From Cephalotus follicularis (taxonomy: Eukaryota; Streptophyta; Magnoliopsida; Oxalidales; Cephalotaceae), in assembly GCA_001972305.1 (NCBI GenBank), contig BDDD01001589.1:152424-216423 (forward strand): 64,000 bases of DNA, read 5' to 3'. The translations under genes and the position numbers were made by a program. Below, piece after piece: positions 1 through 64,000 of the stretch; positions within the stretch are counted from its first letter, which is position 1, and every line of letters starts with the position of its first letter. The notes beneath the pieces were generated by a model, which was not told where the DNA came from, made no database searches, and worked only from the letters and a program-made list of their open reading frames with translations.

Positions 1-2
1 TA

Positions 3-593
3 GTTAAAGGACTACCTAAGATTAGCTTTGAAAAGGATAGAGTTTGCGATGCATGCCAATATGGTAAACAAACTAGAGCATCATTTCAAAGTAAGAACAT
101 TGTATCTACAACTAGGCCTTTGCAACTTTTACATCTAGACTTATTTGGACCAATAGATGTTAGAAGCCTAGGAGGCAAATCTTATGCCATGGTCATTGTA
201 GACGATTATTCAAGATATACATGGACTATTTTCCTAGCCCACAAAAGTGAATCTTTTAAAGAATTTTCAAATTTTTGTAAACTTGTTCAAAATGAAAAAG
301 ACACTTCAATTTCTAAAATTAGAAGTGATCATGGAAAAGAATTTGAAAATCATTTGTTTGAAAACTTTTGTAATGAAAATGGTTTTATACACGAGTTCTC
401 CACTCCTAGAACACCTCAACAAAATGGGGTTGTTGAAAGGAAGAATGGAACATTACAAGAAATGTGTAGAACACTTTTAAATGAAAATAATTTACCAAAA
501 TATTTTTGGGCGGAAGCAATAAAAACTTCATGTTATATCCTAAATCGAATATCAATTAGGCCAATTCTCAAAAAGACTCCATATGAGTTATGA
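3..593 (+). pseudogene. Sirevirus integrase segment of pol (5' truncated, ends at premature stop)
   Basis: This is integrase, which inserts the double-stranded cDNA into host DNA. The reading frame is open from the window edge. It begins in the pre-integrase zinc-binding region (CDAC at about residues 15-18) and runs into the rve catalytic core with HLDLFGP, VDDYSRYTW, the second acidic residue in RSDHGKEF and the Glu context PQQNGVVERKNGT, so the D,D,E triad is visible. The frame ends at TGA (591-593) after TPYEL. In the family the next residue is Trp, so TGG has become TGA. After the stop the same frame continues for 668 codons into RT, so this one base change is the only lesion seen in the visible pol. 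An ATG at 120 is internal and is not the true start. Confidence 0.88.
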
Positions 594-2597
594 AGGGGGA
601 GAAAGCCGAACATTAGTTATTTTCATACATTCGGTTGCAAGTGCTTTATCCACAATAATGGAAAAGAGCATCTTGGAAAATTCGACTCCAAAGTCGACGA
701 AGGTATATTTCTTGGTTATTCTTCTCATAGTAGGGCTTATAGATGCTTTAACAAAAGAACCTTACTTGTTGAAGAATTCATGCATGTTGTTTTTGATGAA
801 TCTAACCCTAAACTTCCAAAAGAAGTTATTGTTGATGATTATGTAGATTTCATTGAAAATGGTGTTAGAAAGATTAATCTAGATGAAGCCAAAAGGGAGG
901 AGTCCGCCATAGAAGAAACCCCTCAAGAAAGCTATCAAGAAGCTCTTCATGACAAAACCTTGAAGGTGGTAAGAGGACATCCTCATGAAGCTATTATAGG
1001 TAACCCTAGATTAGGTGTTTCTACTAGATCTAGCATTAATCATAATTATATTGCTTTCTTATCTAAAATTGAGCCTAAAAATATAAATGAGGCCGAAAAG
1101 GATGAAAATTGGATCAATGCCATGCAACAGGAATTGAATCAATTTGAAAGGAGTAAAGTATGGAACCTAGTACCTAGGCCTAGTAACCAAAACATAATAG
1201 GCACAAAATGGGTCTATAAGAACAAGGTAGATGACCAAGGTATAGTAATTAGGAACAAGGCTAGACTAGTTGCTAAGGGATATTCCCAAGAAGAGGGAAT
1301 CGACTTTGATGAGTCATATGCACACGTAGCTAGATTAGAATCTATACGCATGTTGCTTGCATATGCTTCTTTTAAGGATTTTACTCTTTTTCAAATGGAT
1401 GTAAAAAGTGCTTTTTTAAATGGGTTAATAAAGGAGGAAGTGTATGTGGAACAACCTCCCGGGTTTGAAAACCCTCATTTTCCCGACCATGTTTTTAAGC
1501 TTTCAAAGGCTTTATATGGCTTAAAACAAGCTCCAAGAGCTTGGTATGAAAAGTTTAGTGGATTTATACTTGAAAATGGTTTTAAAAGAGGCACCATTGA
1601 TATTACCCTTTTTACAAAAACTGTCAATAATGAAATTTTGATTGTTCAAGTATATGTAGATGATATTATTTTCGGTTCTACTAACAAGAACTTGTGCAAG
1701 AGTTTTGCTAAGATTATGCAGGTAAAATTTGAAATTAGCATGATGGGTGAGCTCAACTACTTCCTTGGACTTCAAGTCAAACAATTGGAGGAAGGAATCT
1801 TCATCAACCAATCAAAGTATGTCAAGGACCTACTTAAAAGATTCGGGATGGAGAATGTCAAAAAGAGCAAGACACCCATGAGCACGACTACAAAGCTTGA
1901 TAAGGATGAGCAAGGTAAGTCCATCGATCAAAAATTGTATAGAAGTATGATAGGATCGTTGCTTTATTTAACGGCAAGTAGTCCGGATATCTTGTTTAGT
2001 GTATGCTTGTGTGCTAGATTTCAAGCATGTCCAAAAGAATCTCATTTGCATGCCGTAAAATGCATCTTTAAGTATTTAGCATATACACCGTCCTTAGGAT
2101 TATGGTATCCTAGGAATTCATCCTTTGACCTACACACTTACTCCGATGCCGACTTCGGAGGATATAAAGTAGATAGAAAGAGTACAAGTGGCACATGTCA
2201 ATTTTTAGGCAATATGCTCATTTCTTGGTTTAGCAAGAAACAAAATTCGGTAGCTCTTTCGACTACCGAAGCCGAATATATTACAGCAAACAGTTGTTGC
2301 GCACAAAACATGTGGATGAAACAACAACTACTTGAATATGGGTTTAACTTTGTGAAAGTGCCAATTAGGTGTGATAACACTAGTGCAATATGCTTAGGAA
2401 AAAACCCAGTTCATCACTCTAGAACTAAGCACATTGACATTAGATATCACTTTATAAAAGATCACATAGAAAAGGGTGATATCGAATTAGTTTTCGTTCC
2501 GACCCGAGAACAAGTCGCGGACATATTCACCAAACCATTAGATGAACAAACCTTTTCAAAATTTAGGTTGGAATTAGGTTTGTGTGAAATTGAGTGA
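594..2597 (+). pseudogene. Sirevirus pol C-terminal part: integrase tail, reverse transcriptase, RNase H
   Basis: This continues the pol frame after the TGA at 591-593 and makes the cDNA copy of the element RNA. The first 60 codons are the integrase C-terminal region ([14 protein letters not shown]). RT follows, with [14 protein letters not shown], the palm motif [11 protein letters not shown] and the catalytic YVDD near 1650-1665, all intact. RNase H shows [17 protein letters not shown] and LSTTEAEY, ending with [11 protein letters not shown]. Small departures from consensus occur (for example SYAHVARL where most copies have FAPVARL). The frame ends normally at TGA before the extra ORF region. 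An ATG at 780 opens a 605-codon ORF but is internal. RT identity is certain; activity would need suppression of the upstream stop. Confidence 0.92.
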
Positions 2598-2972
2598 TTA
2601 ACATGTTTCTATGATTATTGTGAATATGTATGCTTGCTCAAAATGCTTAATTTCTCATTTATGCATCATTTGCATTCATCCTCGCGCATTTACGGAAAAC
2701 TGCAGAAAAATAGAGCAAAGCGCCGACTGTTGCTTTTAAAGCGTCAGCGCTTTAAAGCAAAATTAGGGTTCGAAATTGGAGAAATTGGTCTAAGCGCCGA
2801 CGCTTAACCCCAAACTGTCGACGCTTTAATCGCGTTTTAAGACAATAAGCGCCGTCTGCCAAGGGTTTTACGCACAAAACTTTAAACCCTAATCTCAAAA
2901 ACACATATCTCCGGCGATTTCTTGGCGATAATCACTCGAAAAACACTGTTTGACCTTCGTACTACATCAATA
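2598..2972 (+). repeat. Spacer after pol with clustered AGCG/GTCGACGC palindromic motifs
   Basis: This is non-coding sequence between pol and the extra ORF. From about 2710 to 2860 it holds repeated short motifs: AGCGCCGAC, AAAGCGTCAGCGCTTTAAAG (2737-2758, itself close to a perfect palindrome), AGCGCCGACGCTTAA and CTGTCGACGCTTTAA. The same motif family reappears in the 3' LTR of this element and in the LTR and leader of the copia element at 36656. The motif stands out as GC-rich islands in AT-rich sequence. Confidence 0.6.
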
Positions 2973-3863
2973 ATGACTAGAACCAAGAATCTTGAGGAAG
3001 GACAACGCTCCAAAGGAAAGAAGAAATCAGTTGGGAAAAAGGGCAAGGGGACAGCCACTACATCAGCTACTCCTGAGGTGATTCCATCTCTACCTAGGTA
3101 CCCAGAAGCTTATTTCAATAGAAAAATACTTGTAGGCAAAGTATTAGACTTTGATTTTTGCACTAGAGAAGGATTTCCCATTGTGGAATGGATTAGGTTT
3201 CAAGGTTTAGAACCTTTTTTCTCTCTAAATTTACCTAGATATCCAGAACTCATGAAAGAGTTCTATGTGCACATAATAGGTAGCTCTATGGATAGCTTAA
3301 CCACTACTGTCAAAAATAAGACAATTGATTTGGAATTAAGAAGACTAAACATTATCTTGAATGAACCAAACGGTGGTACTATGGGTTGGAATCAAAGGTC
3401 TTGGGTGACTAGTTCAGATTTTGATAAACAAGACTGTGTGCGTGTGTTATTTGGTGAGAACGCTGATCCTGTTCAGCGAATGTATACTAGGAACCTCCCC
3501 TTGGATTATAGATTCCTACACCGTGCGGTATGTACGCACATTCTACCAAAAGCAGGTGGGTTCGATGAGGTGACCCACATGGAAGCCTACACGATGTATC
3601 ATTTCATCACTGGCCGTAGAATCAATGTTCTCTTCCTAATGATCAATCACATGAATTCAATTCACGACCGAGAGAACGCGAGATTAGGTTATAGCAATAT
3701 AATAACCAAGATTCTCCAATATTTCCATATCGACCTTACTGGAGAAGTACACCATGATCTCCAAAGTGCTGACAAGCTTGGGAAAGGAACCCTTGGATGG
3801 GGTTCAAAAAGCACAAGAGGCTCGGTACGTGGATTCCAAGAGACGAGGACTCCAATCGTGTAG
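2973..3863 (+). CDS. Extra Sirevirus ORF, plant-transposon-domain protein, part 1
   Basis: This ORF lies between pol and the 3' LTR, where Sireviruses often carry an env-like or other additional gene. The protein has a basic N-terminus rich in Lys (about residues 1-35, KGKKKSVGKKGKG, possible nuclear or nucleic-acid-binding signal). A globular part follows with FDFCTREGFPIVEWIRFQGL, LELRRLNIILNEPN and HILPKAGGFDEVTHMEAY. I recognise this as the 'putative plant transposon protein' type domain common in plant repeat annotations (tentative, from memory of the family). No signal peptide or membrane segment is visible, so an envelope role is not supported. I chose the start at 2973 because MTRTK begins the basic tail; an in-frame ATG also exists at 2922. 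The frame is lost near 3793-3800, and the protein continues in another frame from 3797. Confidence 0.6.
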   Translation: MTRTKNLEEGQRSKGKKKSVGKKGKGTATTSATPEVIPSLPRYPEAYFNRKILVGKVLDFDFCTREGFPIVEWIRFQGLEPFFSLNLPRYPELMKEFYVHIIGSSMDSLTTTVKNKTIDLELRRLNIILNEPNGGTMGWNQRSWVTSSDFDKQDCVRVLFGENADPVQRMYTRNLPLDYRFLHRAVCTHILPKAGGFDEVTHMEAYTMYHFITGRRINVLFLMINHMNSIHDRENARLGYSNIITKILQYFHIDLTGEVHHDLQSADKLGKGTLGWGSKSTRGSVRGFQETRTPIV

Positions 3864-4219
3864 TGGAAGAGGAAGGAGAAGCTGAGATAGGGGAAGTAGC
3901 TGAAAACATACCTCTACAGATCGAACCTCAAGCTGAACCAATCCCGGATGTCCATCTTCCAAGGAATAGGCTAGATGAGATATTTGATGCTATCAAAGGG
4001 CTACAGAAAAGTGTTGAGGAGATGAAGACGAATATGCAGTCCGTGAAGAGGCGTCAGAAGAGAATCGCAAAAAAGTTTGCTGACACAGGCATTATCGAAT
4101 ATGGAGGACTCATCTCTTCATCCTCTAGCCACGACGACAATCCCCCGGATGATGCTGCAACCGACGATATGGAGGGAGAGGTCGGAGGTGACGATGAGGG
4201 CACTCACATGGACGAATGA
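3797..4219 (+). CDS. Extra Sirevirus ORF, part 2 (frameshifted continuation, acidic coiled-coil tail)
   Basis: This overlaps the end of the preceding ORF in a different frame and gives it a plausible C-terminus, so a single small indel near 3793-3800 probably split one gene. The segment opens with KKHKRLGTWIPRDEDSNRV, which reads naturally after the globular part. A helical stretch with coiled-coil character follows (LDEIFDAIKGLQKSVEEMKTNM), then a basic patch (VKRRQKRIAKK) and a very acidic tail (DDNPPDDAATDDMEGEVGGDDEG). It ends at TGA. Function is unknown. Position and orientation fit expression from the same LTR, perhaps by a spliced RNA; no splice site was established. Confidence 0.55.
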   Translation: MGFKKHKRLGTWIPRDEDSNRVVEEEGEAEIGEVAENIPLQIEPQAEPIPDVHLPRNRLDEIFDAIKGLQKSVEEMKTNMQSVKRRQKRIAKKFADTGIIEYGGLISSSSSHDDNPPDDAATDDMEGEVGGDDEGTHMDE

Positions 4220-4882
4220 GCATATGCATCTCATTCTCATCTGTATTTTCTGTTGTTCTTCGCTATGGACTTGTAATTTGATTTGCAGCTTGTAACTTGA
4301 CAGTTCTATTGTGTAATGACAATGTTTTGTTTTAATGAGTATTGGTTTAAAGATTATGGAGTTGGATTGATTGGTAATTTGCAGCTTGATATATGAAATG
4401 AATGTGCAGAACATATGTTGGTGTTCTAGCTTTGAAATATTTGATTTTTGGTATGTTTGGTTTAGTAGGATGTTCAATTGTGGACTATGCATTGTCTTGA
4501 TCTTAATATGCACAGGTTTAAATATTATGGATAATTGTTTTTGCAGCATGTTTTCACCATTTTTGGATATAGCTTTTTAATTCCTTTTTGAGATGATAAC
4601 AAAAAGGGGGAGAAAATTGTAAGTTTTTGGGAGAAAATTGAGAAAAATTGTGGAAGATAGCATAATAATGCATAAGGGAATTAATGACAAGGTAAAACAC
4701 CCCTTATGTGACTAAGGGGGAGGTAATAAAATCAGGGGGAGCAAATGCCTTTGTGCACTTAACAAGTTCCAAAATTTTACTTCCAAAATTTTACATTTGT
4801 ACTTTATGTGTTAATGTTTTTAACTTAACGATTATTATGCTTAAAAAGAAACAAATTTTGTCATCATCAAAAAGGGGGAGAT
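4220..4882 (+). promoter_or_regulatory. Sirevirus 3' non-coding region with multiple polypurine tracts
   Basis: This stretch has no gene. It holds repeated purine tracts of the plus-strand primer type: AAAAAGGGGGAGAAAA at 4601-4616, AAGGGGGAGG at 4714-4723, AGGGGGAGCA at 4734-4743 and CAAAAAGGGGGAGAT at 4868-4882, directly before the LTR. Only the last is in the position required to prime plus-strand DNA synthesis. Multiple tracts of this form are a published Sirevirus signature. Confidence 0.85.
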
Positions 4883-6015
4883 TGTTAACATTTATGTCTC
4901 AATCCTAAGTTTTGATGATAACATATTTGTGTTTAACAAAGTTTCTTGATGTGCAAGAAAGCCATGAAGTGAGCAAAACAGCAAGAATTCTGCAAATACA
5001 GGTCAGACCGTCGACGCCCAAGGTTGAAGCATCAGCGCTTTAGTAGGCAGTCGAGACAAGAGCCTAAGCGTCTACCGGTGAAGCGTTTGGAGAAATGGAA
5101 GAAACACTCAAACCGTCGACGCCCAGATTCAAGCGTCTGCGCTTTGAGGTACTAAGCGTCTGCTCTTTGTGCAAAGCGTCTGCCGTCTAAACCAGTGAGC
5201 ACAATTGGAATTAAAACTGGCCTAACCGTCGACGCCCACGCCTAAGCGTCAGCGCTTTGAGGTGCCGGTCGACTCCAACGTTTTGAACGCCTGCGCTTTG
5301 AGCTGATAATTTGAATTTGAGATCCCTAACGGTCACATGACCGTCGACGCTTTAAAGGTGACAGTCGACGCTTTAGTCGGCTGGAACAGTTTCTGACAGA
5401 GTTTTAGTGGACATTTCATTATGGAATCAATCCCAACAACTCCCAACGGATCTATGAGGCAAGAAGATATATATACACGAATGTTTTGAAGAAAAAGAAG
5501 AAGAACAACACAAGCAATACACAATACAAAGATAATTCAAAGAAAATCATAACTCCAAGCATTCAAATCAAAAAGGCTTATCTAAAAGCTTTATCTTACA
5601 TTTTAAGCCATTGTTGTTCTTACTTTGTTTGAGCGAATTTATCTTGTAAAATCCAACCTTGTGAGAGGTTTAGATCAAAACACTACTTCATCTATCTTGA
5701 TTGTAATAGGGAAGTGAACCCTAGTGAATTTGGGGAGTGAACCCAAGAGAATTGTAAGTGATTGAGGTCAATCACTAAGGTGTACCGAATAGCACCCGGA
5801 ATTGTATTCGGAGAACTAGTGGAAACTCAAGGAGATCCTTGGGAAAAGTGGACGTAGGCAAGAGTTACGCCGAACCACTCTAAACTAGTGTTTGCAATCT
5901 CTCTAACTCTCTCTCTTTTTATTGTTGGTTAAATTGCTATTGCTTAGTTTTGTTGTTCATTGTTTTAACTTGCGAAAAAGTTTAGATAATTTTTAGAAAC
6001 TACAATTCACCCCCC
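4883..6015 (+). repeat. Sirevirus 3' LTR (3' end probably truncated)
   Basis: It starts TGTTAACA immediately after the polypurine tract. A TATA-like ATATATATAC lies at 5468-5478, preceding GAAGAAAAAGAAGAAG, consistent with the U3/R border. The end shows the Sirevirus CACCCCCC motif (6008-6015) and then passes abruptly into a tandem repeat without the usual last bases and terminal CA. The 5' LTR is outside the window, so no pairwise comparison is possible. Confidence 0.82.
5005..5380 (+). repeat. Cluster of GTCGACGC / AAGCGTCNGCGCTTT motifs in Sirevirus LTR U3
   Basis: At least ten short related motifs lie upstream of the LTR TATA-like site: CCGTCGACGCCC at about 5008, 5112 and 5226, AAGCGTC/GCGCTTT pairs at about 5145, 5250 and 5290, and GTCGACGCTTTA twice at 5341-5375. 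Adjacent copies alternate in orientation so that AAGCGTC and GACGCTT form imperfect palindromes. The promoter-proximal position suggests a regulatory role, which is inference. Confidence 0.65.
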
Positions 6016-6781
6016 TAAGAATAAAAGTTGCATGGCACTAAGGTCACCATTCATGCAAACTAGGGTTTATATGGCACCAATCCTTACATGTAATTTTCTT
6101 TGCATGTAAATAAATGATCATGAGAAGGGAATTAGGGCATAATGGCCGGCCATAAAAGAGAGTGAGGATAGGGTTTTAAATTTTTAATCTTTATTTATGC
6201 CATATGTAGCATGTAACTTTTTAAGAATTTGAATTCCTATGTTCTTAGATTTATCAGATTCTACTGTTTGTGTAGATTGTTGATTTGTTTCAGTTGTGTT
6301 TTATAAGATTAATCATTTACATTAAGAATAAAAGTTGCATGGCACTAAGGTCACCATTCATGCAAACTAGGGTTTATATGGCACTAACCTTTACATGTAA
6401 TTTTCTTTGCATGTAAATAAATGAACGTGAGAAGGGAATTAGGGCATAATGGCCGGCCATAAAAGAGAGTGAGGATAGGGTTTTAAATTTTTAATATTTA
6501 TTTATGCCATATGTAGCATGTAACTTTTTAAGAATTTGATTTCCTGTGTTCTTAGATTTATCAGATTCTACTGTTTGTGCAGATTGTTGATTTGTTTCAG
6601 CTGTGTTTTATAAGATTAATCATTTACAATTCATGCAAACTAGGGTTTATATAGCACCAACCCTTACATGTAATTTTCTTTGCATGTAAATAAATGAACA
6701 TAAGAAGGGAATTAGGGCATAATGGCCGGCCATAAAAGAGAGTGGGGATAGGGTTTTAAATTTTTTATCTTTATTTATGCC
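6016..6781 (+). repeat. 307-bp tandem repeat, 2.5 copies
   Basis: Unit 1 begins TAAGAATAAAAGTTGCATGG at 6016 and unit 2 at 6323 (period 307). Unit 3 lacks the first 34 or so bases, starts near 6629 and ends at 6781 where an LTR-like block begins. Each unit contains the palindromic core ATGGCCGGCCAT and the phrase AACTAGGGTTTATA. A similar ATGGCCGGCCATAAA string occurs in the LTR of the copia element at 47407 (near 57451), so the unit may derive from a related LTR. Units differ by few substitutions, suggesting recent duplication. No ORF is supported. Confidence 0.8.
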
Positions 6782-6782
6782 A

Positions 6783-8642
6783 TGGGTCTACTAGGTAAGG
6801 TTGATGCCTGGGCCCCGTCGGGCCGAACGTCCAGCAGAAATAGTGGCAATGACACCATCGTGTCAAAGCATCAGCAGAAAAGTCATACACGTGTAGACAA
6901 GCCTCTCATGGGCATGAGATATGTAACCAAATACAATACTGAGATCACCATGCATCTAAACATATTTAACAGATTCAGCAGATACAAAAAATTATCCATG
7001 TCTCTAAATATATTTTTAAACATATTTCAAACAGACTTCAACAGATTCAAACAGATACATAATTCATTTTCTTATCAAATACAAATATATCTGAAAATAG
7101 CATCATACTATGACTATCATCGTGCGAGCATTTGAAAAACCAATAAAAGAATGTTTCAGACATTAAAACTTTAAAAGATTTCAGAAATAGAGTAATCTAA
7201 AATCATTCAGATACATAAATACTTAAGCGAAAACGTTCAAACATTCAAACCAATTTAAAGAACTTCAGAGTAAAAAGGTTAAAGAAAGCGTTCCACTCAC
7301 AGAACAGACGAGCAAGCCACACAACTGGTCGCCTCCATGGCCGACCTCAACAGCAGGATCCTCTGCCAACAGACAGACAGACAGACAGAAAACATAATAT
7401 CAGACTTAAACACGTACCAAGACGTGAAATGCTTTATGCAATGAAATACGTACAGATGTCAGAAAACTATAACCGATCAATACGGTCAATAGCAACATAA
7501 GTTTGATTATTAAAAACATCGTTTAAACCATTAATTAAACACTCTTTCGAAATCATTTAAAGCAAGTCCAAGTGGTTGTCCAGGTTATCCAAATTTCGAG
7601 TCGATTACACAATTCAAGTTCATATACCACAGAAACAGATGCAGAACTACAAAATTCTACAGAAAACAGAACTAACGGAACATAGTTCAGAATTTACAGA
7701 AAGTCAACGAAACGAAGCAAGGAGCCGAAATCTCAGAACGGAACGGATCACACCTACACGGAAAACGGAGTCAGAAAGTTTTCAAAAACGGGTCGTCGGT
7801 GCCTGCCAGCCAAGCGCAGCAGGCTGTCAGCCGCAGAGGTCGCATCTGGTGCGCTGGAGGACAGAGAACACGGATCATAGGGGCGTTGGTCACGGCGTCG
7901 CTGCATCTGGCCGAAAAGAATGCATTTGACCGCGGTTGACTTCGCTGTTGATCTGCGTTGCCGACGTCGTCACAGGTCGAGGCTGGTCGCGTTCGAACCG
8001 CCATGATGCCAGGAGTCCGAATATGGGCTCGCCTTGCCGTGACGGTCACCGGAGACGACGGATCGACGCAAAACAGAGGCGGAGAGAGAAGAGCTTCGCG
8101 TGCGCAAACGGCGGGGTTACCGGCGTCGAGGCTGGGCACGGTGTGCTCGGGAGACAGAGGCGGTCACGCCGGTACCTTCCCCGGCATCAGATCGGCAGTA
8201 ACGCCTGCGGTAGAGGCAGAAACAGTGAGAGAACGGGAGAGAGGAGAGAGAAGATGAGAGAGATGAGAGAGAAAACCAAAATGAAGAAAAATTGGCATTT
8301 CCCCATATATATATATTCAATCACAACAGATTCGGTTTTTGTCCAGAATTTAACCAATACTGACAGAAATTGGATATTTAGGACATACCACTTGACTTAT
8401 TTTCTGAATTCAGCAGTCATTTCAGTAAAACATCATTTAATTTTACAGCAAAAAAACTAATTTTTTATGCAGAAAAACCATCATAATGAAATCACATTAG
8501 TAAAAATTTTATTAATGTCGTGATGCATATGTCATGAATACCAGAAAAATAGACTAACAGCTAGACAGACAGACAGAAAGCCACGTAGGCTCTGGGACAC
8601 GGATGTCACATACATATTGGTATGTGAGTAAGTGGGGTCACA
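6783..8642 (-). mobile_element. LTR-like block, minus orientation (probable solo or partial gypsy LTR)
   Basis: Read on the minus strand, this block starts TGTGACCCCAC at 8642 and has an AT-rich U3. A TATA run (ATATATATATATGGGG, 8304-8319) is followed by a CT-rich initiator-like tract (8225-8275), then a GC-rich downstream part. It ends near 6783 in CA. That is the usual architecture of a long gypsy LTR. No internal coding region, primer site or matching target duplication was found at either end, so solo LTR versus truncated element is open. GC-rich ORFs around 7576-8460 are by-products of this composition. Confidence 0.5.
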
Positions 8643-10047
8643 AGTAAATTGATAAAATCTTATTTATGATGTTTTGAAAATATCAATTGACTTTTTTTAA
8701 AATATTAGTTGTGATTTTTATAAAATTACAAATGTGATTTTGACATCTCATTTATGATTTCACTTGCTCATAAAAGATATATAAGCAACTCTTCACATCC
8801 ATTAATATATATATATAACACAAATTGTGTTTTATGTTTATACTTATAAATTATATTTTTAAATTCAACAGGTGACGTATATATTATATTTATATAAATA
8901 ATTTGTATCAGTTTTCTTTTGTCAATTAGATATCTCTCAATTTTATTCTTTTTTGTAAATAAAAAGATTATATAACGGTTAAAATTTTCAAATGTTAATA
9001 AAATAATTAAAGATTTTTCAATAAATTTTAAAATTAACATACACGGTTGATACACGTAAACATATGCTTTACTTGTATACATGTACAACAAGTTCAAGCT
9101 TTATCGTCTCTTCCTTTACAGATTCCAACATATCTAAAGTAGGTAAGTTCCAACAAATGGTTAACGTTCTGGTCCAACAAAATTTGCTTGATTGTTGGCA
9201 GCTGTTTCTTATTCATTTTTTCTTTTTGATTATTGAATTCAATTTGGTTCAAGTAAGCATAAATACAAGCTTTTTGGAATAAAAACCATGCAGCGGCGCT
9301 GTCATCAATTTGGCTCGAAGTGTCGGGTTCCTCTTACCTCGTTTAATATTGTTTTTGGTTTATTAAAAGTATTTTTTAGACCAAAAAAACAATAATATTT
9401 AGTATTTTATAAAAACCTACTTAACTGAATTTAGATAAAAATATTTATAAATTTTGCCTACAAAAAACCACTTTTCTACCTAACCTAAATATATTGGTTA
9501 GAAAAAGTGTTTTTTCTTGAATATACATTTATATGTCTTTAATGTAAGAGTTTGAGACCAAACACATATTCACTATTTTTAATCTTAGAAATACTTTCGG
9601 TAGTTGATTTTATCAAAAAATTTTAACTTTGTCAAAATACTTTTACAGTATTTTTATAAAACACATAATAACAAATCTTTTGTTTCGTCAATAATATAAT
9701 ATTATTGGGTAGCTGTTACTTTAGTATTGTCAAAATTAGATTTGCATTAAGAAGGATAGATTTATTAATCAAATTCCTCAGCTCAATTAAGTAGTAGGCT
9801 AGGTAGTAACTAGAAATTATTTCCATTAAGTTAGTTACCCATTCTTGTAATAAACTCGAACACTACATATAATTTATTGTTTTGCTTTCTCTTTTTGGAA
9901 AAAAAAAATGACTTATCACTATTTGGATCTTAATTGGAAGTGCATTATTGAATATCATCCATACCGGCCACAGTTCCAACACAAACCGTCTATGGAAGTC
10001 AACCTTTTTACCCAAAGCATTTAACAGTTTGCTAGCTAGCTAATACC

Positions 10048-10578
10048 CTACAACAAAACAGTAATATCGATCCAAAAGTGATCGAGAAAGTTATGCATGC
10101 AAGTTGTCAAATATTTGCATTGTGCACATAAGTACATATATGATTCGGGAGGAGCCAATAATGGAACAAAGCCATTATTTGATTGCTTCTCTTTGAATGG
10201 AGGAGGGCTCTCTTTGAATGGAGGAGGGCTAAGTTTCACAAATGTTCCAAAACTCTGATTGTAAGAGAACTTATTTTTTGGCTTAGGAACAAAAGGAATT
10301 TCCTTATCCATTGAAAAAAATGCTTTCAAAAGGCAATGTCGAGTCATTTTCAGTCTTAACAACATGTCTTCTAAGTACTTGGAGAGCTGGATCCCCCGCC
10401 CTCCACAAAATTTTGGCGACCCCACAAACAAAATTTGGAGCTGAGTAGCTTTCAATGTGAAAGGGAGGTTTCTATTTGAAAAATGGAAATATTTTCTCAA
10501 CATTTTAAGCCTTAAAAAGAAGTCTATAAGAGGCATTCTTGAGTGCTTATTGTTAGAGTCATTAATTATTGAGAACAT
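10048..10578 (-). CDS. Unrecognised ORF, 176 codons, doubtful
   Basis: This is the longest open frame in the AT-rich spacer, and I do not recognise it. Its predicted protein is basic and contains a perfectly repeated seven-residue unit, SPPPFKE twice, from a 21-bp direct duplication at about 10188-10229 that preserves the frame. A CxxC pair (CAQC) and a further Cys near the C-terminus are too little to claim a zinc site. There is no clear promoter or homologous neighbour. It could be a fragment of a broken gene or chance. The frame-preserving duplication is the only hint of selection. Confidence 0.2.
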   Translation of the reverse strand: MFSIINDSNNKHSRMPLIDFFLRLKMLRKYFHFSNRNLPFTLKATQLQILFVGSPKFCGGRGIQLSKYLEDMLLRLKMTRHCLLKAFFSMDKEIPFVPKPKNKFSYNQSFGTFVKLSPPPFKESPPPFKEKQSNNGFVPLLAPPESYMYLCAQCKYLTTCMHNFLDHFWIDITVLL

Positions 10579-12898
10579 ACATACATGTAATTAGAGTCTA
10601 TTTGGTATTGTTGTGTTTCACAAAATTAATGTGTAAAAATATTATAAATAAAAGTGTTGTGATAAAAAAGGTTTGGTAAATTCAACGACTGAATGTACTT
10701 TTGTAAACAAAAGAAATGAATATGTATTTTGTTTCAAACTATTGTGTTAAATATATGAAAATGTGGAGCCATAAAATACGTAAAGTAATTTTATTAAACT
10801 CAATTTGGTTGTTTTTTTACCAAATATTAACTACTACTGTTTTAAAGTCCAAAAAATGTTTTTGATAACAAAAAAAAATGTAAGAAACATAGGTTTAGTG
10901 GGTGCAGCAATAATGGTCTTTATGTTTTTGTTTTGATCCGCATGGCCCACGAATGAGAGATATGAAAGGGAAAGAACACAAGAAAATGTATGGAAGGAAA
11001 AGAGGGTTTCTCACAAAGCCAAATATATCAAAGCCCTCTCCTCTTTGATAAGTGCCATTGTTGGCTTTAGTCACCTCAACAATCGAAAGCAGCAGATTCC
11101 GGTGGGAGGGCATCTTATATAGAGATCATATGGAAGCCCATAAAAGCAGCACCCCTTTTTTGAAACTCTTAAAAAAAAAAAAAAAAAAAACAGCCCTTCC
11201 TTGGAAAGTATAATGATAAACAACTTTTCATTAATGAATTGAACTAAGCACTTTTGTCTTGAAGAAGCCTCCTAGAAGTGAGTGATTCAGTTATTTTGGA
11301 GAACAAATTAAAGATATGCTGAACACTTGAGACATTTGCCAGCTTTTGTCTTCTTCAAAGTTCAAAAATGTTTGATGGGTCACTAAAGCGTAATTGAGCA
11401 GTCATTTTGGTCAATCTAAAGCCTCAAGCGCCACTTATATATTCTAATGGTTACAGAAATATTAGAAAGAACAAATGGGACCCATTACTTGGTTAAATAG
11501 TATATATTAAGGTGTTGAGAAATTTGGAACCTAATTTGGTTAAGTGAAAACTAATATCTTCTTCCACAACATGAAAGGTAATTGAACGATGGTCAACACA
11601 AAAATTTCTTTCTAACCTGTACTTGAAAAAGATGAAACATACATTTTTGTTGTGGTGAAATACAAGAATTTATTCTTCCCTTAGTTAACAATTATGTGGA
11701 CTTTGTTCGATCTTGAGTTATCATGAGATCATTTCTCAACAAAAAGCATCTCACCGGTAGATTTCGGTTGTGTATATAATTACTAAAGACATGTATCTTT
11801 AGGGGTCATCTCTTTTTGAAGAAATTGCATAATTGTTTAAATCAATTTAAGATAAAATTAATCTCCATTTAGATTTCCTTGGTTGCAATGCAAAGCAATC
11901 TCCATTGAAAATATATACTACTTTAATACATCTCCTCTCCATATATATTGGTAACTACAGGCATGGAACATACTCATATATAGTGTATTAGTGTTATGCA
12001 ATAATAAAGGTATGCTTGATCAAAGTAGCTCTCTGGCTTAAGCTATTCATGTTTGTCCAATTAATGTGTATTAGATGTATACATATTCGAAATTAATTAA
12101 AGAGGAAAAATTAAAGAAGTAAAAAAAACAATAGTATAGCCCAAAAAACAGAGCGAGAATCCAAGGCAAATGGGTAACAAAAGTAACAAAAAGAAAAGCA
12201 AAAGATGGTATGAAGTGGAGGGCGCAAGGTGATGGTGTGATATATGGGAGTGCTGTATAAGAAAAGTGAGGGTTTCTATCAGATAATCTTCTGCTTCTCT
12301 CTCTCTCTACACTTTTACAGATGCTTGCCCACCAAATCTTCTTCAACTCTTTTTTAAGGTTCCTTCAATTTTATTTTCCTCTTTACATCTTTTTCCACCT
12401 CCATTTCCTATAGTCTGCTTAGAAACAACGCATTCCTTGTATCCCATAATTTTTTTTTTCTTTTTATATGATACCAAAACCCAAAAGTAAGCACTTATCT
12501 TGTTAAAAGCCACATTGGTCTCCTCTCCCTCTCGTCATGCTCAAGACTCTCTCTCTCTCACACATTTTGGTTGAAATTTGGCTCCACAAGACTTTGCATG
12601 GATGAGTTGTCAAAACTCAAAAGTCGTCTTTCTTTTTGTGTAATATGGAAATGTCATCAAGGTCAACCTAACATTAATTCACTTCTAATCACGTCCCTTT
12701 CATGGCTTCTTTGACAAATTGAATGCCCTTTCATGTTCTAAAAATGTTTCATTCCTTTGATTAAATGGCCTTAACTGTATGCACTAACACGATGTAGATG
12801 TTTGCTTCCATGACAAATTGAAAGCACAGATATTATTGCACGACGTACATGTTTTATCTATATTGCTTATAAAGTGGATACGAATGTGTAGGTCTGTG

Positions 12899-12919
12899 AA
12901 TATATATATATATATATAT
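12899..12919. repeat. (TA)n microsatellite
   Basis: Uninterrupted AT/TA dinucleotide run of about ten units in the AT-rich spacer. Confidence 0.9.
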
Positions 12920-13290
12920 GATATCTTTTATTGAATGATATTGTAACCAACTTAGATATATTATCATCTAATATTTTTTAAATTCGAACGTTAAATTTGA
13001 TATTTTATTAAATATATATCACTCATGTAGATATTATATTGAATAGTATAATATTATATCGTTTATGAGTAAATTATAAAATGGTTAAACTTTTCATTTA
13101 AAAATGAAATAATTAGAGATATTTAATTAACTTGAAAATTTGTATGCATAATCTAGACAAATGGATCATTAAATTTATCGATTATATTTGAAAATATTAT
13201 TTACAAATACGTTAATTAGAATGACACTATAACTAAATTGGGTGTAATATCATCACATAATTGATATTCTCTATATATATATATTTATAG

Positions 13291-13902
13291 TAGGGATGAC
13301 AATTTTTCCCGCCCCCGCTTCCCCCGCTCCGCTTCTCTTCAAATGGGGTGGGGAATCCCCGCCCCGTTTAAAGATTGTGGTGGGGATGTGAGACAAAATA
13401 TGCCCCGCAGGTGGGGGTGAGGAGGGGGCAAAGCAAATGTTTTCCCAGCTCCGCCCTACCCCGCTTCGCCTTTATATATTTTATTACATATATGATATAT
13501 CAATAAATGAATTTCTCAAAATATTATTGTAATATTATATCTAAGATTTATTGTAATATGTATTTATGTATAACAAATACATATAATCTTTTTTTTCTTA
13601 AATTTTAAGCATATTATATGTGAGTTTAATAATAAAAGAAACTACTAGTCATGTGTTTGTGTTTAGCTTATACATCCATAAGGTTAGGGATGACGATAAT
13701 GTGGATCGAGACAGATTTTTTCATCCCGTCCCGGCCCCTACCCTCGCCCCGCCAAAGAAATGGCGTTCTCGCCTCCGTTCCGCCCCGCCATGGGGAAAGG
13801 AAACTCCGACCCGTCTGGCGGTACGGAAACGGGGATGGCAATAGAGCGTGGTGGAGACGGGGATGACAAAATCCGTCCCGATCTGTCCTATTACCATCCC
13901 TA
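13291..13902 (+). mobile_element. Non-autonomous hAT-like element, copy 1
   Basis: The element is bounded by TAGGGATGACAAT on the left and ATTACCATCCCTA on the right (inverted repeat TAGGGATGRYAAT). It is flanked by a perfect 8-bp target duplication, ATTTATAG (13283-13290 and 13903-13910). An 8-bp duplication is the hAT superfamily signature. The interior has GC-rich arms (CCCCGCCCCG-type runs) around an AT-rich core and codes for nothing recognisable, so it must be mobilised in trans. A second, internal copy of the terminal sequence (TTAGGGATGACGATAA, about 13684) faces the right end, making a roughly 220-bp inverted-repeat sub-element. An inverted sister copy lies at 33305-33905. Confidence 0.88.
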
Positions 13903-13910
13903 ATTTATAG

Positions 13911-15423
13911 GCCCATCTCTATATTTATGGTAATGACCCATAAATCATAATATTTGTGTAAATCAAGACTTGTGGAATGAGAAAGAATCGAATCCCAAAA
14001 CAAGATGGATTACAAGTCCCGGTGGATTGCATGTCTAAGAGTACTCATGTTGATACCTTACTCGTTTTGAACAATACAATGATTATGTCTTAGGCCCAAA
14101 AACATCCTCAAATTTCTTTTCGGTATCATATATAGTTTCGTAGGCAGACCTTTTCGGTTGAAATGTCTTGCTACAAGAAATTAGAGTCCTAGTCACAATC
14201 AATTTTCATTATAAATTTAAAAAAAAAATCATAATTAAAAACAATGTTTGAAAACACAATCGGATCCCGACCCTATTGACGATCGAGATTCGGACTGACA
14301 AACCGGTCAGGCCAATGAATTAGTTCTATTGACATTTTGTTTTTTTAGATTTTAAGTGTTTGATGTTAGGGATTTTATATTTATTTTTTGATATTGGCTT
14401 TTTAATTGTCAAATGTTGTTAGAAAATTTAAAATTGGAATAATTTTTTTTTAAAAAAATTCATTTTAAAATTTTTATTGACCATACTGGTCCAATTCCAA
14501 ATCAATCCAGTTGGATAGATCGAGTCAGTCAAGTTTGACCAACCTAAGATTCGGGTAGGATCCGAGCTATCGGACCAATTCGATTTTCAAAAACTGATTA
14601 AAAATAAACTTTTGCTTGTTAGACTTGTGCAACAAAAATGTGTCATTATTATATATTCACTATGATACAACCTTTGTTGATAGAAAATTTTTATTTTAAA
14701 CAAAGAAAAATTGTTACAAAATTTGAAGAAGTTGAAATTTTGTGCGACAGAAATGAGATTTTCTGTTGTCAAACTTGTCCTATTTATGTAATCGCATATT
14801 ATTAATAGCATTGGAAATATGGCAATTTAATATCAATAATTAATCTTATCTTACAATCAAATTAGACATTGTTAGGTGTTGCCATGTGATGTTGTTAAAT
14901 TTATTGAATATAGTAGTTGACATATAGATAAGGCCAAGAAGACAACTTGAAGAAACATAATGAACGTGAAATTGAAAAATAAAAAAGGGTGAAATTACAA
15001 GAAATTGCATCGTCTAGTTTACGTAATAGGAATTGTTTACTTCTCGCTACGATGTTGGAGGAATTTCAATTAATATAAATTTCAGTTTGGAAGTTTCACG
15101 TATTAGAAGCAAATCGAAAATTGTAATTTTGGTTTGCGATTTTGGTTTTTTTTATTTTGTGTTTATTTGTATTTTTATTCTTACATAATATAATACTAGT
15201 AGCACTATATGTGTCGTGCAATAAAAGAAAGATATTGGCATAAACAATTATTATACAATTGACTTTAAGAAATTTGAGTATTAATAACAGTTAATTTGAT
15301 TATTAATAACAAAATTTCTCTTTATTTGTAATAATATGGACTTTTACAACAAAAAATTTGTTATTAATACTTAAATTATCTGTTAATGATGCCCATTTTT
15401 CTTGTACTAATGGATTATATATT
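13911..15423. other. AT-rich spacer up to the Tat insertion site
   Basis: No coding signal. It holds the probable MITE at 14260-14565 and otherwise low-complexity A/T sequence. The last bases, GAAAG at 15424-15428, are the left target duplication of the Tat element. Confidence 0.6.
14260..14565. mobile_element. Probable MITE (about 0.3 kb, degenerate terminal inverted repeats)
   Basis: TCGGATCCCGACCC at the left pairs with GGGTAGGATCCGA at the right, and subterminal GACTGAC/GTCAGTC and GGTCAG/TTGACC phrases continue the inverted symmetry imperfectly. The centre is AT-rich with no ORF. I could not settle a target duplication, so the superfamily is not assigned. Confidence 0.4.
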
Positions 15424-15428
15424 GAAAG

Positions 15429-15962
15429 TGTTGATACAGAAATCTTTCCTTCAACAGTACCTCACGTGTAAGGGCTTGATTTGTTTAGGAGAACGCTGGA
15501 ATCTGACCGAGAAAGGGTGTTTGGTGATGGCTGGTGATCCCTGCACAAGCAAGAGAGAAAGGCAGAAGGTCCAGGAGGTTGTTCTCCCGGGGGTCAATCC
15601 GACGCTCAAGTTAGTAGTTGCACAGAGAGTATTGGGGTTCTTTGAGTGCTAGAAAATGGCTGACCTTTGTAATGACTGTGAAACAGGTATTTATAGGCAT
15701 CCCAGTGACTGACGAGCGCCTAATCAGGAGTTGTTGCCCATAGGGGAAAGATGTCAGTGGTCCTAGCATTTCCCCTGATCTCCTCCATATTTGGTGGCTA
15801 TGGCCGCAAGTCCATTAATGGATTGGGAGGTGTGTCGGCATGCCAGTCTCTTTTCCTACTTTGATGTGATGGCAGGCCACGTGCCCAGGCCCTGGAGCGA
15901 CATCTGTCCTTCTTTCCTTGCGCACGTGTCCTTATGCTTAAAAAAAGATTTTTCCCATATCA
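15429..15962 (-). repeat. Tat element 3' LTR
   Basis: It is 534 bp, the same length as the partner at 32623-33156. On the minus strand it begins TGATATGGG and ends CAACA. A TATA box, TATAAATA, is read on the minus strand at about 15690-15697. The preceding purine-rich strand (15963-15980, minus-strand CCAGGAAGGGCATA) is in the polypurine-tract position. The two LTRs differ by several substitutions per 100 bp in the parts compared by eye, so the insertion is clearly older than the nested Del element. Confidence 0.93.
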
Positions 15963-16069
15963 TATGCCCTTCCTGGTCCTTCTTCTCTGGCACTGGCAGA
16001 GGAGGAGGAGCAGAGTTGAAAGCAGGAGCTCGGACAGTACTTCAAGGATGGGCCCCTCCTAGATTGACC

Positions 16070-16660
16070 AGGGGACCATTCTTGGGCGGACCAGGGGAAG
16101 GGAAGAGGCAGAGCTGAAGACCCCTCCTGGGTAGGCTTGAGGACCCTTCCTGGACGGACCAGGGGAAGGGAAGAGGCAGAGCTGAAGACCCCTCCTGGGT
16201 AGGCTTGAGGACCCTTCCTGGGCGGACCAGGGAAAGGGAAGAGGCAGAGCTGAGGACCCATCCTGGGTAGGCTTGAGGACCCTTCCTGGGAGGACCAGAG
16301 GAAGGGAAGAGGCAGAGCTGAGGACCCCTCCTGGGTAGGCTTGAGGACCCTTCCTGGGCAGACCAGAGGAAGGGAAGAGGCAGAGCTGAGGACCCCTCCT
16401 GGGTAGGCTGGAGGACCCTTCCTGGACGGACCAGAGGAAGGGAAAAGGCAGAGCTGAGGACCCCTCTTGGGTAGGCTTGAGGACCCTTCCTGGGCGGACC
16501 AGAGGAAGGGAAGAGGCAGAGCTGAGGACCCCTCCTGGGTAGGCTTGAGGACCCTTCCTGGGCGGACCAGAGGAAGGGAAGAGGCAAAGCTGAGGACCCC
16601 TCCTGGGTAGGCTTTAAGGACCCTTCCTGGGCGGACCAGAGGAAGGGAAGAGGCAGGCTC
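16070..16660 (-). repeat. 68-bp tandem array, about 8.5 copies
   Basis: The landmark GTAGGCTTGAGGACCC recurs at 16131, 16199, 16267, 16335, 16403, 16471, 16539 and 16607, a strict 68-bp period. The array lies between the 3' LTR and the antisense ORF, where Tat/Ogre elements commonly carry tandem subrepeats. The unit lacks stops in more than one minus-strand frame, creating two long overlapping ORFs (15938-16672 and 16042-16587) that I regard as artefacts. Confidence 0.93.
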
Positions 16661-16939
16661 GTGGGGCCCCAAGAGGGACTTTACTCTTTGTTAGGCGGGC
16701 TCGGCCCAATCTTTGTGCGGGCCCATCCTTATCGCCCATGCCAAAAGTTGAAAAGATGGGGCATGACATACGTCGCCTCGGGTCGTGCCCCCTTAATTAA
16801 TACCCATCAATGCGCTGTAAATTACGAAATTTAAACGCCTGACACTTCGATACCCGTGCATGACCCTTCGTTTACCGCTCCTGATTTGACAGGGGGATCT
16901 CCATCGTTAGATGTACTTGGGATCTACGGTCCAGATCCG

Positions 16940-17121
16940 TTCCCATGGTCTTTAAATATCCCTTCTCCTTTGGGGATCCTCTTTACGCTTTCACAAACCC
17001 TAAAAGCAACAGACTCTCGAATTCTCTGCATTTCCAACAATCAACTTCATCTCCTTCTTCTCGCTTAAGAACACAGGTGAACCCAGTCTTCATCTACCAG
17101 TTATCTGTCAAAGCTTCCCCC
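16940..17121 (+). promoter_or_regulatory. Putative promoter and 5' UTR of the Tat antisense ORF
   Basis: A TATA-like TTTAAATAT (16949-16957) is followed by a CT-rich, coding-poor leader up to the ATG at 17122. ACACAG|GTGAACC near 17072 could be a leader splice donor. This would drive transcription antisense to gag-pol, as described for related elements. Confidence 0.35.
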
Positions 17122-18107
17122 ATGTCCACTTCGTCTTTCTCGTCCTCTGTCTCCGACAACCCTATGGCCAGAACGAAGCAGACCAAGAGATTTATCAGGA
17201 GCCCAGAAACAGTGACCCAGGCATTTGCAGGTGTCACTGTTGCAGTTTGTCCCCTCAACATGGAGGTGGAAATGGAGGCCTCCGCTGCTGGGAACCCCAA
17301 TGTTGAGGCTACGGGGGCCGGAGTTCAGGTCTTCCGGGCCGATTTTGATGAGACCTCCATGCGCTCACACAAACTGGCGCAGCTGGTCAAGGACTACGCC
17401 ATTCCTGGTGGTCTGGATCTGGAGATCCCAGCTGACCCCAGGTCAGTCACAGTGAACCATCCCGGACACTTTGTGGTGTTCTAAGATGCTTTGGAGCATG
17501 GGCTGAGGCTTCCGCTGCTGCTGTTTGCCGTCACCGTCCTCGGGCATTACCGGATCCACCCGTCAATGCTGCAAGCTCAGTCCTGGGGGTTTATCATCGG
17601 ATTCCTTGTGCGCTATCTTGAAGCGGGCGCAGTGCCCACCCTCGGGCTGTTCAAAGAATTCCACACCGTGGCTCCCACCCCAAAGAAGCGAGGCTTTCAC
17701 TTCAAGTCACGCGTGGGTCGCCCCAAGCTGATGGCGGAGAACACCAAGATTGTCAAGCGCTGGAGGGAGAAGTACTTCCTGGTCAAGAACCTCCCCGACT
17801 TTATCCCCTGTCCTTGGACAGATACACTGGATACCGGGCTGCTGAACTAGAGGTCTTTTCTGACCAGGGAGGAGACCACAGACCTGAGGAGGCTCTCGGC
17901 CCTTGAGCTGGAGGATGTGCTGAAGATGGTGTCCGAAGACCGCCTGCGGCGGCACGGGCTGAGCATGTCCATAGGCCATAGGTCCAGCTGGCTAGAGCTG
18001 GAAGCGGAGGAGGTGCCAACAGGGATCCGGAGAGAGAGGAGCCAGGATGGCCATGGCGGAGCAGCTTCCCCGGCGGCCTCACAAGGAGAGAGCCATACTA
18101 AGCCTTC
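17122..18107 (+). pseudogene. Tat antisense ORF, exon 1 (gypsy-type transposon domain)
   Basis: This is the first coding block of the antisense gene, on the opposite strand to gag-pol. One frame runs through, interrupted by stops at 17482-17484 and 17848-17850. Residues about 85-240 form the 'putative gypsy type transposon' domain (Transposase_28 type), with GHFVVF, EHGLRLPLLLFAVTVLGHYRIHPSML, SWGFIIGFLVRYLEAGAVP, RWREKYFLVK and a leucine-rich helix (LRRLSALELEDVLKMVSEDRL). Two Mets are possible: MSTSSF at 17122 and MARTKQTKRF at 17164. The function of this protein is unknown even in intact elements; regulation by antisense RNA and a structural or regulatory protein have both been discussed. 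The gene is cut at 18112 by the Del element and resumes at 23872. The donor of intron 1 was not identified. Confidence 0.72.
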
Positions 18108-18112
18108 TCTGG

Positions 18113-20855
18113 TGACACGACCCGTCTCACTCACCTAACTCAAACCGACGGCCCATGCCATATAATTAACTAATTACGACGATTAACATAAGTTCCCAGG
18201 AGGTCACCCATAACATTTCTCTTGCTCTAGCACGCTTAACCCTAGAATTTATATTAAGATTTAACCACTAGTTACTTTCATCCTCCTTTAATCACTTGTT
18301 CATAGGTTTAATTCTAATATGAAATTAAAGTGCTTATAAGTTAACACTTACTAATTAATGGCGTACGTGACCTCCAAGGTTTTATCATCATCATTTTCTT
18401 TTTATTTTCATATTTAATCTCCTGGTTCTAGCCTATTTTCTTAATTATTGTTCATTAAATATGATGGAAATTCTGCAGAAAAACTGCAAGAGTTCCCCCT
18501 AAAAATGGACGTTTTCCAAAAAAATTCACATGTAGAATATCACAATTTGTATTTATATATCTCTATCACACTCCCGAAGGAGGAATCAGCAGTTCATTAT
18601 TAGTATTATTATATTTTTATCCGTTATCAGAATATCAAAGTCATATAGTCAAATCCATTTCATCATTCAAGTTATGACCACGTTACTTAACATATAACTA
18701 TATCTCAAAATCACCATAAACAAAATCAAAAAAACGTCCCAATGTCCCAATGCGATGCATGTGAAACTGGCTAGGACTGCCAATGGTAAGGTGCCGAATC
18801 TCGTGGTCTACCTTTTTCAAAAACCCACTGCTATATTGCTGGAGGATCAGGTGGATATTCTCTGCTCTTCCAACTGCAAAATAAACTGGGAGGGGGTTAG
18901 TCCAAGTGACTAAGTGAGTTGGGACAAATCATTCCCTGTTGCATCCATACAAGAAAAACTGGATGCTATGAATAAAACGCTATGATGGAGTTAAATATAA
19001 AGCCACAATAAGATGAAGTAAATTCTTGAAAGAATATTATCAAGACTCCAATTGAATAACCGATGACTCAACAAAGAAGTCCACTGAATAAATATCGAAC
19101 TCAAGGCAATATCAAATACATGAGAGTCACAATAGTATCAAGTACTTGGATATCAAAGCTTAAAGATAAAATTATAACTCAAATGATAAATATCCAAAAA
19201 AATATATATAGCATGTGCCCAAAAAAAATCATAGAAACCTAAGAGGATACTGGTATCCATCATGCCACTAACTCATATCTGTCGCCACAACTCATGGCAA
19301 TACATGTCAACCGCTGCAGCAATAATATAATATTTAGGCCATAGGCTATAGAACTGTACACATCCTTCATATACCGGTATTGAGTGCCTATGCCTCATCA
19401 GAGAAATAACATATATACCTCGACTGAGGGGACGTCGTTATTTCACGGATCTGCCCTCGTTGGAATCACATATCACAACCTCGACCGAGGGGACGTCGTT
19501 ATTTCACGGATCTGCCCTCGTCGGAATCACATATCACAACCTCGACCGAGGGGACGTTATTTCACGGATCTGCCCTCGTCGGAATCACATATCACAACCT
19601 CGACCGAGGGGACGTCGTTATTTCACGGATCTGCCCTCGTCGGAATCACATATCACAACCTCGACCGAGGGGACGTCGTTATTTCACGGATCTGCCCTCG
19701 TCGGAATCACATATCACAACCTCGACCGAGGGGACGTCGTTATTTCACGGATCTGCCCTCGTCGGAATCACATAAAAGAAAAACCAGGTACCAAGTATAA
19801 AAATACAACATGAGGTATCAATATAACACATCACAATAACACAATAAAGAGGGAACCAAGTCACCCAACACATCGGGCGTATACTAGTTCAAAAATCACA
19901 TCACAACAATAAATACGATAATCAAAGTCAACCGGGATGCAAATCCCTAATAATAGAATAATTAACAAGGAACAGGGCACATATAGAATAATATGACTCT
20001 AAAAAAAATGAAAAGAAGAACGGAATGTCCCACTCACAAGTTTGATGAAACTGCTATCGTGGACTAGTCCCACGAGGCTCCGTATCAAAAGCAGGATCCG
20101 CGTCTACAAAGTCGTTACATGACAAACCAATAAGCATATTTCCTAAGCTCATACATAAAATGTATGCATCACTTAAAACAAAACCCGAAATAATTAATAA
20201 AAAAAAATGATTAAACTCAAATTATATTTCAATCACAATCTAACATACAAAAATATACCTAACCACCTCCACAAAATAACATTTCCATTTATAAGTGCTA
20301 GAGTTGTATGATTAATTTAATTCAAAAATATTATGAAACTTACTAGTATGAAGTAGGAGGAGGCAAGCTAACTCCCCTTTTTACTCTTATTCCCTTGATA
20401 AACTTCTTGAAGAAAAAGAAGAATTGAAGATGGAGGAGGCGTCGGCCAAGGAGAAGAAATTGCAGATTTTTGCAAGTTGGAGAATGCATAAAACGTTTCT
20501 TTAAGAAATGTCTAGAATCTTGGAGTATATTGGAGAGCTTGGGCCGAATGAACCATGAATTTTCTGGTTTAAATTCATGCTCACTTTCGGCAATGGCATG
20601 GAGGCTACTCTTGGGCCGAAGTTTGCAAGATTTGTGGATTAAAGGAACAATTTAAGTGGCTTAGCAAGTGTAAATCGGCCAAGAAGAACGCAAAAAGGAG
20701 TTTTGGGCTTTAGTCCATATTTAAACACACTTAATCTAACTTAACTAATGGCCCAAATGAACAAATACCATTTGACTTAATTTTTTTTTTTTTTTTTACA
20801 CATAAGGATGCTTACACCATAGATTATACACCAATTAGGAACATGGGGTATTACA
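18113..20855 (-). repeat. Del element 3' LTR, 2743 bp
   Basis: It is bounded by TGACACGACC (plus strand, 18113) and GGGGTATTACA (20855). The minus-strand polypurine tract AAAAGGGGGGGATAT sits directly outside at 20856-20870. It contains the 61-bp tandem array at 19419-19775. The part at 20550-20855 matches the truncated 5' LTR at 23568-23871. Confidence 0.92.
19419..19775. repeat. 61-bp tandem array in the Del LTR, about 6 copies
   Basis: CTCGACCGAGGGGACGTCG recurs at 19419, 19480, 19541, 19599, 19660 and 19721, spaced 61 bp with one 58-bp step caused by a 3-bp deletion. Each unit holds the palindromes CTCGACCGAG and GACGTC. Units are nearly identical, so expansion is recent. No spacers are present, so it is not a CRISPR. 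ORFs of 138 and 117 codons across it are by-products. Confidence 0.95.
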
Positions 20856-20890
20856 ATATCCCCCCCTTTTCAGAATTTTGTCCCCAAAAT

Positions 20891-23617
20891 TCACATCCCT
20901 GCCTTATCAAAGAGATTTGGGTAACGCTTCTTCATTTCATCCTCACGCTCCCAAGTAGCTTCCTCTACAACCTGGTTTCTCCACAGGACCTTGACCAATG
21001 GAATGGTTTTAGTCCTCAAAACCTGATCTCGTCGATCCAAAATTTGAACAGGAACTTCTTCATATGCCAAGTCCGATAAATTCTCATCAGACAAATCAAT
21101 CTGAGAATCCAGAATATGGGAAGGATCTGGGATGTACTTCCTCAATACTGATACATGAAAGACATCGTGAATCCGGGATAACTCAGGTGGCAAAGCCAAT
21201 CTATATGCAACTGGTCCAATCTTCTGTAACTCCTCGAAAGGTCCGACATATCGAGGGTTTAACTTGCCACGTCTGCCAAATCGGATCACCCCGGTATATG
21301 GAGATACTCGAAGGAAGACTTTATCCCCAACTTCAAATTCCAAATTCTTACGACGTTTATCTGCGTAGCTTTTCTGCCTGCTCTGAGCTGCTCGCAACCT
21401 TTCCTGAATGATCTTTACCTTTCTTGTAGCATCATTAACCAAATCCGGACCCAAAATTCTCCTTTCACCTACCTCATCCCAACACAAGGGGGTTCTACAA
21501 CGTCTGCCATACAGAGCCTCATAAGGTGCCATGCCGATACTAGCCTGGTAACTATTATTATAAGCAAACTCAATCAAAGTCAGGCGAGTATCCCAGCTAC
21601 CCCTGAAATCCATAATGCAGGCTCGCAACATATCCTCCAAAATCTGTATCGTACGCTCAGACTGCCCGTCAGTCTGAGGGTGGTAAGATGTACTGAGTCT
21701 CAACTCAGTACCCAAAGCTGTCTGCAAACTCTGCCAAAACCTTGATGTGAACCGGGGATCTCTATCTGATACAATGCTAATGGGAACCCCATGTAGCCTG
21801 ACAATGTCATCAATATATAATTGTGCCAATCTCTCCAAGCTATAATCCATACGTATCGGCAAAAAGTGCGCCGACTTTGTCAGTCGGTCAACTATAACCC
21901 ATATAGCATCATATCTCCTTTGGGTTTGTGGAAGCCCTGAAACAAAATCCATAGTAATATGTTCCCATTTCCATTCGGGAATGGGAAGCGATTGCAGCAA
22001 TCCAGAGGGTTTCTGTCGTTCTACCTTAATCTGCTGGCATGTCAAACACCTGGCCACATATTTAGCGATCTCCCGTTTCATGCCTCTCCACCAATAATTT
22101 TGTCTCAGATCTCGGTACATTTTTGTGTTACCAGGATGCATCGACCAAATAGAACAATGAGCTTCTTCCAGAATTTCTTGCTTAATAGCCTCCACATGTG
22201 GAACACAAATTCTCTGGCCAAACATCAGAGCAGCATCCTCTCTGATTTGGAAATCTGATCGAGAACCCTCTCTGACCTGCTTCAAAAGTTTTACTAGCCT
22301 CCAATCCTGCCCCTGTGCTTCTCGGATCCGATCCACTATCACTGATCGTACCCGTAGGGTAGCTAGCATTGTACCATTTTCATCCACTGTCAACTCTGCA
22401 CCCGTATATCTTAACTGCTCCAATAGCGGTAGATAAACAATCTGTATGTGAGAAAAAAAAGCAGAAGATTTCCTACTCAAAGCATCTACCACTAAATTTG
22501 CTTTACCCGGGTGATAATCAATAGTGCAATCATAATCTTTAATCAATTCGATCCATCTCCTCTGTCTCAGATTAAGATGCTGTTGTGAAAACAAGTACTT
22601 CAAGCTTTGGTGGTCAGTAAAGATTTGACAAGTCTCCCCATATAAATAATGTCGCCAAATCTTTAAGGCAAAGACCACCACAGCTAATTCCAGGTCATGA
22701 GTGGGGTAATTAAGTTCATGTATTTTTAATTGTCTCGAGGCATACGCTATTACCTTTCCATGCTGCATTAATACACAACCCAATCCTTGCCTAGAGGCAT
22801 CACTATACACAACAAATCCACCACCTGGAGATGGAAGAGCTAAAACTTGGGCTGTAGTCAATTTATTTTTAAGCTCCTGGAAACTCCTCTCACAATCATC
22901 TATCCATTCAAATTTAATTCCCTTCCTGGTTAGCTTAGACAGGGGCGATGCTAACAAGGAAAAACCCTCAATAAACCTTCTATAATATCCTGCTAGCCCC
23001 AGGAAACTGCGTACCTCAGTAACATTTCTGGGTCGCTCCCAAGCCAACACAGCTTCCACCTTCTTCGGGTCTACTTCAATGCCCCGACCCGAGATCACAT
23101 GTCCCAGAAATACAACTCTGTCAAGCCAAAACTCCCATTTACTGAGCTTGGCATAAAGGTGATGATCTCTCATCGTCTGCAAGACAATCCTCAGATGATC
23201 ACTATGCTCAGACTGATTGCGAGAATAGACCATAATATCATCAATGAATACCACCACATAACTGTCTAGAAAAGGCCGAAAAACTCGATTCATGAGATCC
23301 ATAAATGCTGCCGGTGCGTTGGTCAACCCAAATGGCATGACCGAGAACTCGTAGTGGCCATATCGGGTTCTAAAGGCTGTCTTCGGTATATCCTGCTCCC
23401 GAATCCTCAATTGATGATATCCTGATCGAAGGTCTATCTTTGAAAATACACAGCCCCCCTGCAACTGGTCAAACAGGTCATCAATACGCGGTAAGGGATA
23501 TTTATTACGTACCGTAACCTTATTTAGCTGTCTGTAATCAATGCATAATCGGAGGGTACCATCCTTCGAACCATGAATTTTCTGGTTTAAATTCATGCTC
23601 ACTTTCGGCAATGGCAT
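20891..23617 (-). CDS. Del/Tekay pol: RT (partial), RNase H, integrase, chromodomain (908 codons, intact frame)
   Basis: This is one uninterrupted frame. The first 18 codons or so are read from the residual 5' LTR, and RT joins in frame at [18 protein letters not shown], so the finger region before it is deleted. Domains in order: RT with the catalytic FIDD and FLGHVIS (residues 20-190); RNase H with [12 protein letters not shown] and [11 protein letters not shown] (about 265-385); integrase zinc finger (H...H...CLTCQQIK, about 495-545); rve core with [24 protein letters not shown] and QTDGQSERT (about 560-690); a C-terminal chromodomain ending [20 protein letters not shown]. The chromodomain identifies a chromovirus and would guide integration to chromatin. 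Without gag, protease and primer site the element cannot move by itself. The MPLPKV start is an accident of the deletion and need not be translated. Confidence 0.95.
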
Positions 23618-23871
23618 GGAGGCTACTCTTGGGCCGAAGTTTGCAAGATTTGTGGATTAAAGGAACAATTTAATTGGCTTAGCAAGTGTAAATCGGCCAA
23701 GAAGAATGCAAAAAGGAGTTTTGGGCTTTAGTCCATATTTAAACACACTTAATCTAACTTAACTAATGGCCCAAATGAACAAATACCATTTGACTTAAAT
23801 TTTTTTTTTTTTTACACATAAGGATGCTTACACCATAGATTATACACCAATTAGGGACATGGGGTATTACA
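23568..23871 (-). repeat. Del element 5' LTR, truncated to 304 bp
   Basis: It corresponds to 20550-20855 of the 3' LTR with three substitutions and a shorter poly(T). The inner end joins RT coding sequence at about 23567/23568 without an obvious long microhomology. The R and U5 regions and the primer site are gone. Confidence 0.9.
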
Positions 23872-23952
23872 TCTGGGCCACCTTTATTTTTTTTTAAATT
23901 TGTGTTTAATTTTTTAAAGTTCCTAACTACTTCTTTGTTTGTCTATACAGAG

Positions 23953-25640
23953 ATGGCACGCCAGGATTTTGCCATGGACTTGATCTGGGCTGGTCGTGAA
24001 CAGGCCCGCTCTGCCGACCCCGGGGTGCAGATGAGGGATGCTGAGAAGAGGCGGTGGGCCTTGGAGAAGTCGCGGGAGATGGCAGAGAGGAGGGCAGCCA
24101 GGCAGGCCGGGGCGAGGGCCAGGCTGGACGAGCTGCCCCGGATCATATCTGAAGAGGCCAGGGTGGCCAGTGATACGGAGGAGAGGGAGGCCAGGGAAGC
24201 AAGGGCAGCGGTGGCCGCGGCTACGAAGGAAAGGGAGGCCTGGGCTGCGAAGGCCCGGTCTGCTGAGGAGGAGTGTGGCGCCAAGGCGGAGCGTGAAGCT
24301 GCGGCCAGAGCAACCGAACAGGCCCGGGCAGCTGGAGAGGTCCCGGCGGACGCTGCCAGGGAACCCATGACCGACGCTGAGCTCGGGCGTCCCTTGAAGA
24401 GGCAGTGGACGGAGAAGGGGAAGGATCCCGGGAACGAAACCGTCGAGAGGCGCCTGTGCGACCCCGACCATCCCTACCCTGCTGCGGAGCTAGGGCAAGT
24501 GAGGAATATCCTGGGAGAGCTTGGGCGAGCCGACGTTTGTCTGAGGATCCCCGGGGTTGCCACGGAGCTTGGCAGAGCCGGCATGTTCCCCTACGAGCTG
24601 GGGCTGAGGGCGGAGTGGACGGTCGGACAGCTTTGGACCAACCTCTACTAGTGCTGTCAGCAGGTAAGAACACTTGCCTTGAATTTCTTTTTTGAACTTT
24701 TTCTTGCTCTAGACTGACGTTGTTTTCCTTTTTTCCGTAGGCCATGGTCAATGCCCATCTTTTGATGGAGAGGACCGACCAGGAGACCAGCCTGAACGAG
24801 CAGCTCAGGGTTGAGAATGCTGAGCTTAGCAGCTCTCTGGCCATGGCCCGTGCTCAGCTGGGCGAGGTGCTGGGTGCCTAGGAGAGCCTGACGGACGAGA
24901 GGGATGGCATCATGGAGGAGGCTCGGAGGGAGAGGGGGCTTAAGATCGCTGTCATGGAGCGGGTAGCGGGGCTTGAAGGCAGGGTGGAGGCCCTAAGCGG
25001 AAAGTTAGCCAAGATCCAAGAGCTTGGAGATGCCAGGGTCAAAGTCGCTGCGGAGAGGGCGGTCCTGGACTTCAAGGCCTCAGCAGAGTTTCGGGACGTG
25101 ATGGATCAGGCTGTAGAGCTCTACAAAGCTTCCGAGGACTTCAACCGTGAGGTTTTGAAGAAATCCTCGGCCAACTTTCGCCGGGGGTATTATACCTGTC
25201 GGAACATGGTTGAGTGCTTTCCGGACCTCCCGTTGGACTCCTTTGTCTGCGGACCTTCCGTGGTGGAGTATGACTTCATCCCAGAGGGCATTGAAGAGGC
25301 CGAGGATGAAGCCTTTAGAGCCTTCGATGAAGAACGAAGTCATGCTCAGGATCCCGGTTGGTCTCCCAACGGTCATGACCTGGTTCCCTTCACTGCCCCT
25401 GCGGAGGACGACAACCTTGGGGCCTTTGATACCGAGCCTCTCTCTCGCATCATCACTGAGGAGCCTGCCCCAGCGCGGACGACCGAGGATGATTTGGCTC
25501 CTTCTCCTAGTCGCCCTTTCGACGACCCTCCTCCTCCTCCTCCTCCTGAAGAAGAAGCTCTCCCAGCTCCCCCGGTGGATGAAGATGCTCCCCCAGCTCC
25601 CTCGGCTGTGGTAGACATCCCCTCCGGGGATGAGACTTAG
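23953..25640 (+). pseudogene. Tat antisense ORF, exons 2 and 3 (coiled coil, Pro/acidic tail)
   Basis: This continues the antisense gene right of the nested Del element. Exon 2 (about 23951-24663) follows an acceptor TTTGTCTATACAG. It encodes MARQDFAMDLIW and a long Ala/Glu/Arg-rich helix typical of a coiled coil. A stop at 24649-24651 lies just before the donor. The intron at 24664-24740 is clear: GTAAGAA...TTTTTTCCGTAG, 77 bp, phase 0. Exon 3 starts AMVNAHLLMERTDQETSLNEQ, has a stop at 24879-24881, then remains open to 25640. It carries another coiled coil (EGRVEALSGKLAKIQEL), a conserved-looking block with FRRGYYTCRNMVECFPDLPL, and a Pro-rich acidic tail (DDPPPPPPPEEE). AATAAA at about 25714-25719 may be its polyadenylation signal. 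Exon 1 is at 17122-18107. Confidence 0.7.
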
Positions 25641-26858
25641 GATAGATTGTTTTGTTTTGTTTTTGCCTAGTAATTTTTCTTTTTCTTCTCAATAATGTAA
25701 TCTTTTCAACTATCAATAAAATGAAGTCTTTTTGTACCTTACTTGTTTATTTTATTTATCCGCTTGACAACCTATAGAGTACTTATAAAGTATCATACTT
25801 TTTGACCCCGGGCTCTGCTTGCTTTGCACGCTGTGCTTGAGCTCTTCCTGGTCATGCACTGTCCCCTTAGGACAATAAAGTATAAATAAAATAACAATCT
25901 TCAAACTTGATCACCTAAGCTTTGTAGTTCCCTTAGGACGCCTTGTTTCAAAGGTGCTTAGGCAAAGAGGCTGAGTCTTTACGAGTTCTGGTGTGTTCGT
26001 AGACTAAGCTTCTGGTCTGCCCTGACAAGTTCCTATGGGTTTGCCGAGCAGGTTGTCGTCTGGTTCAGCATGTTGTGAGCCAGGTCATCTGAGCTTGCAG
26101 TCCACGTAGGGACACTTGTATTAAAGCGCTCAGTACAATGAACTTGATCGTTGCGAGTTCCCATGAGTTCGCCTCTCAAAACACGACTTTAGGTCTAGTC
26201 GACTAAGTTCCTGTGGTGTTGTCGACCGGGGGGTGCTCCCTGGGGAGTCCTATTGCTTCCTCGGAAGTTGTGATGCCCCCTGAGGGTTCTTTTTGTGGTG
26301 CTCCATGAGGGGTCTTGTTATTGTGGTGCCCCATGAGGGGTCTTTTTTGTTATGTGTTCCCATGGGGGAGGCTTTATAGCTCGGGTCGGTCAACCATAAA
26401 CTGAGGTCTGGTGGAGTCCTCGGGTGCTGGTGCCCGGGCCTGCTCGCGGGCGTTAAGGGAGAGTAAGGAATTTGTCTTAGTTTTGCCCGTGCTCCTGACC
26501 TCGGACCAGCCCGGCCCCTCGGGATGTTTTGTTATGTGGGCCCTGGCAGAACCCTTGGGTACCCGGCCGGGGTGAGAGTCCGTCTCCTTAGAATTAGTTG
26601 AGCGTTTGGGGGACCTCGGGCAGTCTCCCCTACTTGGCGTTATTTGGCATGCCCCCTCGGGGGTCTTTTAGGTGCTCCCCTAGTGGGGAGGCTTTTTGGC
26701 GTTTTGAGGGAGTTGATCGGCGGCTGTTCAGAGGTTTAAGGACATGAACATTGGTCATCTGGTCCCTTGCAAACTTGGAACTATAGCCTTGAACACAATT
26801 TTTGAAGAAAAAATCAACTTTATTTCCTCTTTGAGTTTTTGTACATCTTTACAAGGAA
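25641..26858. other. Tat spacer between antisense ORF and integrase, with degenerate short repeats
   Basis: No ORF is supported. Several copies of a phrase like GTGCCCCATGAGGGGTCTTTT occur at about 26270-26370 and again around 26640-26700, each containing the inverted pair CCCC(T/A)NAGGGG. The two convergent transcription units (antisense ORF from the left, pol from the right) would terminate here; that is inference. Confidence 0.55.
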
Positions 26859-27098
26859 TCATTGGTAGTACTTCCTTAGATGCTCGACATTCCAAGCTCT
26901 GGGAATTTCCCTGCCCCCCAGAGTTTCAAGTTTGAATGTTCCTGGGCGGAGCACCCTCTTGATCTTGTATGGCCCTTCCCAGGCAGGGGCTAGCTTTCCT
27001 CTAGTACCGGTTGGGTCTGAAATTGCTGAGTTGAGCAGGACTAGATCTCCTTGCCTTAGTGGTCTGGGGCTCACCCTTTTGTTGTAGTAACGGCTCAC
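26859..27098 (-). pseudogene. Tat integrase C-terminal domain
   Basis: This is the C-terminal DNA-binding part of integrase, read after the stop at 27102-27104 in the same frame as the core. It shows RVSPRPLRQGDLVLLNSAIS, the GKLAPAWEGPYKI signature of the GPY/F-like module, and ends HLRKYYQ. The family normally reads straight through from the core, so the TAA at 27102 is a lesion. There is no chromodomain after GPY/F, as expected for Tat. Confidence 0.85.
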
Positions 27099-27101
27099 CC
27101 T

Positions 27102-27698
27102 TTATTGATAAGCTGCGACTCTGATGACGGCCTTGTCTCTGAGCTCTCCTACCAGGTCAAGGAGGCATCTAAGTCCTTCTTCGTTGTTCTCCTCTGTGAA
27201 GTGCACAACCCTTGGTGACTGGACACCAATCTCCACCGGTATCATAGCCTCCGCTCCAAAGCAAAGACTATATGGGGACTCACCCGTCGTGTTCCGAGGG
27301 GTGGTTCTATAAGCCCATAAAACACTTGGTAGCTCCTCTGTCCATCTTCCTTTACTGTCTTCAAGGAGCTTCTTCAAGCCCGAAATGATTTCTCTGTTTA
27401 TCACCTCTGCTTGACCATTGCTCTGGGGGTAGGCTACGGAGGCGAGCCTATGTTCTATTCTCCATTCTTGGAAAAAGTCATGGAATGCCTGGCAGTCGAA
27501 CTGTTTTCCATTATCTGAGACTATTGTCCTGGGGGCTCCGAATCTGTAGATGATGGACTTCCATACGAAGCTTTTCGTGGCCTTCTCTGTGATTGTGGCC
27601 AGGGGTTCTACCTCTACCCACTTGGTAAAATAGTCCACTGCTACAATGAGAAACTTCCTCTGGCCTGTCGCCATAGGTAGTGGTCCTACGAAGTCCAT
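27102..27698 (-). pseudogene. Tat integrase catalytic core
   Basis: This is an rve-type core with VDYFTKWVEVEPL (first Asp), TIVSDNGKQFD (second Asp) and YPQSNGQAEVINREI (Glu), so the catalytic triad is intact. GRWTEELPSVLWAYRTTPRNTTGESPYSL follows. It is separated from the zinc-binding part by TAG at 27717-27719 and from the C-terminal domain by TAA at 27102-27104, all in one frame. Confidence 0.92.
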
Positions 27699-27716
27699 TC
27701 CCCATTGTACAAAGGG

Positions 27717-28055
27717 CTAGGGGGCCGTGATAGACACCAGAGGCTGAGAAGGTCTTCTACTTATGTTTGCGTTCCTCTGGCACTTGTCACACCTCCTTAC
27801 CAAATTGATAGCGTCTTGGTGCAGGGTCGGCCAGTAGTAGCCCTGCCTTAGCAGCTTGTGGGACAACGTCCTGCCCCCTGTGTGGTTTCCACAAACCCCT
27901 TCATGCACCTCCCTTAGAGCATAATCGGCCTCTAGGGGAGTCAGGCATCTCAGCCAAGGAAAAGAGAAAGACATTTTGTAGAGAATCCCTTCGCGGAGCT
28001 GAAATCTGTTTGCTCTGTATACAAGTTTCCTCACCTCCCTCGGGTAAAATCCCAT
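27717..28055 (-). pseudogene. Tat integrase N-terminal zinc-binding domain and linker
   Basis: This carries the integrase HHCC module: HEGVCGNHTGGR and CDKCQRNANI supply the His and Cys pairs. Upstream, REGILYKMSFSFPWLRCL is the usual linker after RNase H. The frame differs from that of the second RNase H, so a frameshift lies near 28040-28055, where the two frames overlap around FNWLRDGILP / MGFYPREV. Confidence 0.9.
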
Positions 28056-28641
28056 CCCTTAGCCAGTTGAAGAACGGGGTCCTCCAGTTTGGCTCTTGTG
28101 GTAGGTCAATGTCCATCACATCTACTTCAGAGATAGTGGGCCTGTCCAGGTAATCTACCAGTACGGTTTGATTCTTCTCTAGCTCTTCTGCAGTGGCTAG
28201 CTTTGACAAATGGTCTCCTCGGGCGTTTTCTGCTCTAGGTATCTTCAAAACTCTTAGAACTTCGAAGGCTGGCTTCAAATTCTGGAAGTGTAATAAATAT
28301 TTCGCCATTGAGTCTTCTCGGGCCTCGTACTCTCCACTGGCCAGACCAACCACTAGCTGAGAATCACTGGAGGCTTCTATCCTTTGTACCTCCAAATGCT
28401 TCGCAATTGTCAGCCCAGCTATAAGAGCTTCCCATTTAGCTTCGTTGTTTGCGGCTTCGAAACCAAACCTCAGAGCATACTCCAACGTCCACCCACTTGG
28501 ATTTACTAGTACCACCCCTGCGCCACTGCCAGTGATGCAGGAAGAACCATCCACGAATAATCTCCAGATCCCCATCTCGCTCTCGGAGGGGTTCTCCTCC
28601 ATACACTCCGTAGGTGTATTATCTCCCATAAAGTCGGCCAA
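27901..28641 (-). pseudogene. Tat second RNase H (archaeal-type) domain
   Basis: IWRLFVDGSSCITGSGAGVVLVNP, with its acidic VDGSS motif, followed by NNEAKWEALIAGLTIAKHL and SDSQLVVGLASGEYEA, is an RNase HI-like fold distinct from the first RNase H of gypsy elements. A second RNase H between the first RNase H and integrase is a known hallmark of the Tat clade. The true domain occupies about 28570-28200. The last 50 codons after the frameshift near 28050 are out of frame and not meaningful. Confidence 0.88.
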
Positions 28642-28644
28642 GAC

Positions 28645-29325
28645 CTATGATTTGATTGCTGGTCTGGCTTCGAACTTCACATCATACTCGCCTAATTCGA
28701 CTGACCACTTGATTAGTCTGCCCGAGGTGTCAGTCTTTGCAAGGACTTGCTTGAGTGGCTTGTCAGTCAGGACCTTGATTGTATGGGCTTGGAAATATGG
28801 CCTTAATTTTCGGGCCGCGATGATCAGAGCATAGGCGAACTTCTCTACCTCCGGGTACCTCCCCTCTGCATCATTCAAAGCCTTGCTCACTTAGTACACC
28901 GGCCTTTGAACTTTCTCCTCCTCCCTAACTAGCACTGCACTCACTACACCCGAGGTGGCTGCAAAGTACAAATACAAGTCTTCCCCATCCTTAGGTTTTG
29001 AGATCAGAGGAGGGGAAGCCAGGTATTCCTTCAACTTGTTCAAGGCAGCTTGGCATTCGTCTGACCAGGAAAATCCCTTGGGATCTCTCAGCACCTTAAA
29101 GAAAGGGAGGCACTTCTCTGCTGATTTTGAAACAAACCTGCTCAGGGCTACTATTTTTCCATTTAGCTTTTGTACATCCCTGATGGTTTGGGGATCACTC
29201 ATATTCTGAACCACCGAGATCTTCTCTGGGTTGGCCTCTACTCCTCTGGTCGAGACCATGAACCCTAGGAACTTGCCCGAGGTGACCCCAAAAGTGCACT
29301 AGGAGGGATTGAGCTTCATTTGATA
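28645..29325 (-). pseudogene. Tat RT thumb/connection and first RNase H
   Basis: Here the reading frame is the one that follows the frameshift at the RT active site. It includes FLGFMVSTRGVEANPEKI, the connection region with FKVLRDPKGFSWSDECQ, and RNase H with LYLYFAATSGVVSAVLV, VSKALNDAEGRYPEVEKFAYAL and VLTDKPLKQVL. Stops lie at 29299-29301 (a Lys to stop change before CTFGV), 28891-28893 and 28645-28647. They interrupt an otherwise well-preserved sequence; the last leads directly into the second RNase H in the same frame. Confidence 0.88.
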
Positions 29326-29330
29326 TCTTC

Positions 29331-30065
29331 TTAGTACCTCAAACGTTTCCTCCAAGTCTTTGATGTGAGGGCTCCTGGCCGGGGTTTTGACGAGCATGTC
29401 ATCATATAGACCTCCATGTTCCTCCCAATATGGGGCTCGAAGATCTTGTTGACCAGTCGTTGGTAGGTGGCCTCTGCGTTATTCAAACCAAAGGGCATGA
29501 CCTTGTAAGAATACATCCCCCGGTCCGTGATGAAAGCTGTCTTGTTCTCATCGGGCTCATACATGGGGATCTGATTATACCCCGAGTAAGCATCCAAGAA
29601 GCTCAACATTCTATAGCCCGATGTCGCATCCACTAACTGGTCTATCTTTGGAAGAGGGAAGTGATCCTTAGGACAAGCTTTGTTGAGGTCTGTGAAGTCA
29701 ATACACATTCTCCACTTTCCATTTTCTTTTTTGATTAGGACTGGGTTTGCCAGCCAGTCTGAGTAATGCACCTCCCTTATGAATCTTGCCTGCATAAGCT
29801 TTCTTACCTCCTCGGCTATTGCTTGCTGACGCTCAGGTGCAAAGTTCCTCTTCTTCTGCCTGGTCGGGGTCCTCTCTAGATCCACACTTAGTTTGTGAAT
29901 CATTATGCTTGGGATGATCACGGGGACCTCCTCCGCCGACCAAGCAAATACATCTCTGTTATTTCGGAGGAATGTTACTAATTCCCCCTTCTCCACCTCT
30001 CCGAGCTGTGAGCCGACTTGGAAGACTCTCTCGGAGTTGCCTGCGTCCAAGGGCACTTGAACCAC
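29331..30065 (-). pseudogene. Tat reverse transcriptase, fingers and palm, frameshifted at the active site
   Basis: This is RT of the Tat element. Visible motifs are KLSVDLERTPTRQKKR, VRKLMQARFIREVHYSDWLA, NGKWRMCIDFTDLNKACPKD, FLDAYSGYNQI and YKVMPFGLNNAEATYQRLVN. After MEVY the frame is lost: one base is missing at about 29404-29406, exactly within the catalytic Y-I-D-D codons. The downstream sequence resumes in the other frame with DDMLVKTR. The preceding protease frame is the same as RT, separated by TAG at 30078-30080. Confidence 0.92.
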
Positions 30066-30077
30066 ATCTTCAACAGG

Positions 30078-31031
30078 CTATGGACGCTCAGGTTCCACGT
30101 CCCCCCTGAGCTCCACGTTCGTGACTGGGAGTACCTTGTCCTTCCCATGATCCGTGACGGCAGTCTTGTAGCACTGCCTAGCTGCCTGCTGGTCTCCTCT
30201 GGCTTCTCCCACCCCAAATCTTGTGGGAAACTTCATGAGTAAGTTCCTCGTGGACACTATCGCCTCCATCAGGTTCAGCCCTAGTCGCCCGATTATTGCG
30301 TTGTATGGGCTCGGTGTATCAACCACCAGGAAAGTCATTTGCACCTGGGTTTGGCGTAGAGCTGTGCCTGCAACCACTGACAGGTCGATGGATCTCAAAG
30401 GATGGACCATCTCCCCTGCAAAGCCAACCAGTGGGGTCTTCATGGGCTTCAGTTGATTGACCGGTATCCTTAACTGATCAAAGGTGTGCTTGTACAGAAT
30501 ATCGGCCGAGCTGCCGCTGTCAATCAAGATCCTCTTCATGGTGACGAGTTCCACCATAAGAGTCACCACCACTGGATCATCGTGAGGGAGGCGTACTCCC
30601 TCATAGTCCACCTCTGAGAAGGATATAACCTCCTCATCTCCACCAGTCCTCAACCTCTTACTGTGATGGACATGCTGCACCACCAGGGACTGCCTCCCGT
30701 AGGCTTTCCTGGAATTCTTATGGTCGCCGCCGGACGTGACCCCCCCTGAGATGGTGTGGATAACACCTCTGGGTTTCTGCTGCTGTTCCTCCTTTTGCCG
30801 AGGAGCCTCTTCTCTCCTTTGCTCCCTTCTTCCCTGGGGAGCCTCTCTATCCACATACTTGGGCAGATGCCCTCTTTGGATCAGATCCTCAATCTGATTC
30901 TTCAGCTGCTTGCACTCCTCGGTGTTGTGCCCATTTTTACGATGGTACCGACAGTATTTTTCCACGTCCCTTTTCTCTGCTGGGGACCTCAACTTCTCAG
31001 GCCACTGAATGAGGACTTTGTCCTGCTCCAC
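30078..31031 (-). pseudogene. Tat gag C-terminus (CCHC-like) and aspartic protease
   Basis: The first part shows CRYHRKNGHNTEEC, a Cys/His arrangement in the nucleocapsid position, and ILIQRGHLPKY-like basic context. The retropepsin follows with the active-site motif LIDSGSSADILYKHTF (intact DSG), and later GTALRQTQVQMTFLVV and YNAIIGRLGLN, the flap and hydrophobic-hydrophobic-Gly regions. The protease would cleave the Gag-Pol polyprotein. The segment ends at TAG 30078-30080, a Gln to stop change relative to the sister element at 59752, and is frameshifted with respect to the gag core. Confidence 0.87.
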
Positions 31032-31812
31032 AGCAAGTATCCTGGTGCGTGTATCCAGGAGGGGGGGCGAAGTTGTTGTAGGATGGGATTGGTGCCCCTC
31101 CCTGGGTCGAGCCCTCCCTCCTAGAAAGCTTGTGCCTGAGGTCGTCTTTGGTCAGGTCTGACCTCTCCCTCTTCTTTTCCCTTTTCCTGGGAGCATTTTG
31201 TGAATGCTCCCCTCTCTCCTCCTGATGGCCCGACCAGGGGGTTTTTTGTTTCCTGGCCGCCATCTCTTCCTCCGCATTGACATATCTCTCTACTCTCCTC
31301 AGCAGGTCAGCCATATCCAAGGCGAGCCTCTTCAGAAGGGAGAAGGTGAAAGAGGAGTTGTTCCTCAGGCCGTTATTCAATGCTGCCATGGAAAAAGATG
31401 GCTCTAGGTCCTTCACCGTGAGAGACTCCTTGTTGAACCTGGTGAGGTAGTCCCTCAGTGACTTGTCTCTCCCCTGCACCACGATGATCAGGTGGGTGGA
31501 GTTCCTCATCTGCGTGGTGCTGTTGAGGAATTTGGTAACGAACAGCTCCGTAAGCTGATCAAAATCCTCCACTGACTTCTGAGCCAGGGTTGAGAACCAT
31601 GACTGGGCGGCTCTAGTCAACGTTGTCGGGAACCCTCGGCAAAGAGTGGCGTCTGAGGCCTGGTGCACCAACATAGTTTGGATGTAGGTGCGCACATGTT
31701 GGAGGGGATTCATGGACCCATCATACTTGTCAAGGCTAGGGAGCCAGAATCCACTGGGGATACGCTCCATCATGATCTTGGTTGTAAATGGATGGACGCT
31801 GAGGTTGCACAC
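30997..31812 (-). pseudogene. Tat gag core (retrotransposon gag domain)
   Basis: This is the capsid-forming gag domain. It shows LPSLDKYDGSMNPLQHVRTY, AAQSWFSTLAQKSVEDFDQL, FVTKFLNST, LRDYLTRFNKESLTV and FTFSLLKRLALDMADLLRR, then a basic linker (KREKKRERSDLTKDDLRHKL). It is very similar to the gag of the Tat element at 59752, including the KTPWSGHQEERGEHSQNAPRK stretch. The frame begins after a stop in the N-terminal region near 31848 and overlaps the next segment in a different frame, so a frameshift lies near 31010-31030. Confidence 0.88.
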
Positions 31813-32495
31813 CTCCGCCAGATACCCCTTTGGCTTCTCGGCTCCTTAGAGCCTTTTCTCCACCTCCCCAAGCCTTCTGTTCATCGCTTGCTCCACGTCT
31901 TCAATGTTCCTAGCTCTACTAGAAACAAGCGACCCCCCCACCTAAAGCGGTCGTGTGGTCATGCCTGCTCACCTGCTCCGCTCCGGCTCTGCGCGAAGCT
32001 TTGGAGCGCACTCGTGCCTCCTGCGCACCCCTGGCCTCCCCTTGGGGATCCACTTCCATTGGCTGCGATTCAGGACGCGCTCTTCTGGGATCGTTGGGTT
32101 GATCCTAGGCAGTTGAAGACTCTGCCCTCTGAGATACATTGATCTCAGGTCTCCTCCCCAGGGGAAGATTATCCCCTGACCGCCTAGGGGGAAGTTCGTC
32201 TCCCCTTAGCGGGTTTCACCTGGCACCTCGGGGGTGCCCAATCTCCACCACTGGCCTGTTAGGACAAGAAACTCCTCGGACCGCTGACAGAGCAAGTCCG
32301 GCCTGTTGCCAAAGTGGTGACCAGTAAATCGGTGAGGTGTTCCACCCCTTGGATCAGTCGGTTGAACTGCGCCCCCGTAACGGGAGCTTGCTCGGCATTC
32401 GTGGCAACTTGGCTAGTTTGGGCTGGGTCGTTCCCAGCCGCATGTTGGCTTCCACCTGCTGTGGAGTGGTTGTTAACGTTCTTCCTCGGAGGCAT
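31813..32495 (-). pseudogene. Tat gag N-terminal region
   Basis: The first Met at 32493-32495 begins MPPRKNVNNHSTAGGSQ, matching the MPPRRHNNKS start of the sister element (60308). Downstream, ARNIEDVEQAMNRRLGEVEKRL gives a short coiled coil before the gag core. Stops and at least one frameshift break this part, including TAA near 31848. It is low complexity, with Gln/Ala/Ser-rich sequence. Confidence 0.7.
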
Positions 32496-32509
32496 GATTC
32501 TAAATGACT

Positions 32510-32673
32510 TTTTGCTGCGCTTCCCACAGACGGCGCCAACTGTTGATGCAGAAATCTTTCCTTCAACAGTATCCCATGTGTAAGGGCTTGATTTTGCTGC
32601 GCTTCCCACAGACGGCACCAACTGTTGATGCAGAAATCTTTCCTTCAACAGTATCCCATGTGTAAGGGCTTGA
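32510..32673 (-). repeat. 82-bp direct duplication spanning the LTR end and primer-binding site
   Basis: TTTTGCTGCGCTTCCCACAG plus the adjacent primer site and the last 52 bp of the LTR occur twice in tandem (TGTTGATGCAG at 32541 and 32623, 82 bp apart). On the minus strand each copy ends with an LTR tail followed by a primer site. The copy next to the full LTR reads TGGTGCCGTCTGTGGGAA, the distal copy TGGCGCCGTCTGTGGGAA. The distal copy keeps the canonical TGGCGCC. Confidence 0.92.
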
Positions 32674-33156
32674 TTTGTTTAGGGGAACGCTGGAATCTAA
32701 CCGAGAAAGGGTGTTTGGTGATGGCTGGTGATCCCTGCACAAGCAAGAGAGAAAGGCAGAAGGTCCAGGAGGTTGTTCTCTCGGGGTCACTCCGACGCTC
32801 TAGTTAGTAGTTGTACAGAGAGTATTGGGGTTCTTTGAGTGCTAGAAAATGGCTGACCTTTGTAATGACTGTGAAACAGGTATTTATAGGCATCCCAGTG
32901 ACCGACGAGCGTCTAATCAGGAGTTGTTGCCCCTAGGGGAAAGATGTCAGTGGTCCTGGCATTTCCCCTGATCTCCTCCAGATTTGGTGGCTATGGCCGC
33001 AAGTCCATTAATGGATTGGGGGGCTGCACCAGCATGCCAGTCTCTTTTCCCACGTTGATGTGATGCCAGGCCACGTGCCCAGGCCCTGGAGCGACATCTG
33101 TCCTTCTTTCCTTGCGCACGTGTCCTTATGCTTAAAAAAGGATTTTTTCCATATCA
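32623..33156 (-). repeat. Tat element 5' LTR
   Basis: This 534-bp LTR is the partner of 15429-15962. The minus-strand TATA box TATAAATA lies at about 32881-32889. It ends at 33156, followed by the right target duplication GAAAG (33157-33161). Confidence 0.94.
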
Positions 33157-33304
33157 GAAAGGTTTAAGGTATTATTAAACCTTGAATTTGAGATACATTC
33201 AGATCATTTTTCTACAAAGACAGTACATATTAAAGGAGTAGTATGTATTAATTAATTGTTACAAGAGGAAAAAAATCGACTGTCTATGTCAGCTTTATCA
33301 CGGT

Positions 33305-33905
33305 TAAGGATGGCAATGGGACAGAGCGGGACGAATTTTACCATCTCCGTCCCTACCCCGCCAAAGAGCGGGACGGGGACGGGGCGTAGTTTCCTTTCCC
33401 GATGGTGGGGCGGGGCACGGCGGAGGCGGGGACGGCATTTCTTTAGCGGGGCGGGGCTGGGGTGGGGCCGGAGATGACAAAATATGTCTCGATCCACTCT
33501 ATCGTCATCTCTAACCTCATGGATGTATAAGATAAACACAATCACATGACTAATAATTTCTTTTATTCTTAAACTCATATATTAATATGTTTAAAATTTT
33601 AAAAAAATATTATATGTATTTGTTATACATTAATACATAGTATAATAAATCATAGATATAATATTACAATAATATTTTAAGAAATTTATTTATTGATATA
33701 TCATATATGTGATAAAATATATAAAGACGGGGCAGAGCGAGACAGAGCGGAGAAAATTCTCGCTTTGTCTCCTCCCCACCCCTACCTGTAAGGCATATTT
33801 TTTCTCCCATCCTCATCCCAATCTTTAAACGGAGCGGAGATTTCCCACCCTATTTAAAACGGAGCGTAGCAGAGACAGCGGAGACAGAGAAAATTACCAT
33901 CCCTA
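33305..33905 (-). mobile_element. Non-autonomous hAT-like element, copy 2 (inverted relative to copy 1)
   Basis: The ends are TAAGGATGGCAAT (33305) and ATTACCATCCCTA (33905), flanked by ATCACGGT (33297-33304) and ATCACAGT (33906-33913), an 8-bp target duplication with one mismatch. The interior is the reverse complement of 13291-13902 over its whole length: the AT-rich core with TGATATATCAATAAAT, the phrase ATACATCCATGAGGTTAG, GC-rich arms and the same internal copy of the terminal repeat. Different target duplications show independent insertion. Confidence 0.87.
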
Positions 33906-35509
33906 ATCACAGTAATTGACAATGACGTATACAACATAACGAAGTGCACACATTTAAAACCCTCTTTAAAAATTGGAAACAAAGAACTACTCAAATCCAA
34001 CAACACGTGAGTGAGAGGAATATCAAGACTTTCAATTTTTATTAAATTTAAAAGTACACGAGATATATAAAAGTAAAAAACTGTAAGATTCAACTTTTAA
34101 CTTTTTTGATGGTTTTCTAAGGTTATTATTTTATTTTATAGTATTTTTAAACATAATAGAGACAACAGATAGCAAATAATGATACTAATATTTATATAAT
34201 ATAATTACATTGTATTTATATAATTTTTTTTGTAGATATAAAATTATATTTTATAAATATAACTACATTATTTTTGTACAATTTTGTATAATGACTTATG
34301 TAAATTCACAATATAATATATTTTATTTTAAAGCTTATATATGTATCCAATTTTGGTTTAATTCATTTTTTTAATGTAAAGACCGAAATCAAACTAAAAT
34401 TTTAGGTTTGAAAATTTTTAAATGAAACAGATTGAAAAAGACAAAAAAACTGAATTAAACCTAATCGAATTAAACATTTTTGGTTCGATTAATTAATTAA
34501 ATAGTTTCTTTTGAAATTCCTATAATTAGATAATGACTTTCTATAATTTTTAGTTCTTTTGATTATGGGATAAGATAACTTCGTAAACACAACAGTTAAT
34601 ACGGCACCAAGAGTTGACATAATGGTAATGGGAGAGACTCAATTTGCCGTTGACATTACAGGAATTGGTACATATTATCATATTATTATATTGGGCTTTG
34701 TGTCAGCGGACTCCTTACTTTGAAGCCATGTTTCTTTCAATAAAAAATTGATGAAATATTTTCTTATTTTGTGACAATTGATTACAGATTTTGTTGGACT
34801 CGCCAGAGCTGTTTGGTCAACCCCAATGCCACTAAAAAAAATGAAAATACATCAATGGCTTTATATACGTGAAGAGTTGGGCAAGGGCTGGTTAGGTTCA
34901 CCCAGCGATGGACCCCATTGGCCTGTACTATAAGTGCATGTCGGACCGTGACTGACCTACACTGTATGTGGGTCGGTGTGGTCCGGTCCGATTATTTGTA
35001 AAATTTCAACAGTTCGTGGATCAGTTCGGACCACACATGGTTCGGTCCTTACTGATACTGGTTCGGTTCAAAAGTTCAAACCGGTTCGTTTTGATTCGTC
35101 CAAAATATGAAAAATTTGGTTTCACGAAAATGACTACATATGATTCGTTCATTGTTCGTTTTGAGCAAACCAACAGTTGTTGGAAAGGTCTAAGTGTGTA
35201 ATTTTCAAATAAATAAGTGTATTGAAAAAATTAGAATAACTTAATATGATATAATGAAAATAATTAGAGTTAATCATTTACGTTTAAAAATAATCGTGCA
35301 AGAAATCAAAGCGGTGAATATTTTGTGGCAAACGAAACGTTAATAATAATAAGTATAGTGAATGCATGAATAAAGAATGAATATTTTCAATGAAAAATAT
35401 TATACCATTACTTTTATTAATCAACTGAGATGGTGATGCAACATACAAGTCACATAAAAATAGTTACTGTTATAAGTTAAGGGTAAATGAAAAAAAAAAT
35501 CTGTTTGGT

Positions 35510-35640
35510 CGTTCACAGTTTATACTTTTGTAGGCCAAGAGTTTACATTATTTTACCGTTTACAGTTTATATTCTTGTGGGTTAGTAGTTTACATTATTT
35601 GTCGTTGCCAGTTTATACTCTTGTGAGCTATGAGTTCTTC
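35510..35640. repeat. About 50-bp degenerate tandem repeat, roughly 3 copies
   Basis: CAGTTTATACTTTTGTAGG, CAGTTTATATTCTTGTGGG and CAGTTTATACTCTTGTGAG follow each other at a spacing of about 50 bp. Function is not apparent. Confidence 0.7.
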
Positions 35641-35827
35641 ATAGTGTTTTCAATCATCGCTTCTGGTATCTTGGTCTTCGAGGTCTCCGATTCATGTGTT
35701 TTGTGATATCTAGTCCTTCAAGCAAATGCAAAACTCAAGAGATTGTGGAGTAATATGCTCCACCTATCGTCAAGAACTCGTCCGCCTACACAAAAAGCAG
35801 ATTCTGAATTCATGTTTCTCTGCTCGG

Positions 35828-36012
35828 CTTAGGGGAATAGGATACCTCGCCTTGCAGGTACTTAGCCAAAGTTTGGAATACTTTGGCTTGAAAATCTCTA
35901 TTCGACTTAGAGGCGTAGGATACCTCATCTAGCAGGTCCTTAGCCAAAGTTTGAGATACTTTGGCTTTGTAATCTCTACTTAGCTTAAAGAAATGGGATA
36001 CCTCACATAGCA
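35828..36012. repeat. 78-bp tandem repeat with internal hairpin, about 2.4 copies
   Basis: CTTAGNGGNRTAGGATACCTC starts at 35828, 35906 and 35984 (period 78). Each full unit contains AGCCAAAGTTTGGAATACTTTGGCT or its variant, an inverted repeat with AGCCAAAG/CTTTGGCT arms. Confidence 0.85.
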
Positions 36013-36259
36013 AGATCATTCCAAGTTCTAATCAACGTTATTGGTGGTGATCTTTTTTGTGCTTAATTTTACCCCTCCATGAACTTACTGATTGAATTTA
36101 TGACCAAGCTTTGAAAAGAAAGTTGAGCCAAAGGGCTGAACAAAAGGTTATTTACATGCAATGCAATAAGTAAATATCCATGGGGGGATCAACCCATGTT
36201 TTCTCCATTTACTTTACATGTAGCGCTTCCTTATGTTGTTTAGATTCCAAGTATGTGGG

Positions 36260-36655
36260 ATCTATTTTTCATCATGTTATGCTTTTCTTGCCCCTTTCTC
36301 TCGTCTCGACAATCCAGACTCTTGATCGATAAGGCTTCGTTGACCTCTTTTTCTTTTATCGATTTTTATACTGATGAGACACAACATTGTCGTTCCACTT
36401 CTTGGTCTCCTTTTACTACTCCCACTCCATGATCAGTTGGGAATTTGAGCATTAGGTCTCTTGTGGATAGCACAACCTCTACAGTATTTTGCCTAGGTTT
36501 ACCGAGAGTCCCTCTCTCTTGGCGGTAATTTATTTTCCAGGTGTTCCTCTTGTCGGTGTTCAGTCACCGACTTGTGTTCATTCCCATCTTTTTTGTTCCT
36601 AGATTTCCTCTACTTACCCTGCTTTTTAGCACAAGAAGTTTTCTCCACATTGATG
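36260..36655 (-). pseudogene. Old Tat remnant, part 3: gag C-terminal linker and protease tail
   Basis: Read on the minus strand, VVLSTRDLMLKFPTDHGVGVV and QEVERQCC (about 36490-36370) match the region after the protease of the Tat element at 15429 (VSTRNLLMKFPT, ARQCYKT). The right end of the segment reads INVEKTSCAKKQGK (about 36655-36600), the linker after the gag core. The protease active-site region between them is deleted. The segment is cut at 36655 by the copia element at 36656, and the gag frame resumes at 46896. Confidence 0.7.
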
Positions 36656-36907
36656 TGTTAGATATAGTGACCCGACAAGTCATTAGATGGGTTGTCAAAT
36701 TATATTTTATCTTGTATGAAACAATCTTATTCCTTATATATATGATGTGTGCTAATTTTGTTATGGCTACATCACTTGTGTTTTATCACTTAATTGAAAT
36801 AGTTTATTATTTACCTGCTTACACTTGTGATGCCCTGACATAAGGTTGGATGCCTAGCATGGAGGCTGTGAGATTGGTTACCTTATTCCTTATGTCGAAT
36901 TAGTTCC

Positions 36908-36952
36908 AAGTCATAGGTTCACTTTATGGGCTTCAGTGAACCGGATAGACTT
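36908..36952 (+). promoter_or_regulatory. U5 hairpin 1 of copia element A (AAGTC-GGTTCACT / AGTGAACC-GACTT)
   Basis: The outer arms AAGTC/GACTT and inner arms GGTTCACT/AGTGAACC are perfectly complementary, separated by small internal loops (ATA / GGATA). The same fold with GGTTCA/TGAACC occurs in copia element B at 47746-47793, with a different apical loop. Confidence 0.6.
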
Positions 36953-37069
36953 ACGCGTATGTTGCCTGCTCATGGAATTGGAGGATGGATTCTCTCACTA
37001 CCATCTGTGTTGGACACTAGGACAAATACGGGGTGCGCGCTGGGAGTGTGTACACTGAACAGGACCCGC

Positions 37070-37122
37070 GTAGGAGATACTATTTGGATAGTCGCTATTC
37101 TCGTGTCAGTAGTGACTCCTAC
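37070..37122 (+). promoter_or_regulatory. U5 hairpin 2 of copia element A (7 bp, A-A mismatch, 6 bp)
   Basis: GTAGGAG (37070-37076) pairs with CTCCTAC (37116-37122). A77 and A115 form a mismatch, and TACTAT (37078-37083) pairs with GTAGTG (37109-37114). The loop begins TTGGATAGTC. Copia element B has the same architecture with different bases at 47913-47961, and its loop also begins TGGATAGTC. The 3' LTR copy at 45135-45187 keeps pairing through a G-U. Confidence 0.7.
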
Positions 37123-37948
37123 TTGTTGCGGTTGTGTATAAGTGATGATCACTTAGCGAGTTCTCAAACTTGTCTAATCCTTAGACCTGAGCGACTGCTC
37201 TATATTGTATGGAGACGGTTATGCTTTGATCTCCACCTTACCCAGTCCTTGCGCATGACTGGCAATCGGGTGGTCTTTGGGTATGATCGAATCTATACGA
37301 ATATAAGTGAGTGCGCAATATGGGATTGTCACACCTGAGCGAAGGTGATCGGCTATATTATGATATGATTATACTTTGGACTTATGAAATCCTTGGCCAA
37401 GGTTGAGGTAGACTGGAAATTAGATTTCCGGAGAGTTTACCAAAGGTCCTAGTAATGATCAGATATTTTAGTCATTGAGGTATTATCTAGGGTTGACACA
37501 TATCCTTACCCTATACCTCAATCGGGGCTAAGGATGACAAGGGATTATAGTACACATGAACCGACGACTTAGAAAATCCAAGGTTTATGAGGTGTGTAAT
37601 AAATTATGGAAAAATTAATTAGATTAATTTTTCTATCTGGATAATATTTGGATATTATTCCAATAGCATTTAAATTGGTCAAAGACCATTTAGAATGGCT
37701 AAACCGGACCCTAGGCGTATTTTGGTAATTTATGAACACCTCTTGTTTTAACCAAGATTTTAAAAGGTCCCTGCCTTATAATGATTAGTTCTTTGATATG
37801 TTGGACATATTAAGTCCTGGTGTCAAATATTGGTTATATGATTTTGCATTTTGTGGAAACACATATGTTTGATCTTACTTAACCAATATTCGAAGGGTAC
37901 AGGAGATCACTAAAAGAGTTAGACTCTTATTGCTTCATTGGCCAGACA

Positions 37949-38087
37949 AAGCGTTGACGTCTTTTAGAAAGACGTCGATGCTTAACATTTTTAAAGACGT
38001 CGATGTCTTTTAGAAAGCGTCGATGTTTTTAGTGCCACATTGCATGAGCGTCGATGTCCTTTGGAAAGCGTCGACGTCTTTGAGCAG
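37949..38087 (+). repeat. Cluster of GCGTCGACGTC / GACGTCGATG motifs in LTR A
   Basis: Six related motifs follow in close succession: GCGTTGACGTCTTTT, AGACGTCGATGCTT, GACGTCGATGTCTTTT, GCGTCGATGTTTTT, GCGTCGATGTCC and GCGTCGACGTCTTT. They are separated by short A/T spacers that are themselves partly complementary (TTTTAGAAA). The same array is at 46014-46152 in the other LTR. Confidence 0.75.
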
Positions 38088-38831
38088 AACGTGCAACCTG
38101 TGCACGAGCTCACTTCGTGGACACGTTTTCTCTCCCATCTCCAGTAGCCATCTCCCATTCTTGCATGTTATGGGAACGTGGGGATCATGGCCACAGACTC
38201 CCTAGGAGTGAGGACCATGATCCTAAGTGAATGGGAGAGTGGGAGAGAGAAGAAGAGGGCTAGTAATAAGCATTTTCTGCAGAAAATCCAAAAGTAAGAG
38301 AAGTTTGGTTTTTTGCTGGACAAGTGACTTCGGATTCTTCTCTGCAGTGTGTGTTCCCTCCATCTGTGATACACCAAGCAAGAGCTTATCTAGGGTGGAT
38401 TGATTATTAACTTCATTGGTCAATATCAATTTACCTTTTCTAAGCTTAGTGAGAGAGAGAGAGTTCATACACTTTGTTCTTTGTTATTGCTGGTTGGATT
38501 GCTTGTTGTTCCAGCGACTTGGAGAAGATTAAAGAGGGAATCTAATCAAGCGTGTAGCGGCAAAGAAAGAAGGAGCCTTCACCCGCTGGTATATCTCTTG
38601 GTCCTTCTCTTCTTGCTATGCTTGTGTGTCACCAATGTTTACTATGGTGACACCTATTCAATTCTGTTGATGATGTGGTGATCCATGTGGTCTGTGGACA
38701 TGCCTTATGGACTGTTTTTTATTTTAATTGGGTGTTCTTCCGCTGCCATGTTTGTATGTTTTGTTTTGTTCTACACCCTATTTGCCTTTGTCCATCTTAG
38801 GCTCCGGATTTGGTTCATCCGATTCTATCAG

Positions 38832-38843
38832 TGGTATCAGAGC
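38832..38843 (+). promoter_or_regulatory. Primer-binding site of copia element A
   Basis: TGGTATCAGAGC lies two bases inside the 5' LTR end. It is complementary to the 3' end of plant initiator methionine tRNA and primes minus-strand synthesis. Confidence 0.95.
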
Positions 38844-39127
38844 GTCCCACATCATCCTTGATTGAATTTATGCCTTAGATGATGTACTGATTAATGGTTT
38901 AATTAATGGATGTGTTTTATGATCAAACTAGATTTTCAAAGTGCCTTAGTGAAAATTGCACGAAATTGGATTTCATTATGTTTTTGACCTGGTAAATTTG
39001 ATATAATGTGTTTAGAATTATGTTTGGAACATGCATAGTGTAGTTTGGATTGCCTGATTGGAATGCCAAAGTCTAGACCATTATTTTCTGCATTTTTCGA
39101 AATGCAGAAACTGCCCAGGGGGCTATA

Positions 39128-39372
39128 GACGTCGACGTCCTTAATAGACGTCGACGTCTTGTTCATCTTTTCAGGAAACGCGTCGACGTTCTTGATAAAC
39201 GTCGATGCCTTGTTCATCATTTCCAGGAAAAAGCGTCGATGTTATTGATAAACGTCAACGCCTTTTCAACAGTTCTTGAAAAACGCATTGATGCTCGTGT
39301 TATGCATCGACGCCTTTTTCAGTAGTTTTCATAAAATGCGTCGACGCCTTCTGGGAAGCGTCGACGTCTTTA
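39128..39372 (+). repeat. Cluster of GACGTCGACGTC-type motifs in leader A, about 12 copies
   Basis: GACGTCGACGTCC and GACGTCGACGTCTT at the left are followed by GCGTCGACGTTC, ACGTCGATGCC, GCGTCGATGTTA, ACGTCAACGCC, GCATTGATGC, GCATCGACGCC, GCGTCGACGCC and GCGTCGACGTC, each separated by about 10-25 bases of T-rich sequence. This is the same motif family as in the LTR of this element and in the Sirevirus at 1-6015. Confidence 0.75.
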
Positions 39373-40145
39373 AAAAAAACTGTTTTTAATAAAATTGGAT
39401 TTTATACATTCTGGCACTTAGAAAATCAAAAATCATTGCTTGATTTAGTGGGAGTTTGATCGGTTAACAATCCATGAATTAAATTGTTTAATTGATTATT
39501 ATTTATGGCATTTGTTTTATTTGTGTTTTATTATATTGGATATTATATAAGTCTTATGCACAATGGATGGCCCGAAGAAGGACATAGACCTAGTTTGTGG
39601 TTTTCTTGTGTGCATGGATTTATTTATTTATTTATTACTTTAAAGGTCTGTAATAAGGTGCCTGCGTGTACCATTTATTTTTCCTTTCTTTTGTAATTTT
39701 TCCTTGTATTTTTAAATGTAATTTTTTCTTTTGAAAATGTAAAGTTCTTTATATGAATGAAGACCTTACAAGGAGAGATGGAGGAAAGGAGAAATGGAGT
39801 ACAAGACTTTTGAAGGCCATGTATGTATGGTTATTTGTTGTAATAAATAAATTTATATCTTTACACCTAGGAAGACCTAGTAATGACTTTGGGCTCAAGT
39901 CATTGCTTATTATGTCCTTGCCAATCCATTAACATATTTTAGAAATATGTCCAAGGTGCATAAGATACCCGTCTTGCATGATAAGCCGTAATTAATTGGA
40001 ATTGGCTAATACAACCAATGAATTAATTAATGGCTCGGTAATTAAAACATGAGACCGCAAATTCCCTCACTTTAATAATAAGTCTTAACGTAGGAACCCA
40101 TGGAGTGGTTCCCCATGGCCTTCCATAATTTTCTTTGAGTAGTGT

Positions 40146-40194
40146 TCCTGGGTTATTGGTTTGTCATGCCCTAACTGAGGCTGACGACTTGGGA
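40146..40194 (+). promoter_or_regulatory. Leader hairpin A1 with conserved loop
   Basis: The 14-base arms TCCTGGGTTATTGG and CTGACGACTTGGGA pair at 13 of 14 positions, counting six G-U pairs. The loop at 40160-40180 is TTTGTCATGCC-CTAAC-TGAGG. Confidence 0.6.
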
Positions 40195-40238
40195 ATATTA
40201 TGTCAACGTCGGTGTTGGGAACCGCAAAGGGTGGCTAT

Positions 40239-40278
40239 GTTTTAGCACTTGGACACGCCTACGTGTGGGTGTTAAAAC
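40239..40278 (+). promoter_or_regulatory. Leader hairpin, different type (GTTTTAGCAC / GTGTTAAAAC)
   Basis: The outer arms pair with one mismatch, and an inner ACAC/GTGT pair continues the stem. Copia element B has a counterpart at the corresponding place (51728-51767) with GTTTTGA/TCAAAAC and inner ACAAG/CTTGT arms. The structure is kept while its bases differ. Confidence 0.55.
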
Positions 40279-40319
40279 TAGTGCATTCCAATGAAAATTA
40301 TGGGTACATGACTTATCAA

Positions 40320-40363
40320 GATTCTGATGGTTTGTCATGCCCTAGCTGAGGCCATATTGAATC
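40320..40363 (+). promoter_or_regulatory. Leader hairpin A2 with conserved loop
   Basis: GATTC/GAATC and ATGG/CCAT arms are separated by a small internal loop. The apical loop at 40331-40351 is TTTGTCATGCC-CTAGC-TGAGG. Confidence 0.6.
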
Positions 40364-40429
40364 TAAGGCCGAATACTATGATTGGATCTTGTATTGGATA
40401 CAAATTGGCAAGATAGCCTACCCATTGGA

Positions 40430-40470
40430 TATATTATAGTTTGTCGTGCCCTAGCTGAGGCTATAATATG
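40430..40470 (+). promoter_or_regulatory. Leader hairpin A3 with conserved loop
   Basis: TATATTATAG (40430-40439) pairs with CTATAATATG (40461-40470) over ten positions. The loop at 40440-40460 is TTTGTCGTGCC-CTAGC-TGAGG. Confidence 0.65.
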
Positions 40471-40653
40471 ATTGCGATGAATTCCAATCCTCACTAGGAA
40501 GTTAGACTTCTCGAGTTCCATATGGGGGTATGGAATACGATTAGAATAGTGGGAGGAACCATATGCACTAAAGACCAAGTGTTATGGTTATCATATATTA
40601 AAATTAGAATAAATACTAACTCATGCTTATATTTCCTTATCTAGGTTGCTAGA

Positions 40654-41624
40654 ATGGTTTTATCAAATACAATGTCCTGTATACTTGAGACAAACAAACT
40701 TGAGGGGCCCAACTTCAACGATTGGCATCGCAACCTCAAGATCGTCCTTACGACCAATAAAATGGCCTATGTGATTACTGGGGGGCCTCCTTCACTGGGT
40801 GAAGATCCGACGCCCGAAGAGAGTGAGCGACTAGCCAAGTGGCTAGAGGATGACGAGCAGGCTAGATGTCTTGCCTTCTCGGGATGACACCTGAGCTTCA
40901 GCGTCAGAATGAAAAGATTGAGACCTTATCTGCTATACTACTCCACCTTCAAGAGATGTATGGAGCTGAGTCTAGGACTCAAAGGTTTAATCTATCTCGC
41001 AAACTCTTTAAGGCTCAGATGCAAGAGGGAGCTTCAGTCCATGAGCATGGATTGAAGATGATAGACATGATTGAGCAGCTGGCTCAATTAGGGTTTGTCA
41101 TGGACCATGATCTATATGTAGATCTTCTTTTGACCTCCCTTCCTAAGTCGTTCTCACAGTTTTTGGTGAACTTTCACATGAACAAGATAGAGGTAACTAT
41201 ATCTGAGCTGGTTGCTATGTTGAGGACGGCTGAGGCCGATTTTGACTCTGGGAATTCAAAGACCCACTCCTTACTTCTTCCTTCTTCTAGGTCTGCCCAA
41301 GGAAAGGGCAGTGCCTCGTCTTCTTGTAAAGGGAAGGGCCTGCTCATGCTTGTCAATACAAAAGGCAAGGGTAAGAAGAAGCAAAAGAAGAAGAAAGGGA
41401 AGCTTGGAGCTAGTGGAAATGTTGCCAAAGATCGAATGAAGAAGTTAGCTGCTGAAGGTGCTTGTTTCCAGTGCGGTAAGACCGGGCACTGGAAAAAGGA
41501 TTGTCGTATTGCTGTTGCTGCTGTCTCTGCTGATAACCCGCATGGTGCGAGTACATCAGGTATGTTCATGATTGAACTTAATCTAGCTTTGAATAGTAGT
41601 TCTTCATGGGTATTAGATTCTTGA
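40654..41624 (+). pseudogene. Copia element A gag and start of protease
   Basis: Gag forms the virus-like particle. The start MVLSNTMSCILETNKLEGPNFNDWHRNLKIVL is the typical copia gag opening (UBN2/gag pre-domain). The frame shifts at about 40870-40880 and continues with MTPELQRQNEKIETL, HLQEMYGAESRTQRFNLSRKLF and HGLKMIDMIEQLAQLGFVMDHDLYVDLLLTSLP. A Lys-rich linker (KGKGKKKQKKKKGK) and a perfect CCHC knuckle CFQCGKTGHWKKDC (41462-41503) follow. The frame stops at TGA 41622-41624 inside the protease active-site triplet: VLDS is followed by a stop instead of Gly. Confidence 0.9.
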
Positions 41625-42671
41625 TGTGGAACTAACCTTTGCAATTCATTGCAGGGACTAAGAAAAGTTAGAAAGCTTGGAGCTGGAGACTTGGACTTGA
41701 GGCTTGGCGATGGATCTAGGATCATTGCTCAAGCTGTTGGTGTTTATGATTTTAGTTTGTGTAATAATTTTATTTTGACATTGGATCCTTGTTATTATGT
41801 TATGAATATTGTTCGGAACATCGTGAATGTTTCTCACTTATGTAGTTTGGGATTGGAGCTTAGGTTCCAAGACATTGGATGTCTTATATATTCAAACAAT
41901 GTTTATGTTGGTAATGGTGTTATCGACAATGGATTATATGTCTTAAATACTTCACAATCAAATATCTTGTCCATTGAGCAAAGTAATAATAAGAAAAGAC
42001 AAAGAGAAACTGAGCTGAATAAAACCTATACTTGGCATTGTAGACTTGGTCATCTTAGTGATGCTAGGCTATCACAGTTGATTAAGGATGATTTCCTTGA
42101 TATCCAGGACTTAGAGTCCTATCCAACTTGTGAATCCTGTTTATTAGGAAAGATGACCAAATCACCCTTCTCTGGTCAAGGAGAAAGGGCTATGGACTTA
42201 CTAGGTCTAGTCCATACTGACGTATGTGGTCCTATGTCAGTCAGTGCGCGAGGTGGTTATATCTACTTCATAACCTTTACCGATGATTTATCTAGGTATG
42301 GTTATGTGTATCTGATGAAACACAAGTCAGAATCCTTTGAGAAATTTAAGGAGTTCAGATTTGAAGTAGAAAAACAAACAGGTAAATCGATTAAAATACT
42401 TCGGTCGGATCGAGGTGGAGAATACCTGTCAGCTGAATTCCTAGGTTATCTTAGAGATGACGGAATTCTATCTCAGTGGACTCCTTCTGGAACACCACAG
42501 CATAATGGTGTGTCCGAAAGGAGGAATCGAACTCTGTTAGACATGGTCCGATCGATGATGTCTTTTACTGATCGTCCCACCTATCTCTGGGGTTATGCCC
42601 TAGATACAGCTGCTTATATCTTGAATCAAATTCCTTCAAAATCTGTGCCTTCTACTCCATACCAGGTATAG
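41625..42671 (+). pseudogene. Copia element A protease remainder and integrase
   Basis: This is the same frame as gag after the TGA. CGTNLCNSLQGL is the rest of the protease, followed by the GAG-pre-integrase region (LGHLSDARLSQLIKDDFL, CESCLLGKMTKSPF) and the rve core: VHTDVCGPMSV, TDDLSRYGYVYL, RSDRGGEYLSAEF and PQHNGVSERRNRTLLDM. The D,D,E residues are intact. It ends at TAG 42669-42671 after STPYQV. In the family the next residue is Trp, so this stop falls on the same Trp codon that is broken in the Sirevirus at 591. Confidence 0.92.
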
Positions 42672-44726
42672 TCAGGGAGGAAACCCAGCCTGAACCATTT
42701 GAAGGTTTGGGGCTGTCCTGCTTATGTCAAGAGGCTTCACGCAGATAAGCTAGAAGCGTGGTCGGACCATTGCAGGTTTGTGGGGTATCCTAAAGAAACA
42801 AAAGGATACTACTTCTATCACTCTAGCGAACAAAAGATATTTGTTTCGCGAAATGCTGTGTTCCTAGAGAAGGAATACCTTCTTGAAGGAAACAGTGGGA
42901 GTAAGGTGGAACTCAAGAAGTTGCCACAGGTAGAAACCACACAGGAAATGGAGGAGTTGGAGGTTAGACCTTCAACAGACACAGTTGAGATTGGATCTCA
43001 GGCTGAGAATAGTTCTCAGTTAGGCAGAGCTCCTTTGAGGAGATCAGGTAGAATCCCATTAGCACCTGAGAGGTATGGATTCCTCATTGATGGTACTGAT
43101 GAGATAAACGTCATTGAAGATGACGAGCCTGCCAGCTATTTAGAGGCAGTGCAAGGCACTGAATCTGAAGCATGGCTAGAAGCCATGAAATCTGAAATGG
43201 ATTCCATGTACTCCAACCAAGTATGGAATTTGGTTGAAGCACCCGAAGGCATAGTGCCTATTGGCTATAAATGGATCTTCAAGAAGAAGATGAATGCAGA
43301 TGAAAAAATCGAGACTTATAAAGCCCGATTAGTTGCGAAAGGGTATAGGCAACGACATGGAGTCGACTATAGTAAGACTTTCTCACCTGTCACCATGCTT
43401 AAATCCATTAGGATTTTGCTTGCTATTGCCGCTCATTATGATTATGAGATATGGCAAATGGATGTCAAGACGACATTCTTAAATGGGCGTCTTGAAGAGG
43501 ATATTTATATGTCACAACCCGAGGGGTTTACATCTTCCGAGCACCCGCACATGGTGTGCAAGCTCGATCGGTCCATCTATGGACTAAAGCAAGCATCTCG
43601 TATCTGGAATCTACGTTTTGATGAAGCAGTCAAAGCTTTTGACTTCGTTAAAAATATAGATGAGCCCTGTGTTTGTCGAAAGCAAGAGGGACCTAGTATC
43701 ACTTTCTTAGTGCTATATGTAGATGACATTCTACTCATTGGGAATGATGTAGGGATGTTGCAGTCTGCAAAGATATGGCTAACTAAGAATTTTTCCATGA
43801 AAGATTTGGGAGAAGCCACCTATATACTGGGTATTAGGATCTTCAGGGATGGATCCAATAGGTTGCTTGGGCTTTCCCAAAGCCAGTACATCAGCAAGGT
43901 GCTGAAAAGGTTTAAAATGGAGAATTCCAAGAGAGGCCTATTGCCAATAGGCGAAGGAATTCATCTTTCTCGAAAGATGTCTCCTCAGACATCTGAAGAG
44001 AGAGCACACATGAGTCAGATACCTTATGCTTCGGCAGTAGGGTCGATCATGTATGCCATGTTATATACTAGGCCTGATGTCGCACTTGCCCTGGGTATGG
44101 CAAGTCATTTTCAGTCTGATCCTGGTGAGAAGCACTGGGAAGTGGTCAAGGGAATCCTGAAGTACCTTAGGAGGACTCAGGATATGTTCTTGATCTATGG
44201 AAAAGATAGTGAGCTGAAATTGGAGGGCTTAACAGACTCCAGTTTTGATAGTGATCCGGATGATCACAAATCTGTCTCTGGGTACGTTTTTGTACTTAAT
44301 GGTGGAGCTGTGAGCTGGCGCAGTTCAAAGCAAGGGACTATTGCAGATTCTACCACAGAAGTCGAGTACATAGCAGCCTCAGATGCCGCCAAGGAGGGTG
44401 TATGGATGCGCAAGTTCATTACTAAACTAGGAGTTATTCCATCCATTATTAGTCCAGTTGTGATATATTGTGATAATAATGGGGCTGTAGCACAAGCCAA
44501 GGAACCGCGGTTTCACCAGCGATCCAAACACATCGAGCGGTGCTATCATTTGATCCGTGAGATTATTGGTAGGGGAGATATACAGCTTGAGAGGGTATCC
44601 TCAGAGGAGAACACAGCAGATCCGCTGACCAAGGCAATTGGCACCAAGGCTCTGGAGCATCATCGTGGGGCGATGGGTCTAGGCTATAGGAGTTCATGGC
44701 TTGAGGGTCAAGTGGGAGACTGTTAG
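42672..44726 (+). pseudogene. Copia element A integrase tail, reverse transcriptase and RNase H
   Basis: This is the same frame after TAG. Motifs are LKVWGCPAYVKRL (integrase tail), [32 protein letters not shown] (most copies have KTAFLNG), YGLKQASRIWNLRFDEAV and the catalytic LYVDDILLIGND. RNase H shows GLTDSSFDSDPDDHKSVSGYVF, TTEVEYIAASDAAKEGVW and YCDNNGAVAQ. It ends SSWLEGQVGDC at 44726, so the stop codon overlaps the LTR start. The polypurine tract AAGTGGGAGA (44710-44719) lies within the last codons. The segment is fully open and RT residues are intact. Confidence 0.94.
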
Positions 44727-46895
44727 ATATAGTGACCCGACAAGCCATTAGATGGGTTGTAAAATTATATCTTATCTTGTATGAAACAATCTTATTCCTT
44801 ATATATATGATGTGTGCTAATTTTGTTATGGCTATATCACTTGTGTTTTATCACTTAATTGAAGTAGTTTATTATTTACCTGCTTACACTTGTGATGCCC
44901 TGACATAAGGTTTGATGCTTAGCATGGAGGCTGTGAGATTGGTTACCTTATTCCTTATGTCGAATTAGTTCCAAGTCATAGGTTCACTTTGTGGGCATCA
45001 GTGAACCGGATAGACTTGCGCGCATGTTGCCTGCTCATAGAATTGGAGGATGGATTCTCTCACTACCATCTGTGTTGGACACTAGGGCAAATACGGGATG
45101 CGCGCTGGGAGTGTGTACACTGAACAGGACCCGCGTAGGAGATACTATTTGGATAGTCGCTATTCTCGTGTCAGTAGTGACTCTTACTTGTTGCAGTTGT
45201 GTATAAGTGATGAGCACTTAGCGAGTTCTCAAACTCGTCTGATCCTTAGATCTGAGCGACTGCTCTATATTGTATGGAGACGGTTATGCTTTGATCTCCT
45301 CCTTACCCAGTCCTTGTGCATTGCTGGCAATCGGGTGGTCTTTGGGTATGATCGAATCTATACGAATATAAGTGAGTGCGCAATATGGGATTGTCACACC
45401 TGAGCGAAGGTGATCGGCTCTATTATGATCTGATTATACTTTGGACTTATGAAATCCTTGGCCAAGGTTGAGGTAGACTGGAAATTAGATTTCCGGAGAG
45501 TTTACCAAAGGTCCTAGTAATGATCAGATATTTTAGTCATTGAGGTATTGGCTAGGGTTGACACATATCCTTACCCTATACCTCAATCGGGGTCAAGCAT
45601 GACAAGGGATTATAGTACACGTGAACCGACGACTTAGAAAATCCAAGGTTTATGAGGTGTGTAATAAATTATGGGAAAATTAATTAGATTAATTTTTCCA
45701 TCTGGATAATATTTGGATATTATTCCAATAGCATTTAAATTGGTCAAGGACCATTTAGAATGGCTAAACCGGACCCTAGGGGTATTTTGGTAATTTATGA
45801 ACACCTCTTGTTTTAACCAAGATTTTAAAGGGTCCCTGTCTTATAATGATTAGTTCTTTGATATGTTGGACATATTAAGTCTTGGCGTCAAATATCGGTT
45901 ATGTGGATTTTGCATTTTGTGGAAACACATATGTTGATCTTCCTTAACCAATATTTGAGGGGTACAGGAGATCACTAAAAGAGTTAGACTCTTATTACTT
46001 CATTGGCCAGACAAAGCGTCGACGTCTTTTAGAAAGACGTCGATGCTTAACCTTTTTAAAGACGTCGATGTATTTTAGAAAGCGTCGATGTTTTTAGTGC
46101 CACATTGCATGAGCGTCGATGTCCTTTGGAAGGCGTCGACGTCTTTGAGCAGGACGTGCAACCTGTGGACGAGCTCACTTCATAGACACGTTTTCTCTCT
46201 CATCTCCAGTAGCCATATCCCATTCTTGCATGTTATGGGAACATGGGGATCATGGCCACAGACTCCCTAGGAGTGAGGACCATGATCCTAAGTGAATGGG
46301 AGAGTGGGAGAGAGAAGAAGAGGGCTAGTAATAAGCATTTTCTGCAGAAAATCCAAAAGTAAGAGAAGTTTGGTTTTTTGCTGGGCAAGTGACTTCGGAT
46401 TCTTCTCTGTAGTGTGTGTTCCCAACATCTGTGATACACCAAGCAAAAGCTTATCTAGGGTGGAATGATTAGTGACTTCATTGGTCAATATCAATTTACC
46501 TTTTCTAAGCTTAGTGAGAGAGAGAGAGTTCATACACTTTGTTCTTTGTTATTGCTGGTTGGATTGTTTGTTGTTCCAGCGACTTGGAGAAGATTAAAGA
46601 GGGAATCTACTCAAGCGTGTAGCGGTAAAGAAAGAAGGAGCCTTCACCAGCTGGTATATCTCTTGGTCTTTCTCTTCTTGCTATGCTTGTGTGTCACCAT
46701 TGTTTGCTATGGTGACACCAATTCAATTCTGTTGATGATGTGGTGATCTATGTGGTCTGTGGACATGCCTTATGGACTGTTTTTTATTTTAATTGGGTGT
46801 TCTTCCGCTGCCATGTTTGTATGTTTTGTTTTGTTCTACACCCTATTTGCCTTTGTCCATCTTAGGCTCCGGATTCGGTTCATCCGATTATATCA
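44721..46895 (+). repeat. Copia element A 3' LTR
   Basis: This 2175-bp LTR begins TGTTAGATATAG directly after the polypurine tract and ends TATCA before the right target duplication TGATG (46896-46900). It differs from the 5' LTR by scattered transitions. Hairpin counterparts and the motif cluster (46014-46152) are present. Confidence 0.95.
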
Positions 46896-47406
46896 TGATG
46901 TACTTCTTAGCTTGGCTTAAGAGTTCAGACAGGTCTTTCGGAGTCTTCTTAGACAAGGAGAGAGTAAACATAGAATCTCTCAAGCCATTGATGATTACAG
47001 TATTGGCTATGAAGTTGTCGAGCTCTCTGACTTGTAGAGCTTCTGTATTAAAACGGTTAAGGTATCCTCTAAGAATGTCATCTCTCTTTTGCATCACATT
47101 TATCAATATAGCAGAGGTCTTCCATTATTTCTGACTACTGATGAAGTTTTCCACAAAAGACAAACTTAACTCTGAAAAGGAATTGATGGACATTAGAGGA
47201 ACACTTGCATACCATGATCGTTCTACCCCCTCATAGTAGTTAGAAATGCTTTACAGATAATTACGTTTGGTAATTAATTGATGAAGCATAGTCATTCCGT
47301 AAGTCTTTAAGTGATTCAGAGGGTTAGTCATCCCATCATACTTGTCCATGATGGGTAGCTTGAAGTCCTTTAGAAAAGATACTTATAAGATCCCCTCTGT
47401 GAATGG
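46896..47406 (-). pseudogene. Old Tat remnant, part 2: gag core
   Basis: Read on the minus strand, this is a retrotransposon gag domain: LPIMDKYDGMTNPL near 47360, RDDILRGYLNRFNTEALQVREL (about 47090-47025), TVIINGLRDSMFTLSL and KTPKDLSELLSQAKKYI. It aligns with the gag of the Tat elements at 15429 and 59752 but is more divergent. It is bounded on the left by copia element A and on the right by copia element B, whose target duplication AATGG occupies 47402-47406. Stops are present near 47140 and 47230. Confidence 0.82.
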
Positions 47407-47745
47407 TGTTAGATTAGGGTGTCCCTCCATGCCACGAGAGGTGACTGTTTGCATATATATATGTGAGACACTCCTTGGTTGGATGTGTCCATGCAAACTG
47501 AGAGATGACTGCATGTATATATATTACACTCTTAAATCTCATTCTTAATTCCGATTATGTTTTAATGTGCATATTCCAGTAATAATGGCATTTGCTATAT
47601 GTATTATCCCTACCATAACTATGGAATCAGCTTGATTAACAAATCAACTGAATACACACATAGCGCCTTGTTGTTCGAGGGGTTGGATCTCGTGCCTGAG
47701 AGGTTATGCGAATGAGATCCTTACTCTATTCTGACAAAACGTTGC

Positions 47746-47793
47746 AAGTCATAGGTTCACTTTCTTAGGGCAATTGATGAACCGGATAGACTT
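47746..47793 (+). promoter_or_regulatory. U5 hairpin 1 of copia element B
   Basis: AAGTC/GACTT outer arms and GGTTCA/TGAACC inner arms, corresponding to 36908-36952 in element A. Confidence 0.58.
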
Positions 47794-47912
47794 ATAGTAT
47801 TATGCTTGCTCCCGGGTGTTAGTGGAGGATGGATTCTCTCATTGCCATTTGGGTTTACCCTAAAACTGATGCGGAGTGCATGCTGGGAAGCATGTCACTG
47901 AACCGACCTACC

Positions 47913-47961
47913 ATAGGAAACCTATCTGGATAGTCAATACCTTTGTCGATAGGATTCCTAT
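47913..47961 (+). promoter_or_regulatory. U5 hairpin 2 of copia element B (7 bp, A-A mismatch, 6 bp)
   Basis: ATAGGAA (47913-47919) pairs with TTCCTAT (47955-47961). A47920 and A47954 are mismatched, and CCTATC (47921-47926) pairs with GATAGG (47948-47953). The architecture matches 37070-37122 in element A, but almost every base pair is different. The loop starts TGGATAGTC as in element A. Confidence 0.7.
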
Positions 47962-48839
47962 AGTCTCAGTAGTGTATAGTCGATGGAGACTAGTTGGACA
48001 TATGTGACCTGCGTTGTGTCCCTAGACCTGAGTGGCTGGCATGCATTGTGTAGTAACCGCTCGGCTTTGATTTTTGCCTTTCCCAGTTCTAGCCAGGAGC
48101 TGGAAAAAGGATTGTCTTTGGGCGTTGTGGTAACTGCATTGAGATGTATGGGCGAGTGCGCAACAAGAGATCGTCACACCCGTATTGAGGGTGACAAGTT
48201 CTATAGTATCTGTGACTGTTGCAGACTTAAATCCTGACCAGGTGTAGGCAGACTAAAATCGGGGTTTCCAGGGAGGTCTGTCGATAGTCTCAGTGCGTTC
48301 ATAGATTTATATTTATCACGGTTTTTCCTAGGGTTGACATTTATCCAAATCATAGTCCGTGGTCGGATCCAAGGATGACGAAGGATACGTGACACGTAAA
48401 CCGATGATAGGATAAAGAACTGGTTAACCGACTAACGATTGATAGACGTGGAACTTCGGTCCATGGATCCGGGGGATGATTGGATATCATACAGGGGCTA
48501 TTTTGATAGGTAGGGACTATTAGGATGGTCGTATCAGAATTTTGGGATGTTCTAGAAAATTTATCATTATACCGGGAACCAACCGAGCTTTTGGGTCCCA
48601 CCTGATTTTGGAATAGGTTGATGTGTGTGGGACATATGTCATTTAGTAAGAGATTAGCATCTGGGTGATGTTACTTTGCTAGCGAGCATTTTATTTGCTG
48701 AACATATATCACTTCTTTAGAAGTGAGTTCAAGCATCACTATAATAGAATGTTCCATGCAAAGGGTTGTTTGTTTAACATATGAATACATTGGGTATTTA
48801 TTTGTTGAGAGAGCTTAAGGTCTAGTGGATTAATCGATG

Positions 48840-49090
48840 TCAGACCTCAAATGATAGAGGTCAGACCACAAAGTTAGACCTCAGACCACAAAGTCAGACC
48901 TCATACCACAGTGGCAGAGGAACGACCTTGAAGTCAGATATCGAAGCTCGAAGGCAGAGCTCATAGGTAGAGGTCATAGTTTAGAGCTCGAAGGCAGAGC
49001 TCAGAGATAGAGATCACAACTCAGAGCTTGAAGTCAGACATCGGAGTTCGGAGGCAGAACTCAGGTGTAGAGGTCAGAGCTAAGAGGTGG
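48840..49090. repeat. Purine-rich degenerate repeats in LTR B
   Basis: Repeated GTCAGACCTC, AGAGGTCAGA and GCAGAGCTC phrases spaced about 15-30 bp apart form alternating GAGGTC/GACCTC and GAGCTC inverted pairs. The counterpart in the 3' LTR is at about 57090-57370, with different copy arrangement. Confidence 0.75.
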
Positions 49091-50049
49091 TCTGAAATTG
49101 GGCTTAAGGAATGCCAAATTTCGGCCCAGCCATATATGACCCAAACATTAAAACATGTGCTAAGGCAAATGTTCGGCCATCAAGTGGATAAGAAGAGAGA
49201 ATTGATAAAGTAAAAGTCTTGTCTTATTTAAGACAGGATAGGAGATATTCTGAAAAGGGTAACTTAACTTGCACACTTATCACTCTCTCCAATAATCCGC
49301 TTCTTTACCAGTGAGCTCTCTCTCTTCTTCTCTTCTCTTCTTTATGTCGTCTCTTAGTCTTCCATTGGAGGACATGGCTAGAGCTTGGAGCTCTTGAAGA
49401 GTAGAGAACAAAACAACCTTCTCTCACCCTCCATCATCACTTTAGGTGGAGATAGACTGTTTCTTGCAATTTTTCTTTACATATTGTGAAGATTAGTTTA
49501 GGATTTAAACACAAACCTTCTCCATATTCAAAGTGGCTTCACGTTACCTTCAAGCCGTGCCTTGTGGAATACATTTTGTGAAGATAGAAGTTGGGATTCA
49601 AAGTGTAGAGGGAGCACATCAAGGAAGGAGTAGAAGACTTTTGGTAAGTGCTTTTTAAACCTCCTTCTTTCTCCTTTTGCTTATGGGTTAATCGAACCCT
49701 AATGTTTCCAAGAGGGAATCGTTGGATACCCTAAGGGTTTGCCTGCTCACGAGTTGGAGGTGATGGTTTAGGGTTTTGGTCCTTCACTATTTCTTTGGTT
49801 GGCCGAAGCTAGGGTTAGTGAAACCCTAGCTCCACTCGTGTGCTCATTGCTTGATATTTTTGTAGGTCCGATTGAATGTTACATTAGTGATCCTTAGCCT
49901 ATTGGTACAATTATGGACTTTTTATTCTAGTACGTCCCATTTCTTGGGGACATATTGGGTTAAAATTGTTTTGTTTGTAACCCTAAACCCTAAGTCCATA
50001 AATGTACCTCTTCCGCATAGAGCCTGGCTTACTCAATCTTTTCAATAAG

Positions 50050-50061
50050 TGGTATCAGAGC
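50050..50061 (+). promoter_or_regulatory. Primer-binding site of copia element B
   Basis: TGGTATCAGAGC, identical to that of element A, two bases inside the LTR end; initiator tRNA-Met type. Confidence 0.94.
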
Positions 50062-51727
50062 CCCTAATTAGCTTCAATTGGACCTCAATTTGATGTCTAT
50101 AGGCTTGCTTTAATGCCCTATTGTCTTGGCCGAAAAATTTGTGACTCCAACCCTAGAGTGAAATTGGCAATTTTAGGACAATTGGAATGTGGTAATTCTA
50201 GTTGTTTTTGTCAATTGTTTGAACTTGTGTAAATGACTAATTATATGGATTGTTTGCTAATCCAAAGATTAATACATTAGTTGTTGATGATGCAAGGGGC
50301 ATTCTAACATCTTTGTGTACGATTTAGGATTTCAAACGGATCTTAAAAAGTCATTAAATGGACGTTTAAAGTGTTAGGAATTTCTGCTGGAAAACTGGTT
50401 ACATGCAGAAGTTTCTGCATAGATTTTTTGCACTGGTGAGTGTAGATTATATGAAAGTTACCTAAAGCAGAAAAGTTGACTGGTTAGTGACAGTCTGAGT
50501 GCAACAATTTTCGCACAGTTTCTGGCAGTTCCTGCTAAGATTCTGGCAGTTTCTGCGCACTTACTGACAGTTTCCAGCACAATTACTGCAAGTTTCCTGT
50601 AAGCTTCTTGTAAGTTTTTCAATGTAGTTTCTGTGCAATTTTTGCACAATTACTGGTAGGAATACTGTATGGATTGGACAGGTTCGTACCATGATGTTCG
50701 GACAGAGATTCAATTTACTTATGTACATAGTTCATTTAAATTATACAATTTATTCAAGAGGAATGTTAATATTAGTTCCAACTAATATTTTAATTGCATT
50801 ATTTTTCACTCTATTAAATTAAATGGTGGGACCATGAAATTAAATATAGTGAGAGACTATATTAAGGGACACTAGATTTTATTTTATCTAGTGGGAGTTG
50901 CTATTTATTTAAGCTGATAAAAATATCGACAAACCATTAAATATTAAATTATCACTTGTTTATTCATTAAATATATAGTGAGTATATTTTTTGAATTTCT
51001 TGTGCATGGTGATAGGCTTGGGACTAGACCTAGTTTTTTGGTTTCTATCGTGGATGTTATTTAAATTCTTTATTACCATGGTGATCATCTGCTTTGTAAT
51101 AAGGCTGCCTGCGCACGCCATTTATTTTTCTTATCCATTATTTGTTAGAGTAGAAATTCTCTTCTCCCTTAAAATTGTATTCTTATTCTTTTATAATACA
51201 AGTGATGTAATTTTAAGAAGAGATACAATCAAGTTTGAAGAGAGGATTAAGAAGAATACAAGACCAAGTGAAGACCATGTATGCATGGTGAGTATGCTAT
51301 AATAAAGTAGTTATTAAATAATATCACCTAGGAGACCGAGCGGTTACGTTTGACTCACGTGATCACGATAATAGTTAAAGTCTCAAGTCAGACCATTTTT
51401 TTAGAATGTATAAGATGGATGAATTTTCAATTTTTCCAAACAGGTCCAAGCATGATAAGCCGTCTCAAATAGGATTTGAAGATAAAATGGCATTTTATTA
51501 AACGGCTTGGTAATTTAAAAAACTAAAATTTGATGAGACCAAATTCCTCCAATTGTGAAATAATAAGTCCATAAGCAATGGGGCACTAGGGTGTCCTGTC
51601 GTTGGCCTTCTACGACCTTTGTTGAATGGTGTGGACATATTGAGGATAGCACTACCGTCGTAAAGGTCCTCCGTATGACCATTTGTATTCAATTTCAGTG
51701 TGTGGTGCATTGGAAGGAAATAACCAT

Positions 51728-51767
51728 GTTTTGACACTCAGACAAGAGCACTTGTGAGGATCAAAAC
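51728..51767 (+). promoter_or_regulatory. Leader hairpin of element B (GTTTTGA / TCAAAAC)
   Basis: Seven-base outer arms and ACAAG/CTTGT inner arms. It is the counterpart of 40239-40278 in element A, with compensating differences. Confidence 0.55.
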
Positions 51768-51811
51768 AGGTTCATTTCTTTGAGGACTATGGGTTCAGAC
51801 TTATACCAGGA

Positions 51812-51849
51812 TCTTATGGTTTGTCATGCCATCAGTTGAGACTATAAGG
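51812..51849 (+). promoter_or_regulatory. Leader hairpin B1 with conserved loop
   Basis: TCTTATGG (51812-51819) pairs with CTATAAGG (51842-51849). The loop is TTTGTCATGCC-ATCAGT-TGAGA, one base longer than in element A. Confidence 0.6.
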
Positions 51850-51925
51850 GCCGGGAGGCCGAATGTTATATCGGATCTTACATTTCAAGGGCGGGGCCCT
51901 AAAGTAAATTGACATTCATGTCTAC

Positions 51926-51982
51926 CTATCTTACTATTATGGTTTGTCATGCCAACAGCCGAGGCCATGATAGGTGAGATAG
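51926..51982 (+). promoter_or_regulatory. Leader hairpin B2 with conserved loop, 17-bp stem
   Basis: CTATCTTACTATTATGG (51926-51942) pairs with the strand 51965-51982 over 17 positions, with one bulged G (51974) and two G-U pairs. The loop at 51943-51964 is TTTGTCATGCC-AACAGC-CGAGG. This is the strongest member of the family. Confidence 0.68.
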
Positions 51983-52168
51983 ATTATGATCCATACTAGG
52001 AAGCGAGGCTTCCCGAATTTCGCATGGAGGTGTGGGATACGATTAGAATAGTGAGATGAGACGTAATTACTAAAGACCATAATTATGGTAATAACAAAAT
52101 TGGAATGATCTGTTGATATTTCTCTCCGTGTTTCTTCATATAGGTTACTAGATAACATACTCAACAAA

Positions 52169-52760
52169 ATGGCTAACAGCACCAGTATATCTCACGATTT
52201 ACATTTTCTTAAGCTACAAAATCCATATTTCGTTGAATGGTTGAGCATTTTGATCTTGGTACTCACGAGCATGAGAGTTGCTCATGTTATGACTGAGACA
52301 CCCAATTAGGGATCATTGCATATGACCTTCACAAGGCCAGGGTGGCTAAGTGGTGTGATGAAGATCATAGAGCCCGTCACATGGCGATTTTTGTCTTGAA
52401 GCCAAACTAGAAAACCCTATGCATGCACTCACAGACCTTACGTGCCATGCTCATACAGCTCGAGGAGTTGTTTGGCACATAGTCGGGGACTGTTAAGGTA
52501 GATTTTGACCAAGTTGGGTCAAAACCATCTATGATACCTCTTCCTTCTTCTAGAATAATCTTTGAGAGGGATGAATCTAAGAGATTGTTCTTTGAGGGTA
52601 AGGCCCTGAAGAAGAGGCAATTAGTGCAAAGGGATACCATTCAAGAAAGGATTAAATAGCTTTCCAAGGAGAAAGCCTGCTTCTATTGTGGGAAACCTGG
52701 GCACTGGAAGAGAAATTGCAAGCAATTCCTTGCTTCCATTGAAAAAGGTACCTTGGGGTT
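52169..52760 (+). pseudogene. Copia element B gag remnant with CCHC knuckle
   Basis: ATG at 52169 opens MANSTSISHDLHFLKLQNPY, the expected gag start, but stops and frameshifts follow quickly. Residual blocks are recognisable only by comparison with element A. The zinc knuckle CFYCGKPGHWKRNC (52678-52719) is perfectly preserved. Most of the capsid-coding part appears deleted, since the segment is much shorter than in element A. Confidence 0.75.
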
Positions 52761-53970
52761 AGGTACTTTCATATTCCATCTATCTTACAATGTAAGTTCA
52801 ACTTGGGTTTTGGACTCAGGTTGTGGGACTAACATTTGTAACTCTTTGCAGGGGCTAAGAGAAGCTAGGCAGTTGAGAGCTGAGAATGCAATGGACCTAC
52901 GACATGGTGATGGATCGGGGATTTATACTAGTCATGTAGGATGTTTTTATTTGTATATATAGCCATGTGGCTTTTGTATAAAGACTAATCCCTTGTAACA
53001 TTGTTAAGAACTTTTGTTCAAAACTTTTTTAGCACATCCAATGTTTATTTTATGAGACTGAGAGCCTTTTGTTTATTACATGTGGATCTTGGCTATTATT
53101 TTCTAGTAAAGTATCAGTGGGAACTGAACAACCAGATAATGGGATTCAAGTCTTAAAATACTAATCAAACAATAGCACCAGCTATTAAGTAAGGAATAAC
53201 TAATAAAAGACTATGAGAGATAAATGATATAAACCCTTCACATGAAATTGGCATTGTAGATTAGGTCATCCTAGCGGGGCTAGATAAACACATTTGGTTA
53301 AGGATGGACTTTTGGACATCCAGGACATGGAGTCCTTTCCAATGTGTCTGTCATGTTTGATTGGAAAGATGACCAAATCTCCCTTCTTTGGGGATGGAGA
53401 CAGGGTTGTAGACAAATTGTATTTTGTCCACACTGACGTTTGTAGAACAATGTCAGACAATGCACGTGGAGGTTTTCACTACTTCATTACTTTCACCAAT
53501 GACTTGTCATGGTTTGGGTAGGTGTTTCGGGTGAAACATAAGTCTGGATCTTTTGAGAGAGGCTTAAGGAATTTAGACTAAAAGTAGAGAAGCAAACGGG
53601 TAACCCTATTAAAACACTTCGGTGGGACCGAAGAAGGCGAATACATTTCTGTAGAATTTTGACATTATCTGAGAGATAATGGAATTCTCTCTCAATGGGC
53701 ACCTCCCAGAACACCAGAGTATGATGATGTATCCAAACGGAGGAAATGGACCTTAGTGAATATTGTCCAGTCCATTATGTCTTTTACCTATCTTCCTATC
53801 TCCTCCTGGGTTATGCGCTGCAGTTGGCAACGTATATCCTAAACTGGATTCCTTTGAAATCCGTCCCCTCCATTTCTTACAAGGAGGAAACCAGCCTAAA
53901 CCATTTGAGGGTTAAGAGTTGTCCAGCTTATATAAGAAGGTGGGAACCTTCTAAGCTGGAGGCATGATAG
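52761..53970 (+). pseudogene. Copia element B protease and integrase remnants
   Basis: The protease active site STWVLDSGCGTNICNSLQGL (about 52800-52860) keeps DSG. Integrase pieces follow: DGLLDIQDMESFPMCLSCLIGKMTKSPF (zinc-binding part), FVHTDVCRTMSDNARGGFHYFITFTNDLS (core start) and ILNWIPLKSVPSISY. They are separated by stops and frameshifts near 53150-53280, 53520-53750 and 53967. Not functional. Confidence 0.8.
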
Positions 53971-55620
53971 GACCGTTACTGGTTTGTGGGATATCCTAAG
54001 AAGTGCTTAGGATTATATTTCTACCATCCCAGCGAACAAATGACCTTTGTTTCACGTACTGCGAAATTCCTAGAGAGGAATACCTGCTTGAAGGAAGCAG
54101 TGGGAGTAAGGTGTAACTAAGAGAGTTACAGCCGGATAATAACCCACAGGGTGATAAGGAATTAGAGGTTAAATCCTCTAAAGACACTATTGGGGCGGGA
54201 TCCCAACCTGAGATGGGATCTCAGTAAGGCACTCATCGAGTAAGGAGATCAGGCAGGGTTTTAACAGCGCCTGAGAGATATGGTTTTCTCGCGAAAGGCA
54301 CTGATAAACCTAACGACATCGATGATGTCGAGCCTATCAGCTACTAGGAAACAGTGAAGAGAACTGATTCCAGGGCATGGCTATGAGCCATGAAATCTAA
54401 AATGGACTCCATATATGCAACCAAGTGTGAAACTTGGTTAATGCTCTTATGGGCGGGCTGCCCATTGGTTGCATTTATATCTTCAAGAGGAAGATAGGCG
54501 TTAATGGAAAAGGTTGAAACCTTTAAAGCATGATTGATCGCAAAAGGGTATAGACTAAGACAAGAGGTCGACTATACCAAAACTTTCTTGCAAATTGCAA
54601 TGCTTAAGTCCATTCGGATTGTGCTTGCTAATGTCGCTTATCATGATTATGAGCTATGGTAAATGGATGTCAAGATGGCCTTCTTGAAGGACTATCTTGA
54701 AGAGGAAATTGACATATCCCAAACCCGGGGGTTTACATTAGAGGAGCATCCGCACAGAGTGTGCAAGCTCCATAGGTCTGTATATGACCTTAAGCAAGCA
54801 TCCAGTAGTTGAAACATCTGTTTTAACGACGCCATTAAATTTTTTTTTCGGCATGACAAAAAATCTAAATATGCCTTATGTCTACCGGAAACAGGATAAC
54901 CCAGATATCACTTTCTTGGTACTGTACATGGATGATAAACTACCCATTGGAAATGATGTAGGTATGTCACAGTCCATGTCAGTATAACAAACCAAGAACT
55001 TCTCCATCAAGGATTTGGGAGAGGCATCCTAAGCACTATAAAATTGTCAAGAGGATTTTTATATACCTGAGAAGAGCTCAGGATATCTTTTTGACATATG
55101 GAGAAGATAGTGAAATTGAAACAAAAGGGTCATACCAACTCTAGTTTCTATTGTGATCTGGACGATCGCAATTCCATCTCAAGATATGTGTTTATCCTGA
55201 AAGGAGGTGCTGTGTGAGTTGGAGGAGTTTAATGCTGAAGAGTACTGTAGACTCCACCATGGAATAAGAGTATGTTGCAACCTATGATACCGAAAAGTAG
55301 CTGTTTAGAAGTGGAAGTTCAGTGTGGAACTTAATGTAGTTCCATCCATTATTCGTCCAGTTGTGGTGTACTGTGACGACGATGGGAGGACTTTGCACAA
55401 GCCATGGAACCCAAGTCCCATTACCGCTCTAAACTTATAAAGTGACGGTATCATTTGATCTGAGAGATCATTAATAGAGGAAACGTCTTTCATGAGAGAT
55501 TTACGACAGAAGCAAACTTAGCAGACCCACTGACCAATGCCATGAGCTGTATAGTACTCGAGAGACATAAAAAGTACGACATGCTTAGGCCATAGGTCTT
55601 CGTGGCTTGAGGGCCAAGTG
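53971..55620 (+). pseudogene. Copia element B RT and RNase H remnants
   Basis: Fragmentary matches in all three frames: YKWIFKKK-like and [13 protein letters not shown] stretches near 54470-54560, WQMDVK-like near 54650-54690, and LVLYMDDKLPIGNDVG near 54920-54960 (YMDD in place of YVDD). A deletion after FSIKDLG (about 55020) removes the RT thumb. RNase H pieces with YCDDD- and SKHI-like residues lie at 55360-55450. The polypurine tract AAGTGGGAGAT (55616-55626) precedes the LTR. Confidence 0.8.
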
Positions 55621-55626
55621 GGAGAT

Positions 55627-55670
55627 TGTTAGATTAGGGTGTCCCTGTATGCCACGAGAGGTGACTAGTT

Positions 55671-55712
<42 letters not shown>

Positions 55713-58328
55713 GTATGTGAGACACTCCTTGGTTGGATGTGTTCATGTAAGCCAAAAGACAGCTGCATGTAAATATATTACACTATTAAATCTATATTCT
55801 TAGTTTCAGTTATGTTTTAATGTGCATATTCTAATAACAATGGCATTTGCTATATGTATTATCGCTACCATAAATATGGAACATCTTGATTAACAAATCA
55901 ACTTAATACACATATAGCACCTTGTCGTTCGAGAGGTTGGATCTCGTGCCTGGGAGGTTATGAGAACGAGATCCTTACTCCCTTCTGACAAAACGTTCTA
56001 AGTCATAGGTTCACTTTCTTAGGGTAATTGATGAACCGGATAGGCTTGCCGTATTATGCTTGCTCCCGGGTGTTAGTGGAGGATGGATTCTCTCATTTTC
56101 ATTTGGGTTTACCCTAAATCTGATGCGGGGTGTATGCTGAGAAGCATGTCACTGAACTGACCTACCATAGAAAACCTATCTGGATAGCTAATACCTTTGT
56201 CGATAGGATTCCTATAGTCTCGGTAGTGTATAGTCAATGGAGACCAGTAGGCCATATGTGACTTGTGTTGTGTCCTTAGACCTGAGCGGCTGGCATGCAT
56301 TGTGTAGTAACCACTTGGCTTTGATTTTCGCCTTCCCCAGTTCTAGCCAGGAGCTGGCAAAATGGTAGTCTTTGGGCCTTGTGGGAGCTGCATTGAGATG
56401 TATGGGTGAGTGCACAACAAGGGATTGTAACACCCGTATTGAGGGTGACAGGCTCTATAGTATCTGTGACCGTTACAGACTTATATCTTGGCCAGGTGTA
56501 GGCAGACTAGAAACGAGGTTTCCGGGGAGGTCTGTCGATAGTCTCAGTGCGTTCATAGATTTATAGTTATCCCGATTTTTTCTAGGGTTGACATTTATCC
56601 AAACCCTAGTCCATGGTCGGAGCCAAGGATGACGAAGGATAAATGACACGCAAACCGATGATAGGATGAAGAAATAGTTAACCGTCTAACGATTGATAGA
56701 CGTGGAACTTTGGTCCACGGATCTAGGGGATGATTGGATATCATACCGGGGCTATTTTGATAGTCAGGAACTATTAGGATGGTCGTACCAGAACTTTGGG
56801 ATGTTCTGGAAAATTTATCATTGTGCCGGGAACCAATCGGGCTTTCGAATCCCACATGATTTTTGAACAGGTTGATGTGTATGGGACACATGTCATTTAG
56901 TGAGAGATTAGCATATGAGAGATGTTACTTTTCCAGTGAGCATTTTATTTGCTGAACATATATCACTTCTTTATAAGAGAGTTCAAGGATCACCATAATA
57001 GAATGTTTCATGCAAAGGGTTGTTTGTTTAACATGTGAATACATTGGGTTTTTATTTGTTGAGAGAGCTTAAATGCTGGTGGATTAATTGATGTCAGACC
57101 TCAAATGGCAGAGGTCAGACCACAAAATCAGACCTTAGACCACAGAGGCAGAGGACATACCACAAAGTCAGATCTTAGACCACAGAGGCAGAGGACAGAC
57201 CTCGAAGTCAGATATCAGAGTTTGAAGGCAGAGCTCAGAGGTAGAGGTCAGAGCTTAGAGCACGAAGGCATAGCTCAAAGGTAGATATTAGAGTTCAGAG
57301 CTTAAAGTCAGACATCGGGGCTTGGAGGCAGACCTCAGATGTAGAGGTAAGAGCTCAGAGGTGGTCTGAAATTGGGCTTAAGGAATGCCATATTTCCAAT
57401 TTCGGCCAGCCATATATGGCCCAAACATTAAAACATTTGTGAAGGCAAATGGCCGGCCATAAAGTGGATAGGAAGAGAGAATTGATAAAGTAAAAGTCTT
57501 GTCTTATTTAAGACAGGATAGGAGATATTTTGAAAAGGATAACTTAACCTGCACACTTATCACTCTTTTCAATAATCCGCTTCTTCACCAGTGAGCTCTC
57601 TCTTTTCTTCTCTTCTTTATGCCGTCACTTAGTCTTCCATTCTAGGACATGGCTAGAGCTTGGAGCTCTTGAAGAGTAGAGAACAAAACAACCTTCTCTC
57701 ACCCTCCATCATCACTTTAGGTTGAGATAGATTGTTTCTTGCAATTTATCTTTACATATTGGGAAGATTAGTTTAGGATTTAAACACAAACCTTCTCCAT
57801 CTTCAATGTGGCTTCACATTACCTTCAAGTTGTGCCTTGTGGAATACTTTTTTTGAAGATAGAAGTTGGGATTGAAAGTTTAGAGGGAGCACATCAAGGA
57901 AGGAGTAGAAGACTTTTGGTAAGTGCTTTTTAAACCGTCTTCTTTCTCCTTTTGGTTATGGGTTAGCCGAACCCTAATGGTTCCAAGAGGGAATCATTGG
58001 ATACCCTAAGGGTTTGCCTGGTCATGGGTTGGAGGTGATGGTTTAGGGTTTTGGTGTGCAAACCCTTCACTATTTCTTTGGTTGGCCGAAGCTAGTGTTA
58101 GTGAAACCCTAGCTCCACCCGTGTTCTCGTTGCTTGATATTTTTGTAGGTTCGATTGAATGTTACATTGTGATCCTTGGCCTATTGGTACAATTATGGCT
58201 TTGTATTCTAGTACGTCCCATTGCTTGGGGAAATATTGGGTTAATTTTTTTTTGTTTGTAACCCTAAACCCTAAGTCCATGAATGTACCTCTTCCGCGTA
58301 GAGCATGGATTACTCTATGTTTTCAACA
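55627..58328 (+). repeat. Copia element B 3' LTR
   Basis: It starts TGTTAGATTAGGGTG and ends TTCAACA before AATGG (58329-58333). It contains an (AC)n(AT)n microsatellite at about 55673-55711, absent in that form from the 5' LTR, and the ATGGCCGGCCAT palindrome near 57449 also seen in the 307-bp repeat at 6016. Confidence 0.93.
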
Positions 58329-58480
58329 AATGGTGGGTTGTTCATGTCTTCAAGCTCATCAACTATACTAAGATGTTTCATCTCCTTCATGACTACTCCA
58401 AGTTTCCTGTTCATCTCGTTTATTTTTATATTGATCTCATGGTTATTAACTTTAAGGAAGTGTAAGAGGAATAAGACTTA
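58329..58480 (-). pseudogene. Old Tat remnant, part 1: gag N-terminal side
   Basis: On the minus strand, MNRKLGVVMKEMKHL and VDELEDMNNPPF (about 58425-58330) match the coiled-coil region before the gag core of the Tat elements (MNRRLGEVEKRL and NLSVHPFTTKI). The sequence runs directly into the target duplication AATGG, and its continuation is at 47406. The three pieces 58329+, 46896-47406 and 36260-36655 therefore belong to one element cut by two copia insertions. Confidence 0.68.
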
Positions 58481-59751
58481 TCTTTCCCTTTGTTCATGTA
58501 GTTCTCTAGTCTGCTCGTGGTGATTCGGCATGCATTGACACGTGGGTCATGGAGGACGTGCTTGTCAGCTCTGTCCCTTTGTTACAACTCTTCCCAAGTT
58601 GGGATTTATTGTTGTGTGATCTGATCTCATCAGCCAAGTTAACACTCAAGCTTATTGTGTTAACTCCTCAAACTGCCTCTAAGAAACACCGTCAACTTGC
58701 TCGTGTTGAGGTTACTCTTCTTTTATTTGTGGACCATAGATTTGCTCATTTGGTTGAAGAGAATTGTGAATTTGTTGTTCACTCGGCCATTCAGTACCCA
58801 ATATGAGTAGCTGGCAATCTTTCTGGACAAAAACAATTACTCTAGATTGCTCATCCTCCTTAGTAACTCCTTTGCTCTTCGATCCCTTAGTCATTTTAGG
58901 TTAGAGTTGGGAAGGCCTTTTTGTTTAAGGTTTTCACAGACATCACTAATTTGTTCATGTGAAAATTTGTTCTCTTGAAGTGGGCTGATCAGGTCACCCC
59001 AAAACTCATAAGTGTGGATCTAGAAGTATGGATATGAAGATAGTTGTTGAATGTTGGCCCATGGATTTAGATCTGGATGGTAATAAAGCAATAGCGAGGT
59101 AGGCTGCACAACCATGAGGGGGTCAAAGTTGGTTTCCTGAGAAACTCTGAAGATCAAGTTAGTGTAGGAACAAAGAAAGATGAGTAAAATAATGTACAAA
59201 ATACCAAATGAGATAGTGTGTGGTAACTGTCAAATCAGGTTGCCGATAAAGTTTGTATTATACTTCACCCCTTTACCATTGCTTTATACTAATGTGGGAT
59301 GCCCCTTTTGAGCATGATTTGGATTATAGATGTGAAATATCCATCATGACCATGGTGGCTACAACGACATTCTTTTATTTGTATCATCCGATAATGGGGT
59401 ACAAATTATCCACATAACAACAATTTCTAAAAAATTTACAAAAATACAAAACCAATCTTAGATATAGATCTTTAAATTAAAAAGAGATAATTATAGATAA
59501 GATAACTTTAAGTTTTTTAACTAAAAAAGACAAGTGTTATTAAAATCAAACCCCGATAGGGTTTTTATAATTTACTATTCATATATATATGATAATTGTA
59601 TATTGACACTTTTGAATACACCTGTACCATATAGATGGAATCTTAATCTCTTACCGGGGAGAAATATAACGCATTGATAATATTTGGTTTTCCAGAGGGT
59701 ATTAACTCAGTTACCAAAGAATAAGTGGAGCAGTATTACTATATTACATTC
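58481..59751. other. Spacer between old Tat gag and the next Tat LTR
   Basis: No supported gene. An 85-codon plus-strand ORF (58549-58806) and a 60-codon minus-strand ORF (58712-58894) overlap each other; neither is recognised. On the minus strand this stretch would be the leader of the old Tat element. From 59300 on it is AT-rich and featureless. Confidence 0.5.
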
Positions 59752-60250
59752 TGATACGGGAAAAATCTTACCCGAAGTCAATGCCACTTGTCCTCGGGAG
59801 AACTGGACAGATGTCCTCTAGAGCCAAAAACACGTGGTCGGGCGTTATACAAAATATGGGAAGATAACGTGCCATAACCTCCAGGAGCTAAATCCGGTGG
59901 AGAATTAGGGAAATGCCCGAGATACTCGGCATTTCCTTAGGGGAACGCAAATCACCTTCGACTATCATGCAAGTCAGTTACAATAATCTCCTATAAATAC
60001 CAGAATCAAAGACATAACAGAGGTCTGCCATTCTTATACACTCAAAGCATCCTGAGATTATTTTCTCTGCCTATCACTGACTTTAGCATCGGAGTTTCCC
60101 CAGGAGAAAACCCTCCTGGACCTTCGACGAGTTTGTTCATTATGTGTAGGGAAATCAATCCAACACCCATTCTAGGAGCAATCAAGTGTTTCTCCTAACA
60201 AATCAAACCCTTCCACGTAAAGGACTGTTGAGGAGAGGATTTTTGCATCA
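59752..60250 (+). repeat. Tat element 2 5' LTR
   Basis: This 499-bp LTR starts TGATACGGG and ends GCATCA. It contains a TATA box CTATAAATAC (59991-60000) followed by a plausible initiation region. The sequence after it, GGCCGTTTGTGGGAA (60269-60283), is a decayed form of the TGGCGCCGTCTGTGGGAA primer site seen in the other Tat element. Confidence 0.88.
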
Positions 60251-60307
60251 ATAGTTTAGGCCGTTTGTGGGAAACGCTTCGAAAAGCCTTCAGACCAAGA
60301 CTGAATC

Positions 60308-62000
60308 ATGCCTCCGAGAAGACACAATAACAAATCTGCAGTTGATGCAGCCAGGCTACTACTGGGAATCAACCACCTGCCACCGGCCAAGTTGTTGCTA
60401 CAATCGAGCAAGCCCCCATTACTGGGGAGCAATTCAATTAGCTCCTCCGGGGAATGGAGCGCCTAACCAACTTGTTGGCAACCAATTTAGCCAACCAAGA
60501 TCAGGTTGGACCTTCCCGACCAATCATCCAAGAGCAACCTGGTCCTAGAAGACCAGCCATGGAGGTAAAGCACCCTCGAGGGCCGAGGAGAAACCCACCG
60601 AGGAAGGGCATGCCCCCCCTCCCCTCGAGGCAGTCAGGGGTTGATACACCCCTGAGGAGGAGACTAGAGATTAATACATAGAGTCCTCAACTGCCAGGGA
60701 TCATGCCAGCAATCCTCGGTCCGAGCATCCCTAGCACGAGCCAATGGGAGTTGATCGTCCGGTAGACACAGAGGACACCCGACCATACTCTCATGCTTCT
60801 CGCAGGGCTTAGATAGTGCGTGGGAGTAGGGAGGTCCATTCGGCCACTTTGGACGGGCAGTCTCATGTTTCTAGCAAGACTAGAAACATTGAGGATGTCG
60901 AGTAAGCCATGAACAGGAGGCTTGCCGAGATGGAGAGAAGGCTCCGAGGAGCCGAGCAGTCAAGGGGGTACCTGTCTGAGGTATGCAACATTAGTGCCAC
61001 TCCTTTCACATTCGAGATCATGAGAAGCGTATCCCTAGGGGATTCTGGTTCCCGAGTCTCAAGGAGTATGATTGGTCCACGGACCCCATCCAGCATGTGC
61101 ACTACTACACTTATGTCATGTTAGTGAACCAGGCCTCTGCCGAGGATTCCTGGCAACACTGACTGGAGCAGTCCAATCGTGGTATTCTACCCTATATGAG
61201 GGTTTGGTGGCAAATTTCGAACAATTTACCGAACTGTTCGTCACAAAGTTCCTCAACAGCACCACTAGAGGAGAAATTCAACTCATTTGATCAATGTGAT
61301 GCAGAGGAAAGATGAGTCGCTCAGAGACTGCCTCACCATGTTCAACAAGGAGTCTCTGATAGTGAAAACCTGGAGCCATCCTTCGCTTTAGCAGCTCTGA
61401 ACAGTGGGCTGAAGGACAATTCTCCTTTCACTTTCTCTCTCATGAAAAAGCCTACGGTGGATATGGCAGACATGTTGAGGAGAGCATAGAAGTATGTCAA
61501 TGCTGAGAAGGCGATGGCCGCCAGGAAAAAGAAAACTTCCTGGTCGGGTCATCAGGTGGAGAAAGGGGAGCACTCACGAAGTGTTCCCAGGAAGAAAGAG
61601 AAGAGGAAGGAGAGGTCCGAGCTTCCAAAGGATGACCTCAGGCACAAGCTTTCCAAAAGGGAGGAATCCCCAAAAAGGGGCGTACCAATTCTGAGCTACA
61701 ACAATTATGCTCCCCTTTTGGAAACTCGTACCAGAATACTTGCGTAGAGAAGGACAAAGTCCCGATTCAATGGCCAACAGCATTGAGATCCGCGCTAGAG
61801 AAGAGGGACTCGGATAAATATTGTCGGTACCATCGTGACCACGGGAACGATACAGAGGAGTGCAGGCAATTGAAGAATTAGATTGAGAACCTGATTCGCA
61901 AGGGGCATCTACGCAAGTATGTGGACAGGAATGCTCCTCAGGAAAGGAAGGAGCGCAGAGAGGAAGCTCCGCAACAACTCGAGGAGTAACAGCCTGGAGG
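60308..62000 (+). pseudogene. Tat element 2 gag
   Basis: The start MPPRRHNNKSAVDA (60308) matches the other Tat element. The coiled coil MNRRLAEMERRLRGAEQSRGYLSEV is at 60909-60983. The gag core is recognisable in shifting frames: LTGAVQSWYSTLYEGLVANF, FVTKFLNSTTR, LRDCLTMFNKESL and FTFSLMKK. The basic linker KTSWSGHQVEKGEHSRSVP and KERSELPKDDLRHKL follows, then the nucleocapsid motif CRYHRDHGNDTEEC near 61820-61865. At least four frameshifts and several stops (for example near 60470, 61290, 61880 and 61990) make it non-functional. Confidence 0.82.
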
Positions 62001-62211
62001 TGTCATCCACACCATCTCTGGAGGGGTCGCATCTGGTGGAAACAATAAAAATTCCATAAAGGCTTATGCAAGACAAACCTTTGCTGTGCAACAGTACCAG
62101 CACAGCAAAAGGCTGAGGACCGGTGGAGATTAGGAGGTGATATCCTTCTCCGAGGTGGACTATGAGGGAGTACATCTCCCTCATGATGACCCAGTGGTAG
62201 TGACTCTTTAG

Positions 62212-63303
62212 GTGGCACTTTTCACTACGAAGAGGATCCTGATTGATAGCGAGAGCTCGATGGATATCCTGTACAAGCATGCTTTTGATCAACTGAGGAT
62301 ATCGACCGACCAGCTCAGGCCTGTAAAGACCCCGCTGGTGGGCTTTACAGGAAAGATGGTTTATCCTATGGGATCCATCGACTTATCCGTGGTTGCAAGC
62401 ACGGCCCCACGTCAGACCGAAGTACAGATGACGTTCCTGGTGGCAGACATACCAAGCCTATACAATGCTATAGTTGGGAGCCCAGGACTAAATTTGATGG
62501 AGGCGATAGTGTCCATGAGACACTTATTGATGAAATTCCCAACAAGGTTTGACGTGGGGGAGGTCCTAGGAGATCAACAGGTACCAAGGCAGTGCTACAA
62601 AACTACCATAATGGACAAGGGAAAATATAAGGCCTTGTCCATAGCAAATGTGGAGCTCAGAGGAAAAGTGGAGCCCGAGCGTCCACAGCCTGTTGAAGAT
62701 GTGGTGCAAGTGCCCCTGGAAGAGGGCAATGCAGAAAGAGTATTCCAAGTCGGCTCACAACTTGGAGAGGTGGAGAAAGGGGAACTTATAACGTTCCTCA
62801 AAAATAACAAGGATGCATTTGCTTGGTCGACATGGGAGGTCCATGGGATCAGCCCAGAGGTGATTGTCCATAAACTAAGCGTGGATCCTATGAGGCCTGC
62901 GACCAAGCAAAAGAAAAGGAACTTCACTCCTGAGAGGCAACAGGTGATAGCCGAGGAGGTGAGCAAGCTATTGCGAGCAGGGTTCATCAGGGAAGTGCAT
63001 TATTCTGACTGGATGACGAACCTGGTCCTGGTCAATAAAGAAAATGGCAAGTGGAGGATGTGTATCGATTTTACCGACCTCAACAAATCTTGTCCCAAGG
63101 ATCACTTCTGCCTCTCTAAGATTGATCAGTTGGTGGATGCGACCTCAGGATATAGGATGCTAAGCTTCTTGGATGCCTACTTCGAATACAATCAAATCCC
63201 CATGTATGGGCCCGATGAGAACAAGACAGGTTTCATCACTGATAGAGGCTTGTACTGTTACAAAGTCATGCCCTTTGGATTGAAGAATGTAGGGGCGACC
63301 TAA
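62212..63303 (+). pseudogene. Tat element 2 protease and reverse transcriptase (fingers/palm)
   Basis: This is one open frame from the protease into RT. The active site reads KRILIDSESSMDILYKHAF: the Gly of the essential DSG is changed to Glu, which would inactivate the enzyme. Then follow RQTEVQMTFLVADIPSLYNA, the RT entry KLSVDPMRPATKQKKRNFTP, EVSKLLRAGFIREVHYSDW, NGKWRMCIDFTDLNKSCPKD, FLDAYFEYNQI (consensus has SGYNQI) and YKVMPFGLKNVGAT, then a TAA at 63301-63303. The ATG at 62212 is internal; the frame upstream is blocked by TAG at 62209-62211. Confidence 0.9.
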
Positions 63304-64000
63304 CAACAGTTGGTCAAAAAAATCTTTGAACCTCTGATCGGGAGGAATATGGAGGTTTACATTAACGACATGCTCATCAAAACTCAAACAAGGAGTCCCC
63401 ACATTAAAGACTTGGAGGAAACTTTTGAGGTGTTGAGGAAATACAAGATGAAGCTCAATCCTTCGAAGTGTACTTTTGGGGTCACCTCTGGCAAGTTCCT
63501 CGGGTTCATGGTCTCAAGCAGAGGAATAGAGACCAACTCGGAGAAAATTTCAGCAGTTTAGAGTATGAGACCTCCTCAGACTATCAGGGATATACAGAAA
63601 TTAAATGGTAGAATAGCAACCCTGAGCAGTTTGTTTCAAAATCGGTAGAAAAATGCCTTCCTTTTTTCAAAGTGCTGAGAGATCCCAAGGGATTTTCTTG
63701 GTCGGATGAATGTCAAACAGCCTTCAACAAGTTGAAGGAATACCTGACTTCCCCTCCTCTGATATCAAAACCTAAGGATGGGGAAGATTTGTATTTTTAC
63801 CTTGCGGCAACATCAGGCGCAGTGAGCGCAGTGCTTGTCATGGAAGAGGAGAGAGTTCAGAGGTCAGTATACTATGTCAGCAAGGCCTTGAACGATGTCG
63901 ATGAGAGGTATCTAGAAGTAGAAAAATTTGCTTATGCTCTGATTAGAGCTGTGAGGAACTTTAGTCCATACTTTCAAGCCCATACTATCAAAGTCTTGAC
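63304..64000 (+). pseudogene. Tat element 2 RT catalytic region to RNase H start (truncated by window)
   Basis: The same frame continues after TAA with QQLVKKIFEPLIGRNMEVY, and the catalytic motif reads YIND where YIDD is expected (63358-63369): Asp to Asn at a metal-binding residue. FLGFMVSSRGIETNSEKI follows, then TAG at 63559-63561 and a frameshift near 63640. The connection and RNase H continue in the new frame with FFKVLRDPKGFSWSDECQ, LYFYLAATSGAVSAVLV, VSKALNDVDERYLEVEKFAY and QAHTIKVL at the window end. Confidence 0.88.

Follow-up and report, generated by a model that had tools for sequence, protein, structure and literature searches.

The window analyzed here, a stretch of 64,000 nucleotides (64 kb) from contig BDDD01001589.1 of Cephalotus follicularis, carries two LTR retrotransposons of the copia type, designated A and B, with the following features:

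36656..38830, + strand: 5' LTR of element A
38832..38843, + strand: primer-binding site (PBS) of element A, TGGTATCAGAGC, an exact match abutting the LTR
40654..44726, + strand: gag-pol of element A, of copia type and broken by stops
44721-46895, + strand: 3' LTR of element A
47453..50053, + strand: 5' LTR of element B, with a 3' end known to within a few bases
50050..50061, + strand: PBS of element B, TGGTATCAGAGC, an exact match
55707-58334, + strand: 3' LTR of element B

The LTRs were delimited by self-comparison, and gag-pol of A contains Retrotran_gag_2, zinc knuckle, rve and RVT_2 domains. The PBS shared by both elements is presumably the complement of the 3' end of plant initiator tRNA-Met. 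A and B had been described as diverged from each other; this is supported by identities of 68-71% in pol blocks, 66-71% in LTR parts and 67% in one leader block, compared to 96.4% (over 2176 columns) and 89% within the LTR pairs of A and B, respectively.

A previous reading made from the sequence only had proposed five leader hairpins with a constant loop, three in A (A1, at 40146-40194, A2 and A3) and two in B (B1 and B2), and all five loops and stems were confirmed on the + strand. A strict pattern script listed four of them and missed A2, owing to the division of its stem into two blocks. With 67 H3-type hairpins (A3 and B2 included) as input, a covariance model matched the window at 51932-51974 (B2, E 3e-15), 40429-40470 (A3, E 1.5e-11), 51809-51849 (B1, E 1.3e-7), 40327-40355 (A2, E 2.5e-7) and 40159-40181 (A1, E 0.0035), the sole further match at E<=10 being an echo of B2 on the reverse strand (E 2). 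Folded singly, three of the five were clearly better than dinucleotide shuffles (z -3.5, -2.5, -3.7) and A2 and B1 were no better (z -0.56, -0.55). The number of three hairpins in A was correct, but B also has a third one, at the position of A1, and the hairpins, which had been regarded as separate, all exist as parts of one multi-helix RNA domain of about 490 nt that the consensus fold places between PBS and gag in both elements:

40115..40588, + strand: structured leader domain of A (67-leader consensus fold mapped to A)
40134..40207, + strand: hairpin H1 of A (A1 above), a long stem with the apical module UUUGUCAUGCC..UGAGG
40228..40292, + strand: long hairpin of A without the loop motif, aligning with the B hairpin 51714-51781
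40320..40362, + strand: hairpin H2 of A (A2; consensus fold, covariance model)
40422..40480, + strand: hairpin H3 of A (A3; consensus fold, covariance model)
40497..40588, + strand: three short hairpins of A (40497-40511, 40512-40539, 40558-40588) around a conserved ATACGATTAGAATAGTG block
51602..52089, + strand: structured leader domain of B (consensus fold, helix table, conservation in 42 aligned leaders)
51621..51693, + strand: hairpin H1 of B, the one absent from the previous reading
51714..51781, + strand: long hairpin of B, GUUUUGA..UCAAAAC, 28 bp, without the motif
51809..51852, + strand: hairpin H2 of B (B1; consensus fold, covariance model)
51926..51982, + strand: hairpin H3 of B (B2; consensus fold, covariance model)
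51991..52089, + strand: 3' part of the B domain, with helix 51991-51998/52049-52057 around two hairpins followed by hairpin 52060-52089

The apical motif of H1 is nearly full in A and in three other copies and degenerate in B.

Leaders of the A/B type belong to a high-copy copia family of the C. follicularis genome. The loop pattern with five variable bases (N5) matched the genome 6176 times and that with six (N6) 704 times, compared to 6 and 0 matches for the reversed patterns; with two mismatches the search was swamped (6783 matches vs 7858 for the reversed pattern) and, being below its control, it is uninformative. Of 70 elements, A and B counted, 68 could be aligned over the domain; among 42 aligned copies, conservation within the approximately 1.9 kb examined is highest in the domain, at 0.78-0.92 per 60-column row vs 0.54-0.73 at the start of gag. 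Of the 70 stretches inspected, with those of A and B among them, only 21 contain the PBS 12-mer, and many are too short to reach the PBS. Copies in viral contigs were considered and rejected: the 34 loop matches found there were taken as chance because none has a stem of at least five pairs, and no relative of the RT was found in these contigs. The 64-kb window gave no Rfam match at the gathering threshold, and permissive scans of both domains returned mir-1684 only (E 0.7, minus strand, far below the gathering score) and, in a second scan, nothing. A ribozyme reading was dropped as no known RNA family matched. The literature searched on leader structure in copia and plant LTR elements gave nothing on this domain; among the matches listed for the loop letters was the Drosophila non-LTR retrotransposon Helena, the rest dealing with other subjects by title.

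Evidence for a function at the RNA level was obtained from the stem changes in 67 copies, namely A, B and 65 copies beyond the data of the previous reading. On internal branches, which reflect selection while the elements were active, the G-U:A-C ratio was 140:29 (over 40 runs of the refolded null the ratio averaged 1.5 and reached at most 2.6), compared to 318:276 on terminal branches, which reflect decay after insertion. When the structure was learned on one clade and scored on the other, the ratio was 134:38, vs 330:273 on terminal branches (Fisher p=2e-8), 20:21 in gag, 37:25 in the upstream leader and 45:33 for slid structures (means, both halves). In the held-out clades, 86-87% of the cells of the domain were paired vs 40-42% in the slid control; the corresponding values were 61 and 49% vs 39 and 35% in gag and likewise high, 83-84% vs 41-46%, in the upstream leader. 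With 42 copies one half of the cross-validation was weak (25:17) and the other gave 38:5; in one half, 9 compensatory vs 10 non-compensatory double changes were counted. Controls without cross-validation showed internal ratios of 32:20 in gag, 37:23 in the upstream leader and 12:5 in a leader piece farther upstream, the null ratio of the latter being 4.2. Within the domain the motif hairpins H1-H3 sum to 54:8 and the motif-less long hairpin shows 29:1; two helices (8:8 and 2:4) lack support. The G-U excess on internal branches, the near balance on terminal branches and the persistence of the signal across clades indicate that the stems are under + strand-specific selection for RNA pairing, in agreement with the previous proposal that selection acts on the structure of the RNA and not on the DNA sequence. 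The comparison of internal with terminal branches is a simple approach by which functional RNA structures could also be sought in other transposons of high copy number.

Covariation was evaluated with our own R-scape-like script (all-pairs G-test, two tree-based nulls). The sequence-only reading had looked to significantly covarying pairs in a larger alignment, and none was singly significant at E<=0.05 in the all-pairs test; the pair with the highest score (E 2.2) belongs to the structure, as do 6 of the top 60 pairs vs 0.08 expected. In restricted mode, 5 of 169 pairs were significant vs 0-1 for the slid controls. Clear compensatory double changes are seen in H2 (A-U 27 and U-A 26; U-A 51 and C-G 8; G-C 51 and A-U 10), and the covariation score of H3 alone was not above shuffles (87 of 500 at least as high). 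The domain strongly exceeded the refolded null in double-compensatory changes (37 vs 3.2) and alifold energy (-204 vs -92). Both measures exceeded the null in the gag control as well (16 vs 1.3; -69 vs -15), and for this reason they do not discriminate; the same was observed in an upstream leader piece (5 vs 1.6; -119 vs -41) and in a second one (9 vs 0.7; -9.6 vs -3.8).

The loop itself is less constant than had been described: an apical module is partly shared, but it varies across the family and consists of an inner helix, UCA-U-GC/GY-UGA (alternative forms occur), and a pentaloop that differs between elements and usually starts with C. Pentaloops among the hairpins of one element tend to agree; for H2 and H3 the agreement was 0.615 vs 0.489 when shuffled, with none of 5000 shuffles as high, in a test in which the use of 27 unique combinations was the sole correction for phylogeny. 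A base-pairing partner of the pentaloop was not found within the element's own stretch (up to 4.9 kb, 37 elements), the density of pentaloop-complement 6-mers per kb being 2.45 in own vs 2.42 in other elements, and that of 7-mers 0.39 vs 0.34.

Between the domain and gag lies a strong 3' splice-site-like sequence (the slash marks the predicted junction):

40644..40645, + strand: predicted 3' splice site of A, ..CTAAC..TTTCCTTATCTAG/GTTGCTAG, directly 5' of the gag ATG at 40654
52143..52144, + strand: predicted 3' splice site of B, ..TTTCTTCATATAG/GTTACTAG, 5' of the gag ATG at 52169

Its AG is kept in 40 of 42 aligned copies, a branch-like YTRAY is present in 34 of the 42, and the pyrimidine fraction is 0.89 vs 0.40 further upstream. 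From the end of the last conserved hairpin to the predicted site the distance is 54 nt in B and 56 nt in A. A 5' splice site could not be assigned, and a search for intron-less copies at one candidate junction gave five pattern matches, all in unrelated-looking sequence. One review describes plant LTR elements as generally devoid of introns and names Ogre and EVADE among the exceptions (PMC12786077). If the predicted site is used, the domain would be absent from spliced mRNA but retained on the full-length genomic RNA; this position favours a putative role restricted to genomic RNA over one in the translation of spliced mRNA. In addition, 58 (A) and 49 (B) AUGs lie between PBS and gag, and thus plain scanning of the unspliced RNA is unlikely.

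Based on these features, it can be tentatively proposed, with somewhat less than even confidence, that the domain is a recognition signal by which genomic RNA is packaged, and perhaps dimerized, by the element's own Gag. Splicing would remove the domain from the mRNA, and its retention on the full-length RNA would mark the latter for Gag; H1, H2 and H3 would act as repeated docking sites, in which the variable outer stem displays an internal loop (UUUG/GR), the small inner helix and the pentaloop, and one element-specific partner would read all three hairpins. The agreement of pentaloops inside an element is expected if a single partner of this kind exists. A more speculative and rather doubtful extension is that the family-specific pentaloop, changing in concert in three hairpins present only on unspliced RNA and read by Gag, constitutes a self-recognition code; if true, each copia family would package its own RNA amid the thousands of such leaders in the genome.

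The main rival to packaging, possible albeit on the unlikely side, is nuclear export or intron retention: as part of an intron, the domain would attract export factors of the host and so let unspliced genomic RNA out of the nucleus, in the manner of the MPMV CTE, the musD and IAP transport elements of mouse or the structured CaMV leader. Use of the predicted 3' splice site would place the domain in an intron, the hairpins are repeated and have a module in common, and there are precedents in the CaMV leader, which recruits TREX components (PMC12786077), and in the CTE and TAP/NXF1 (PMC3856414). However, a conserved host partner poorly explains pentaloops that differ between elements and agree within them, nor does the domain match Rfam, an argument whose weight depends on which export elements Rfam holds. 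The many upstream AUGs and a domain ending about 65 (A) or 79 (B) nt 5' of the gag AUG would also suit translational control or internal entry, with the leader structure bringing ribosomes to gag past dozens of AUGs; this is improbable, since the predicted 3' splice site would strip the domain from spliced mRNA and splicing would already clear the AUGs inside the intron.

It is also quite improbable that the structures tune the adjacent 3' splice site, and with it the balance between genomic and gag RNA, the loops being read by no partner in trans: the last hairpin lies near the predicted site, but a shared apical module located roughly 160-520 nt from it and the agreement of the loops would be left unexplained. 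Very unlikely is the absence of any RNA function, the hairpins having spread by duplication within the leader and being conserved as DNA (binding sites, recent ancestry). The high copy number, the non-significant all-pairs covariation and the double-change and energy measures raised in gag too would fit; yet under DNA constraint or neutrality G-U and A-C changes should be about equally frequent, in conflict with the internal 140:29 and held-out 134:38 against the slid 45:33.

How plant LTR retrotransposons separate genomic RNA from mRNA, and from that of their relatives, seems to be little known, and according to a 2025 review the RNA export of these elements had no direct study (PMC12786077). 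A delimited domain of about 490 nt, in which helices are assigned and a module recurs, next to a splice-site-like sequence, makes this question of RNA discrimination specifically testable. Among known systems, BARE of barley is likewise a plant copia element, with distinct RNA classes for translation and replication and with dimerization and packaging signals (PMC3735527); in BARE a stretch of 104 nt within gag is spliced out (PMC3735527), whereas here the predicted site precedes gag. The MPMV CTE, musD MTE and IAP RTE are also structured cis elements on unspliced or full-length RNA, and the accounts of them in PMC3856414 and PMC12786077 name no sequence resembling this domain. These are, however, animal elements, and the plant domain has no Rfam match. 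CaMV is likewise a reverse-transcribing element of plants whose leader is structured; that leader is a single long hairpin with translational shunting, whereas here the domain is multi-branched, with repeated modules and an adjoining predicted 3' splice site. The CaMV leader is about 482-608 nt long and recruits export factors (PMC12786077). Retroviral psi is similar in that it lies in the PBS-gag leader and contains several stem-loops, some with a common loop motif, the GACG loops of gamma- and alpharetroviruses taking part in packaging (PMC516450); the plant domain, a putative packaging signal, would also be removed by splicing, provided that the predicted intron exists. In contrast to the fixed tetraloop of psi, the plant copia domain displays a 21-22-nt apical module that contains an inner helix and a pentaloop of variable sequence.

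The five hairpins that a sequence-only reading had described upstream of gag in copia elements A and B are all present where it had placed them; they are not separate structures but parts of one larger multi-helix domain, a leader RNA of about 490 nt located between the PBS and gag. The domain is conserved, its position is established and it is under selection that preserves its structure. Its motif hairpins are termed H1, H2 and H3 (A1, A2 and A3 in element A; B1 and B2 are H2 and H3 of element B). The features are listed below, with helices in B numbering.

36656-38830 and 44721-46895: LTRs of element A, 96.4% identical (self-comparison)
47453-50053 and 55707-58334: LTRs of element B, 89% identical (self-comparison)
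End of the 5' LTR, both elements: PBS TGGTATCAGAGC
40115-40588 (A) and 51602-52089 (B), + strand: the domain
First unit: closing helix enclosing H1, one small hairpin, two further hairpins (51714-51781, long, and 51784-51807) and H2
Second unit: closing helix enclosing two small hairpins and H3
Third unit: two hairpins
Last hairpin: precedes the splice-site region

Element A encodes copia-type gag, integrase and reverse transcriptase (Pfam). Since its gag-pol region (40654-44726) is interrupted by a change of reading frame around 40866 and by stops ending at 41624 and 42671, this copy looks dead despite its LTR identity. Among 97 gag homologues the best 58 belong to Cephalotus follicularis wherever the organism is legible (two are not), with 47-93% identity, and weaker ones occur in Hibiscus, Striga, Rosa and others. 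The loop motif occurs 704 times with six variable bases (reversed control 0) and 6176 times with five (control 6) in the 1.58-Gb assembly, and the block ATACGATTAGAATAGTG, 3' of H3, at 12453 places with ≤2 mismatches (control 631). The window also contains a third copia-type RVT_2 ORF (594-2597), whose leader would fall outside it; a compact Ty3/gypsy-type element with a chromodomain (20550-23871, minus strand), consisting of one 921-aa ORF flanked by ~305-bp repeats that are 98% identical; inverted copies of another repeat (28766-32594 and 60200-64000, 74% identical), the latter with an RVT_1 match in the ORF 62212-63303; and tandem arrays detected by self-comparison at 16050-16656, 19417-19774 and 6016-6783 (offsets of ~68, 61 and 307 bases).

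A covariance model built from 67 H3-type hairpins recovered all five hairpins on the + strand of the 64 kb, together with a reverse-strand echo of B2 (E 2). A strict hairpin script listed four of the five, missing A2 because its stem is formed by two blocks. Folded alone, A2 and B1 were no better than dinucleotide shuffles, so that the case must rest on comparison.

For this comparison, 70 loci (L035-L104) were drawn from the six-variable-base motif list and added to A and B; L053 and L064 repeat elements of other loci and were dropped, leaving 70 elements, and L042 and L054 lacked the anchor, giving 68 aligned sequences (mean identity 75%), or 67 after removal of one near-identical row. Loci were picked by the H3 loop and a few by the H2 loop; thus, H3 carries a selection bias from which the remaining domain is largely free. 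In a bias check with 20 copies picked by the anchor alone, the H3 hairpin was kept in 18 by inspection, its place being rearranged or deleted in L107 and L116. The stem fell in the top 5% of the shuffle ranking for 14 of the 18 (L119 borderline, 10/200) and outside it for L111, L114 and L121, while in L110 the best stem of the shuffle test was a different one. Departing loops were seen in L115 and L121, with the inner helix still paired by eye, and in L119, with no clear inner helix by eye.

Across 42 aligned copies, the rows over 51617-52096 were the best conserved of the ~1.9 kb compared (0.78-0.92 per row, vs 0.54-0.73 in gag and 0.46-0.73 in the leader further upstream). Folded as a consensus, 67 sequences give 169 pairs at -204 kcal/mol, and A matches the helix plan of B at only 62% identity across the domain.

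The test for selection at the RNA level rests on the premise that each element first evolved as an active copy and decayed once dead; what internal branches record is mostly the active phase, and what terminal branches record is largely decay. A single transition in a Watson-Crick pair yields either G-U, tolerated in RNA, or A-C, which is not; under neutrality or DNA-level constraint both should be similarly frequent. In the domain the G-U:A-C counts were 140:29 for internal and 318:276 for terminal branches, and the internal ratio in a refolded null averaged 1.5, with a maximum of 2.6 in 40 runs. As the fold was derived from the same data, the 68 sequences were split by clade into two groups, one being folded and the other scored. 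The excess persisted on internal branches (74:19 and 60:19; terminal 330:273 summed; Fisher p 2e-8), vs 13:12 and 7:9 in gag (39/42 rows kept; p 0.0004 against the domain) and 21:16 and 16:9 in the upstream leader (32/42 rows kept; p 0.007). The three motif hairpins contributed 54:8 and the long hairpin 29:1. The earlier claim of selection on RNA structure is thus backed by internal branches and held-out clades. The alignment of ~510 nt upstream of the domain (B 51027-51537 and the matching part of A) also folds well (-119 vs null -41; 32/42 copies kept), without a G-U excess (37:23), and this stretch may hold further, weaker structure.

Other measures were weaker. The covariation test named by the sequence-only reading gave no significant pair in an all-pairs R-scape-like version on this small sample, an outcome that bears on the refuting condition which that reading had itself set. 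Double-compensatory counts (37 vs null 3.2) and fold energy (-204 vs -92) were raised in the domain, but also in gag (16 vs 1.3; -69 vs -15) and in upstream leader pieces, and therefore do not discriminate. Compensatory vs non-compensatory double changes in the cross-validation halves were 9 vs 10 and 18 vs 1, and G-U:A-C in the 42 longer copies alone was 38:5 and 25:17. Taken singly, H2 showed good covariation (66/67 extracted hairpins; L044 left out, its H2 place not being the hairpin), and the covariation score of H3 was not above shuffles (87/500; 67/68 extracted, L050 left out). The G-U measure gave no support to the first closing helix (8:8) or the hairpin 51878-51907 (2:4).

The loop, previously considered constant, resolves into a module of varied forms: UUUG/GR as internal loop, then an inner helix with UCA, a bulged U and GC on one strand and GY UGA on the other, and a pentaloop, usually C-first. 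Constancy holds for the 11-mer in most H3 hairpins (61/68, partly owing to sample selection). H2 shows a bulged form (38/68) or GGCAYARC (16/68), and five of these 16 (L041, L046, L050, L057, L062) have a bulge-free, longer CACAGC/GCUGUG inner helix, which L070 matches by overlap only; this sub-group is an alternative form of the same apical module. In H1, 23/68 fit GC-N4/5-RY-UGAGG, and UCAUGCY occurs in four elements (L045, L048, L104 and A). Pentaloops agreed within elements more than expected between H2 and H3 (0.615 vs 0.489; 0/5000 shuffles as high), H1 and H3 (0.718 vs 0.529; 1/5000) and H1 and H2 (0.621 vs 0.490; 2/5000), counting unique combinations, which only partly removes shared ancestry, in the 40, 19 and 20 of 68 elements usable after the parser missed or misread some loops. 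A search of each element's fetched stretch for a complementary partner of its pentaloop found none.

Between the domain and gag a 3' splice site is predicted from a branch-like YTRAY (34/42 copies), a pyrimidine tract (fraction 0.89 vs 0.40 further upstream) and an AG (40/42). In most cases GTTGCTAG or a similar sequence comes next, and the first ATG follows at a median distance of 29 nt. With 58 (A) and 49 (B) AUGs ahead of gag, splicing would be a natural route to a gag mRNA. Several GT sites score alike as donor, none outside the domain being both strong and well conserved. A conserved near-palindrome, CCATGTATGCATGG at 51276-51289 (B) and CCATGTATGTATGG at 39818-39831 (A), is a possible donor (CAT|GTATGC).

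The domain gave no match in Rfam, and no description of it was found in open-licence papers. Most likely it is a recognition element of the unspliced genomic RNA; we infer that its reader would be the element's own Gag, for packaging and perhaps dimerisation. Retroviral packaging leaders work in this way. The main rival is that a host export factor reads the domain, for which export elements (PMC3856414) and the CaMV leader (PMC12786077) offer models; control of translation or of splicing ranks after export. Recognition by Gag, the preferred reading, has a parallel in the plant copia element BARE, which separates its RNA pools and reportedly carries signals for dimerization and packaging (PMC3735527).
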